Below, piece by piece: positions 1 to 64,000 of a DNA stretch of 64,000 bases (position 1 is its first letter; every line of letters starts with the position of its first letter). The position numbers and the translations under genes were made by a program. The stretch is taken from positions 45,069,061 to 45,133,060 of the forward strand of contig OX638369.1 in the NCBI GenBank assembly GCA_951812925.1, written 5' to 3'. The notes under the pieces are model-generated. The model was not told where the DNA came from, made no database searches, and saw nothing but the letters and a program-made list of their open reading frames with translations. This DNA comes from Calliopum simillimum. Taxonomy: Eukaryota; Arthropoda; Insecta; Diptera; Lauxaniidae.

Positions 1-474
1 CACTTTACTTGTATGTATGTATGTATTCTCCTTTAACTCCTAGGAGGAGCATAGGGCCAATATGAAATCTCTCCATTTGTCACGATCCCTTGCGATGACT
101 TTAATCTCTTGCCACGACTTTTCCGATTCTTGGATTTCCTTTTCCAGCGACCTCTTCCAGTTGGTTTTGGGTCTACCACGTCCTCTACTGCCTTGTGGAT
201 TCCACTCAAGAGCCTGGCGACAAACTTCGCTGTGTGGGTTCCGGAGAGTGTGACCAATCCATCTCCATTTGCGCAGCTTGACCTCGATTGCTATAGCCCT
301 CTGATTGCATTTTTTATGTAGCTCGGCATTTGATATAGTGCGAGGCCACCAAACCTTTAGTATTCGCCTTAAGCATTTGTTGACGAATACTTGTAGCTTG
401 TTCATTAGTTGTTCAGTAACAAGCCACGTTTCGCACCCATATAACAAATCGAATCAAAAATGCGCACTTTACTT
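1..474 (-). mobile_element. 5'-truncated RTE-type LINE fragment with target duplication
   Basis: An open frame on the minus strand (447 to 40) encodes about 135 residues typical of the C-terminal end of a non-LTR reverse transcriptase, with the segments YGCETW, WRWIGHTLR and RGRGRPKTNW. The stop codon is followed by a very short 3' region and an ATAC microsatellite tail, as in RTE-clade LINEs. The ten bases CACTTTACTT occur at 1-10 and again at 465-474, bracketing the fragment as a target-site duplication (it may extend beyond the window edge). The catalytic part of the enzyme is absent, so this is a dead 5'-truncated insertion. RTE is the best clade guess; another LINE clade with a similar tail is possible. 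Confidence 0.75.
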
Positions 475-1314
475 ACCATGCATTAATTAAGATAAATCCG
501 GTGAAAAATATTCACTTGGAATTATTTCGCACAGCAGCTCTTTTTTCGTCTATTTTTCCTGGGTTAAGAAGAATGAATGCATAAAAGAATACTTGAGAAT
601 TTTTCAGAATTTTTAAAACGTTTTGATATACATTTTTCTTAATTTTTGGCTAAGAAAAACTGTTGAAGAACTATTAAATGTTTCGAAAAATCTGAAAAAG
701 ATTGAGTTTTTCAAAAAGCAATCTTTCTAAGAAATTCATAAAAATCGCCAATGCTAGGCATCGGTAATACAACATTGCCAAATTTTAGCCAAATCTGTAA
801 AATTTCTTCTTTTAGTGGTAAAACTCATTAAGTAATTTTTTTTTGTTTTTGGAAATTGAGCTAAACATTTTACACTACATATTTTTTAAATTGGAAATAA
901 TTGGTTAGTAAAGCTCCTAAGAAACAAAATTTAAAAATAAAAACTAAATATTTTTTATTGAAATACTAGGGGGCTATGCCCCTGCTCGCTTTTCTCGCCA
1001 ATCCCCGCGTAGCTTTTCCTCTTTTTAATTCTCTCTCTTCCACTCTGCGCGAAAGACTTAGGAAGCGAACTTGATGTCGCGCGCTACCGAAAACTATTTT
1101 ATATAATAGAAAGAAAAATATATCAAAATACCTAACTAACACGGAAAAATGAAAAAAGTCCAATAGTTGTCCAAACAAATTGTTTTTGATGGCGATTTCA
1201 GTCGATCGATATACTCTTGTTACGGTAAACCTATTCGAAAATCGTTAAAAACATTTTGCTCGAATCGGACACAATTTTTTTCTAGCATTGAAGGGTCCTG
1301 AACACTAAACACAA
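475..1314. other. Intergenic, AT-rich, no gene seen
   Basis: No coding signal on either strand. A GC-richer patch at 968-1095 (GGGGGCTATGCCCC, then CTCGCTTTTCTCGCC) resembles ends of dispersed insect repeats, but I cannot name the family. Confidence 0.4.
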
Positions 1315-1448
1315 TTAGGGCCATTTTCACAATGTTCAGTTAAGCTTTAACTGGAACTTTAACTGTCACTTTGACACAAAATTTCATACAAAATTTTTAT
1401 TTATCTGAAAGTTGAATTTTAACTGAACATTTTGAAATTGGCCCTTAG
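1315..1448. mobile_element. Short MITE, TTAGGGCC ends
   Basis: Inverted ends: left TTAGGGCCATTTTCACAATG with CAGTTAA following, right the reverse complement with minor changes, finishing GGCCCTTAG. About 130 bp with no coding capacity. The element at 2286-2690 has the same terminal phrase. Confidence 0.6.
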
Positions 1449-1724
1449 AGTAGTTACCCAGTTTTGGTGATACATGTATGTAATTTATACGTTTTGGCTC
1501 TAGTTTTTGAAATATTCGGGTTTGAAAGCTGTACGGGATAGTACCCAAATATGTAAATGTATTTTTACGTATATTTGAACCATATATTCAACAGATATCT
1601 ATTCATTTCAGTTTAAATTTTTAGTTTTTCATGGTATTTTTATGGTACCTATATTTTTCACTTGTCGTTTTTACCTTTTCCTATCGCAGAAAGTGTTTAA
1701 TAAAAATTTTTATTTTTTAATTAT

Positions 1725-2967
1725 AGGGGAGATGTGTGTACCTTGGTCCGCTTTTTATATTTTTCAATGTGCTGGATGTTCCAAAAAAGTTTCTTTAATT
1801 TTTTGATTAATTTATATTTCTCAAATGACGTGGCAATGATATTTCTATGTCTTACCATTGAGTAGAAATATTACTTTTTCCATTTCAATCTCAAACGGTC
1901 CAAGGTACACCATGCATGGTGTACCTTAGACTATAAAAAATAAAAGAGAATACAATGTATATAGGTAATAAATTATGAAAGAACCATTTATTATGTAATC
2001 AAAAGTAACATTTTTTCAATAAAAAAAAATTAATCATAAACTAAAATTATAAAAAAAGTGCATTAAGAAAAAACCATTAATTAAACAATAATGGTTGCAA
2101 ATAAATACATTAATCACGTAAATAATAATAATAGTATTATATTGAAAGGCGATTATGGCTTCCTGGTTGCCCGTCGAAAAAGCTAGCTGATTAATAAGCA
2201 TAGGTCCAAGGTACACACAGACAGATTGTTTTAAAAACTGTTAGCACACGTAACTTATATTAATAAAAACATCTAAAACACACTAAGGGCCGGTTTCACA
2301 ATGTCCAGTTAAGATATTTTTAAACTAAAGTTTACTAACGAAAGCTATTGGTATAAACTTTCCGTTAAATTATTTGGATTTCAATAAATTCCATTTTTTA
2401 ACTTGTGGTTAAATATATATTGTGAATAAAGAACAAATTTCCCCTTAAAATGTTTTCAAAAAATGTAAACATTTCAAATTTTTCCATATGAATTTGAAAA
2501 AATATTTGAATTTATTTCAATCTGCCAGTTAAATTTTAACTGAAAAAATTGTGCCAGTTAAAGTTAACTGAACGTTAGAGTTTATTTTACGACAGTTAAT
2601 AAATAACTTCACATTAAGAAAACAATTTTATTCAAACTTACAGTTAAAGTTTCAGTTAATCGTTAACTGGATATTGAGAAAACGGCCCTAAAAGCTTAAA
2701 ACAATAACTAAACTTCCTTCCTGATGTTGTAAAACTGAAATATTACAAGTAAGTTTTTCACAAAACGTTTCGTAGTTTACTCCAAAAACTAATTTTTACA
2801 AGCCAAAAACACTTTTTCCGTCACTTTTTATACACATCTACTAATATCAGTCAGCGGTATGAGTGGAAAATTCCATAGAAGAACATTATCGTACACGTGC
2901 AACTGTTAAGTGGCAACCGGCACTCGGACCGAGGTACACTCGGACCAAGGTACACACATCTCTCCTA
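1725..2967. mobile_element. Non-autonomous TA-flanked inverted-repeat element (family 1)
   Basis: Left end TAGGGGAGATGTGTGTACC followed by TTGGTCC; right end is the inverted copy ending TCTCTCCTA. If TA is the duplicated target, the inverted repeat starts GGGGAGATGTG. The phrase GGTACAC/GTGTACC with GGTCC recurs inside (about 1903-1925, 2205-2216, 2932-2956). No transposase is visible. A second MITE (2286-2690) has inserted inside it. A TA target and short inverted ends fit Tc1/mariner-like MITEs, which is an inference. Confidence 0.6.
2286..2690. mobile_element. MITE nested in the 1725-2967 element
   Basis: Ends AGGGCCGGTTTCACAATG followed by TCCAGTTAA on the left, and the inverted counterpart TTAACTGGATATTGAGAAAA followed by CGGCCCT on the right. 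It shares its terminal sequence with 1315-1448 and carries several extra CAGTTAA/TTAACTG words. No coding capacity. Confidence 0.6.
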
Positions 2968-5900
2968 CCCAACGGCCAGGGTATATTCACTTTGTCCTTC
3001 CGTTTGTAACGCATTTCGGGAACTGCCAACACTAAAGTCAATAGCTAAACTTTTTAGTTTGCGGAATACCGTTTTTCGACCTATTTCCGATTTAAACACT
3101 ACAAGGTACTTTTCCAATAGAATCATTACTTTCTGAGATATCATCCATTGAAGTAAAGGTTCCCAAATCCCTGTAAAGGATTATATTAAATTTGAATTAA
3201 ATTTGTGCAATAATAATTTGGATGAAAGTAATTATCCAATTGGAAAAGTTAAAATATTGGTTTAAAGAGGATGGTCAGAGCTATTCGATGATGTTAGCAA
3301 AAGTGAACTACACTTCTTCCTGCTACTATGTCTGAAAATCGCATTTTCTGCACTTTAAATCAAAGATAACTTTGATCTCAGAGGTGATAGGAAAATCACA
3401 GACCCTGAATTAATCAAAAAAAGTTATCGAGATCATATTCAGATTTTTGTGTCGCACAGTGTTATCGATGGGTAACTATTTTTGTATATATGAAGTGGAA
3501 TTCTGATAAGATAAGCATTTTTTAACTTTTTATATTTGCAAATTAAAATGTTTATTTTTCATGCTACATATTTCTCTGCAAAAAACATTTCTGAACTTGA
3601 ACAGAAATTATTAAATTAAATTAATTATATAAACACATCCAGTATTCTAGCTTAAAAGATCTGGCGTGTTTAATAGAAATGCAGTTTAAACCCATCTCCA
3701 TGCTTTTTAGTAAGGAGCATGCGCGTTATTAGTATTTTTGTTTTCGACCTTTTGTTTATGTTTTTGTTTACATTTTGGTTTGTTTACAATTGCGAGTTCT
3801 TGACCTAGTTGTACCATTGCGAATAAACAAAAATAATGTGAAGCAACAGGTTTGGAAATTTCAATTTGAAGCATGTTGTTGAATTAATTAAATTTCATCT
3901 GTAAACGCCGACCCGGTAGTGATGTGATTTTTATCGCATATGTAAATACTATAAGTATGAGTACCTGGAGACCGATCGGTCGATATTATGATTTGCTCAT
4001 TTCGGATCGATGTTTATGGTATCGAAAAATATCTAAAAACATCGAAGGACATCGAATTATTGTCGAGAAGTCGAAAATTGTTGAAAAATATCGGAAACAT
4101 TCAAAAAGCACACCGAGAAAAATCGAAAAAAAGTTAAAAAGTTGTGGCTATCAATTATTTTTCAAAAGTATGAATTGGCAAAGGAATCCCACCTATTGTA
4201 TAATTACCCTATTACGAAGTTATATTAAAATGTAATAACTTTCACCTAGTCATGGTCAAATTTTTTCAACTTGCGTATGCCCGTATTAATCTTTTTATCA
4301 ATACTAAACGAATAATACCAAACTTGTCAAAATCGGCACAATTGTTTAGAATTTAAATTTATCAATTACTCAAAAGTGGCCGAGGCTTTATATATATACA
4401 TATAGTCACTGGTCACTTTTCGTATAATTAATGATATTGATAATGATTACCTTTGTAACAAATTTCATCGAGCTATTTCTTACGTGTTTAACTCGCATGG
4501 GGGGTGCCACGCCCACTGCTGATATTTCGCCCACTTTTAGTGCAGAGGTGCCTTTTAGCAAGTAGACTCTTTATAATCAATTCCAAAAAGATTGCTTCAT
4601 ATGTATGTATGTGACCGTCCAGAGGAAAAGAAACCTTATCTTCACAGACAAAATTTAACATTATAGTTAAAAATATGAGATAGGGTCAATTTTACCGGTT
4701 TTCAGTTAACGTTGGAATTAAGTGCTTAAGCATATTCTGAACATTTTACAATTAATTTGAGGTCGATTATCAAAGTAAAAATATCAGTAAAAGCAGTCTT
4801 ATGAAACCCCTAAACCTATGCAGAAAAACTTGACAAACTTTGAACTTCGATATCTACAAAATTGAGTTTTTCATTTTACGATTTCCAAACGCCATAAGTC
4901 AGTCAAGTTTTGGAATTTTCCGGTGTTCGAGGTGTCATTTTATTCAAAATAACTTTTTTTTTCGAAAAATGAAGAAAACCGGTTTTTTGATTTTGCTAAG
5001 ATAAGATTCCTTTTCCTTTGGAAGGTCACGTATATGCAATTTTAGCTCGTTTAATAAGAGGGGATAAGTGAAGTAGTTTAGTTAATTTTCGTTATATAAT
5101 TTGAATGACTTCTCCAAAATTAAGACAATGAAAAAATGTTTGTTGCTTTACAATTTAAGTTAAAAATAGGGCTTTTATATTTAAATTTTTTAGAATTTCA
5201 TTTTCATTTTGTAAAAATTGTAAATTTACAATATATTCCTGTGTAGTGATATTGTACCACGAATAAATGCAGAAAATCTATTGCACACGATTTAATTGTC
5301 CATAGGACAATGCAAAACTTTAACATTGGACACAATGAATTTGAAAATGTATTCTTATTTTTTTTTATTGCCTTATGGATTCATTATTTTCGAAGTGTAT
5401 CCATCCAATCCCGTGGCTTGATCACATTTATTCAGAATTCGTTTTTATTATTTCAATATTATTGCCAGCCTTAAAAGTGTTGGCATGGGTGGGTTCAGTT
5501 CCACACTTTAAATCTTTGACGAATGTTGTCAGAGTACAAAATATTCTCGGACATAACTTTTTCAAAATCCGGTATAAGTTGGGAACCCCTAAATGGATTT
5601 TAAAAATATTGGTGCGATATGAAAGATATTTTAATCCTTTCAACCCGAAAAAAAACTGTGTTGTACACAATATTTGTGATAGGTTAATCTTAGAAACTCA
5701 ATTTAAGTAAAATGTTTGACCGTCTCTAAATTCAAATTTTCACCGCCAGAGGCGCTTCCGATCCAACAGATGTTTTTGTTTTGAATTTTTGGGATATTAT
5801 GTCCTTGGAATGGTTATAAGAAAAAACTGTGGTTACTAAAAATTCGCATTAATTTTATTAATTCATTCAATTTAAGTGACGTTAATAACCGAGTTATGTA

Positions 5901-7740
5901 TTTATTCAAAAATTTTTGGGATATACCAGTAAGCAAAAGTTTCAAAATGCTATATAGGAAGCGCTTTTCGAAGTAATCCAATTAGTTAACTAAAATTCAC
6001 TCAGTCATTAAGAACTAAACGTGCAACCTCAGAGGAAAAAACTTGACAAAATCGGACAAAAGGGCGTGGTGCCTCTCATATAAGCAAAGGGTTTAAAATG
6101 TTATACTAAAAGCGTTTTAAGAGACAACCCAACCAAATTTCACTCAAACTCTCAGGGCAATAAATACAAGCTCTACACTAAAACAAGGAAAACTCGGAGA
6201 AGTGGACGTGGCAACTCCCATATAGCAAAAGTTTAAAAAAGCTGTACTGAAATCATTTTTTAAGATAACGAAACCAAATTTTGTACAGATACTTAAAATA
6301 GTTAGTGCAATATCTGAACAAAACCTGAGTGAATTTAGTCAAGAAGGCGTAGCACTTCCGGTACTAGCAAAATTTTCAAAATATTTCTGTGTAGGGTATA
6401 TTATTTTTTGGTCAGTTTTTTATTTGTTATGAGTCTCACAATAGAAGCCGGGACATTTGTTATTATACAAATATTAACGTGATTTTTTTTAAAAATTTAA
6501 TAAAAGAACAAAAGATACAAGCAAATTCTTAAGGTTTGCCTTAGGTATCATCTGATCTCCTTTTGAATATAAAAGACCAGCTAAATTTTTGGAATCTATA
6601 GAGATAATCTGATTTCATATTGAATAAGAACGATGATACAACTTAAAGCTTTTCTGGTGCAGTTCTTAATGCTGCAAATGATGGTAGAACTTGATCCTGA
6701 TCTTCGTTACTCCACTCCAATTTGCGTGGGAGATCACGATTAGGCATGAATTTTCGAATTTTTGTTAATACTTACATTTTATAATAAAAACTTTGTGCCT
6801 AAGTCGCTCGTGCCGTAGTTACATTAAAGTAATATAGTTATTAATAATTATATTTCTTATAAATAAATGAATTATTAAAATAAAAACTTTGTGCGACTTA
6901 ACTACTTAACTTATTTAGCGATACGTATGTTTCATTTATTTGGGTTGTCGATTTATAGAATGCAACTTAAAATTTCTGCTTGTTTCTAAGGTCTCTACAT
7001 TCAAGAAGCGTGATCACTATCGTGTCTCATACTGACGCTTGCTTTCCTATAGGAGCTATATTTCTTATGCTTTTGTCAAAATTATTGAAACTATTTTCAA
7101 CCAATATTGAACAAAATTATTCAGTTTTTAAAAAGTGGGCACACGGTTTCCACCTATAACGTATATATATATGACAAAGTTTTGTGGCAGGTCCCACGCC
7201 CTTTGCGAAATTCGTAGTATATACTGACGCCCACCTTTCATAATGTTTATTATACTTACTTTTAATTCTAACCCGTATTCTAAATTTCATCAAAATATGT
7301 TGTACCATTTAAGAAATATGACATTATACGTGTTTTACTTGAATGGAAGGTTCCTCGACCACCGGCGAGTTGCCTGAGAGCAAGTTGATTCTCTACCGTT
7401 GATTCCAGAAAGATTGATTTCTTTTTATGCCTTTTTAAAATTTTTTGGGCGGTCTTACGTCTTCTTACAGTTTTCACAATATAATGACAAATCACATATT
7501 AATCCTTGTTTCTAGGGGTAACATTTTCATCAAAATTGTTGGAGTCGTTTTCGAGTAATATTGAATCAAAATTTTCAATGGTTAAAAAGTGGGAGTGGCA
7601 CTTCTTTAATCTCGCCCATTGTCTATAACAAGATATTAATAAGCAGTAGCCGCCTACTTAATTTCATCAAAATTCCTCCTATGGTTTGCGAGTTATGATT
7701 AGATTAAATTAAATTTTTAGGGCGTTGCCACGCCTCCTTA
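2968..7740. other. Upstream intergenic region with dispersed repeats
   Basis: No gene recognised. Recurrent GCCACGCCC/GGGCGTGGC phrases appear at about 4505-4560, 6060-6370 and 7125-7740 as diverged copies of a dispersed repeat family also found in tweek introns. The stretch around 5560-5640 is an inverted relative of 59940-60010. Open frames at 3924-4235 and 5375-5710 lie in repeat or low-complexity DNA and show no domain. Confidence 0.5.
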
Positions 7741-7748
7741 TGAGCATC

Positions 7749-7846
7749 TATAAAGGCAAATCCTAGCACATTCATCATTCAATGCTAATTTCTATCATCT
7801 CAAGTTTTATTAAAAGTACATCAGTAAAAAAGTATAAGAAGGGAAG
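7749..7846 (+). promoter_or_regulatory. Candidate tweek core promoter and 5' UTR
   Basis: TATAAAG at 7749-7755 lies 28 bases before the A of an initiator-like TCATTC (7775-7780), a normal insect TATA-Inr distance. The putative 5' UTR then runs about 70 bases to the ATG at 7847, whose context (GGGAAGATG) has A at -3. The TATA box directly abuts a GCCACGCC-type dispersed repeat. Transcript data could instead place the start in an upstream non-coding exon. Confidence 0.45.
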
Positions 7847-10800
7847 ATGTTTATAAAAAATAGCGCAACTGGGACTTTTGCTAACCTTAAACCGTTGTTA
7901 AATATATTCATTTCACCAATATTTTTTTTACAGATATGGCTGCTTTGCTCTCTTCTAACATCAATCACATGGGCCACCTATATCACATTTTACAATTCCC
8001 GTCTCATGGGTGTTATAATAACAAAAATTGCAAATCGATGGTTTATAAAAGGAGCGTATTTTAAAATTGGTAAGCTTTAATGAAAAAGATATCCGCTATT
8101 AAATAATAATTATTGTTTTTTTTTTTCAATTATAAAGGTTCTGTGTCCTTAAACCCTTTGGCTGGCAAAATAATGTTTCGTGATTTTGTTTACATAGACT
8201 TTGATTATTCTTTGCGCATTCAAGATGGATATTTTATTTTTCGTTGGTGGCGTTCATACGTGCCAAAGGATGTATCAGAAGGTTAATGAAATGAAATATA
8301 TCGGCAAGAGTTAATAATACATATTATTAATTTTAAAATATAGATCTCTCACATTCGGATACTCGTCTCTCTGTTCAACTAAATGGATTTGAGCAACATA
8401 TTTACAATCGCTCTGATTTATATGACCAGCTTGAGAAAACTTTTGGACTTAAAGCTTCACTTTTAATACCGGTTAGTTTAAATATAAAGTTAAATAATGT
8501 GTTAATCCATTATTGCACTGAAAGTATTAAGTTGCGTACGGCAGTGATATTGCCTCCTATTAATATGAATTTCAGTGCTTAATTTTTGAAAAAAAATTGT
8601 TTGTGATTATCTCTTTTCAATTAAATATTTCTTTACTTTATAGACGGATAACCTCTCTGCTGAAGAACGCACCAAAATAAAAGAGCACACCATGAATTTA
8701 GAAAATACACGTCAAAGTCAGCGTGAGAATCGCAGAAAACATTCCGAAGCAATGAAAGCCACTACGTGGCGTGATCTCATACCTGTTATTAAAATTGATA
8801 TTTGCTCAGGGCGTTTTGTTTTTGGAAATCGCCTAACGCCTACAACACTTTCAATTTCAGTTGAGGAAGCACACTGCACATACAGCACCAAGCCAGCTGT
8901 TTGTCGTTTAGATCATTTTATGCACTTTACTAAAGCCAATGTAGAAAATGCAAAAGTAATGTTTGCGCCAAGCCCAAAATACACTGGTTTAGTTGATGAG
9001 CCACCACGTTATATGGGTGAAGGTTTTGTTGTCATGATGTCAAATCAAATGGAACTCTATTTCTATATGGATGAACCGGGTGTTGTACCGGAAGAGCCTA
9101 TTCATATTATTCTAGCTAATGGTGATATTGTCGAGCCATCTCCACCTGTTTGGGGTATTAATATCAAGTGTTTGAAGGGAACTGATTTCAGCTATGGTCC
9201 CTGGGCTGATCGACAACGTGATCATTTATTTAAATTTTTCTTTCCATCTGATTGGCAATTGATGAAAGTTACACCCACAGCGAAACCAGGCGAACTACGC
9301 AGTTATCAGTCATTTGATGTGACACTCTGTGTGCTCAATGAGGCCACAATTGATATACTCTTTTCAAAAGAAAAAGAAACAAATGCTATGCATATCACTG
9401 TTGGTCCTGCATCTTACGTGGAAGTAACTATACCATGGGTTACGGTTGCCGAGGGCTTTACAAGTAAAATACAGGGACAACTATTCCATGTGGAAGCTAC
9501 GACTTCCTTGCAATATCGCAGTTTAGCAGAATTTGAATCGTTAGAGTATAAAGTGCGTATACATTATCCAACCAAATGGAATGCACCACAGGATTGGAAT
9601 ATTGCATTGACAGGCTGTAAGGCTACTGCATATATAGTCTACAAGCACAAATGTTTTTTCCAAGATCTCATTGAGGATTGGGCTAGCAAAGCACGTCCAG
9701 ATATTCTCACTTTTGTTCCATATACATGCAAATTTAACATTCTGTTAAATGAATTTGAAATCCTCACGTTATGTAATGAGTATAATTGGATTGATTGTTC
9801 AAGCGCCAATCAAGAAAACAATCATTTGGCTTTTTGTGGTGATGTTTTCGATATGAGCTTTGCTTTGCCATTTGACGATTTTCTACCAAAAACTGTAACG
9901 TTGAAATTTTGGATACATGGTGAAGGCTTAGATTTGAGTATGTACGTGCCAGAAGTATCTTCAGTACGTCCGATTGTTTTAGCAATTGATGAAAATGCTA
10001 GACTATTGACACGTGGCGGGAAAGTTAAAAATCGCCCAGAACTATATACAAAGAAATGGCGTAAAATTTGTCAACGCAGGTGAGTAAAAACTTTACGCAA
10101 TATTACAAAAAAAAAAAAAAAAATAGTCAATAATCAAACTTATTTCTAGCGCTGGTTGGATCGATTGCTGGACGGTACCTATAGTTGCACTCTCCATACA
10201 GTATATTTATCATCCCGTTCCACCGTTGGGTCCTGATCCCCAAGCCGATATAACCACACCTGAAAAAGAAGAAATTTTGCTCAGTCCTATGCGTATACCA
10301 AAAATACGCAAATCACCCGTTAGCAATTGGCAAAAACCAGAACAGTACAAATTTGATCCAGCAACGTTACCTGCTGATCAAGTGACCGTAGAGTTAGAAA
10401 TTGGTTCATCTGTTTTAATGTGTTACGGCAATGTATTACGTAACTTTATAAATTTGAAAGAAAATATATTTGGTGAAGATCAAAACTTTACGGATATGGA
10501 ACAATCGAATGTTAAGACAAAGGAAAATGGTCGCACTAATCCAAAAAATCAATTGCTTAGCAAGGAAAAGGATTTAGCCACAAAATCTATTTCCGAAGTA
10601 ACAGTACCGGAAGAGAAACAAAAACCTTTTGATCCCCGACTTTATCGTCCATTGGAAGTTATAGTATCGTTAATCATACACGATATACAAGCGCATGTTA
10701 TGAAAAATTGCAATGAAGATGATCCAACATGTCCAGTGATTTTAATTGAACGCTTTGGTTTTGAAATGAATAAACGATTCACTGAAACTGAGCTGCAAGT

Positions 10801-12835
10801 GTTAGTGAGCCCAGCGTATTTGATTACTTCAGATACACTAGTGCGATCAAATCGAGACAAGCATATAAATCAGGGGCATTTACTTTTGTCAGCAGTGCAG
10901 GTAAAACCCCAATATATATACTTATATAACGGAATTAACAATTTTATTAACAACCTGCTCTCCAAAATAAATTCAAAAAGTTGCGGAGTGGCTGGCCATA
11001 AACCTCGTAACGCTAAAATCGTTAAAAAAGGAACCCCTCCCACACAAAAAATGCACAAAGCGTTACTCTTGACTAGACCCTCGGAGCGTCACAAGGTTTA
11101 TGGACAGCTTACTTTTTAAGATAATTTTGGTTCGCTGATTGACGACCATTTAAACTTTGGAAAACTCAAAAATGTTGCTTTAAAATATAACTATTCTGTC
11201 TACCTTATTTTTATATTCTTTTTAGGTGCGTGGACATGCTATGTTTAGCAATGAAGGCTGCGCTCTAGATGAAGACACTCTAGAGTACTCTTGGTTGATT
11301 GAAGTGCAATTGGGAAAGCTATCGGGAAAATTAACATTACCACAACTTTTCAATGTTGTGGTAGGATTAGAAACACTAGTGTTACTTGCTGTCGATCCCG
11401 AAAATTGCTTAAAATCACCAAAAACTGTACGTAATTGTCATCATGGTGTACCAAGTAATCAGTGTCCACATACAAAAGAGGAAAATAAATACAAGTGTCC
11501 GTCAGCTGAGGATATTAAATACAAAATGACGCGCGTCTCTATTGATGCAGTAGATGTATACATTATAGAGAGTGGTACTGCACTGCATACATGGGTATAA
11601 ATATCTACATATTATATCTTGCAAGCTTGATTTAAATTAATTAAATTATATTTTCAGGTTTCACCTATTCGCTTAGCCACATGCAACTTACATGGACAAC
11701 GTGTTAAATCTGGAATTTCTGGTTTGCTTCCTTCGATTTTGCTGCGTCTGTTTATGCTTAACACAGGCTGTAATTCAAACATGACAAATTCTTATAATAC
11801 AAATACAACTGGTAGTAATCGTTCCGGTAAAATTCGTCGTCAGGATCAAGATTCTATTAAGTCAGATATACAGACACAGCAACATGTTAGCAAACCAAAG
11901 CGTTCCTCAAACTCTTTTTCACAGCGTCGAGATTCACGTGATGAAGGTTCGCGTGGCAAATTACGTGATAGTTTTTCCGAAACTAAACGTACATATGAGA
12001 CAGAATTCTTTGAAAATTGGGTTGAAGTGGGATGTACTTCTTTGGGTCCAATATTATTGGAGGGCGCGTCAGCACTACCTATACCTGATCATAAATTGCA
12101 TATTGTACAACATAAGTAAGATTTTTTATACTTGTACTTGTAAGTATTGATCGAACTTAAAAATTTTGTAAATTCCCATCAATTTAGTTTTTTACGTGAG
12201 CATGATGTCAAAACTAAGCGCTTATGGTTCCTTTGGTCCAATAACAATGGGCAAGCTATTACTGCCAGCACCGAAATATCACGTTGTGGTTGTATTGGGG
12301 GTTGCGCTTTCTTTGGCAGTAATCGTAATGGTCTTAAGTTCTTTAAACCCTCTGCACAAGACATGCAAGATAATTATAATATTGCGCGTTATTAGTAAGT
12401 TTTAATAATGGAATAGGCACATGAATAGTTAATTTGAAATGTATATTTACAGCATAATTAATAACAAAAAAGATTATGGTTTTGGTGAAAGCATGCTGCA
12501 TCAAGGACAATTAGTTTTTCACACTCCACCTTATAGTCTAAACTCTGTATCACTGCAAGATAGTGCTGACTTCAACGGAAAAGTATGATTACAATTTTGT
12601 GAATTAAGTTATTATTTTTAATTATTTTTATACTTTAGGGTAAACTCTATCGACCAACCGTTGACATACGTAATGGAAGTTTGAAGAAATCTGATTTAAA
12701 CAACAAAGATGTGGTTGGCAAATTTAAAATTGGTTGCGAAAAACAGGATTTTAATGGAAGAATGTCAAGAGAAAGCATTGGATCGCCGAATACTTTAGAA
12801 CGACGTAGTAAACGGTACTCATTTACTGCCAATAG
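7847..12835 (+). CDS. tweek: tweek exons 1-10, N-terminal part
   Basis: Exons: 7847-8069, 8138-8281, 8344-8471, 8644-10079, 10150-10900, 11226-11594, 11658-12115, 12188-12394, 12453-12582, 12639-12835; residues 1 to about 1347. This block carries the single membrane anchor (IWLLCSLLTSITWATYITF) and the most conserved stretch of the family: YNSR, RIQDGY.IFRWWR, NRSDLY, then in exon 4 WRDLIPVIK, LDHFMH, MGEGFVVM, PEEP and GPWADRQRD. These regions form the start of the lipid-transfer groove in BLTP proteins (established for the family). Intron 5 (10901-11225) stays open in frame for 73 codons before a stop at 11119. Exon 10 ends in AG and joins exon 11 at 15316 across the foldback-bearing intron 10. 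Confidence 0.92.
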
Positions 12836-15800
12836 GTTAATATCACCTGCAGGCTTTTCTTAAACAAATCTTATAAATGCTTTTGAATTAAATGCGAGCG
12901 ACTGATTTTTCAAAAATTAAAACATATTGTCTTGCAGTGAATGTTTTAGACAATTAATAATTGAATCCTTTTTTTTTTTTTAAATACGAATAAGACCATT
13001 CAAGGTGCAAAAGCAATCTATATAATATTAATACGCAAGCAGAAAACTTTGACTCCCTTTTCCAGTCGATTTCATGAATTTCACGGTACAAAATAGTTTT
13101 TATGTTGCAAGTGGGCGATGTCACGCCCTAAATAGAAAATATGCTCTCACAGCTGAACTGATCAATCGATTTTTATCAAATTCGGTATGGAGATAGGGTT
13201 AACATTAAGGAACGATAATAGAGCCTTTTTGTTTTCAAATGGGCTGTGCCATTTAAAGTAAAATTGAGGTGGCCGAATTTCGGTCACAAGGCGAACCTGG
13301 TATAATATAAATTGGCTGATATTTTACTGACATTTTTGACGAAAATTTAACTTGATTGTGTAGAACTTGTGTAGATGGCATTAAGTTTTAAAAATGAGTT
13401 CGCTCAAAGATATTTTGCCATCTTTATTGACTTATTCCACTTTCTAAAAAACAAAAAAAAAAAAAAAAAAGGATCCAATTTCCAATTACACTAGTTTACA
13501 GCCAAAATTCCCAGCGAATGCCGTTACTCATTTTATATGGAAAATGGGCTGCTGATTCCGAAAATCGCATTTTTTTTTGTTTATTTCGTGTCGTTTTCGA
13601 GATATCGGTCATTTTCGGTTTTTGGACCAAAAAAAAAAGATAGTTCCATTAAAATACAAATATCTCAAGAACCAATGTTTGTATTTAAACAAATAATATG
13701 TCATATTAAAGGTAATTAAATTACCTACAAATATTATCCACATCACTTTTTGGTTGGTTCGTTAGTTTCGGTGAAATAAATTGATTTCTAAAAAAAAAAA
13801 TTTTTTTTTTTCGAAAAAATTAAGAAAAAATCAAATTCAACTTCAAATTTATACAAGAAGACATATTTTTTTTATAATATTTTTTTTTTGTATCATAGAC
13901 TATATATTTGTGAAGAAAATAAGATATCATTTAAGAAAATCGATGGAAAAATGCAAAAGTTGTATACAATTCATTGATAAGTTACCAAAATGCGTTTTTC
14001 CCTATTTTTCTGTTTTTTTGTAATAAACTGTTCGAAAATTTGAAACTTTTTGTAAAAGAAATTAGAAAATCCAAAAAATTCTTAAAGAAGGCATTAAAAG
14101 GAAATACCCGTGCCTCGCCGTTTTTCTCTAGCACGTCAGATTTTTTTTTAATCGATTTTTGAAGTTTTTTAATCCACTGTACATGAAAAAACAGAAATAA
14201 CGCATTCTTGTGTTAAATCGATGAATTTAACTATATGATCCTTACATCTGAGGTGTATTATGTGTTCAGTAAACTTATGCAGGATACTGCGAGGAATATT
14301 TTTGTGGACAATTTTAACCCTCTAAAACCCTCACATGTGGGTCATTTTGACCCCCACATGAAGTTCATTTTGACCTACATGTGCGGGTTTGAGAGGGTTA
14401 AAATTGTCTACAAAAATATTCCGCGTAGTATCCTGCATAAGTTTGCTGAAGACATGATACACCTCAGATGTAAGGATCATATAGTTAAATTCATCGATTT
14501 AACACAAGAATGCGTTATTTCTGTTTTTTCATGTACAGTGGATTAAAAAACTTCAAAAATCGATTAAAAAAAAATCTGACGTGCTAGAGAAAAACGGCGA
14601 GGCACGGGTATTTCCTTTTAATGCCTTCTTTAAGAATTTTTTGGATTTTCTAATTTCTTTTACAAAAAGTTTCAAATTTTCGAACAGTTTATTACAAAAA
14701 AAACGGAAAAATAGGGAAAAACGCATTTTGGTAACTTATCAATGAATTGTATACAACTTTTGCATTTTTCCATCGATTTTCTTAAATAGTATTTTATTTG
14801 CCTAACAAATTTATAGACTATGATATAAAAATACAAAATGATTTTTAAAATTTTTTTTTCTTGTAAAAATCTGCAGTTGATTTAGACATTTTTGTAATTT
14901 TTTCGGAAAAATATACTCTTTTTTTCTGAAATCAATTTATTTCATCGAAACTAACAAACCAGCCAAAAAGTGACGTGAGTATCATTTGTAGGTAATTTAA
15001 TTACCTTTAATATGACATATTATTTGTTTCAATACAAACATTGGTTCTTGAGATATTTGTATTTAAGTGGAACTATCTTTTTTTTTTGGTCCAAAAACCG
15101 AAAATGACCGATATCTCGAAAACGACACGAAATAAAAAAAAAAAAATGCGATTTTCGGAATCAGTAGCCTATTTTTCATATAAAATGAGTAACGGCATTC
15201 GCTGGGAAAAAAAATTTTAATCATTTGTAAACTAGTGTTATTTAAGACAAAGCTTATCAGTCGCTCTGTAATGTGCACTTTCTAAAATAAAATTATTCTC
15301 CTATGTTTTTGCTAGACAAACATCTGTAGAAGTACCCTATGCACGTTTGATTGACAGCCCTTCAAAGAAAATAATGCGTCAAGAATCCTGTGAATCGCAA
15401 GTGCTTTCAGTTCGACGTGGTTCCGATTCATCTAAGGTACAACCAAATACTTTGCGTGTTTCGCCACCGAAAACAAGCATTTCTGACTCACGTCTAACGG
15501 GCGAAGGAGACAATGAGGATAGTATTGAGGTATTGAAATTTAATTTTGACTCTTCTGAAATAAAAAAATGATGGCCATTTTATTTTAAGATACCTGATGA
15601 AATGTCACATTCGGCACCACATTCTCATCCGTTAGAGTTTGAAGTTGTTGGCATAACATTGCCACCTACTTTAAGTACGGATGCCCAATATAATGGTGAT
15701 CATTTGACTCGTGAGGTGCAACGCACTATATCATTAACATCCGAAAATCCATCAGAAATGTTTTTCTCAGCTGAGGAAGATATCTCAAATGTTTTATCAC

Positions 15801-18800
15801 AAGGTGGTTCTATAAAAAATCGTAATGGTTCTATTGTACTCTCGGGTAAAAAGCGTTTTTCTTCAGACTTGAGGTAATAATTTAATCAAGTGAAACAATA
15901 TTTTTTTATTTTTATTAATATTGCAAATTTATAGTATTGGTGCTCCAAACGATGCAACCGGCTTGACACTCTCTACATACCGTAGTGATTTGGAAATACA
16001 TGCGGCTGATAATAAAAATCTACCAAAACGACCACAAAGTACAATGGAGTTGGTAAGCATAATAGTATACATTGTGTTGAATGAAGATTCTTCTTCTTTA
16101 TATTTAGTATTTGCTGCTTTTAAGCAAGTTTAATTTTTCTAAAGTGTACTACAATATACAAATTTATAAAAAATTATACCTTCAAAACTTAAGTAAATAT
16201 TTCAAAGTATTTTTCTATTAAAATTTTGTAAGCTATTAATTTCCTAGCAGTGCCATACATATTCTTTAATAACTATTTCTTCTAAAACCTATAACTAATT
16301 TAATTTTTTAACATACAATATGAAAACCTCATATGTTTCATTGACATCACGGTAATTAAATTGAACAATACCAAAACATCAAAAGCTAAATTGATCTCAA
16401 ATATTTTTGTTTTTTTAAATTATATTTGTTGCATGTAGCCTAAAAGTGCCTTGTATTCGTTAGACAAGCTCAAATACAGTTAAAATCATTTATTTAGTTT
16501 TTTATTGATTTCAAAATGAGAAGCAAATTTTGCAAACCACATACAAATCTTTTCAATCATCATTTTCATAGAACGAAGACGTGAGACGTATTCATGGTCT
16601 TGCAACACCAATCAGAAAACTAATAAATATATCATCAAGACCAGAGTTTCGACATTTTATTCATGATGTGAGTAGATTTAGCTCAAAACTATGCTCGAAC
16701 TATACTACATACTAATAATTTCTTGATTAGCAAGACTACTACCTTCTTATTTCTTTAGAGAATGTATTCAAGTGTTGATGTCTATGTCTGGTTAAAATAG
16801 ATTTCTCTCTTAATTTTAATATTCTAGCTATTGGATGTAACAATTGTAACACGATTAATTTGTCTGTAAATTTTAGCTTTTTGGAATTTTCTTTTGGTAT
16901 TTCTTTATTATGATAATAGTTTTATCTCAAATTTATTCGAGAAGTAAAGTATTAATTAGGTTGACTAAGGATAGGTTGGTTAAGAAATTGAAATCTGAAC
17001 TTCTTTGACGTGGAATCTCTTAAAAGTTGCTAATTGATGTATGAAGATTGACAAAGTTTTAGCTCTATGAGATAAGAACGGATTATCCTAGAAACCTTGT
17101 TTTTTAGTCCTACATAGAATGTTCCTGGCTTCAATTCTAGAAAGATAACGTAAATTATTTATTTAAACCAAACATTATGGGGGTTATCGTGAATCAAGAT
17201 TCCCGGGGAATTTTCGCAGACTGCCGTGCATTCTCTATTGCAGTTTAAGAAAATTCCCCGGGAATCTTGATTCACGATAACCCCCTATTTCGTTTATTAA
17301 TTTTTTTTTTTTAATTTTTACACATTGAAAAATAAACTCGAACCAACAATGTCATCTGATCTATGCTTATTTGTTAGCAAAATACATAAGTAAACTAGGC
17401 TAGTTTTTTTTTTCATTATATGGATGATTATAAAAAAAAAATAAAGAGTGTGTCAAAAATAATGCATTTTCCTTCTTTCGTGAGAATTATCACAGCAATT
17501 TTAATCAGAAATACACAGAATGTTTAACAAATTAAAAAACTGAAAAACAAAATGCGATAAACTTAAACTACTTCCAAGCATAATGCAAAAATATTTTTTG
17601 ATTTCGTACACATGTTTTACACATAGAAAAAGTGATAGGATTTTTTTTGTAGTTAAATTAAAACACATATTTTCTTATTTATCCAATTAGCTATAGAGTC
17701 CTAACAAAACTAAATTTTAATTTTGTATGCTTGTTAATTCTATCTATTACTTTTAAATCTATAATTTAATTTAATTTTGTAAAGTTTTTTCCATTCCAAA
17801 ATATGATTTTAAACTTGATTTTGAATTTTGATTATTTGGGGCCGTTCACATATTACGTAAAGCAATCTTCGACCAATTTTGACCCCAGCTTCCCCGGTCG
17901 TAACGCAACGTAACAAAACGTACAACCCCCGCCCCCCCTAGTAACGTAACAAATCCTTATTTTGGTAATTTGAATTTTTTGTCGCATAAAATTATAAAAT
18001 CGACGTTACGCAACGTATTTAGTTAATACCCCTCCTGGGGGTGGTTACACTTCGTAACAAATCGTCTGGCCTTCCTCCCCCTGGCGCGTTACGTAATATG
18101 TGAACGGCCCCTTTGGGGTTATTGTTAAGAGCTTGCCATCCTAGCATATGTGAGTTCTTATATATACATATTTCGGTAGCATTTCCATTACTGTTTTAAA
18201 TGTTTCTATTTTTTTGCATGATCGGTAGGCGTTTGTATTAACCGATTTTGTTAATTTTCAATTTTCCGAGCTAATTTTGACGACATACATAAGCACACGG
18301 CGTGCCTTAACCCGTTCTAAATCGAACGTCGTAGCACATCAAATTTTTTTCCAGATTCTGTTTACTTATCGTTCAAAAGATAGTATACAAAAATTTTCAT
18401 ACTATTTCATAATTTAGAAGTAGTCGGTTCGTTGAAAATGTTTAAAATGTAAAAAAAATTTTAATTTAGTTAAATCTGGTAAGCAACTTGAAAGTCGTAA
18501 TCTTTGCCTTTAAAACCTAATTTAAATTATGTTGATATCTGTTTTTTCCTCAAAGATATCCTAACTTAGAAAGACACAAAAGTGCAAAAAACCCGTTTTG
18601 ACAATATTTCGGTCTACGATATCTCATGGAAGCATGAAGATATAAACATAATTTGAATTAGGTTTTAAAGGAAAAGATTAGGGCTTTCAAGTACCTAAAC
18701 CGCATTTAACGAATAAATGATATGTTACATAGTTATATAGCTTCAAAAAAATGGCAAAATGGTTTTTAGGTTAGAATATCTCAAAAACTATACACGATAG

Positions 18801-21800
18801 AGCAATTCTGAAGTTGGATTCGCGTTTAGCATGGCAAAACATATCGATTTTTGTTGAATGTAGTTAACAATTTTCTTTTTTTTTTTTTTGTATGGGAAAA
18901 TGCCCCAATTGGAAAAGCGATTATCTCAAAATTTAGTCGAGGAGTCACTAGTGAAAATTTTTTTATACATCATTTGAACGATAAGTAAACAGAATCTAGA
19001 AAAAAATTTGAAGTGCTACGACGTTCGATTTAGAACGGGTTAAGGCACGCCGTGAGCAGTGTACAAACCATGTAGGACCGGCGGAGACAATTGTCTCAAT
19101 AGTCCCATCTTTGGTTATGTTATTTTGTAAGTAGACCAAAACGGACTACAACTAAAACTAAAATAAATTCGCTTAAATTATCAATTGTAACAAAAATGGT
19201 CCAAATGTAATGCAAAGTCGGTAATTTTTATCAAAAATTATCTTAATGTAATGGATAATGTCATTAGTACCAAAAGTGGTCCAATTATCTACCGATTGTG
19301 CCAGTGAAATTATAAAGTTACTGACTACGTACTGCTTGGCAGTTCGTCGATTGTGAAGAAGAGCAAACGTTAGTGTATCGGTGTAATGACTTGCGCTGCC
19401 GGAGAGACCCGGGTTCAAATCCTTCACGGGGTGATTTTCAATTCCAATTTTTAAATTTTTCTGTTAATTTTTACACAATTTGTCTAAAGAGTCTACGGTG
19501 CGGAAAACAAAACATGACTTCAACATAGCCGAGGTATAATAAAATAAAAAAAATAATAAAATATATTTTCATCCGCACTGAGATTCGAACCCGAAACACA
19601 ATATTTAGAAACGCTCAGAAATATATCGTCGGGTTAAAACTACAACTAGACATCTATATTTTTTGATGTTTTGACTTCAGTATACTATATAGAAACATGA
19701 AGAAAAAAACTCTCTACACATCAGTCTAGTCGGTTTTTTTAAATGTTTTCCTTATCCAATTATATATAAAAAGTAAGAAGCAAGAAGCTTGAAAATTTGT
19801 TGCAAAAAACGAATTTCAAAAAACTTAAAAAGCGTTTTTCTCAAAACAATGAAAATGTAGATGTCTTGTTGTAGTTTTGACCCGTCGTATAACAAACTAC
19901 TTAGCACTTTCGTCTATGAAACTTTTTGACGTTTTTGTGTAAAATTTACTTAATAAATTAATTTTTTTTTAAATTTATAATTAAAATAAAAAAAAATTGG
20001 CCTTTTTCTGGTTCGAATGTAATGCATAAGAAAACAATTGAGGAGTGATTTTTCAAAAGGGCGTAAAACCACTTCCAACCTCGAACAAACCTAAGGATGC
20101 CATCACCATTACCATGCTAAAATGCATCCTCTAGTTCAAAATTCATCACAAAAAATGCATTTTTCTAAGATAAAATCGTGATCAAAAGTCGCATTTCAGA
20201 ATAAAAGGGCTTATTTCCATATAATTTCATAGAAATTTTTAGAGTTTGATACAAAAAGACGTATTTTGAATAGTGACCAAAACAACTTTTAATATTTTTT
20301 ATATGTCCCAGGCTATATAGGTGCTTACATACCATGCTTGTAGACATCAGAATAAACTTCCAAATGGTGAAATAAGAGTGATTTTGAAACAGGGCTTATT
20401 TCCAAACGTTTCAGAACAAAAGGGCTTATTTCCAAATGTTTTTTACTTTTTGCAATTACTGCAAATATGTTACAACAAAAATGTTAAGGGGATTAGAATC
20501 TTTGGTCAACTCACTATAGTACAGGAGACATTAAAAAAAAATATGTTGTTGTAAACTGCCCATAAAAGTTTTTTCTCATTACTGAAAATTTGTTTAACAT
20601 GGTTTTACGCCCTTTTGAAAAATAACTCCTCAATTGACCTTTTTCTGGTTTCAATTTAATGTATAAGGAGACAATAGGTAACGTCCAATGACAAGCAATA
20701 CAAACCCTAAATAGAACTTTATATTTGATGCGACCAGAATTGGGACTAGTCGGTCGCCCCCAAGGTCCAGTTTACAAACTAGTTTTGGAATAGACCGTAG
20801 TATAACAAGGCCTTTCCAATAAATCAACAAAAACTGTAAATTCGCTTTTTACCAATTTATTAAAGCGTTACAAACTGAATATACGTATGTGTCATTCATT
20901 TTAATAGTAAACTCCATTTAAAAACATAAGTGATGTCATAATATGAACTGACTGGCATTTTGTTAAAAATTAATAAAATTGGAATCTCTTTTCTCGGAAA
21001 GTTTACTAGATAGTGTAGAATTGATAACATTAACAACCAAATGCAAATAATGTGTTTGCCATTAGTTTTGTCCTTGTAGGGACTTGCACCACTTTTAAAA
21101 TGAACGACACATATTAACATATGTGACTTTTCAGTTCGCTATTTTGATTTAAAGTGCAACGAAATCGGTTCAGTCCCTGTTTCTATACCTAAATCTCAAC
21201 CGATTTGCTTGATTTTTTTTTGTTGGAAAGGTTGTAAGAAGGAGCAGTGCATAGGGTTATATATTTTTTAAAGTGCCACGCCTCTAAATGGAAAAAACGC
21301 TCTCACTGCTAAACTACTGCATCGATTTTAGTGCATAGGATTAATTTTTTTTTAAAAGTGTGCAGTACCACGCCCTTAAATGGAAAAAACGCTCTCACTG
21401 CTTAACTACTGCATCGATATGGAGATAGGGTTAGCTCTAAGGAACGATAACATGATCATTGTTTTTCAGTAGGCGGTGCCACGCCCCTAAAGGTATAGTA
21501 CGCTATCAGTACTAAACTGCTTCACCGATTTTTATGGAATTCGGTACTAAGATAGGCTTAACACAAAAGAGGCTAATTAAAAGTAGATAAATACACGGTT
21601 TCACGGCGAATTCATTTTAATGTCTCATGAAATAACGGTAGGCTTAATGTTGAGTATAAATACTAAAAATATTTGTTTTATACTGAGCAGTTCCAAGCTT
21701 CTAAAAAGAATATGTGCAGTTATTGTTAGTAATTAAGTATAGTTCCATAGTCTCTTTAAAGTCAAATTGAAGTGGTCGAATTTTAGCCGCAAGGCAACTA

Positions 21801-24800
21801 TAGTTATCAGACCAAAAAGCGACAAGTTTTTTCGATCTATATAATTTGGAGGGCTAAAGCAAGGATATCAACCTTTCGTTATAAAATTGGTTCGTTGACA
21901 TCTAAAAAGTAAAAATTCATAGAAGCGCGTACTCCACGTTTTGTTTTAATATGAATACATAGTTTAATAGATTAGCTTAGACTCACTTATTTAAATTCTT
22001 AAAAGAATTAGCACAACATAAGTTATTCTTTTTAATAGAATTTATTTGTATATGCATGTGGTTCGTTGTTAGAAAATATAGTACATTTGGTAACAAAATC
22101 AACTAAATTTATTCATATCTCCATAACATCATTTTTATTTAAAGCATTTAAATTTGAATTAATCACAATTTTTTTATCAAAATTTCTTTATAAGTAAAGT
22201 TAATTTCTATTCTACTTAGCTTTAGAATGCTTTTAGTAAATTTCATTAGATATTATTTTAAGTTATAGCACTTGTATTATATAAATAAACATTTTAATAT
22301 GAACTACTTCGTTTTATTCTAAAAAAAGGTCGACTCACGCGGTTCATCATCAGAGACACCATCAATTTCTTCTAATTCATTCATTTCGGCAATGTCATCA
22401 CAAGAAGATGTGGCTTTGGTTAATTTGCATCAACAGGTCAATCGTCCAATTATTGACTCACCATTACTTATGGCCAGCTATTTAAACCATTTATCACAAG
22501 TAAAATGTTTCAATTGGACAGCTTGTTCGTTTCCATCTGGACCAGATGTATTCTCCACACCATTATTTCATGAGAATGAAGATGGTGGACTCACTTACAT
22601 TGGCAGCAAAATGATACCACATTTTGATTTATATTCATCATGGCGTGAAATTAAAGTTGTGCCACGTTATGAAAATACATCAGGTAGCAATAGTTCAAAT
22701 ACTTTCATTGGTGGTCCTAAATCACATCCTTGGGATCCCAGCGTTTTGCTAAAAGAAGAAGAAAGCGACAAATCTACCAATGGTTTTGATGATGGTGAAT
22801 TTATGAGCTTGCAAACAGAAGGTGCAGCTTGTACATCAGTTGTGGCGAGACTAAAAGGACAAGTTAATGTTTTTCTAACACCACTTCTGTTGGAGGGACT
22901 ACAAAGGTCAGTCGAAAGAATTGTAAATCATTTCAGGAAATGTTTTTATTACAAATTAAGTGACTTAAAACAAAGGCTAAAGTTAGGTTTACAATGTTCA
23001 CTTAGATTTATTTTTTTCTTGTTTGTCCAGCATTTGCTTTCGCTTTACACGAATGTGCTCCTTTTTATTCTCAGAATCTTCATGGTCATTTTGTTCTGCA
23101 CCATGTGGAAACGAATTCTCCAATAACTTTAGGTATTCTGCATCAACAGTATTCTGTATTAATGTTATAAACAGTTAAGCAAATTTTCAAACATTCAAAT
23201 TCACCGTTTTATGTTATGGTTATTGTATTTTAGATGTTTTTCCATTTTCAGATCGATTTTAGGGTAAACTAGCGCATTAAAATATTTTGTAAAATTTTAT
23301 TTCTGAGCCTTACCGGATAAAAATCAAATCAAAGCGTCAGCATCTCAATGGATATAATCTAATAATGAGTATAACTGGTTGTTGTTTTCTAAAATACAAT
23401 TAAAAACGGTGGTGCATGGGAAATTTTTTTCCTTTTACCCACCCCTTGGTTATTTTGTGAATCCTCACGCTTAGCTCGAGCGTTTTCTATTGAATACTGG
23501 GATATTAAGGACTCACGTGGAATTTGAAATCGCAGCACATTTCGTGGTTCACGATTTCCATCTGATTCTGGTTCATTATCATCGTCACCATTTTCAACAG
23601 CGTTTTTGTCTGGAAAATCATAAAATGTTTGCATGTGTTCGTTGCTATCAATAAAGCTGCTGCAAATGCATTAAACAAATTAAAATAAAACTTAAAAAAT
23701 GAACAATTAACTCAGTCTTACTTATCATCTGTTTCATCATCATAATCTGCAGAATTGGAAGAATCAATTAATTTACTAAGCTCTTTCAAGTCTGGCAAAG
23801 ATAGATCGCTTAGAGCCATCTCAATTTCTTTGTCACTCAATGTTTTTGTCATATCCTTTATTTCATTATCGAAAAGTGGTTTTTTCTAAAAGCAAACATT
23901 TGTTTTACAAGTAGGAAAATTAAAATTATTTGTCAGAAAGTTTACCATATAATAATTGGCGCCATTAATGACATTCACGCTGACGAGTATCAATAACACA
24001 CATGCAGCAGTTGTAAAATTGATATAAAATATCATTTTTTAAGATTTTTCAAATATATTTGATGACACTTTGATGAACTTAAACAAAATTGTAACTTTTC
24101 TGTATTTATCAAAATATTGTTTTCATTATATTTGAACAAGTGTTTTATTTACTGAACAGAATGATTGAAGCCTCTATACCTACCATATCGTCGATGCATT
24201 TGCTATCAGTGGTAAATTTTATACATGCATCCTGCATAGCCAAGGTGAAGAATGATAATATCTTAAAAAGAGATCAAAGTTTGAGTTACTGGTCACAGGT
24301 ATGGATATTTGTATGTTGTTACATTAACTTTGACTATTAATGCAATTTTCTTTTAGGTTCATTCAAATTCGAAACGCTCGACAACAGAACGCAACTTGCA
24401 GGGTCCAGGTGACTCATTTTTGAGTGATGTTTATGAAGAAAGTATTTCAACGAAAACTCAAGGTCTTATAGTATTGCCAAAAGTAAGCATCACCATGCTG
24501 CAATCATCCATTATAGAAGAAGTGATTTCTGTGGCCGCATTGGATAATGTTCAGGTAATAAACTTTTACTTTAAAAATCAATATCAATACCTTAGTTTAG
24601 TTCTACAAGGCTCCCGGAAATAAAGCCGTAGGACATAATGGCAGAACATTTTTTTGGAAATGAAGCGACATATTTTCTGTCATTAATTTTTGGAAACAAA
24701 GCCAAAAATTAAATAAGAAGTAACGCCAACATTTTTGAAAATAATGCCATAGGAAATAACGCCAAAAAGTTTTTTGTAAATAAAGCCGAAAATTCTCCGT

Positions 24801-27800
24801 ACAAAAGTTTGCCGTTATTTCCATATTGTTTTGGAAACAAAGCCAAAACCTTTTCTAGCGATTTTATAAAAATGTGTGGGTTTTGTCTGGCGTTAATTTT
24901 GGAAATGTAGCCAAAAATTTATTTTCTAGTTGATTTTTTCACATCCGAAAAATATTTAAAATTGTGAACAAAACTTGTCCAACGATTTTCATTTGGCTCA
25001 ACTTTAATCACAATTTTCGATATCGAACAGTTTTCTATGTTCTGACGCTTATACGCTGTGCAAACTATTTTATTTGCTGGGGTAATGATATCCCGGAGAA
25101 TTTTTTTTTTTTCAAAATGTCTTGCTGAAATTGTCCGGAATTTATTTTACAAATAAAGGTTATTAAATTTTTCCAGCGCCGGCTACCATAATTTTAAATT
25201 GATTAATTTTTAATATGCATTTTGGGTTACTTAATTCGAATCAGTTATTGATTACAATATAACTTCTATAGTTTTTAAACATAATCACCTTCCAAGCACA
25301 GACACCGAAGTTGGGATTTGATGTTGATTTTGGGTGTGCTGTTATTTAATTTATGGCGGGGTCTCCTCTTTTTATCGGTGTATTCGCATTATTTTTTTCA
25401 TAAACTCTCGATCTAAACCACACTTTGATTTAAATAATAAATAAAATAATACTTTTTAGGATTTGAGCTGTGTCTCCTTACTGACATTTTACATCGAGGG
25501 CGTGTCAACTAAATTTCACCTAGGCAAAACAACACGCGCTTCTATGCATAACGTTTATATACAACAAACGGTGCAATCTGGTAGCAGCCACAAAAAAGGT
25601 GGTATTATGAAAGGTACACGTGCGCTGCTCGCACATCTCTCTTCGCAAACTAGACCCGATAATATACAAGGCGAACCCATTTTAATTGAAACATCTGAAA
25701 AGCAATTAGAAGAATTAGTGATTACATTAGATATTGGACGTGCGCATGCACAATTGCGGCGGCTAAAGACAGAAGGTAGTACATGTCAAGATACATCCAT
25801 AATAGTAACTGCCATACCAGACCATAGAAGTAAGGCAATGTTTGAGTGCCTCAAAATGCCAGAAAGTACTGGTATCGATTGCATCGGTTACATAATGTTC
25901 GAATGCGGATTGGAAGGTGTAGGTGTTAAAATTGTCAAACGTTCACATTTTGAAAAATCTGAAAATACGAAAGAAGAACTTGCTGAAATGACAGAAGCAG
26001 CTGCTAACGGTATAGCGAGCGGGAACATTAATATAAACGATATTGTTGGCGGTATTCCTACTGCAGCAACAACGACAACTACAATCGTTGTTGATGTTTC
26101 AGCGACATCAAAGGCAGAAGCTGCTTGGCGTTTAATAACAAAAAAGCCACCAACGCCAAAGACTCCAAAGGAGAAATTTACTCATGCTTTAGAGAATATA
26201 ATGGTTTCCGACCATCGTTCCGGTGAAGGTAGCAGCAATGATAATCGTAAATCAACACCAAAGTTACCCGATGATGATGTTGAAAAGGGTGGCAAGGGTG
26301 GAACTAGTGGTGCAGCTGCTGGCAAGAAACAAGAAACTTTCGATAAAGTTCTGCCAAATGTTAAGGAGACAGATAAGAACTCATCGTGTGTCATTGAATT
26401 AAAAGCAGTTTGGTTTAATTTTGCAGCGCCTCCATGTGTGCCAATAACACGAAAGATTGATTTTACAAGGTGTGCAATAATAATTCAAATGGTAGATTCC
26501 TTTTTAATTTAAAAATTTTTGTATTTTTTTGTTTCTAGGCTTGACTGGAATTTGTTAAGTACAGCGTCGCCAGCGATTACAGCGTGGATGAATCCCAGTA
26601 ATCGCTTAGCTATAAAAATTGTTTCGCTTATGCGCGCTTTGCATACACGTCACACTGCTGTTGCTGCATGTTTAATGGCTGATGCACTAGAAAATGAGAA
26701 AATTCAAAGGAATCCAAAACTTAAAAAGGTAAATCAAAGCAGCTTATTTATATATATAAGAGAGGTCTTCTAAAATTACTACGATATATTTTTCCACTTG
26801 AGATGGGATGCCTAGATGCACTGCGCCTTATCATGAATGAATATTCTCGAGAATTGCCTTGCAGTCTCCATTGCATTCATTCATGATAAGGACCGCTATA
26901 TTATTACTATACTATGTCGTATGTTGCTAATCTTTAACTTGTCTTTAAGAGAGCGGGCTCGGTTTTTTGATGCAGTAATTATCATAAATAAATTTCTATC
27001 TCTTTGGAAAGTTTAATTTTAATTTACTTTTATTAAATTCTTTACAAATATTCTTTACAAAAAAAAGTAATAATCTTTACAATTAAAAAGTTTTCAAATG
27101 CTGCACTGACGAACAAGAGTGCCTCTTAAATTTAAAGATTTCCGTTTACAGAATTTCTCTATCACGTCAGAATTTCGAGAAATTCTAAAATAACAGTGAA
27201 AAACACACGATTTCTCATTATTTTTGAGGTTATGAAAATTAGAATATCTCAAAATCCTGACATGATGGAAACAAACCAAGTTCAGATTCGTGATTAGGAG
27301 GTTCCAAAAATCAAGAGAGGAAAAAAAAGTGTCGAATTTGCAGGCCTGTGTTATCTACCCTACGACTTTATTACACTGTAGTCAAACCAGTACGTGGTTT
27401 GCTGGTTTTACTAAAATTTCATTGCATCCTTTTAGGCTTACTTAAATTATACTTTAAAATAAAAGTATATTTTCGTATATGAAGTTCAATATTATATGAA
27501 TGCCCAAAAGTCTCAAAACCAACGCTTTTGAAATCATTTATTGAACTATGAAATTTCTTACTGGAACTTTATAAAATAATTTTTTTTTTTTTTTTTTTTT
27601 ACAGAGTCGCTATTCTGGTAATTATACGCTGCTTTCGAAAACTCTACAGGAAGATCCAAGCTGTCAACTATGCTATATAATGCAAAAATTAGTTCTGGAC
27701 GAAGGTGTGCAAAAAGTAGAAGAAATTTTCAAGCAAGGCGATATACCACATCTCAATACGTTACGCCAGGTTAAAATTATTTAAAACTTTCATATAAAAC

Positions 27801-30800
27801 GTTTAATATTTCAAAGTTTCATTTCCATATGTAGGGTATCATTGTCCTTAGTCGTCAATGGAAAAACACTTTGTACAATCCTATATTGTTCGAACATCAA
27901 TATAAAAATAAATTATCACGACCGATTAATGTAACATTTTCCTTTCCACAAAACGAAGAAGAATGTGATGATCCAGAATGTGAAGGTGATGGTGATATAT
28001 TAGGTGGTGCATTTGCTACAAGCGTTGCAGATAATCCGGAAGAGAGTGAGAATGCTTTATTACTTGGGCAAACACAGCATCATCGAACTCATATTGGTAT
28101 TTTTTTGATTAACGCGACTGAAGAAATTCAGAATCTTTTGTTTTAACCAAAGACCCTGTTTTTTGTTTTTATATTTCTTTTGTTAAATTGTCGAATGAAA
28201 AGCTTTTGCATTAATTATAACACATTTATTGTGTTTTAATATTTATAATGTATAATGTATTTGCTTTTTGAGTGGGGCAATCAAAATTTACACAGTGGAC
28301 ATATTGGCTTAAATTTATAAAATTATGTTGTTGTTTTAAGTAAAATAATATTGAAATTGTGACTAAAATTAATTAAAATCAATTTAGATTTTGCAAATGA
28401 CCACTGTGTAACACGGCACATTTCAGCTTGGGTTCGAATAATTTATTATTTCTTTTTATGTTTCATTTGCTATTTGATTGCTTTTTTTTTCATAAATTTG
28501 TGTCTTTGTTGTATTTAAAAATGCTTTTGATGTTATTTGTATCAGTCATGCCATCATTGTTGTTTTGCTTTTGATGTTTGTAGATTGGCACAAATTCAGC
28601 TACAAAATTAGGTTTGTTTGGAACTTTAAGTGTTTGTTTATTTGTTTTTATTTGGCTAAAAGTTGAAATGTGCTATATAATACAAAAGTTTCTTTGTTAT
28701 AAAGTTATTATTTATGTTAAGAGGCAACTTACACTTGAATCAGTTGTCAAAAAAAGAAAAAAATCAATGTATTGAATTGAGGTGTGTTAATTACATTAAA
28801 ACACTTTATTATAATTTATTTGCTGTTGTGCTTACCATACGTATCTTAACTTGTCTCGATTCGTCTCATTTATTTGCTGTTATCAATTCTGGACAAACAT
28901 TGCTAACAAAACATAACTGTAAGCTTCAGAAGAAAAGCGATATGGAGACAGTATCAGATAAAACGTTCCCCTATTCCAAAAAATAAAAATAAATTTTTTT
29001 TTTCTATTGTAGTTTTCTGAATCCAATTCAATACTATATAGAGTGATATTTGTCTCTTAACATTTATATTAAAATTTCAATTTCATTATAAATATTTTTG
29101 TTAATAACAACAGATTCCACACAATTCGGTCTGGGTTTTGCAAATGAAGCTGGTATGCATAATACTTCACAGCGTTCAACATCAACATCACCGAATATTC
29201 ATTCAATGCGTAAGGGGTAAGTGAAGCAGATAATTATTAAAAAAAAACCATTAATGCTTTTCCCTTTTGTAAATATTCATATTGTTGTTGTTGTCTTCTG
29301 GCATGTGTTGTCTTTTCGCCTATTATATAATGCATATATAGAAATGTGCACAGTAAAGGATCGAATTTTTCACATGGCAATTCATCTCGTTCCAGCATAC
29401 AAATGTTGCCAATTATTTCAGGTTTAGTTGAGAAGCAAATTCCCGAAATTGGTAAGCAGCTGCTGAGAGTAATAATTCAAATAAATTCTAATAATTTATA
29501 TTCATTAGAATATGGTACTTTACAAGAAGGCTCACTAAGTTCCACGAATTCAGTCAACAAATTCTGGCTTGGTCCTGAAAATCAAAAAGAAGATTTATAC
29601 TTTTGGATGGCCAAACAACAAGAAAATAAAAAGAAAGAAAGTGTAGCTGAAAAGGTAAAACACATTTTTACTTATTGAAGTAGTCAGAATATATTCAAAG
29701 AACTTAATTGTAGGAAATTGAACGTCCCGCTCCAACCAAACTGAATGGACAAGTGCCAACACGTGGTGGAATTTTACAAGATTCGATAAAACTTCTTGAT
29801 GCTCATTTGATTTTTGAACCACTGTTAACGTGTTTGGGTGTAATGCCACAGCAAATGATTAATAAATTCACTAATGCCGGTAAGTCAATCAATAAATAGA
29901 AAGGGTGGACAAAAAAAGTAAATAGCGTGCGGTGTTTTCACTTTCATCAAAAATATGTCCTTAATAGCATTATAGAAAACTCAAAAACGTTTCAATTTCC
30001 ATAATTACCGATTGTATTTGCATTTTTTATTTTTTTTTTTTTGTTTAATTTTAATTGATGCAACCAAAAAATTTTAAAAAAGAAAAAAAATCTTTAATGT
30101 CAAAATTTTTATATGAACCTTTTGGCAAAAAAGATCCCAATTTGAGACCTATAAAATACCATAATATACCTTAAAAAAATATGCATTGATTTTTTGGAAT
30201 TATGACTTTCAAATAAAAGCTATCTTTCAAAAGTTTTACTCATTGTTATCAAAAATTTGTGGCTTTTCAAATACAATAAATGTTTTTTTTATAAGCTACC
30301 AAACAAGAATGCAAACAACTTTTCCAAAAACAAAGCAAAATTCACAAAGAAAAAAACAAAGAAATATTTATTAGAATGCTGGTTTTCGTTACTAGTTTCA
30401 TTGATCACCACAATCAAATAATCAGCCGCATTTTCCGACATCCAAAAGAACTCGACAACCATACTATATTTAGCCCTCTGCATAGATTTGTGGAGAATTA
30501 TAGCAACAAATTAAATGCAGCACATGCAAAAGTTCTAATTTTATTTATTATCCATTAAATTTAATTTAATTTATTTAAATGATGATTTTATTCCTATGTT
30601 ACTTGAGCAAATCCAAATATTTTTAAAAAACAATGGCAAATAAAGGCATAATCAGGAAACTTGAAAATTATTTTTACAACTTTACTTTTTATGCAAACTT
30701 TAGATATATCATCTTTGGAAAACTTTGGTACTAATTTATCGCTCATTGGAACATTTGACTCCATACGCGTTGATATCGTAGTGAGTGAAGCTGGTGACAA

Positions 30801-33800
30801 GAAAAATAAACCAACAAAACTAAACAAAAAGGGAAATCAAGGACGTCCTGGACTTATGATCGATATGCCTTTGTTTTTGTGTGAACGTGTTGGTGTTGAA
30901 TTAGAGGTTTTGAAAATGTCCGATGGTATGGTAAATGAAGCGCGTCAAAATGTTATATATATGTCACGCCGTCAACTCAAAAAGCATACAAGCACTGTTA
31001 TTAATTTCAGCTTAAATATACGATTTATATCACAACAGGTAAGTGCAGTTTTAAGTTATATTTTGCGGTTTCTGAATTTTTCTGTTTTAACGTTAGGTTA
31101 ATATGCCGCTCTTACGCTTATTGCATCAAATTACAAGTATGTATCAAAATGTTAAGGATGCACAAAATGAATTCCATGATCAACCAGACGTAAGCAAAAA
31201 ATCAAATGCCAAGGACGAGTGTAGTTTAGGTATAATTACTTGTTGACATGTATTTCTAACATTTTAATAAAATTTTATTTGTTTTATAGCTTCTGAACCA
31301 AATGATTTAATGCCTTTTGGTTCTATATCGGATCGTTTTACTCACAATGAAAATTCATCCGATGAACGTTATGATAAATTTAATGAAATGATTTCAATGC
31401 CAAACACAGTTGGAGGGTAAATATTTTTGCAAACTCAATATTTACATTGACTCGTAATTTATTTTAAAGAAATTTTCACAAATCAGGGATGCGGTCTTGA
31501 GACATTGCAAATTTTGCGTTATTAGTAGTCACTGCTTTGAAATAATCGCATTTATTTTGTATTCTAAATTTTTTTAGCAATAAAACTCGCGCCAGTGGCT
31601 TGGGACCCTTAATCCAGCTTACACCATCGCCTAATGCGAAAAATCGCCCACAAAGTTTTGCACAAAAACTGCGTTCTACCGGCAAATCCGTTAAAGGAAA
31701 ACTAGGTCGGTTTAAAGACATTTTACATTGAAAATAGTACATGCGTTAATTACTTTAAAAAATTGTGCTTTTCACAGGTTACACAAATCTAAATGAATCG
31801 AGTTCTTCACCTATTCGCGATAGTCCCACAACTTCCGTAAGTGAACCGCCACTTTTCAAATTGTCTTTGGAATCTAAGGCTTCGTTGAATGGCGCCTGTG
31901 CGACTAGTGTTAGCGGCGATTATAACACTTTGGGTAAAAATAATTTCAATGGCGTAATTCCACCATTAGTAGAGACACCAAACTGTTGGAAAACAATTTA
32001 TCATCTATTGGAGTTGTATGGAACAATGCCTGAAACAAAAACGGTCCAAAGGTGAGTTGAATCTATGTAGTATAATTACTTGCCAACAAATATTGTTTTC
32101 CCAGAACTTCTGTGTCAAACGATGGCCATGATGGAGCTAAGCCCAATAAGAAAAATGCATTCGTTTATATGAGACAAGATACGCGTCAAGATGATGATGA
32201 TTTAACAAGTGCACCAACACCATTGCCACAACATCGCGAAATATTTGGTAAACTTTAAATTTTGCTATTTTATTTTTTCTTTTTTAAATTAAAATTTTGT
32301 ATTTACAGATAGCATATCTCAAGAGAAAACTCGTTTAATTGTATTTGGCGTTGCAAAAATACATAAGACACGCCTACTTGCAACCTTAAGCGGCTTAAAA
32401 CTGGAAGCTGAAATAACAACTTTGAATAGCAGCGCGACTTGGCGTAAAAAAGCTCGTCCTGTTTCACTAGAATGTTCGCTTACTGGTCAAGTTGGACGTG
32501 CGATGATTGTGTTGTTAGAAGGCGTGGCGCCAAGTCAACAGTATGTTTTTCCTTTATTATGTTCTTGGTTCCTTCTTTTTTTTGCAAAATTACTGAGGGT
32601 TATAGATGTACGTTGGTTTAGTTAACTCAGAAAAATATAAAAATAGAATAGAAATAACAATTTCTTCAGATAGATATACTTGCAGTGATACGTGGGCTGC
32701 TATATATATTTCTGGCCTACGCAACACTAATGTCAATAGCTAAAATCAAGCAACGCCATAGTAAAGTTTGACATTTTTTAGCATAAACGTACCCACAACG
32801 TTTTGATGTACAAGTGCTATTTGTTTTGTTTACAGTGAGTTAAGAAAATTAATTTTTCCATTGATAAGCGATTGATAAATTATGGGGTTTCCAACGAGAA
32901 CAATCGTTTTTTACAACTAAGTGTTCATGTAAAATCAAATGTATTGGAGTGGAACTAATGTCCAAGGATGCCTCTATCTCACGGTATGTCACATGACGAT
33001 CTTGCATTATCAGTTCACGCACGGCATCAATGTTCTCTGGCACAACGGCCGTCTCTGAGCGAGCGTCGGCCACGGTTGAATTCATTAAACCAGTTTTTCA
33101 CATTGTTATAAAATGGTGCTTTATCGCCATATAAAGATTTAAGTTCATCGATGGACTCTTGTCGTGATAATCCACGTCGAAAGTTGTGAAAAATGATCGC
33201 ACGAAAATGTTCACGAGCTAATTTAATATTTTTTTGCCAAATTGATTTTTTCAAGTCACTCTAAACAGCACAAATGATGGTCGTACGTCAAAACGTTCTG
33301 ACACCGTTTATGCTAAAAAATGTCAAACTTTATTATGGGTTGCCAGATTTTAGCTATTGACATTAGTGTTGCCTAGGCCAGAAATATATATAGCAGCCTA
33401 CGTAATACTGATTAAGCAACATCGTTTTTTGTCACTGCAAGTAGAAAATCATATACTTCTCTGATTCATTCAATTTTAATTTAACCGTATATTTCTGTAT
33501 TCCTCAATTGGCAAGAAAAAACTGCATTCATTGAGTTATTTTCATCCAAGTACTGAGATCATTGAATTCATTTACTGCATTCTTATCATTGCGTTCATTG
33601 AATTATATTCCCCGCATTCATTTAATTCATTTCGCTTCGATCATTGAATATCGTTCATTGAATTCCATGATTCTGTTCAATTAATCTATTTTATTATTTC
33701 CACTGAACTCATTCATTTTAAGTTGATTGAATGCATTTAATTCTTCTTTTAGACTTCATAAATTTCAATTCAAAAATTTATTTACACTGTGAGTTGGAGA

Positions 33801-36800
33801 AAATTCAATAAGTTTCTGTAAAATTTCATCGCATAAATTCTAGCTAAAACTTTCGATTATTTTATTGTTTATTGTTTATTTCATATTTATGAAATTATAT
33901 TAACACTAATTTTTCTTTTCAGAACTGTTGTCAAAGTGACTATTGGCAAAAGTCAGACTCTCTACTCAAGTTTAACTAAACGTAGTAAAGATAAGAATAG
34001 CGGTTTACTTTCAATAGGACCTGTTAATATTGACATACCACAACATCCCGTAGCGCTGCATGGTATGATGACACGCAGCTCTAAACAACTTTCATCGACT
34101 CTTCAAGAATTACGCGTTGGTCGTAATTCGGGGCGAACATCTTCGCGAGCTCAGAATCCTGATGAACCTGAATCACCTTTTCATGTACGAACTTCAGGTA
34201 GCACTGTCGATCCGAAAGAAAACAAACAACAGCAAAATAAGAAATTCTCTACGTTACCACATAAAACTGTGGCACAGCCACATAATGGTTTACTACAGCC
34301 ACTGGTGATGCAGTTTAATGTTTTGCTACAAAGCCTCTCTATCAATGCTGCATTGCTGCCATCATTGCAAGCGCAATATCGCATGAATCATGTTAGCTCT
34401 ACAGGTGTGACAGGAAATCGTGCCAAATTTGTAATTGACTTGCCAACGCATACCCTGAGTTTTACCACTAAAATTCAGGTAAGGGTAAGTTATATCGTTG
34501 CAATTTTATTTATTGGTATGAAGAACAACTAAAAATTATTAAATAACATTATATTTAAATATTTTTGCCTTTATTTGGTTGATTCCAAAAGAAAATTGAT
34601 ATTTTTAGGGTATAGAAACAAAGTCGATAATGCTACATTTTCAAATTCTAGTCAAATAAAGAGAAATCTCTTAAGACAAACAGTAAAGAAAATTTAAGCA
34701 AAATTTCGGCAATTTTTAAGTTACGAAATAAACTGAGCTTTTGGTTTTGTTCATTTTTATACTTTTTATTTAAAACTATAACCTTTATCGCATAGTAAAT
34801 AACATAGCTTTAAATTTAAATCATCATTTGACTCATATTTCTACGGCTAATTACGCATTATGAGTACAAAAATTACTCTTTTTACTTAGTTCAGTACATA
34901 GTATTTATGAGTCTTCGTAATGCATATATCTGACTCAATTATGACAAATATTTGCGACGCATTAATTACTCAAATTATGACTAATTGAGAACTTATTTTA
35001 ATGACTGGCTAATGGCTTATTTAAGATTAATATTGGACCTTATAGTAAATATGGCTAAACTCTCCCTTCTCGAGAATATATTCCCTTCTCAGAATTTGCA
35101 ATCTTTAATATTTTAGGAATGAAAATTCCTTTTCCAACAGCTTTACAAAGTGAAGCAAAAGCATCTGATTAAAAGTGAAGCAATTTGTGAAAATTAAGTT
35201 TAAATAACTTTTAGTGGATTTTGAAAATGAAAAGTTGGCACCACTGCTTTGACAGCTACGGTTAAAAAAAATATAAGCAAACTTTTAACATCTTAATATC
35301 ATTAAAAATCAGGGACGTGAACTGGTTTTGAACCGAACCGGTTTTGAACCGGAAAACCGCTTTTTTCTACTAATTAACTGAACCATTAATCGAACTGAAA
35401 TTTTCACAAATATTTGTTTCGAACCGAAAACCGAACCGCTTTTTATAAAGGTTCAAAGGTTCGTTTCGACCAATTTTCAATAGACAAATTTTCCCCAGTT
35501 TTTAATTTTTTCTTTTGTTAAATATGGTAATACCATGTGGCAATATCATATGTAAAGATCAATGGCAATTGTTGCGTGTGGGGTTGGCATCTTCCAAATT
35601 GCACCTAGTTTGTGCCGTCACAAGCTGTAAAAAAAGAAAGGGGAAAAAAATGGAAAACAAAACGCACTTGTCACAAATAGTAATTTTAGGCACGTCACTC
35701 ACTTTATTTTGCCACTGGATCACTGATGTTCCGTGGATTTTATTTATTTGTTTTTTTTATTAATAGTTTTTTTTAATTTTTAGTTCATTATTGATTTTAT
35801 TTTTCACTTTGCCTGATTCGGCATCTGTTTTTGTTATTATGATTTTCATTTTTGACGTTTCTGCATTCTAATGAGAGAGGTCGGTCATGCAGTTCGAATG
35901 TTGAACGAAAGTACGAATGTTGAACGAAAGTTCGAAAAAGAGAATAGACAGATTGTCAACATTAGGATTGTTTATGGCAACATGAAAATGATTCAATAAG
36001 GGGCTGTTAAGGTTTACAGTGGGTGAGACAACTAGATATTAGTGTAGGCAAAGGAAAAGTGTTGCTGTAGGGTTTTTTGTTAGAATTTAATAAATAGATT
36101 TTTGTTGTTAGTGTTTTGGTAAGATTAAGGAAAACTGTTTTTATGTACTGGTAGTTGCGTTTGTTAAACCGATATTTTTTGGCTTAGCAATAAGAAATTT
36201 TATTCCGGAAATTTCAATAAAAGAAGTACAGCCAAACGTTAAAGACGTTAAAATTAAAGTCGGGTCCATCTTAATAATTTGTCTGATTTTTTTTGTAAAA
36301 AGTCTAAGTGTAATAAAGTTTATTTTTCCGAGTAAAAATTTGTGTGGAAAGCTGATTAAAAATTTAAAGTACAAGTTTTGAGGACAAAAAGGTGATATTT
36401 TGCTAGTTTTTTTTGCGAATCAGAGCAATTGTGTTTTAAATTGGTGTTTTTTTTTGTGATAGAGGAAAGTTCCGGAATTCTATGTGAAAATTCAGGATCA
36501 CCACAAATTAGCAACAGCAGCAGAATATTAAAAGGAGTTTCTAGAAGAGTTTTGAAAGGATAAAAGAGTTGATCAGGAAAGGAAAATTTTATGTAAGTTT
36601 TAAAATTTGGTGATTTTAGTTTTGGAGGTCAGTCAAAAAGTTTTTTTTTGTGTTTGCTAGTGTGGCTGACGGTCGAGTCAAGGACGCAAAATTGAAGCAA
36701 GGCTGTAAAACAGAAGGACCCCTCGGGTAAAAAGGTTAAGTGAACCGGAATAAGGTCAGCCACAATATTTTTCCTAGTTTTATTAAAAATTTTGGATCTG

Positions 36801-39800
36801 CATATAATTACAAGGCGTATTTATAAAACCGGTTTGGATAATAAGTGGAATGTGATTCGGTTACCTCAAAAGTTAAAATTTTAGCAAAAACCATCCACTG
36901 TAAAATTTTCCGGAATTCGAAATTCGGCGATTAGGAGAGGGAGGGATTATCGTTAAGTTTATGTTAAGTTTCGTTTAGTAATTTTTGTGAGAGCAAAAAT
37001 TCCAATTTTTTTTCGATATTGAGTTTTTTTTTGTGTGCGCGAGAAATAACTTAAACGAGCTCATTTAAGGTGTACCTTTTCCGCGAAAAGAAAAAAAAAG
37101 TAATTATTCTAAAAACGCGTTTCAAAAGAGAAAAATAAATTTTTCGATTTGGATTTTTTGGTCGTTAGGGATTATTTTAAGTGTGGGCTTAATGTTTGCA
37201 CGTTAGGGGTGGGCCGCGCTAGGTACGAAAGCTATAAGGGACCTATAACAATATGGCGCCCAATCAGAAATAAAGAAATACTACAGTGGGGTAGAAAGAT
37301 CAAGACCCTTAAAAATAAAAACAAAAAAAAAATATAGTTTCAGGTCTCGATTTTGTCTTATCGAGTTCTCTAATTTTCAAAGTGACTTAGACATTGAAAA
37401 AAAAAAAAAATAAAGCTAAAGGCATTTTGGATTGGAGGAGCCGATGACACTGTAATCGGAAGTATTTGTGATTTGGCCTCGTCGTGCTCTTCGTTATGAA
37501 ATGGCTTAATCAGCTTGATTAGCAAAATTAATTGCATTTTGTGAGGGGGAATCCGAAGAGCTGCAAATCGCAGTTTTTTTTAAAAAAAATTTTGTTTAAT
37601 TAAATTAAAGTAAAAGCAATTAAATTAAAATAAAAGCAACCATTATTTTATAAAAGATTTAAATGTCCATTTTAACCAGTTGAGAAATCTGATAGCTTAG
37701 GAAAAAACCCGATGTTAGACCTAATTGTACCGGATAATTTAACAGTGTTGGAAGGACAGAAGCTAGATGAAGATTCATACATCATAGCCACAATAGTTTG
37801 AAAGCTGTAGCCTCATTGCTGATAGTTGTAAAGCAAATAAGTTGTACAGTACAGAAAACAGTAGGAAATGGAATCGTGGCCTAAGTATAGATTTGATTTT
37901 TTTTATTACGTAGTTGCACGAATTCTAAAAGCGAATGAAGTATTAACCTTTGATGATTTAATAGATTACCACACCAGCATCTCGATGAGAGTGCGCAGTA
38001 GTCAAGAAATGATATAGACCTTATAATCACCCATTTTTCGGCAAATTAAATTCCCCTCAATTTTGGCTCTATCAAATAAAAACCAAAAGTTAGACAGAAA
38101 ATAAGTCTTGTCATCAAGTCAGCGTAAAATACGTTTGTAAATGGAGTTACGAAATTCCAAAACAAAGAAACGCTTTAGAATGGAAGAGGGAAATATAACT
38201 TTATCCGATCAAAGCCCAATTAAAAAATTGCGTAACGTGGAAGTAAATCAAATGGAGTTAGACGATCCACTTGTAAGTCCCGGATTTATAGACCTCTCAG
38301 GTTCAATAAATGCACCTCTACCAGAGCCAGTTGCAATTGGCACTGAAACAGTACCTTCTCCAGGAGAAGCTGCTGCACTACCCAAAAATACAGGCACAGT
38401 TAGAAGGTTTGACCCGATGCCTTCTAGCATTCTTCAAGCCACATTGGATAATATGGAAAGTAGGTTTAGTTTATCGAACCGCAGCAAAAACAAAGAAAAG
38501 GAAACCATTGATATAATTAACCAAGTCGTAGTGAGATCTAATACAGAGTTTAGGGCGTCTTTAGAAAAATCAATAGACGAGAAGTTTAAAATACTTATGG
38601 AAAATAGTCTTACGGAAATTAAAAAAATGTTGAATCCCAGTAACGATTTACCTCACAGAGGTCAAGTCCCAAATGAATCTTGCGTCTTCACGGGGTTAGG
38701 AGCTGATAGGGCTGTAGATCAGCGTAGTTCGGTATCGCAACCATCAGCATTGGCGAATGTGCCTGGAAAGAAGAATGATAACCAAAATAATGTGCAATCA
38801 AGATGTGCTACATACAACCAGAACACCAGCATAAATAATTAACATAATCAAACAAAATTTGAAAGGAAGCATTGGTAAAATGATGTTCAATGTAAATATT
38901 AATACCGTGAATCAGCTACGAGTTGAATGCATTAAAATTGAGCAGTATTTGTCGCGCTGTGAAGGAAGAGGAGCTGTAAACTATAATTCGAATTTTGGAC
39001 GTCAGCATCGAGTGCATGAGCTGAATGCGATCACATTTCATGATGAAGTTGATCAGGATAATTTGTATGATGATGTCTTAGTAGATGAAATGCACACATC
39101 AAGACGGGCGCCGTTGAAACAACAACAATCTTATCAACAGCAACCGCAGCTTAAAAGCATGAATCAACAGCGAAAATATAATGAGCAACAGCAACAAAAT
39201 CAGCAGCAGCAACAGAATCAGCAGTCAAAACAGCAGTGCCAAGAGCCAACAAAACGGATACTTATATGTTGGAATTGTAAGCAAAATGGTCACGTATACA
39301 TGGATTGCCCCATTATGCAACGCTCGATCTTCTGCTACAAGTGTGGTTTGCCTGACACTGTAACGCCGAAATGCCCAAATTGCACTATGGGAAACGCGGT
39401 GAGGAACGTGATTCCAGCGGGGGAAACGCGCTCCAATCGAAACCCCGCAGAGAATCAGTAAACATGAATGATGATAATTTGTTACTCGGTGAAGATAGAG
39501 TTGATGAACCTAAGGAGAAAAATAGTATTAAAATTTTGCAAGCAGTAAAAAATTTCAATATTGAAAACAACATAATTAAAAGGCCATTTGAAATCGAACC
39601 ATTAGAAGAAAGAATTAAAAACTACTATATAGTCAGAGATCGTATTTTCAATGAAAGCCTGCTTAGTGGGATGCGTGTAGTATCAAGAAAAATTAGAAAA
39701 GCGAGGGATAATTATGCTAAAAGAAAACGAATGCGTTCTTTAGTCTCAGAAGCAGTTAGCAAAGCGAGCGAAATTGATCCACGACCGTATGCAATGATAA

Positions 39801-42800
39801 ATGTTAAGGGCATTGAAATAAAAGGTCTTTTGGATACTGGAGCTTCTGTATCAATACTAGGCCGTAATTGTAGAGAGCTTTTAATGAAAATGGAAGTTGC
39901 AATTGAAAAGTTTTTTTCGACTGTGAAAACTGCTAGTGGTCAAAAACACACCATTATTGGGAAAGTCAAGCTACCGGTGACTTTTAATAATAAATCAAAA
40001 ATTATAGATTTTTACCTGTGTCCGAATCTCGAGCAGAAGGCTTATTTAGGGATTGATTTTTGGAGGTCATTCGAATTAGCATTGGATGTAATCGGAGTAG
40101 AAGAATTGGATGTTGAAAAAATTGTCAACCATTTTAAAAATGATAAAAGCGATAATTAAGAAGAGCCAGAAAAACATATATTGAGTCCAGAAGAGCAGCA
40201 GCGTTTAGATGAGGTGAAAAAAATGTTTATTACTTTTAAAGAGCAGGGTCTTGGTAAGACGCAAATGGAAAAACATTCAATACAATTAATAGAAGGTGCA
40301 ACGCCGGTTAAGGACAGGCACTATCCCGTCTCACCAGCAGTACAGGACCTTATTTATGCGGAAGTTGACAAAATGCTAGATTTAGGAGTAATAGAAGAAA
40401 GCGAAAGCCCGTGGAGTAACCGAGTTACAATTGTTAGAAAGCCAGGAAAAAATAGATTATGCCTCGACGCGAGGAAATTGAACGATCGCACGATTAAGGA
40501 CGCTTACCCGCTACAGAATATCGACGGTATTTTGAGTCGTATAGATCATACACACTATATAAGTAGCGTGGACTTAAAGTTCGCTTTTTGGCAATTAGAG
40601 CTTGATGAAAAAAGCAGACCATACACGGCTTTTACAGTGCCTGGACGACCGCTCTACCAATTCGCTGTGATGCCGTTTGGATTATGTAATGCGGCCCAGC
40701 GCTTATGTAGACTCATGGATAAAGTAATACCGCAGAGGCTTAAATCTAATGTATTTACATATCTGGACGATCTTCTAATTATAGCGGCTGATTTCGAAAC
40801 ACATGTAAAAATCCTTGGTGAAGTTGCAGAGTGTTTAAAAAAGGCAAATTTGACTATAGGCTTACAAAAATCCAAATTCTGTTTTAAAGAATTGAAGTAC
40901 CTTGGTTTCTTAGTTGGAGGCGGGATGCTGAAAACAGACCCCGACAAAGTAACGGCCATACAGAGAATTTCACTGCCAAAATCGCCAAGAGAGGTCAGGA
41001 GTTTTCTAGGGACCGCAGGCTGGTATAGGCGATTCATTAAAAATTTTGCGTCAATTTCAGCACCATTAAGCGACACATTGAAAAAGGGTACCAAGTTCAC
41101 CTTAACTCCAGAGGCAATTGAAGCATTCAAAAGTTTAAAAAAATCTTTGACGTCAGCACCTGTGTTAAAGCATGCAGATTTTTCAAGACGTTTTTGGATT
41201 CAATGTGACGCGTCGGATAGTGGAGTCGGAGCTGTTTTGTTCCAAAAAGACAACGAGGAGAATGAGAGACCGATAGCTTACTTTTCGCAAAAGCTAAATC
41301 CATGCCAAAGGAACTACAGCGTCACGGAAAAGGAATGTTTGGCTGCAGTGCTCGCTATAAAACGCTTTCGACCATATGTGGAAATGATGCCGTTTACAGT
41401 GATAACGGATCATGCTAGCTTGAAATGGCTCATGTCACTAAAAGATCTCACGGGTAGACTCGCTCGGTGGTCACTTCAGTTGCAGTCATTTGATTTTCAA
41501 ATTGAACACCGTAAGGGATCAGAGAACGTAGTGGCTGACACTTTATCTCGATTTGTGGACGAGCTTGATGCAACTGATACTCAATGGCTGGACATGGAGA
41601 CCACTGAGTTTGAGTCCCCTGAATATGTGGAGATGGTAAAAGCAGTTGAGGAAAATCAGGATAAACTGCCGGACTTAAGAATAGAAAATGGAGTTTTATT
41701 CAAACGAACACGATTCGAGCAAGAGGATGCTGAAGCGAAATGGAAGCTGTGGGTTCCAGAATCCTTGACATCAACATTAATAGAAAAAGCGCATTGCCCA
41801 GAAACTGCGTCGCATGGTGGTGTAGTTAAAACTTTACATCGGCTAAGGCAATTTTATTATTGGCCAAAAATGACGGTTCAAGTAGCGAATTTCATAAGGA
41901 ACTGCACAATTTGCAAAGAGTCAAAATCTACAAATAAAGAGCTTAGGCCTAGAATGGGTAATGAGGTTATTACAGAGCGCCCTTTTCAGAAAATTTATAT
42001 CGATTTCCTAGGCAAATACACACGATCGAAAAGTGGAAACTCATACATTTTCATAGTGGTTGATCACTTTTCAAAATTTACGTTACTAAAAGCTATGCGT
42101 GAAGCAACAACAGCTAAAGTGATTGAATTTTTAACGCGTGAGGTTTTTCATAAATTTGGTGTGCCGGAGGTTATCCATTCCGATAATGGAAAGCAGTTCA
42201 TTTCAAAAGATTTTTGCAAAATGTTAGAATTGTACAAAATAAAGCATTTAAAAACAGCATTTTACGCGCCGCAATCAAATGCAGCAGAGCGGGTTAACCA
42301 GTCCATCTTAGCGGCAATAAGATCTTATATGCAAGAAGATCATCGCGACTGGGACCTTTATCTTTCGGAAATAGAGTGTGCTTTGAGGAGCTCAGTCCAT
42401 TCAGCGACAGGAGTAACCCCATTTTTCGCGTTGTTTGGACATAACATGTACACTAGTGGAACCGACTACAAGCTTGCAAGGAAACTAAACTCATTAAGTG
42501 AGCCAGATTTGCTGATAGCCAATAATGAAGATCGAATATCTTTGATAAGGGATAAAATGAAAGAAAACCTGCATAAGGCGTACGTAAGAGGAGCAAAACA
42601 ATACAACAAAAGAAGCCGAGAAATTCAGTTTGTGCCAGGACAAGAAATTTTTAAGAGAAACTTCCCAGCTAGTGACTTTAAAAGCAACATAAATGCAAAA
42701 TTTTGCAAAAAGTTTTCGAAATGTCGCGTGGTAAAGCCGTTAGGCAATAATTTATATGAACTTGAAAATTTGGCAGGAAAATCGATAGGCGTATTCCATG

Positions 42801-45800
42801 CAAAGGATTTGAAACAGTAAGAGAATGAGCAAAAATGAGACTGACTACAAAATACGAAAAGTGCAATAGAGGATATTCAGAATTAATTCTTCATACAAGT
42901 GCAATATCTACGTATTATTTTACATCTACCACATAATTATATAGCAATTACCACCATGTGCAATATTTACCACCTACGATGTAAGTTGTCTCGTCCTTGT
43001 ATGTGCTGATGTCCTCGAGATTTTTGTTCCATCCTACTGTGCAATATTATGATTAAGTCCTATAGTACCTGAAAAGTTGATTTCAAATTACCACAAAGTA
43101 AAATACTTATAATTCGAAAAATCATAGTTACGTCCCGTAAACGTTGCAAAAGATAATACTGCTATCAAAGAAACTGGTTCGCATACAACTGACAGGAACA
43201 CCTGCTTTGAAAAAAAAAAAAAAAAAAAATTTATAAACAAAATAAAAATGTTAGCGATGGATTGCCCGGCTAGCTAGTCTAATAGCATGAGACTCCTAAT
43301 CTCAGGGTGTGGGCGGAAGCCTTCGTTGGGCATTTGTGGAAATTAATGTTAATTAAATGAAAACCTTTCAAATTTTTAATGAAATTTCGGCCTAAACAAT
43401 GTTGAGGTCAACAAGACAACAACAAGTGCTTATAAGCATAAAGTTTTTTTTTGCAGACATGTTTTCATTTTTGTTTTTTTTTTTTCACCAAAAGGTAGTT
43501 TATTTTTTTTAAGGTTAGCTTACCTTTTGTCACACAGCACACCGCCTTGTCTGCAGATGGCCCGGGGACATCTTGACCAATGCAGAGTTTTGTTGCGTGT
43601 GGGGTTGGCATCTTCCAAATTGCACCTAGTTTGTGCCGTCACAAGCTGTAAAAAAAGAAAGGGGAAAAAAATGGAAAACAAAACGCACTTGTCACAAATA
43701 GTAATTTTAGGCACGTCACTCACTTTATTTTGCCACTGGATCACTGATGTTCCGTGGATTTTATTTATTTGTTTTTTTTATTAATAGTTTTTTTTAATTT
43801 TTAGTTCATTATTGATTTTATTTTTCACTTTGCCTGATTCGGCATCTGTTTTTGTTATTATGATTTTCATTTTTGACGTTTCTGCATTCTAATGAGAGAG
43901 GTCGGTCATGCAGTTCGAATGTTGAACGAAAGTACGAATGTTGAACGAAAGTTCGAAAAAGAGAATAGACAGATTGTCAACATTAGGATTGTTTATGGCA
44001 ACACAATCCATCTTATTTGACAGACACTTGTCAGAAATTTTGCTGCGGAACCAATATGTTTTGACTGCTGTATTATACCTTGATCTACAGTATCAAATTC
44101 TCCTTACTGATTCAGAAAAAAATACTGCAATTGAACATATTATACATGTTTTTAATCTAAAATCTAAATAGTATGCAGGCTACTCTCGACACGTCAATGT
44201 CTTCGAAATTTAGTACCGATGACGAAATTGATGAAATTTTAAAGAAAAAGGGAAGAAAGAGACAAAGTTTGATAATAGATCATTAAAAGAAAAAATCAAA
44301 TCGTTTGATAATACAAAGCGGGTTTCAAATAATGTTGATGTTTCGAACTTATGAAATAACTACACAGACAAAGTTATCTAAATTAGCACAAATTATTTTT
44401 GGTGTTCCAACAACTCATTTTTCGGTAGAGAGAGCATTTTCTACCCTAAAATTTGTTCTCGGAGACCTGCGAGGAAATATTGACGAGGACTTGCTAGAAG
44501 ATATTCTTCTCGTCAATCTCAACTTATTTTTGTAAACCAAATTTTTTACCCGGTTCACGTCCCTGTTAAAAATAATCAAAACAAAGAAAATTACAAAATT
44601 AGCGATGGTCTACGAGTTCGGCCAAATAAATCTCCAAACCTTCACATAAAGAAAAAGTGATGAAGTTAGTTGAAACACTTGGATGGATATCTAAAATATT
44701 GATGTCATGTTAAAGGTATTTTTATAAGTTATAAAATTGTCCAGGAAATTTTTTTTGCGATCGCAAACTAGTGAAAAAGAGAATAAATTCACGAGAATAT
44801 TTATTTGCGACAAAGCCCATTTGTTATATTAACAGTAAATTTAGAAAGTATTTTGGATTATTATTTTTTTTTTTTGATTACCAAAATAGTTTTTCAAAAT
44901 TATTTGAACAATGATTAAACGAAACATTTTTATGTAAAAATACTGTGTAATAAATGTGGTTTCGTCGGTTAATTTTTAAAAGCCTCAAAAAAAAAAAAAT
45001 ATTCTTTCATGAGTAATTTTATGAACGCTCAGAAAATGCACATATTTCTGACGCTTTAAAGAACTTATAAATTACACAAATAAGACTATTTATGAAATGT
45101 GGTTGAGTCCTGAAAAACTTAATTAGTTTAATCATAAAACATCTTTACAAGCGTCCAGGCACATTTTTGTGTAAAAAAGGCTGCTTAACTTGTCTAATTT
45201 ATGCATGAAATTTTCTGAAAAAATTTAAGTTCTTTATTAATTTTTGTTTAGTACGAAGTACTTATTTTAAACTTGAGCTTAAATACTTTAACTTTATAAC
45301 TATGCGTTTTAGTTTTTGAATATTTATTCCAACAAACAATTTTATAACCTTTACAATTTATCGCTTGGAAAAAGTTAATTTCCAAATGTTTTCGTAACCA
45401 ATTTTCAAACGTTTGGAAAATGTTAATTTCTTAGAATTTTCACAATTAATTTGTAATGTTAAAATAAACAATTTGAAAATGTTTATTTTCAAATGTTTTT
45501 GTAATCGTTTTTCAAACTTTTAAAAATTTTTTTAATTTAGTTTTTCAATGACCTATCGAGCTAACCCAGTGTGCCAGACGGTTCATATCTCCGCTTTTAC
45601 TGATCCGTTTGCGGGAGAGATTCCCAAAAAAAAAAGCGAATCGTTTTGTTTTTTGGAATCGTTTTTTTTTGGAATTTCTCCCGCAAACGGATCAGTAACG
45701 GATCCGTAACGGATAAAAAAGCGGAGATATGAACCGCCTGGCACACTGGGAAGTAAAACACATGACATTTGAATTATAACTGGCACGTTAATTCATTTGA

Positions 45801-48800
45801 TAAAATTTTCGACTCATAACTCGGAAGTCATTGGTTCGATTCTTGGTAAACATAAGATTTTTTTTTAAACACTTACAAAAAACTTATTAAAAAATTTACA
45901 AAAATAATTTAAATATATTGTAGAAAAACATTTATAGTAAGCCTTTTCCAAATAATTTTTACAAGCTTTCTATGAAAGGTCCAATTTTGCTAATTAAACA
46001 ATTTAAATTCAAGAATTTACAAACATTTTGCAAGTTAATTTCCAAACGAAATGCTTGTTACAATAAGCGTATAATAATTTATTTCCAAAACGTTTTTTGT
46101 TTGTTGGGATGCTCTTATTTAGAGAAATGGAACAAGAAACTAAAACTTAAAAAAAGCGTGTTTTTATGCTGAATATAAAAACTCTACAAACTTTCAAAAT
46201 CATTCAGACATTTTCAGAAATGCATCGTTTTATATGACATGCCTGATTCCTTTTCTTTAGAACATTCTTTAGATTGCGGAAATTAAAAACCAACTTATTA
46301 TGTACTTATATCTAATCTCTGAGTGACATAAAATAGAGCAGTCCTTCCGATACTCTTTTCAAATTTTTAAGTGCCATGCAAGCCTTATTTGTTGTCCCAT
46401 TTTGTTTGCTCAAAAGAACTTTATAAAGGATTTGTTACATGCGGTTTCAAAGTGTTAAAAGAAGTAATCGGATATGAATTTTCAATGTTTTTTTTTTTTA
46501 TTTTTTAAAATTTTTGGTTCATCAGGAGATTTTTGAGAAAAATTTTTTTAAAAAACTTTTCGACTTGGCGAATAGTAGTAACTAGTAGAATTTAAATTTT
46601 TAAAGTTACTTGAAGCTTCTGTAATGCATCTGTGAAAACTTTAATTTCTATGTTTAGAATGAAATGAACTTACCATCTGAAGCCTGCATTGCCTTGCCCC
46701 CAGTTCATGTGAGTGCGGAATACATTCCAGAAAATAAACAAGAGGTATATTCATATAAAATTGTGTCACAAAAGCATTGTTTTTAATTTTTTTTTTTTTG
46801 ATTTACTTATTTTTTTTTTTAAAAAGGACACCGAAGTCGAAGGTATCGTATTGCGTCAAGGTGGCTACGTTAATGCTTCTGCTGAAATCGGAGAATTTGA
46901 ACGTTGTCTTACTACTGATTTGCTTAATCATTTGGTATTTGTTCAAAAGGTTTTTATGCGAGAAATAAACGAAGTTCTTCAAAAAGTTTATGGCGGTGAG
47001 AAACCGGTGCCACTTTGGTCTGGTGAAGATAGCGATAGTGGTAGCGTACAAGAATCAACGCTTAAACGAATACTTTTCTCCATAAATATATCAATGAAAA
47101 GAATACAGCTAACAGCAACAACACCTTGCTCATCAGCGGTGCGCTTTGAAACTGGCACACTTGAGTTGCATCTTTCCAATCGTGTTAAAAATTTAGGCGA
47201 AGGAAACGATCGAAAAATGTTTGGCAAGGCACATATCGATTTTAATCTATCGCTGGGTCAGATAATACGTAATGTAATTTTTGACGAAGCCGAGCCAGAG
47301 TTCCAACAATATGCCTTTTTCCACACAACCATCGGTTTGCGTAATGCATTCCAAGATGAACTTCTAAATGAAGATAAGGAATTGATCTTACTGAAGCTCA
47401 AACGCCCGTTGGTATACATTCAACCGATAGCTGTGGATAAGGCGATATTAGTTTGGTTAAATTACAAGAATGCTTACGAGTATTGGGCGGAAAAACGTGC
47501 CAATTTAAATTATGAGTGCTCTCAGCAAACACAGGTTTGTGAATTTTTTAATAAAATTTTGTTTTGTCAACTTCAGTTTGTTTCTGTGTTCAGGTTTTTG
47601 ATCGCGTTGCTTTTGGACAGTTTGGCAATATTGCTGCATCAAACTTATCTACGCTTTTTCTACAATTGACAGTGGAGGATATGGGCATTTGTGTGCCTCT
47701 TAATCAGGCGGCTCAAGTAATGAATGCATTTGTTTTTGAATTTTCCATGGACTACATTCAATATTGTTTTTAATTTTTAAGTCATGGGGCTCTCGTTCGT
47801 ATCAGGATTTTGAACCAAAAGGCGCTGTAGTAATTACTCTGGAGAATACCATAATTTCTGCATGCAATTCTGGTTCTTTAGTATCCAAGGGCAAGTTTTC
47901 AGGCTTATGTTTACGTTTTGCTGATGATTTTGAGACCACTTTGGATGATTGGAAACCAAATACAAACGATGCGAACATAATGAATTTGTGCATAGTATCG
48001 GAGGGTACATTTGAAGTTTGCTCACGAACAGCTGCTGCTAAGAAACTTGGTAAGTTCATTAAATTATTAAAATTAATAGGCTAAGGTAATATTCATCGTT
48101 ATCATGGCAGTCGTTTTTCCATTAACACGACTGTCGTATCATATTTACAATGTGGAACGAATGAATGACTGTCGTTTTAGTCAAAATACGAATGATAACG
48201 ATGAATTCAAATTAATTCAAAGTGAACGAATTCGATTTTTTTATTTTTAAAGAAAATGCTAAATGGTTGCTTAACGTCAAGTGGCAGATGGAAGGTGTCG
48301 ACATACATTTGGATATTAACATTGGCAAACAACTTTCTTCTCTGGGCCACACGCTCACGATGTTGACTGGTTCTGAGGATGAAGATACTAATATGGAATC
48401 TCCAGATAGTGATGAGGGTGATCACAGTTGTCGTGATACGTATGTGCGTAAGCGTGAGTTTGAAAATCTTCCTGCTTTTGTTTTTGATCCCACCATTGAT
48501 TCGAAAAAGCGTTCCTTTATGATGGAGAAAGAAATAGCTGAGCAACTAAAGATAATCAATGATTTGCGTACACTTGGTGCATCACATAATACCGTTGCAC
48601 ACGAGGAACGTCGATTGCAAGAGTTACAGGCAATTTGTTACAAGTATTTCCGCCGTGATATGATACAAAAATGGAAACGACCATCCATTAGACGTTCAAT
48701 GAAAACGTCAACGCGCTCGTATTCATTCATTGGGGCATCAGCGAATCGAGAACAAATTGACGATGGTGGTTTAGCCAATGCTTACAACAGTACAAATCGT

Positions 48801-51800
48801 AGGCTTGATCCCATCGCATCAAATGATGAAATTTCTAGTCTACAAAGTACACCTGCTTCTGGCCACTCACGAAGTGCATCGTTACGAGCTTGTCCAGCAA
48901 ATCGTGTAACGTTCTCGGAATCAATGCGTCAAACTTCATTGCCTAATGCCGATACCGATAATGAGATGCAAGATAATGATCTAGATTGGAAGTCACAACA
49001 AGAAACATACGGTTCCGAATCGACACCTACTGAAATGGATATTGATGGTACATCTGTTGAGATGCGACGTAAACATGGACATCAGCAAAAACAACAGGAG
49101 CCAAGTATTGACTTTGAATTGGATATTAAAGTGTTAGTAAATTCGGGAAAATGTGTGTTACACACTAAAGAAAGTACTGATGAACGTTTTGTACTCGGAG
49201 CTCCCAGCAATGTTAGAACGCATAAGCGTGAGCGCAGTATTGGTAATGATTGGGGCAGTCCGACGCCATCACGACGTCAACGAGACAAAAGCAAGTTACG
49301 TTATAATCCCTCAAATAGCGCTATGTTATCGGATCTCACAATTTTTCACATTCCTGGACTTGATGTTAAATTACATTATCAATCGCATACTTTTCCAGAT
49401 GCTACTATCGATTCAACGCGCATAACTTCTGCGGAAAGTTACCATTCAGCGCTGTCAGCATCATCACGACGTTTGGGTAGCAAACGTGCTTCACTTTTTG
49501 CATGGATGACATTGCAGAGTATACCAGAGGAAACAATTATTTCACCACATATATTGGAATTTTTGGAACAAACATTGGAGCCGATCCCAACTAAAGCCGA
49601 TCACAGCGGTTCACAAACACCTTCCACAAATCCTGTTAATTTGGATATTTTACCAACGAATTATGTTACCTATGGTTCGTTCCCGGTGGATGTCATTGTT
49701 TATTTCCATATGCAACCTTCAACATTTAGATTCTCTTGCTTGCCAGTATCGCGTGTAGAATGCATGTTACAACTGCCAAGTTTAGATATTGTGTTTAGCT
49801 CAAAACGGTCAGCTGATGAGGAGCAAAGTCAGCAAGATATTTCTTTGGACAAATCGTTGGATAAGGACAAAGACAGGACGCCGTCAGGAGGTTTAAGGTA
49901 TGTTTTATATAACTATAAAGTATTTTCAGAATTTATCAATTAACTTTTGAAGAAAATCAAAATCCCATAGCATCTTTTTAAATAATTCAAAGTTTTTTAC
50001 TGCAAACTATAAGTTCCACTGTTTCATTATTTCAAAATCTGCTAAATGTACCTTTGTTTTGATGGTACTTAGATCACATATGCCTCACTATTCATTCTTA
50101 TAATTTATCATCTAAGGATTTTATATTAAACTAGCAATTCCCAGTGTGCGTTGCTACACCTTGTCTTGTACATGGGGCGGGGTTTCAGCAATTTTATCAA
50201 TGGAAATTGTAAATTGTCCGGATGCAATTTAAATATGTATCAAATGTCATCTATGTGCGTTAAATAGTTTCACAGATATATCGAAATTTTTTTAAGGGCG
50301 TGGCACAACCCATTTTTGAAACGGACATTATTTGCCTCGGTACTCCTAATACATATACCAAATCTCATTTATGTCCGTTAAATATTTTCAGAGATTTGAT
50401 TTATTGTTTTGGGGTGACACCACCCAATTTTTCACTGAAAATTATTTGTCCTAACGTACTTTACACATATACCTCATTTCAATTATCTGCGTGAAGTAGT
50501 TTCAGAGATATTACGAATTAATTTTTAAGGAGGTGGCACCGCTCACTTTTAAGCTTATGAGTAACAAACATACAAAATCTCATTTTTATATAGTAGATAA
50601 ATGACCGTTTAATAAATTACTACCATATATAACTAAACTTCTTTCTTTTACATTTCAGCATCACTGGTTGTTTAGCTGATTTCAATGTCTACATTTTCCA
50701 TCCTTATGGAGGCAAAAAGACAAATGTCAAGGAAGCTGCACAATTCTCTCCACTTACCGATAGTGAACGCAAAGATTCCCTTAGTATTAATGTTGAATTT
50801 GTGAAGTTTCACATAACACGTTGTCGCAAGCTGTACATTGAACCGACAACGAATTCCAAACGTCAACCAATTGATCAGTCACGTGCAGTCATACGAGTTT
50901 CCACTATTGTAGATATTGGTAGCGCTTCATTTAAATATGATATGCGTCGTTTAACGGAAATCTTAGCCTTTCCCAAAGCTTGGTATCGCCGTCGCATTAT
51001 GCGACGTCTATTCTTAGGTGATTTGAGCATGCATCACTCTGCGGGTAATGATCCAGATATACAAATGGCTGGTGGACCAACAACACCTAAAGAACCACAT
51101 GCTACGAAGGCAACACTTTTCGAAGGTTCAAAATCACCCACAGATAATACATCGGGTGGTGGTTTCTTTGGTAGAGACAAGATGCGATTGGACTTCGATG
51201 CTACTCAGCAGGGTACAGGCGGCAGCAACAATTCACAGTATGGTGGTGCTGTACGTAAGTTAAAATCACTTGGTAAATCATCAAGCGCAGATTCTTCGAG
51301 CACGCCACCTTCAGAGAAGAACCAGATTACAGCATGGGAAACATTAGTGTTATTTGCTGTCAATTTCACCAAACTTAATGTGCAAATGAATATGGGCAAT
51401 GTGATGGGTAATGTAGTTTGGCTTACAAAAGATTTTCAATCTGAGGGTCGCCTTTCGATTGGTAGCACCGGCTATAAGAATATGTACGTGGGCATTTATT
51501 TAGGTGGTTCATCGTTAGATGCAAAGGGTGGCATTGTTGGTGGAAGTTTTGAAGTTAATAAGATAAATACACGCTTTCATATAAAGGAAGAGTCCGGAGT
51601 CGAACCATATCACACATTGGGTTTGAGTTTTACCGCCTTAGAACTGCGACTGGATTATATGGGCACTTCAGTGTTAATGACGCGTATAAGTACTTTCTCT
51701 GCTGCAATGAAAGACGAATGGAAGACCAGATTAAATGCTGTAGGAGGAAATGAATTTAGCAATGCTGGCTTAACAACTAATACTAGTGGGCAGGTAATGC

Positions 51801-54399
51801 GTCCAAAAGCAATAATATTCATACACGGAGACCTTTCATGGGATCAGGTGAGTTTTGATTAATAACTATCTCATAAAAGTATTGCTAAATACTTTAATTT
51901 ATTTCAGCTACAAATAATCATTTCTAAATCAACTACCGCTGATTTGCTCAAGATGTATTTCAAATTAGAAGAATTCTTTACGCAGCAGTTCAAATCATCA
52001 AAACGTGTGTTTTCTAGTCTTGAACCACGTTTACATGATCGTAGCGCCAGCATGAAACGCAGGGGACAGGTATTTCAACATCATCATAACATAATATAAC
52101 GAATTATAAAATTACAATATCCGTATATTACAGAATATGAAAAAGAAAATAAATGGTGATTGCTTGCCAAATGCTGCTGGCGGTGGTGTAACAGGTGATC
52201 CTAGTAACACAGATGCGCGTCATCATCGTCACTGGCAGAAACCTTTAGAACAAGCAATTGGCTTGGTTGTACCTACTTTGGTGACACGTTTGCCACGTAA
52301 TGGTAATGTTTTGGGCGGTACTGCAGAACTGCATGGCAATAACATATCTCTGGCGTGTTTCCATGGTATCAATTTTAAATCAAAATCATGGGCGCTTTTT
52401 AGCTTGAAATCGCCCTCGATTAATTTTGCTACAGAGGCATATCAATTGCAAGATACACATGAAGTATTCGTAACACAAACGTTGACATCATGTTTGGGTC
52501 AAGCTCCGGAAATGCAACAACAGCAGAATCATTCCATGGCTATAGTTAGCAGAATTTCAAGAAACATAATATTTCCACCACAATTTAAGACGCTCAATGA
52601 ATGGTTTCATTATGCGTTTGCCAATAGTGAAATCGACGGTAGGTGTAATAAACAAATAATTAAAGTATTTATCGGTTTAAAATTCGCTTTTGTTCTATTT
52701 CATAGCTGTTGATCGTTTTCCATTGCTTGAGCGCGATCGTGAAATCGCTACAAACTCAATAGAACGTACGCGTGCAACTGGTGGTGTAAGCAGTGGTGCA
52801 GTTAAATCGCAGGAACATAATCATAATCGTGAAGTCATATTTGCGTTACCAAGCCTACAATTACAATTTAAGACTGAACATAAGCAAGGAGCCGTTACGC
52901 CAGAACCTATGGGTAAATATTTTTAGTATCCCTTTGATTGGAAACACTTTATATCTTCAATTTTGTCAATAACGATTTTTTGGCGTTAGGTAATAAGTCC
53001 AATGAAATAACACCCAAAAACGAAATAGCGCCCAAAATATTTTCATATAAATTTCGACGATAATTATTTTGGAAATAGCCTTTGGGCTTTATTTTGTTAA
53101 AGATTTGGGCGTTATTCCGTTTTTAATTTGAGCGGTATTTCGGTTTCTTTAAATGAAATAAACCCCCAATTATTAAAATGAAATATCGCGCAGGTCATAT
53201 GAAATAATGCCTAAAATCAGAAACAAAACTACGCCTAAATTATTTTCATATAAATTTGGGCGATAATCATTTTGGAAATAACGCCCAAAATTTATTTATA
53301 TAAAAATAATTGGGGATATTTCGTTTTTGTGCGTTATTCCATATTGTTTAGGCAATATTTGATTTCAATATTTGGGCGTTAGACTACTGAACTCTGTGAA
53401 GATTGTATTATTCATTAATATACTAATTCATTTTAATTGGATTACATTATAGATTCTAAACCAGAGGTAATCTGTAGTTTTATCACTGAATTTGATGACC
53501 ACATTTTTGTTACGGTTGACGCCGATGCATTTTTCTTTTTACATGATTTAATAACGTCTTATGTCAAAGAAAAAGAGAAATTGGTAAGTGTAACAATTGA
53601 TTTTAAACTCATAAAATGTGTTTTTTTATTAAACTTGTTCGTTGTTTTATTACAGATTGGTGCTCAATCTGCGCGCGCTGCTTCACCAAATCTTTCTCAA
53701 AATGTCAAACATCACTTAAAGCCATATGTGACTGATGAAATACTCAAAGAGAAGAATCTGAACACTACGACGACAAATACTTCAAATACCAACAACACTG
53801 TCAATAATACAAGTACAATAAACACCATGACATCAAATCATCTATCTACCTCGGCATTAGATCCGAATGGTATAAATACACAATATGCAGCCGCTAAATT
53901 ATCACCAGCATCTAGCACTCATTCTACTGCTGCAAGTAGTGTTGATATCAAAGATTCAAATCCTCTTGAAGCTTCTATAGCAGCTTTGAATAAAGAAAAC
54001 AACGCTAATAGCACCACCACTGCAAACTCAACTTTGACATCAACCACCACAAATGCCACCGGCGGTGCCACCACCACTACAACTACAACAATTGATTTAG
54101 AATCATTTGTGCGCGATTTTCGTCACTTTGAATGTCAAACATGGCATTTGGAACCAACTGTACGTTTGCTCTCTTGGGCTGGCAAGTCCATTGAACCTTA
54201 TGGCATTGATTATATACTTAACAAACTAGGATTTAGTCATGCTCGCACGACAATACCTAAATGGTTGCAGCGTGGTTTTATGGATCCACTAGATAAGGTA
54301 CAAGCACTAATGATGTTGCAACTGTTATTTATGGTACGTGAAAATAAAAATGAATCGGCGACATCGGCAACAGCATCAAAAGTAAAGTCGTCGCACTAA
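7847..54399 (+). CDS. tweek: Tweek / BLTP1 bridge-like lipid transfer protein, 44 coding exons
   Basis: The orthologue of Drosophila tweek and human BLTP1 (KIAA1109). The family forms very long hydrophobic-groove bridges that move lipid at ER-plasma membrane contacts; fly tweek is known for synaptic vesicle recycling and phosphoinositide balance. I placed 44 exons by GT-AG sites, codon phase and family similarity. The phases close exactly over 15,519 nt, giving 5172 residues, close to the family's usual 5000. A membrane segment lies near residues 22-45, followed by conserved family stretches such as RIQDGY.IFRWWR and GTDFSYGPWADRQRD. No frameshift or premature stop was found. The first exon is least certain: TTTTTTTACAG at about 7921-7931 could be an acceptor for an upstream first exon. 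Exon groups are listed separately. Introns 10, 14, 32 and 33 are inflated by transposons; intron 15 hosts another gene. Confidence 0.93.
12836..13487. repeat. Intron 10 left part with GCCACGCCC-family repeat
   Basis: At about 13085-13315 the sequence carries the dispersed repeat order: GGGCGATGTCACGCCC, a CTCTCACAGCTGAACTG-like word, ATCGATTTTTATCAAATTCG, GGTATGGAGATAGGGTTAAC, AAGGAACGATAA, then GGCCGAATTTCGGTCACAAG. The same order of phrases recurs at 21260-21790. No coding capacity. Confidence 0.5.
13488..15238. mobile_element. 1.75-kb foldback transposon in tweek intron 10
   Basis: A near-perfect palindrome with arms of roughly 870 bp. The left arm starts ACACTAGTTTACA and contains CCCAGCGAATGCCGTTACTC; the right arm is the inverted copy ending TGTAAACTAGTGT. 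TTA immediately precedes CACTAG on the left (13486-13488) and follows CTAGTG on the right, giving a possible 3-bp target duplication. CACTA-type ends with a 3-bp target are a hallmark of CACTA/CMC DNA transposons, but the assignment rests only on these ends. A smaller palindrome occupies the axis. No transposase is seen; the open frames within are AT-rich noise. Confidence 0.75.
14313..14405. mobile_element. Small palindrome at the axis of the foldback
   Basis: TTTTAACCCTCTAAAACCCT at the left is mirrored by GGGTTTGAGAGGGTTAAAAT at the right, with GGGTCATTTTGACCC between. It occupies the symmetry centre of the 13488-15238 foldback. TTAACCCTY-ended short MITEs are common in insects; this is either one inserted into the spacer or the original loop. 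Confidence 0.55.
15316..16667 (+). CDS. tweek: tweek exons 11-14
   Basis: Exons: 15316-15529, 15590-15873, 15935-16052 and 16572-16667; residues about 1348-1585. Exon 11 begins with A and completes the AG left by exon 10 (an Arg codon). The encoded stretch is Ser/Thr/Pro-rich and probably a disordered loop between groove segments (inference). The 96-nt exon 14 is easily missed: it has acceptor CATAG, donor GTGAGT and phase 0 on both sides, and encodes NEDVRRIHGLATPIRKL followed by a short conserved-looking segment. Skipping it would keep the frame, so it may be a cassette exon. It is followed by the 5.7-kb intron 14. Confidence 0.85.
17179..17285. mobile_element. 107-bp palindromic MITE
   Basis: Left GGGGGTTATCGTGAATCAAG continuing ATTCCCGGGGAATTTTC, right its inverted copy. 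The arms of about 37 bp differ at almost no position. The spacer is about 33 bp. No coding capacity; the transcript would form a long hairpin. Confidence 0.7.
17838..18111. mobile_element. 274-bp MITE, GGGGCCGTTCACATATTACG ends
   Basis: Inverted ends GGGGCCGTTCACATATTACG/TAA on both sides. The inside has several further ACGTAAC/GTTACG words. TTT flanks both ends, a possible 3-bp target duplication. Elements with this look are widespread in insects. No coding capacity. Confidence 0.75.
18296..19054. mobile_element. 759-bp inverted-repeat element
   Basis: Left end CACGGCGTGCCTTAACCCGT, then TCTAAATCGAACGTCGTAGC and GTTTACTTATCGTTC; the right end is the inverted copy ending GGCACGCCGTG. The inverted repeats are about 80 bp. 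The centre is AT-rich without an open frame of note. Non-autonomous DNA transposon; family not recognised. Confidence 0.7.
19360..19640. repeat. tRNA-like (SINE-type) remnants
   Basis: GGGTTCAAATCC (about 19411-19422, plus strand) and, on the minus strand, GGGTTCGAATCTCAGTGC (about 19571-19588) match the pol III B-box. Upstream A-boxes are weak and no full cloverleaf folds, so these look like decayed tRNA-derived SINE heads rather than tRNA genes. Confidence 0.35.
20035..20636. mobile_element. 602-bp inverted-repeat element
   Basis: Left CAATTGAGGAGTGATTTTTC continuing AAAAGGGCGTAAAACCA; right the inverted copy ending AACTCCTCAATTG. Arms of about 38 bp with one or two mismatches. The phrase GGGCTTATTTCCAAA recurs within. 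No transposase. The phrase GCCTTTTTCTGGTT also flanks both ends on the plus strand. Confidence 0.6.
21250..21790. repeat. Diverged tandem units of the GCCACGCCC repeat
   Basis: Three successive units begin near 21271, 21365 and 21475 with GTGCCACGCC-type words, followed by AAATGGAAAAAACGCTCTCA, CTGCTTAACTACTGCATCGA, ATGGAGATAGGGTTAGC and AAGGAACGATAA. Non-coding. The same unit order appears in intron 10. Confidence 0.55.
22329..26728 (+). CDS. tweek: tweek exons 15-19
   Basis: Exons: 22329-22906, 24160-24298, 24357-24554, 25460-26469 and 26539-26728; residues about 1586-2290. Exon 15 carries the strongly conserved ISAMSSQEDVALVNLHQQVN and IDSPLLMASYLNHLSQV. Exon 15 ends in AG and exon 16 starts with A, so the codon and the family motif GLQRMIEASIPTIS close correctly. 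Exon 18 (1010 nt) includes a low-complexity TAATTTTTIVVDV stretch and a Gly/Lys-rich loop, probably flexible. Intron 15 holds an entire gene on the other strand. Intron 17 holds an AAATAACGCC repeat block. Confidence 0.88.
22945..22950 (-). terminator. Poly(A) signal of the nested antisense gene
   Basis: AATAAA on the minus strand, 48 bases after the TGA at 23000-22998. Cleavage would fall close to the tweek exon 15 donor at 22907. Confidence 0.5.
22998..24035 (-). CDS. Nested gene for a secreted acidic protein, unknown family
   Basis: Antisense inside tweek intron 15. Exons on the minus strand: 24035-23946, 23885-23722, 23659-23443 and 23153-22998, all GT-AG, in phase, about 208 residues. 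Residues 1-26 form a signal peptide (hydrophobic TTAACVLLILVSV, likely cut after NGA). The rest is Asp/Glu/Asn-rich (NGDDDNEPESDGN) with basic sites KREDS and VKRKQ that could be convertase cuts. No domain recognised; a secreted regulator or propeptide is possible. Exon 3 has a CAGCAG tandem acceptor (23659 or 23656). The exon 3-4 junction has two in-frame solutions: donor 23443 with acceptor 23153, or donor 23439 with an acceptor after GATGCAG inside exon 4. AATAAA follows at 22950-22945. Whether antisense transcription competes with tweek is untested. Confidence 0.75.
24600..24880. repeat. AAATAACGCCAAAA phrase array in tweek intron 17
   Basis: Many degenerate copies of GGAAATAACGCCAAAA and variants (AAACAAAGCCAAAA, AAATAAAGCCG, AAATAATGCCATA) at irregular spacing of about 20-40 bp. 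Non-coding. A related array occurs in intron 42. Confidence 0.55.
24881..25459. other. Rest of tweek intron 17
   Basis: AT-rich, no coding signal. A weak inverted pair around 25078-25145 (TGATATCCCGGAGAATTT and GAAATTGTCCGGAATTT) may be a decayed MITE. Confidence 0.35.
26826..26891. mobile_element. 66-bp hairpin MITE in intron 19
   Basis: CCTTATCATGAATGAAT at the left and its exact inverted copy ATTCATTCATGATAAGG at the right. The remainder of intron 19 (26892-27604) is AT-rich with no exon seen; the minus-strand frame at 27094-27279 shows no domain. Confidence 0.55.
27605..32540 (+). CDS. tweek: tweek exons 20-32
   Basis: Exons: 27605-27769, 27835-28096, 29114-29216, 29342-29451, 29509-29654, 29714-29879, 30704-31038, 31097-31229, 31290-31416, 31578-31705, 31778-32051, 32105-32247 and 32309-32540; residues about 2291-3064. 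Most are short exons with phases that alternate and close. Recognisable family text includes LLSKTLQEDPSCQLCYIMQK, TNSVNKFWLGPENQKEDLYF, GTFDSIRVDIVVSEAGDKK and VFGVAKIHKTRLLATLSGLK. Intron 23 (29452-29508) is only 57 nt, lacks a stop and is a multiple of three, so it could be retained without breaking the frame. Intron 25 (29880-30703) is plain AT-rich DNA. Intron 32 holds a deleted mariner. Confidence 0.88.
28097..29113. other. tweek intron 21, nothing recognised
   Basis: AT-rich with T runs and no repeat ends or exon seen. The frame at 28714-28986 is unsupported. Confidence 0.5.
32691..33402 (-). mobile_element. Internally deleted mariner transposon in tweek intron 32
   Basis: 712 bp flanked by TA (32689-32690 and 33403-33404). 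Inverted ends of about 120 bp begin CGTGGGCTGCTATATATATT and CGTAGGCTGCTATATATATT and share CTGGCCTA.GCAACACTAAT. On the minus strand, 33254-33027 encodes the N-terminal helix-turn-helix of a mariner transposase (SRQESIDELKSLYGDKAPFY, NVKNWFNEFNRGRRSLRDGR). A second piece, 33085-32849 in another frame, continues with ENIDAVRELIMQDRHVTYRE. The DDD catalytic part is absent, so it cannot make active transposase. The long inverted repeats are unusual for classic mariners. Confidence 0.85.
33405..33922. other. Rest of tweek intron 32
   Basis: A degenerate ATTGAATTCATT-like motif (TCATTGAATTCATT) repeats irregularly from about 33465 to 33740. No exon. Confidence 0.4.
33923..34478 (+). CDS. tweek: tweek exon 33
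   Basis: 556 nt, with acceptor TTCTTTTCAG and donor GTAAGG; residues about 3065-3250. It completes the CA left by exon 32 (a Gln codon) and ends in phase 0 after TTKIQ. The text TVVKVTIGKSQTLYSSLTKR and QARYRMNHV-like QAQYRMNHVSSTGVTG fits the family. The middle is rich in Gln, Asn and Lys, probably disordered. It is followed by the 12.2-kb intron 33. Confidence 0.88.
34479..35301. other. tweek intron 33, left part
   Basis: AT-rich intron sequence before the hAT target site. Between about 34830 and 35000 there are loose words resembling TGACTCAT/ATGAGTC and AATTACTC. No exon seen. Confidence 0.4.
35570..35982 (+). repeat. 5' LTR (413 bp)
   Basis: Starts TGTTGCGTGTGGGG, ends TTTATGGCAACA. 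Near its end it contains the short tandem CGAATGTTGAACGAAAGT twice. No good TATA or AATAAA on the plus strand was found. Confidence 0.88.
35983..38140 (+). other. Retrotransposon leader region
   Basis: About 2.2 kb without a coding frame. TGGCGCCCAA at 37254-37263 is complementary to the 3' end of tRNA-Lys (CTT) and looks like a primer-binding site, but it is 1271 bases from the LTR edge. Normally it would be adjacent. Confidence 0.5.
38141..39461 (+). pseudogene. Retrotransposon gag-like region, broken and capsid-less
   Basis: Two frames: 38141-38842 (233 residues, N-terminal, Ser/Pro-rich, probably matrix-like) and, shifted by one, about 38835-39461. The second includes a Gln-rich stretch and nucleocapsid zinc motifs: a perfect CX2CX4HX4C (CWNCKQNGHVYMDC) and a degenerate CYKC/CPNC pair. 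Between them I see no retroviral-type capsid text of the expected 200 or more residues, so an internal deletion near 38840 combined with a frame change is likely. GGGAAAC at 39389-39395 lies in the right phase for a -1 shift into the protease frame. Confidence 0.65.
39371..40159 (+). CDS. Retrotransposon aspartic protease region
   Basis: 262 codons in the -1 frame relative to the zinc-finger frame, overlapping it from 39371 to 39461. The retropepsin active site is LLDTGASVSILG. A single TAA at 40157-40159 ends the frame, and the reverse-transcriptase frame continues directly after it in the same phase. This suggests either a disabling point change or stop readthrough. Confidence 0.75.
   Translation: MPKLHYGKRGEERDSSGGNALQSKPRRESVNMNDDNLLLGEDRVDEPKEKNSIKILQAVKNFNIENNIIKRPFEIEPLEERIKNYYIVRDRIFNESLLSGMRVVSRKIRKARDNYAKRKRMRSLVSEAVSKASEIDPRPYAMINVKGIEIKGLLDTGASVSILGRNCRELLMKMEVAIEKFFSTVKTASGQKHTIIGKVKLPVTFNNKSKIIDFYLCPNLEQKAYLGIDFWRSFELALDVIGVEELDVEKIVNHFKNDKSDN
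40160..42820 (+). CDS. Retrotransposon Pol: reverse transcriptase, RNase H, integrase
   Basis: About 886 codons, intact. Reverse transcriptase: VTIVRKPGKNRLCLDARKLN, SSVDLKFAFWQ, VMPFGLCNAAQ and the catalytic YLDDLLI. RNase H: CDASDSGVGAVL, SVTEKECLA, TDHASLKWL and ENVVADTLSR. Integrase: an HHCC zinc site (H...HGG, CTIC), then D,D,E core segments IYIDFLGKY, VIHSDNGKQF and QSNAAERVNQ, and a C-terminal domain ending GVFHAKDLK. The protein copies the element's RNA and inserts the DNA. No start codon is needed if it is made as a fusion with the upstream frame. The long minus-strand frame at 41130-40654 is a shadow. Confidence 0.85.
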   Translation, partial: EEPEKHILSPEEQQRLDEVKKMFITFKEQGLGKTQMEKHSIQLIEGATPVKDRHYPVSPAVQDLIYAEVDKMLDLGVIEESESPWSNRVTIVRKPGKNRLCLDARKLNDRTIKDAYPLQNIDGILSRIDHTHYISSVDLKFAFWQLELDEKSRPYTAFTVPGRPLYQFAVMPFGLCNAAQRLCRLMDKVIPQRLKSNVFTYLDDLLIIAADFETHVKILGEVAECLKKANLTIGLQKSKFCFKELKYLGFLVGGGMLKTDPDKVTAIQRISLPKSPREVRSFLGTAGWYRRFIKNFASISAPLSDTLKKGTKFTLTPEAIEAFKSLKKSLTSAPVLKHADFSRRFWIQCDASDSGVGAVLFQKDNEENERPIAYFSQKLNPCQRNYSVTEKECLAAVLAIKRFRPYVEMMPFTVITDHASLKWLMSLKDLTGRLARWSLQLQSFDFQIEHRKGSENVVADTLSRFVDELDATDTQWLDMETTEFESPEYVEMVKAVEENQDKLPDLRIENGVLFKRTRFEQEDAEAKWKLWVPESLTSTLIEKAHCPETASHGGVVKTLHRLRQFYYWPKMTVQVANFIRNCTICKESKSTNKELRPRMGNEVITERPFQKIYIDFLGKYTRSKSGNSYIFIVVDHFSKFTLLKAMREATTAKVIEFLTREVFHKFGVPEVIHSDNGKQFISKDFCKMLELYKIKHLKTAFYAPQSNAAERVNQSILAAIRSYMQEDHRDWDLYLSEIECALRSSVHSATGVTPFFALFGHNMYTSGTDYKLARKLNSLSEPDLLIANNEDRISLIRDKMKENLHKAYVRGAKQYNKRSREIQFVPGQEIFKRNFPASDFKSNINAKFCKKFSKCRVVKPLGNNLYELENLAGKSIGVFHAKDLKQ
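42821..43590 (+). other. Retrotransposon 3' non-coding region
   Basis: Contains scattered TACCAC words, a run of about 20 A (43210-43229), the tRNA-Lys-like sequence at 43264-43332, and no polypurine tract next to the 3' LTR. Confidence 0.5.
43264..43332 (+). pseudogene. tRNA-Lys-derived sequence (not functional)
   Basis: GCCCGGCTAGCT at the start and GTTGGGC at the end pair as a 7-bp acceptor stem (two G-T pairs). TGAGA-CTCCTAA-TCTCA forms a perfect anticodon arm whose middle triplet is CCT instead of CTT. D and T arms are damaged and bases are missing relative to insect tRNA-Lys(CTT). There is no B-box of good quality, so this is a pseudogene or a captured tRNA. Confidence 0.6.
43591..44003 (+). 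repeat. 3' LTR (413 bp)
   Basis: By eye identical to the 5' LTR over the whole length, with the same TGTTGC...GCAACA edges and followed by the CAAT target copy. Confidence 0.88.
44574..46657. other. tweek intron 33, right part
   Basis: AT-rich. Between about 45300 and 45540 the words CAAATGTTT, CAAACGTTT and GTTAATTTC recur. One MITE lies at 45565-45750. No exon before 46658. Confidence 0.45.
45565..45750. mobile_element. 186-bp MITE, CCCAGTGTGCCAG ends
   Basis: Inverted ends of about 50 bp: CCCAGTGTGCCAGACGGTTC then ATATCTCCGCTTTT, mirrored at the right. ACTGATCCGTTTGCGGGAGA is also mirrored. Long enough to fold into one hairpin. The target duplication is unclear. Confidence 0.7.
46658..54399 (+). 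CDS. tweek: tweek exons 34-44, C-terminal part
   Basis: Exons: 46658-46744, 46827-47534, 47594-47716, 47782-48049, 48253-49897, 50659-51847, 51908-52069, 52134-52638, 52706-52912, 53453-53583 and 53656-54399; residues about 3251-5172. Conserved family stretches include LSITGCLADFNVYIFHPYGG (exons 38-39), SKSTTADLLKMYFKLEEFF, CQTWHLEPTVRLLSWAGKSI and PYGIDYILNKLGF near the end, matching the family's C-terminal (FSA_C-type) domain. Exon 44 also has Asn/Thr/Ser-rich low-complexity tracts that will vary in length. The frame closes at TAA 54397-54399. The 87-nt exon 34 lies alone after the transposon-laden intron and could be skipped in frame. Confidence 0.9.
48091..48206. mobile_element. 116-bp inverted-repeat sequence in intron 37
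   Basis: ATTCATCGTTATCAT at the left and ATGATAACGATGAAT at the right, with inner mirrored words (CAGTCGT and ACGACTG). Small MITE or hairpin just before exon 38. Confidence 0.5.
49898..50658. repeat. tweek intron 38 with about 125-bp diverged units
   Basis: From about 50130 to 50550 the intron repeats the order: a time-worn GGCGTGGCAC-like word, a pyrimidine-rich stretch, ACATATACCAAATCTCATTT, ATGTCCGTTAAATA and TTTCAGAGATAT. It starts with CTAGCAATTCCCAGTGTGCG, reminiscent of a widespread insect repeat head. Non-coding. Confidence 0.5.
52960..53395. repeat. GAAATAACGCCCAAAA phrase array in tweek intron 42
   Basis: Sense copies (GAAATAACGCCCAAAAT, GAAATAGCGCCCAAAAT) and inverted copies (TTTGGGCGTTATTCC, TTTGGGCGATAAT) are interleaved over about 430 bp. 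Non-coding. Same phrase as in intron 17. Confidence 0.6.
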
Positions 54400-54462
54400 A
54401 TTTTAATATAAAGTTTAAAGTCAACATTTTTATGTTACAAGGTTTATTTTAAATATGTATGC

Positions 54463-54749
54463 AATAAAATGGTGTAAGTTGCATTGTAAATTTGTTTTTC
54501 ATAAAGTGCATTATTAATTTGCAATGTATGTATATTTATTTATGTTTATGTAAGTAATATTTAAATATTTTCTAAACTGTAATACTTTGAGTATTATAAA
54601 GTTATGATAAACATTTTTTATAAGTTAGTCTTATTAGCAAAATATTGTACACATTTTTTTCTGTTATGCTTTTACAAAAAAAGTGTAGTAAATACATACA
54701 TATATATATAGTTGTCATTTTAAAATATACATAAATATTTAACAATAAA
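54463..54749 (+). terminator. tweek: tweek poly(A) signals
   Basis: AATAAA at 54463-54468 and 54744-54749, 64 and 345 bases after the stop codon, in AT-rich 3' UTR-like sequence. These allow short and long 3' UTRs. Confidence 0.6.
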
Positions 54750-54795
54750 CATTCTAATAAAATAATATTCTATAAAAATATATAAATAAATTTCT

Positions 54796-54865
54796 TCTTT
54801 TTTCTCCTGTAACTCCTAGGGGAGCATAGGTCTAAAATGAATTGAATCCATCCACTACGCTGATA
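54796..54865 (-). mobile_element. 3' tail fragment of the same LINE as at 11-464
   Basis: TCCTGTAACTCCTAGGGGAG then CATAGG closely resembles positions 29-60 of the window, in the same orientation. Only the end of the element remains. Confidence 0.5.
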
Positions 54866-56244
54866 TCAGTGATGTCGTTTCAAAAAAAATCTCGGTACTC
54901 ATTTTTAGATTTTTTGGGAGTATTTTGGGCTAATGGGGAGTACTATGCTAACATGTTCGTTTTTTAACCGTCTCACAGAATAAAATGATTTTTAATGACG
55001 GTATCAATTACAAGTTGTTTATTGTAGAAGTTTTTAACTGACAATATTGCAATATCACAAGCACAGCACAACCTTGGAATGAAATTTTGAACTTTCAAGT
55101 CTTGTCAATTGCCTTACGTTGCACAGTGCTGCGATAGAATGCATTTGCATAAAAAATTTTTGTTCAAATTTAAAATTTTTTTTATGCCATTCTACAGCAA
55201 ATTGGACTACCAATTAAGAAATCCCCTGAAAATTGTTGAAAACTAGTGTGATTTGTAAGTGTTACAGCTTGTCAAAGTCGAACTTTTTTTCGAAAAAAAA
55301 AACATTTAAGAAAATTTGCTAAGCGCAGAACTTTTTAAAAATAATTGCTGCTCCTAAACCTTAAAAGCAATTGTTATAAAATAAAATGCAGACAAAAGCC
55401 TTCATATCCATTTATTTTTAATATTTTTTGTATGCAAATTTTTTAAGCGTCGATGTTACAGTAGGGAAACTGATGCTATTGTGGTATAGGTAATCTTTTT
55501 TTGAAATTTACAAGAGAACCGTTAGATCAAATTCAGCGAAATTTTTTTATGTTAATCATTGAAGTTTTGACTACAGAACATTTTTCAATGTGTACAATTT
55601 CATTAAAAAAAGTTATTGAGCAAAATCTGAAAAAAGTCAAAAAAGCTGTTTTCAAAAAGTGTTACAAAACCCTAGGCTAACGATTTCAATGCGGCCCGCA
55701 CCGGCTAAGCAGCGGTCTCAGGGAGTTCTTAACCCGCCACATTGAAACAAAGGGGCTACAATAAATTTCATTTCCGACTTCCGCCGGAAACAAAATTATG
55801 AAAACTAAAATGCAAACTAAAATGCAAACTAACACTGTCAATTTACTTCATAATGTTCAATTTAAAAAAAAAAAAACTATAAAATCTTTTCACAAAACTG
55901 CTAAGCTCACTGGAAATAAGGAAATAGCTTGTACCTTCCTGAGCACCCGCCCATCCTGTGTCATTCTCATTATTTCTTAATGACACCCACGTATTATTAT
56001 TGCTTTAAACTCAAATCATCACTTACCCTTCAAAACCACAGCCCCTCCCAAAATTATGAAATTAGCACCGATTCATTTTCAATTAGTGATTCACAAAATT
56101 TTATTAAAATAAAGGATTTTGCCCATAATCACCCAAATTACTAAAAATACAGATTCGTTTTAAAATACAATTTCCCACTCATACGAAATCAATTAAATTT
56201 CAAAAAAAATAATTTCGCTAAAATTGCACAGAAAAAAAAATATC

Positions 56245-56430
56245 GGTCAATCCAACCGATTTCAACGATAGAAATTGCACCAACCCGCAGTAAAGGTTAA
56301 ATTGACTGTGCAGTCCAGTAAAATTACTGTAAAATAGTACTGTACAGTGGCTGTTAAAATGTTTAGGTACCGTGAAAACAGTTAATTTAACCTAGATTTT
56401 CGATAGAAATTGCACCAACCCGCAATTTCG
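56245..56430. repeat. Partial direct repeat with GATAGAAATTGCACCAACCC
   Basis: The phrase CGATAGAAATTGCACCAACC occurs at about 56267 and 56400 with similar flanks (CCGATTTCAA, CAGTAAAG). The surrounding 55250-57130 stretch holds no gene. A GC-rich patch at 55690-55790 (GCGGCCCGCACCGG, CCGACTTCCGCCGG) stands out from the AT-rich background and is not identified. Confidence 0.4.
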
Positions 56431-57135
56431 GTATTTGGACCGTTGAATTCTGTAAATTTACAGTTTGCTCGGTTTACAAAACACTCGAAGCAGTTACAGT
56501 AAAAATAACCTTCTAGAAAGGTCAGCTAACAATATAAACTGTTACAATACAGTTAAAACTGTTTTGCAACGGTTTAATAGTTAGCACCCCGGAAGGGCTG
56601 TAACTAGCCGTTTCCAAAAAGCCGTAGAAATTTTAGGAAACAACTTCTACGGCGGCACAATTTCAAATGGCAAATATCAGTACAACTCTAGCAAACTTAT
56701 GTTGATTTATTCTTAAACAATGTGAGAATTTTATGAACCTGTTAAAGACTCAACTCAAAATGTTATTCATATGAAAAAAAAAAAAATTTATGGAATACAA
56801 AATGTACAGTTGAATTCAACTGTAGAAAAGTAAAACTAATTCTGAAATTTTGAATTGTTGTTTTTGTTTCCTATAGAATATTGAAAAAACTACATAATAC
56901 AAAATTTATAGTTAATTTTACCGTCAGTTTTTTTTCTGTGCAGGCGCATACACAAAAGAACCTATAAAAATTGCCCGTTCTCTTTGTTGCACTTCTTTTT
57001 TTAAAAAATAAAAAAACTAGATTCACCAAAAAACTACCTTTTAATCTGAGCTGCTGCCTCCAAACTTTTATTTTTTCCACCACAGAAAACTGCTTCACAC
57101 TACATTCAAATAATTTATCAGTCACTATAACTGTA

Positions 57136-58032
57136 GGGGAAGGTAACCGGTTGTGGGCCGGGTTTCGTTTTTTGCCCGTAACTTGCATTCAAGTATACAT
57201 TTTTCGGACTTGTGGGTACCAATGGAAAGCTAGAGGCAGTAGGTAACCAAAAAGAAACAATTTTTCTATAATTTTTCAACAAAAATTTGTTTTATCAAAT
57301 TTTGTAAAGAGCTTGTTTTTGGACAAACAAAATTTTATAACCGGTTGTGGGCCACCCTGAAAAATCCACTTCAAATGCAAAATTATGAAAAAAAAAACCA
57401 GTAAAGAAATATGTATTATCAAAATTTATTTATCAATGAAGCCTCTAGTGGCGAAAAAACATCAAAAAAATTTGACTTTTTCAAATTATTAATCATCGGA
57501 TTCGCAATTTGGCTTTCGGCCGCGATTTGATGATTTTTTGGGTGAAGCGGCTTGCAAGAGGCCAAGTTCATCCAAAAGACAGCTAACAGAAGTCGATTTA
57601 TTTATTTTATGGTAACCCACAACCGATTACAAAAGGTGGCCCACAACCGGTAACGGCAGCCATCCCTTAAGTGACTGGCAAAATTCTCGTTGCGAAAAAT
57701 TTTGAGCAAACTCTATATAAAATCGGAAAATTTAACGCAAATACTGCATAAAAATGCATAACACTCACCTCTTTGCAATATTTCACTTCGTTTTATCACA
57801 CTCGCAAAATCTTCAGAAATTACTTTATTGAAAATTTCTTCGTCAATTTTTTTTTTGTTCTGTTGTAGCTGCGGGTCAGATGCGTTCTTTCACTTAAGTG
57901 TTTGCACTAATACTGTCTATTGTCAATGTTCACATAACCTCATACTCAAATCTGTCATATTTTATAAACGTCAAAAAATACAAGGGGTGGCCCACAACCG
58001 GTGACGGCCCACAGCCGGTTAAATTACCCTAC
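57136..58032. mobile_element. TA-flanked inverted-repeat element (family 2)
   Basis: Left end GGGGAAGGTAACCGGTTGTG, right end the inverted CCGGTTAAATTACCC, each next to TA. The phrase CCGGTTGTGGGCC or its complement occurs at least five times near the ends (about 57148, 57341, 57614, 57642 and 57990-58018). About 0.9 kb, no transposase. Same design as 1725-2967. Confidence 0.6.
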
Positions 58033-58488
58033 ATAAAATTTTAAACAAATCACAAATCACTTGTTTTTTTTTAATCTTTTAAAAATGCCCGTCCACTTGC
58101 ACTGCCCGATAGTTGACTATTGAAATTTCTTATGCGAACCATAAAACTTTAAGCCTCGAGCCTCTACACCAATACGTATTTAGCCTGGAAGTCCACTAAA
58201 ACGCCTAATACTATCACATCTATTACCAGTATCTCCCGTACAAACTAACTCATACTTAACTAATTCTATGATAAAACGTACAATACCATACTAATAAATT
58301 CCTACACTAATCCCTAACTCTATCCATCTCGCTTCCTGTTTTCGCCTTTGAGCCATACATGTCCACTTGTCCACTACTGTCCTACAAGTTTTCACTGTTT
58401 GAAAAGCACAGTAACAAACTTGTACTAAAACAAATTTTGAGTTGCCAAAATTTTTACTTGGTAACCCCTGTTTGACATTTTTTTTTTT
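58033..58488. other. Spacer before the tandem array
   Basis: AT-rich, nothing recognised. The minus-strand frame at 58515-58291 has no domain and ends in the repeat. Confidence 0.4.
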
Positions 58489-59162
58489 GACCGTAACTTT
58501 TCTGTCAAAGTACAAAAGAGGAGAAAACTGACCGTAACTTTTCTGTCAAAGTACAAAAAAGGAGAAAACTGACCGTAACTTTTCTGTCAAAGTACAAAAG
58601 AGGAGAAAACTGACCGTAACTTTTCTGTCAAAGTACAAAAGAGGAGAAAACTGACCGTAACTTTTCTGTCAAAGTACAAAAAAGGAGAAAACTGACCGTA
58701 ACTTTTCTGTCAAAGTACAAAAGAGGAGAAAACTGACCGTAACTTTTCTGTCAAAGTACAAAAGAGGAGAAAACTGACCGTAACTTTTCTGTCAAAGTAC
58801 AAAAGAGGAGAAAACTGACCGTAACTTTTCTGTCAAAGTACAAAAGAGGAGAAAACTGACCGTAACTTTTCTGTCAAAGTACAAAAAAGGAGAAAACTGA
58901 CCGTAACTTTTCTGTCAAAGTACAAAAGAGGAGAAAACTGACCGTAACTTTTCTGTCAAAGTACAAAAGAGGAGAAAACTGACCGTAACTTTTCTGTCAA
59001 AGTACAAAAGAGGAGAAAACTGACCGTAACTTTTCTGTCAAAGTACAAAAGAGGAGAAAACTGACCGTAACTTTTCTGTCAAAGTACAAAAGAGGAGAAA
59101 ACTGAACGTAACTTTTCTGTCAAAGTACAAAAAAGGAGAAAACTGACCGTAACTTTTCTGTC
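58489..59162. repeat. 41-bp tandem array, 16 full units plus 18 bp
   Basis: Unit GACCGTAACTTTTCTGTCAA plus AGTACAAAAGAGGAGAAAACT. Units start at 58489 and every 41 bases after, with no spacer drift. Variation is almost limited to one G/A position (AAAAGAGG or AAAAAAGG; A in units 2, 5, 10 and 16) and one C to A at the start of unit 16. The array ends 92 bases before the ATG of the SAP gene. Confidence 0.95.
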
Positions 59163-59253
59163 GGCCAGAATTTTCACAACGCATAAAATTTAGTTTGGAT
59201 ATAAGTATTTAGAAGAAGTTTGATAATTGTGTAAGTTTTTATAATTTGTGAAA

Positions 59254-59583
59254 ATGCCTGAAGCTGGAAAAAAATTGACCGAATTGAAAGTGAGCGATCT
59301 GAAGGATGAGTTGGAAAAGCGCAAGCTGGACACAGTAGGAGCCAAGGCCACGCTTTTAGAAAGATTGCAAAATGTAAGAAAAACTTTATATAAAATGAAC
59401 AATGTAATAATTTGTCTCATAATAAAATAACAGGCACTTAAGTCGCAAGGGATTGATCCGAATACTTTTACCTTTACATCAAATTCTAAGGTCAATTCAC
59501 CCGTCGTTAGAAAAAATTCAATAGCAACGACTAGGGATATAATAGTCAAAGAGGAGCCTACTGAAGAGGAACATTTCGAATAA
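59254..59583 (+). CDS. Small SAP-domain protein, Saf-B N-terminus-like
   Basis: Two exons, 59254-59373 and 59434-59583, with donor GTAAGA and acceptor AACAG, giving 89 residues. Residues 8-42 form a SAP helix-extension-helix DNA-binding motif (LTELKVSDLKDELEKRKLD, then GAKATLLERLQ). The following KSQGIDPNTFTF resembles the segment after the SAP domain in scaffold attachment factor B. The tail holds a VKEEPTEEE acidic end with a sumoylation-type VKEE. Saf-B is many times longer and has an RNA-recognition motif, absent here. So this is either a truncated duplicate or a distinct small nuclear protein. Start chosen for its A at -3 context and for covering the whole SAP motif. AATAAA overlaps the stop region (59583-59588). 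Confidence 0.75.
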
Positions 59584-60351
59584 ATAAAAATCATGGCTTC
59601 TTTGCAGACATCAACAACAGCTGGCAGAAAAGCATCAATTTTTATAAAATGAATTTTTTTTTTAATGAATTGGACCATTCATCATTCCATAGACAGTTTA
59701 AGCTTTTGCCATAAAGATTACAGGACGGTACAGGTACAATTGGGACTACCTATCAAAAAAAAAAAAAAGCAGGCAAGGAATGTGGAAGCATTACATGGAA
59801 TATTGATCTTATTTATTTTCCTTTTCTACATTGCACTGTGGGAAATTTGATGAAAGCATGTTTCCCATTAGGATTATCATCCTCACGCATTATCATCCTC
59901 ACGCAACAACTGCAATTATATAGCCCGGTAAAATACCTTTCATATGACATCAATGTTTTTAAAATCCATCCAGGGGTTCCCAACTTATACCAATTTTCAT
60001 AAAAGATATATCCCGATCTTCCAATGGCTATATCTCCGAAAGTAGATCCGCCCAGACATTTTTGATTACATATTATTTCTAAGAATTAAAAGCTTATCAA
60101 ATCAAACTAGGTTCAAAAAAAAATATTAACAGTTGCTAATCTTACATTAAGCCCAACCCTTGCCAATTTTTGTCCGATTTTAACCCTTTCGCGACTATTG
60201 GGACCATACGTCCCAGCAATTTTCAATACATCATATTTTTATATTTGCAATGCAAATTGAAATCTAAAGAATCCCAATTTGAGTTTGAGATAAACGCAAA
60301 TTAATTCACAATTTGACGAATTCTGAATTGATTCGTTTGTATTTTCGAATA
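59584..60351. other. 3' flank of the SAP gene
   Basis: 3' UTR-like sequence, then about 59940-60010 matches inverted the repeat near 5560-5640. TTAACCCTTTCGCGACTATT at about 60181 looks like a MITE end. No further gene. Confidence 0.4.
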
Positions 60352-60755
60352 ATTAAAAATCATGGCTTCTTTGCAGACAAAAAAAAACAACAGCTGGCAA
60401 AACAGCATCAATTTTTATAAAATCTTTTTTTTTAATGAATTGGATGTTTGTATTTCCAGTTTTTATGCAACCATCTCAAGCGTTAAGGCATGAAATGTAC
60501 TTTTGCCAGAAAGAGGCAACCCAGGATGTACTATACCTTCTAGCATTTATTCCATGGCCAGTTTCAGTTTTTGCCATAAAGGATTACAGGACTGTACAGG
60601 TACAATTGGGACTACCTATCTAAAAAAAAAAAAAAAACACAGGTAAGGAATGTTAAACTATTACATGGAATCAGTATTATTTATTTTCCTTTTCTACATT
60701 GCATTGCATTGATGAAAGCATGTTTCCCATTGGCATTATCATCCTCACGCAACAC
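60352..60755 (+). repeat. Second copy of the SAP gene 3' end
   Basis: Matches 59577-59915: the CGAATAA around the stop, AAAATCATGGCTTCTTTGCA, ACAACAGCTGGCA, GATTACAGGACGGTACAGGT-like text, and CATCCTCACGCAAC. It has an extra segment of about 100 bases and no open frame. A duplicated 3' region without the coding exons. Confidence 0.7.
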
Positions 60756-61230
60756 ATTGTGACTGAATCATGCACGTTTACCATATAACCAAATATAAAA
60801 TTTGAAAGGCATGAAATAAGTTCATAATAACATTAACATTGGTTCTCAAACTCATAGTTTTTATAAAAAAAAAAGAGCAATCAAATAATGTTAAGAATAA
60901 CAAGAAATATTCATATACCACATTAGCGAATCCCCAGTATACCACACTGGCCAATTTTTAGAAATTATAAAATTCTAAAAATAAAAGGGGAGACTTTGTG
61001 AATTTAAAAAATTAAACAACTATTTCGCAATACTTAGCACTTACGTTTCGTTCAACTGACATCGGAAAAATTTTGTTTGGTGTATGACAGCAACACACCC
61101 CTGATTTTTCATGATTTCTGACAAGATAAAAGCAGTGACGTTCGCAGATTCTTACCCAAATCGGAGATATGCGACTATACCACATTGAAAAACCATACCA
61201 CTATTGCATCAGTTCCCCTATAATAAAGCG

Positions 61231-61433
61231 ACATGCCAAAACCTCACTGTGGGTAAATTTAATTTACTAAATTATAAATTATCAACATTAAAACACTACG
61301 GATTGTGTCTAAGTCTTTATTATTTTGATGTCAGAATAGTTTATACACAATCCCACATTCAATAAAATGTAGATGATACAGTTTCATTTACCACCACGCC
61401 AAAACCTCACTGTGGGTAAGTTATGAATTACAC
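61231..61433. repeat. 160-bp tandem repeat, unit A
   Basis: Carries AAAACCTCACTGTGGGTAA, ATTATCAACATTAAAACA, ACGGATTGTGTCTAAGTCT, TTTATACACAATCCCACATT, CAATAAAATG. The same order recurs at 62698-63020 and in part at 63290-63360. Confidence 0.65.
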
Positions 61434-62697
61434 TGTTCGACAATTTCGAACTTGTTTAAAAAGACATTAGAAAATCCAAAAAATTCTTGTAGTAGATGTT
61501 AAAAAAAAATACCCGTTTCTCGTGGTTTTTCTCCAGCATGTCACATTTTTTTAAATCTATTTTTGAAGTTTTTTTTCCACTGTACATGAAAAAACCGAAA
61601 ATACCGCATTCTTGTGTTAAATCGATGAATTTAACAATATGATCCTTAGATCTGAGGTGTATCATGTGTTCAGCAAACTTATGAAGGATATTGTGGGGAT
61701 TATTTTTGTATAAAATTTTATCCCTGTTTAACCCCCCGCATGTAAGTACGTCATTTTTGCCCTTTTCTTAAAAAGGTACAAAAATAACAGGGAAACATTG
61801 AGTCCGTATGTACTGCAGAAATATTTGCTATAAAATTGCACTACTAGTTTCTAAACACGCAAAGGTCGAAATTTGAGCCCGAAGCCAAAAAAATCGTTAA
61901 AATCAATTAGAACTTTTCACATTGCATATTACTTACATCCCTGACACGCTTACCTTAAGTTTTAAGAATTTTTCGTCATTGGTAAGTCTAAGTGAAATTT
62001 TTTGTTGGATAGTTTTGCAAAATTTTTTAACACATTGTGGCACAGTTTTAAAAAAAGGGGTCAAAAAGACACATAAAAACGGGATATAATAGGTTAATGT
62101 ATTCTAGGAAAATGATCCTTGTGTGATTTCGTTATGATTTTGTGAGAATGAGTTTTGTCCAAAATGTAGTTTTAGAGTTTTACAGTGGAGTGAAATTTGG
62201 AAAATATTTATTGTTAGAACTGCTTACTGATTTTAACGATTTTTTTGCTTTCAGGATAAAATTTCGCTTTTTTAATGTTCAGCAACTACTAGTGAAATTG
62301 TATAGCATATATTTATGCAGTATATACTGACTCAATATTCCCCTGTTTTAGGTGTCATTTTTGTACCTTTTTAAGAAAAGGGCAAAAATGATCCACATGT
62401 GGGGATTGTACAGGGTTAAAAATTTCTACAAAAATATCTCCCGCAATATCCTGCATAAGTTTGCTGAACACATGATACACCACAAAAATAAGGATTATAT
62501 AGTTAAATTCATCGATTTAACACAAGAATGCGGTATTTTTGTTTTTTTCACGTGCAGTGGATAAAAAAACTTCAAAAATGGATAAAAAAAATGCGTCGTG
62601 CTGGGGAAAAACCATAAGACACGAGTATTTTTTTTTAACGTCTACTTTAAGAATTTTTTGGATTTTCTCATGTGTTTTTTTTTTTTGTGGAATGGTG
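61434..62697. mobile_element. Second foldback related to the intron 10 element
   Basis: Inverted arms share long stretches with 14020-14280 and 14395-14650: TTAGAAAATCCAAAAAATTC, CCACTGTACATGAAAAAAC, GAATGCGTTATT-like GAATGCGGTATT, and AAATCGATGAATTTAAC. A central segment (about 61715-62400) carries its own mirrored CCCTTTTCTTAAAAAGGTAC words. The insertion splits unit A of the flanking tandem repeat from its continuation. Confidence 0.6.
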
Positions 62698-63044
62698 TTA
62701 TCAATATTAAAGCAGTACGGATTGTGTCTAAGTCTGTATTATTTTGCTGTTTTGATAGTTTATACACAATCCCACATTCAATATAATGTCGATGCTACAC
62801 AATACCACATTCAATAAAATGTCGATGCTACAGTTTAATTTACCACCACGCCAAAACCTCACTGTGGGTAAGTTATAAATTATCAACATTAAAACAGTAC
62901 GGATTGTGTCTAAGACTTCATTATTTTGATGTTTTAATAGTTTCTCCACAATCCGACATTCAATCAGAATGTCGATGTTACAGTTTAATTTAGCGACATG
63001 CCCAAAACCTCACTGTGGGCGAAGAGATATATAACTATGAGACG
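62698..63044. repeat. 160-bp tandem repeat, units B and C
   Basis: Two successive units with ACGGATTGTGTCTAAG, AATAGTTTATACACAATCCC (variant TTTCTCCACAATCCGAC), ATGTCGATGCTACA and CCTCACTGTGGG. Unit B also contains a short internal duplication of CCACATTCAATAAAATGTCG. Confidence 0.65.
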
Positions 63045-63290
63045 CAAAGAAGCACTGGAGCAATTTTTCTTCGGTTTGCATTAGCCATAGACGGTAGCTT
63101 TGACGAATTTAGAAGTTGAACGGCAGCGTAATTCAACCAAAAAATCTATTTATATCTCTTCGCTTCCGGATAAGAAGAGATGTATACAGATTTTTTGGTT
63201 GACTTACGCTACCGTTTAAATTCTAAATTCGTCAAAGCTACCGTCTATGGCTAATACAAACCGATGAAAAATTGCTCCAGTGCTTCTTTC
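63045..63290. mobile_element. 246-bp foldback MITE
   Basis: Arms of about 115 bp: AAAGAAGCACTGGAGCAATT, then TTAGCCATAGACGGTAGCTT and CAACCAAAAAATCT, mirrored with few changes. The axis is near 63160 (CTCTTCGCTTCCGGATAAGA). It interrupts the tandem repeat. Confidence 0.75.
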
Positions 63291-63360
63291 TGTAATAGTT
63301 TATACACAGTCCCACATTCAATAAGATGTCGATGCTACAGTTTAATTTACCGCCACACAC

Positions 63361-64000
63361 TGCGTTGGCTAGTGGGCAAAAATCAAAATTTTTTGTGACT
63401 CGAAACCTAATAATATTGGTATCAATCGACAGGTAACTGCATCAATAAAATAAAAACAAAATATTTAGGGGAAAAACTCAGTTTTGGCTACGCTGTGACA
63501 CTTCAAAGTTGAGATATTTTTCAAAAAAATCTTGTTTTATTCAATTCGTTTTGGGTTCTCTTAAACAAATAATTATCAAAAATTTGTGTTTTGATTAAAC
63601 TAAGCGAAGTAAAGTTTTTTATTATAAATAATATTTGAGTAAATAAATAAAACTAAAAAATTTTGGAAAATATATAATTTGATGTATATTGTAGTGATTT
63701 TAATACACGATATTATCAAATGAAAAACTTCAGAAATTGACAAATTTCAATGAAAAAAAAAAAAAAAACAAATCTTATAAAATTAAGTGCCGTTTTTTTT
63801 TTTAATCTAGTAGTTCGAATTCTATATAATCAAGAACTGCAAATAACTTTTCCTACTTCGTCCTACAAATATTTTTTTTCTTTTTTTAAAAAATGCTTAA
63901 AACGAAAAATTTGTATGAAATATAAAATTTATGTTGAAAACTTTTTTTTTGTTTTTATGAACACAAATGGTCTCACAAGTACAAAAAAATTATTTCTACT
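63361..64000. other. AT-rich end of window
   Basis: Homopolymer runs and no coding or repeat signal that I can support. Confidence 0.4.

What the first reader, a model, noticed from the sequence alone, without database searches (positions are those of the whole stretch)
22907..24159. Complete antisense gene packed inside tweek intron 15
A four-exon minus-strand gene with signal peptide, phased introns, stop and poly(A) signal fills almost all of a 1.25-kb tweek intron. Its 3' end lies within about 40 bases of a tweek exon and its start about 125 bases from the next. The product (about 208 residues, secreted, very acidic, with KR sites) is of no family I recognise. Host and nested gene could interfere transcriptionally.
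Basis: partly seen in the sequence, partly recalled or inferred. Interest (0 to 1): 0.75.

Follow-up and report, generated by a model that had tools for sequence, protein, structure and literature searches.

The report
Hidden gene inside a fly gene's intron
A complete small gene for an apparently secreted, acidic protein of no known family lies backwards inside one intron of a large fly lipid-transfer gene; genes inside introns are common in flies, so the arrangement is ordinary, but no relative of the protein was found in the databases searched.

Summary
The tweek/BLTP1 intron 22907-24159 (1,253 nt) contains on the minus strand a four-exon, 208-codon gene: 24035-23946, 23885-23722, 23659-23443, 23153-22998. 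A plain gene-finding calculation on the intron picks exactly this model at light intron penalties (60 bits; 400 dinucleotide shuffles give at most 19). Codon-position GC matches tweek at positions 1 and 3. It is the highest-scoring minus-strand place in the window, and no second copy was found in the 690-Mb genome. The product has a signal-peptide-like start, a cysteine-free remainder of pI 4.6 and two R-X-K-R convertase-type sites, no Pfam, NCBIfam or PDB match, and no relative in two protein searches of a database that holds many fly proteins. Exon 1 is the weakest part; the promoter is unresolved; there is no RNA evidence; 'intron 15' is unverified. Best reading: a real, fast-evolving or lineage-restricted orphan gene for a secreted, proteolytically cut precursor. 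Interference with tweek is possible but untested. New member of a known kind; modest interest.

The parts
22907..24159 (+). host intron of tweek/BLTP1 (GT-AG, phase 2) that contains the nested gene
   Evidence: Sequence; joined flanking exons match Pfam BLTP1_M in one stretch across the junction, E 2.9e-10.
23946..24035 (-). nested gene exon 1: ATG and signal-peptide-like segment (30 codons), phase-0 donor ATG|GTAAAC
   Evidence: crude signal-peptide rule met, 0.009 such exons expected per 1,253-nt strand. Codon score neutral, -1.0 bit, and not better than its other frames; dropped in 12 of 24 settings.
23722..23885 (-). nested gene exon 2 (164 nt), donor TAA|GTAAGA
   Evidence: Open in frame, +20.0 bits; the other two same-strand frames score negative with 6 and 12 stops.
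23443..23659 (-). nested gene exon 3 (217 nt), holds the first R-X-K-R site (residues 146-149)
   Evidence: Open in frame, +26.3 bits; the other two same-strand frames score negative with 13 and 2 stops; one antisense frame scores +16.5 but has 2 stops. Site.
22998..23153 (-). nested gene exon 4 with stop TGA; second R-X-K-R site (residues 192-195)
   Evidence: +14.3 bits in frame; the other two same-strand frames score negative with 2 and 7 stops. Site.
22945..22950 (-). AATAAA, proposed poly(A) signal of the nested gene, 38 nt from the host 5' splice site
   Evidence: one of six AATAAA on this strand of the intron, the only one after the stop codon. Cleavage 10-30 nt downstream is general knowledge, not observed.
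22354..22906 (+). tweek exon before the intron (start approximate)
   Evidence: end fixed by the GT at 22907.
24160..24298 (+). tweek exon after the intron; may hold the nested gene's promoter on the other strand
   Evidence: promoter only as scattered consensus matches.

Best explanation
The intron holds a real, separate protein-coding gene, transcribed by RNA polymerase II on the strand opposite to tweek. Shown from sequence: a complete spliced reading frame with coding-type codon statistics, a start, a stop and a possible poly(A) signal. Inferred: the mRNA starts at or just inside the downstream tweek exon, ends within a few tens of bases of tweek's 5' splice site, and encodes a secreted precursor whose signal peptide is removed (best by rule after residue 25) and which a furin- or PC-type convertase cuts after RAKR (149) and RVKR (195). 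That would release an acidic N-terminal part, a peptide of about 42 residues (150-191) and a basic 13-residue tail. The gene is fast-evolving or lineage-restricted and its protein probably has no functional tie to tweek.
For: It is the optimum of a gene-finding calculation in all 12 settings with intron penalty 0 or 3; 0 of 400 shuffles come near. Codon-position GC 0.48/0.27/0.29 against 0.48/0.40/0.31 in tweek; exons 2-4 score +14 to +26 bits in frame, the other two same-strand frames negative with stops. Top minus-strand place of the window; the next one not overlapping it scores 28.5. Signal-peptide-like exon 1, 0.009 expected by chance. Two R-X-K-R sites; 0.00055 of 20,000 residue shuffles have two or more. 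No cysteine after the signal segment. No second copy found, so not a multicopy transposon.
Against: No RNA data and no relative, so no test of selection between species. Exon 1 is weak: neutral codon score, dropped in all 12 settings with intron penalty 6 or 9, and with more flank the calculation preferred another first exon (24237-24184) without a signal peptide, antisense to tweek coding sequence. The first two donors score only 0.4 and 0.5 bits (the third 5.5). One antisense frame of exon 3 also scores +16.5 bits, though with 2 stops. AATAAA is frequent here. No clear promoter. No amidation signal.
Confidence: 0.72

Rival explanations
1. The gene is real and coding but exon 1 is wrong: translation starts at an internal ATG (23852) or from another first exon, so the product is not secreted and the R-X-K-R sites are incidental.
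For: Intron penalties of 6 or 9 give the three-exon model 23852-22998 (12 of 24 settings); with wider flanks a first exon at 24237-24184 scores best. Codon score of exon 1 is neutral.
Against: The alternative first exon is antisense to tweek coding sequence, which can distort its codon score (inference). A signal-peptide-like exon with an in-phase donor is expected 0.009 times per strand by chance, and two R-X-K-R sites fit secretion.
Confidence: 0.13
2. The antisense transcript matters mainly as a regulator of tweek (transcriptional interference or masking of the 5' splice site near 22907); the protein is secondary.
For: The proposed 3' end lies within about 40 nt of the host donor. In C. [quoted passage not shown]
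Against: Codon-level signal across exons 2-4 is what protein selection leaves. Rfam gave only one sub-threshold match. PMC3786989 cites a comparison of 752 D. melanogaster host-nested pairs without significant expression correlation (passages).
Confidence: 0.07
3. Chance or dead sequence: a fortuitous chain of open frames, or a former gene no longer expressed.
For: No relative in two searches of about 5.8 billion proteins; no expression evidence.
Against: 0 of 400 shuffles above 19.4 bits against 60.3; no stop or frameshift across 208 codons; codon-position GC like tweek's at positions 1 and 3.
Confidence: 0.04

Closest known systems
Opposite-strand nested genes in introns of Drosophila, e.g. 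2mit in timeless2 intron 11 (PMC3786989, abstract and passages) and the pupal cuticle protein gene in Gart (recalled, no call)
   Same: A protein-coding gene with its own exons, opposite in direction, wholly within one host intron. About 6% of D. melanogaster genes are nested and about 85% of those code for proteins. 2mit also has a signal peptide.
   Different: Different host (tweek/BLTP1), different protein (2mit is a 1,141-residue single-pass membrane protein with 2 exons), four exons in a 1.25-kb intron with little spare room; no expression or conservation shown here.
Neuropeptide and other secreted prohormone precursors of insects (a kind, not one family)
   Same: Signal-peptide-like start, acidic chain without cysteine after the signal segment, two R-X-K-R convertase-type sites.
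   Different: No match to a named precursor in the searches made, no amidation motif, no repeated peptide copies seen by eye; might equally be a seminal, salivary or immune secreted protein.

Membership tests
Nested (intronic) protein-coding gene | Whole coding sequence lies within one intron of another gene | tested here: met
   Coding exons 24035-22998 inside intron 22907-24159; host junction supported by BLTP1_M.
Nested (intronic) protein-coding gene | Complete independent reading frame with coding statistics | tested here: met
   60.3 bits; 0 of 400 shuffles above 19.4; in-frame codon scores of exons 2-4; exon 1 neutral.
Nested (intronic) protein-coding gene | Own transcript, expressed from its own promoter | not testable with these tools
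   No RNA data; only scattered TATA/Inr consensus matches in 24330-24036.
Secreted prohormone / neuropeptide precursor | N-terminal signal peptide | tested here: inconclusive
   Hydrophobic core and a -3/-1 site after residue 25 by a crude rule; no SignalP here; exon 1 itself uncertain.
Secreted prohormone / neuropeptide precursor | Dibasic or R-X-K-R convertase sites | tested here: met
   RAKR 146-149, RVKR 192-195; 0.00055 of 20,000 shuffles of residues 26-208 have two or more. Cleavage not tested.
Secreted prohormone / neuropeptide precursor | Amidation signal (G before the basic site), frequent in neuropeptides but not universal | tested here: not met
   No G[KR][KR] in the 208 residues.
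Secreted prohormone / neuropeptide precursor | Sequence match to a known precursor family | tested here: not met
   No Pfam match above cut-off (best SLATT_5, E 0.2), no NCBIfam match, no PDB match, no protein relative. Not filed as a member of any named family.
Tweek / BLTP1 (host gene) | BLTP1 N, M and C regions in order on one strand | tested here: met
   BLTP1_N on ORFs 8644-11116, BLTP1_M on the exons around the intron, BLTP1_C on ORFs 46713-51859, all + strand.

The most novel reading that the evidence does not exclude
The gene encodes a previously unknown secreted signalling precursor restricted to one fly lineage, whose promoter and 3' end overlap tweek exon and splice signals so closely that the two genes are expressed as alternatives.
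Probability: 0.1. Interest if true: 0.6.

Novelty: new member of a known kind. Interest (0 to 1): 0.36.

Why it matters
It is a clear case of a complete gene found by reading the strand opposite a well-known gene, with a product for which two large protein searches found no relative. If expressed, it adds an orphan secreted precursor to the fly repertoire. Its tight fit in a 1.25-kb intron would make it a compact test case for host-nested interference. The arrangement itself is common in flies.

Tried and rejected
Paralogues in the own genome: the only 4 matches at E up to 1 are the gene's own exons; the DNA search finds only itself; both score only the best candidates. Viral contigs: 4 stretches matched a pattern, none a relative. 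RNA families over 22800-24300: one match below its gathering score (26.1 of 109 bits, E 0.92), rejected. SLATT_5 Pfam match (E 0.2, 11.5 bits, cut-off 29.5) rejected as chance. Promoter: exact TATAAA at 24223 and Inr-type sites at 24255 and 24164 among other matches, no convincing pair by eye, left open. Alternative forms: intron 3 retained (174 residues), donor at 23439 (161 residues), exon 3 acceptor shifted by 3 nt (207 residues, 58.4 against 58.8 bits, cannot be excluded). Host exon count: a crude plus-strand model of 1-36000 gave 9 exons before the one ending at 22906, and put a 12-nt exon at 23252-23263 inside the host intron, which I take as spurious; so 'intron 15' stays unverified. 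A PDB match for the joined host exons was sought and not found.

Literature for a gene nested in tweek: searches returned no paper; one search matched 143 papers on 3 of 4 terms, of which I saw the 20 listed; the one that holds all four terms mentions tweek and nested genes in separate places (PMC12765595, two passages). Searches gave background listings only. The library holds open-licence papers only.

The fly species was not identified; in the 120 listed hits of the control protein no named match exceeds 84% identity.

Limits of the negative protein searches: they need shared 5-residue words and a similar length; the control (a cuticle protein with 174 relatives) is much better conserved than an orphan precursor is likely to be; and annotators may have missed the gene in other flies.

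Full report
What was checked. The host intron runs from GT at 22907 to AG at 24158-24159 on the + strand. Joining the exons around it gives a protein in which one stretch, residues 167-323, matches the Pfam BLTP1 middle region (E 2.9e-10, 38.6 bits, cut-off 27), with the junction at residue 191. The exon before the intron alone, read five codons into the intron, had no match and an ORF downstream only a sub-threshold one (19.7 bits), so the joined reading is better than its parts; only 24 matched residues lie before the junction. [quoted passage not shown] that it is C. elegans LPD-3 is recalled). BLTP1 in flies is tweek (PMC9719229 and PMC7613979, search listing only, and recall). The number of the intron could not be confirmed.

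The nested gene. Exons are 90, 164, 217 and 156 nt (the last with the stop); introns are 60, 62 and 289 nt. AATAAA lies at 22950-22945, 38 nt from the host donor; the ATG is 124 nt from the host acceptor. AATAAA occurs six times on this strand of the intron, so only its place after the stop speaks for it. One upstream ATG frame of five codons lies at 24126.

Is it more than chance? I trained codon scores on 2,983 tweek codons against 200 kb of background from the same genome, used generic fly splice-site weights (recalled, not trained), and let a dynamic-programming search choose the best gene on each strand of the intron. None of 400 dinucleotide shuffles reached it (maximum 19.4, mean 5.2, SD 2.2). 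Of 320 background strand-pieces (20 loci, 8 pieces, two strands), 5 scored higher, up to 96.4; their longest open frames are 106 to 417 codons and look by eye like genes or transposon genes (no family search was made on them). In the window, of 151 overlapping minus-strand pieces the top three all overlap this gene (66.0, 56.6, 30.6) and the next has 28.5, antisense to a tweek exon. Codon-position GC is 0.48/0.27/0.29 against 0.48/0.40/0.31 in tweek; positions 1 and 3 agree, and position 2 differs, which I attribute to the many acidic and polar residues.

Weak points. Exon 1 has a neutral codon score (-1.0 bit), no better than its other frames. With intron penalties of 6 or 9 instead of 0 or 3 the search drops it and starts at an internal ATG at 23852 (12 of 24 settings); with more flank it prefers a first exon at 24237-24184 that lies antisense to tweek coding sequence (66.0 bits) and reads without a signal peptide (by eye). 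In favour of exon 1: in 400 kb of background strand, 130 ATGs lead in an open frame of 20-60 codons to a phase-0 donor at least as strong, and 3 of these 130 meet a crude signal-peptide rule, i.e. 0.009 expected in a strand of this length. The first two donors score low (0.4 and 0.5 bits), the third, GTGGGT, 5.5. One antisense frame of exon 3 scores +16.5 bits but with 2 stops. Promoter elements are indecisive.

The product. Residues 26-208 have pI 4.6, 43 acidic and 26 basic residues and no cysteine. Two R-X-K-R sites lie at 146-149 and 192-195; 0.00055 of 20,000 residue shuffles have two or more. No G precedes a dibasic site, so there is no amidation signal.

Relatives. No Pfam match above cut-off, no NCBIfam match (that library is made for bacteria and archaea), no PDB match, no relative at E up to 1 among about 5.8 billion proteins (104 candidates shared words), nor with residues 29-130 alone at E up to 10 (21 candidates). 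A control search with a cuticle protein of the same genome returned 174 relatives, 120 listed, many of them named fly proteins (Drosophila, Musca, Lucilia, Stomoxys, Sarcophaga, Teleopsis, Anastrepha and others), so the database does hold flies. No second copy was found in the genome. This fits a fast-evolving or lineage-restricted gene, or one missed by annotators elsewhere; I had no other fly genome to decide.

How it most likely works. Shown: a complete spliced frame with coding statistics. Inferred: antisense Pol II transcription, secretion, convertase cutting into an acidic N-terminal part, a 42-residue middle peptide and a 13-residue tail. The proposed RNA end lies close to tweek's 5' splice site and the start close to or within the next tweek exon, so collision or antisense effects on tweek are possible. 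The literature is mixed: in C. [quoted passage not shown] PMC3786989 cites 752 D. melanogaster host-nested pairs without significant expression correlation (passages); [quoted passage not shown]

What is known. About 6% of D. melanogaster genes are nested, frequently in the opposite direction, about 85% of them coding (PMC3786989, passages). The arrangement is therefore ordinary. I found no report of a gene nested in tweek by the searches (20 of 143 papers listed).

Noticed in passing
35569-35868 and 43590-43889, with ORFs 38141-42817: A Gypsy-like LTR retrotransposon on the + strand lies between tweek ORFs (near 34.4 kb and 46.7 kb): reverse transcriptase, RNase H and integrase matches and a pair of 300-nt direct repeats 100% identical, which suggests a recent insertion.
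   Followed up: partly
58488-59162: Tandem array of a 41-bp unit, 16.5 copies, 98% matches.
   Followed up: no
24600-24918: Loosely repeated motifs such as 'ggcgttatttcc' in the tweek intron after the next exons; by eye, translated lines resemble a frame of the unrelated locus L008, so probably a dispersed repeat.
   Followed up: no
L023, 1,253-base piece starting at 3748, minus strand: A background stretch encodes an open frame with a signal-peptide-like start and acidic repeats of the type NLEDDSDDNAE, possibly another small secreted gene.
   Followed up: no
43-453 (-): 137-codon open frame that looks by eye like a fragment of a non-LTR retrotransposon; no Pfam match.
   Followed up: partly
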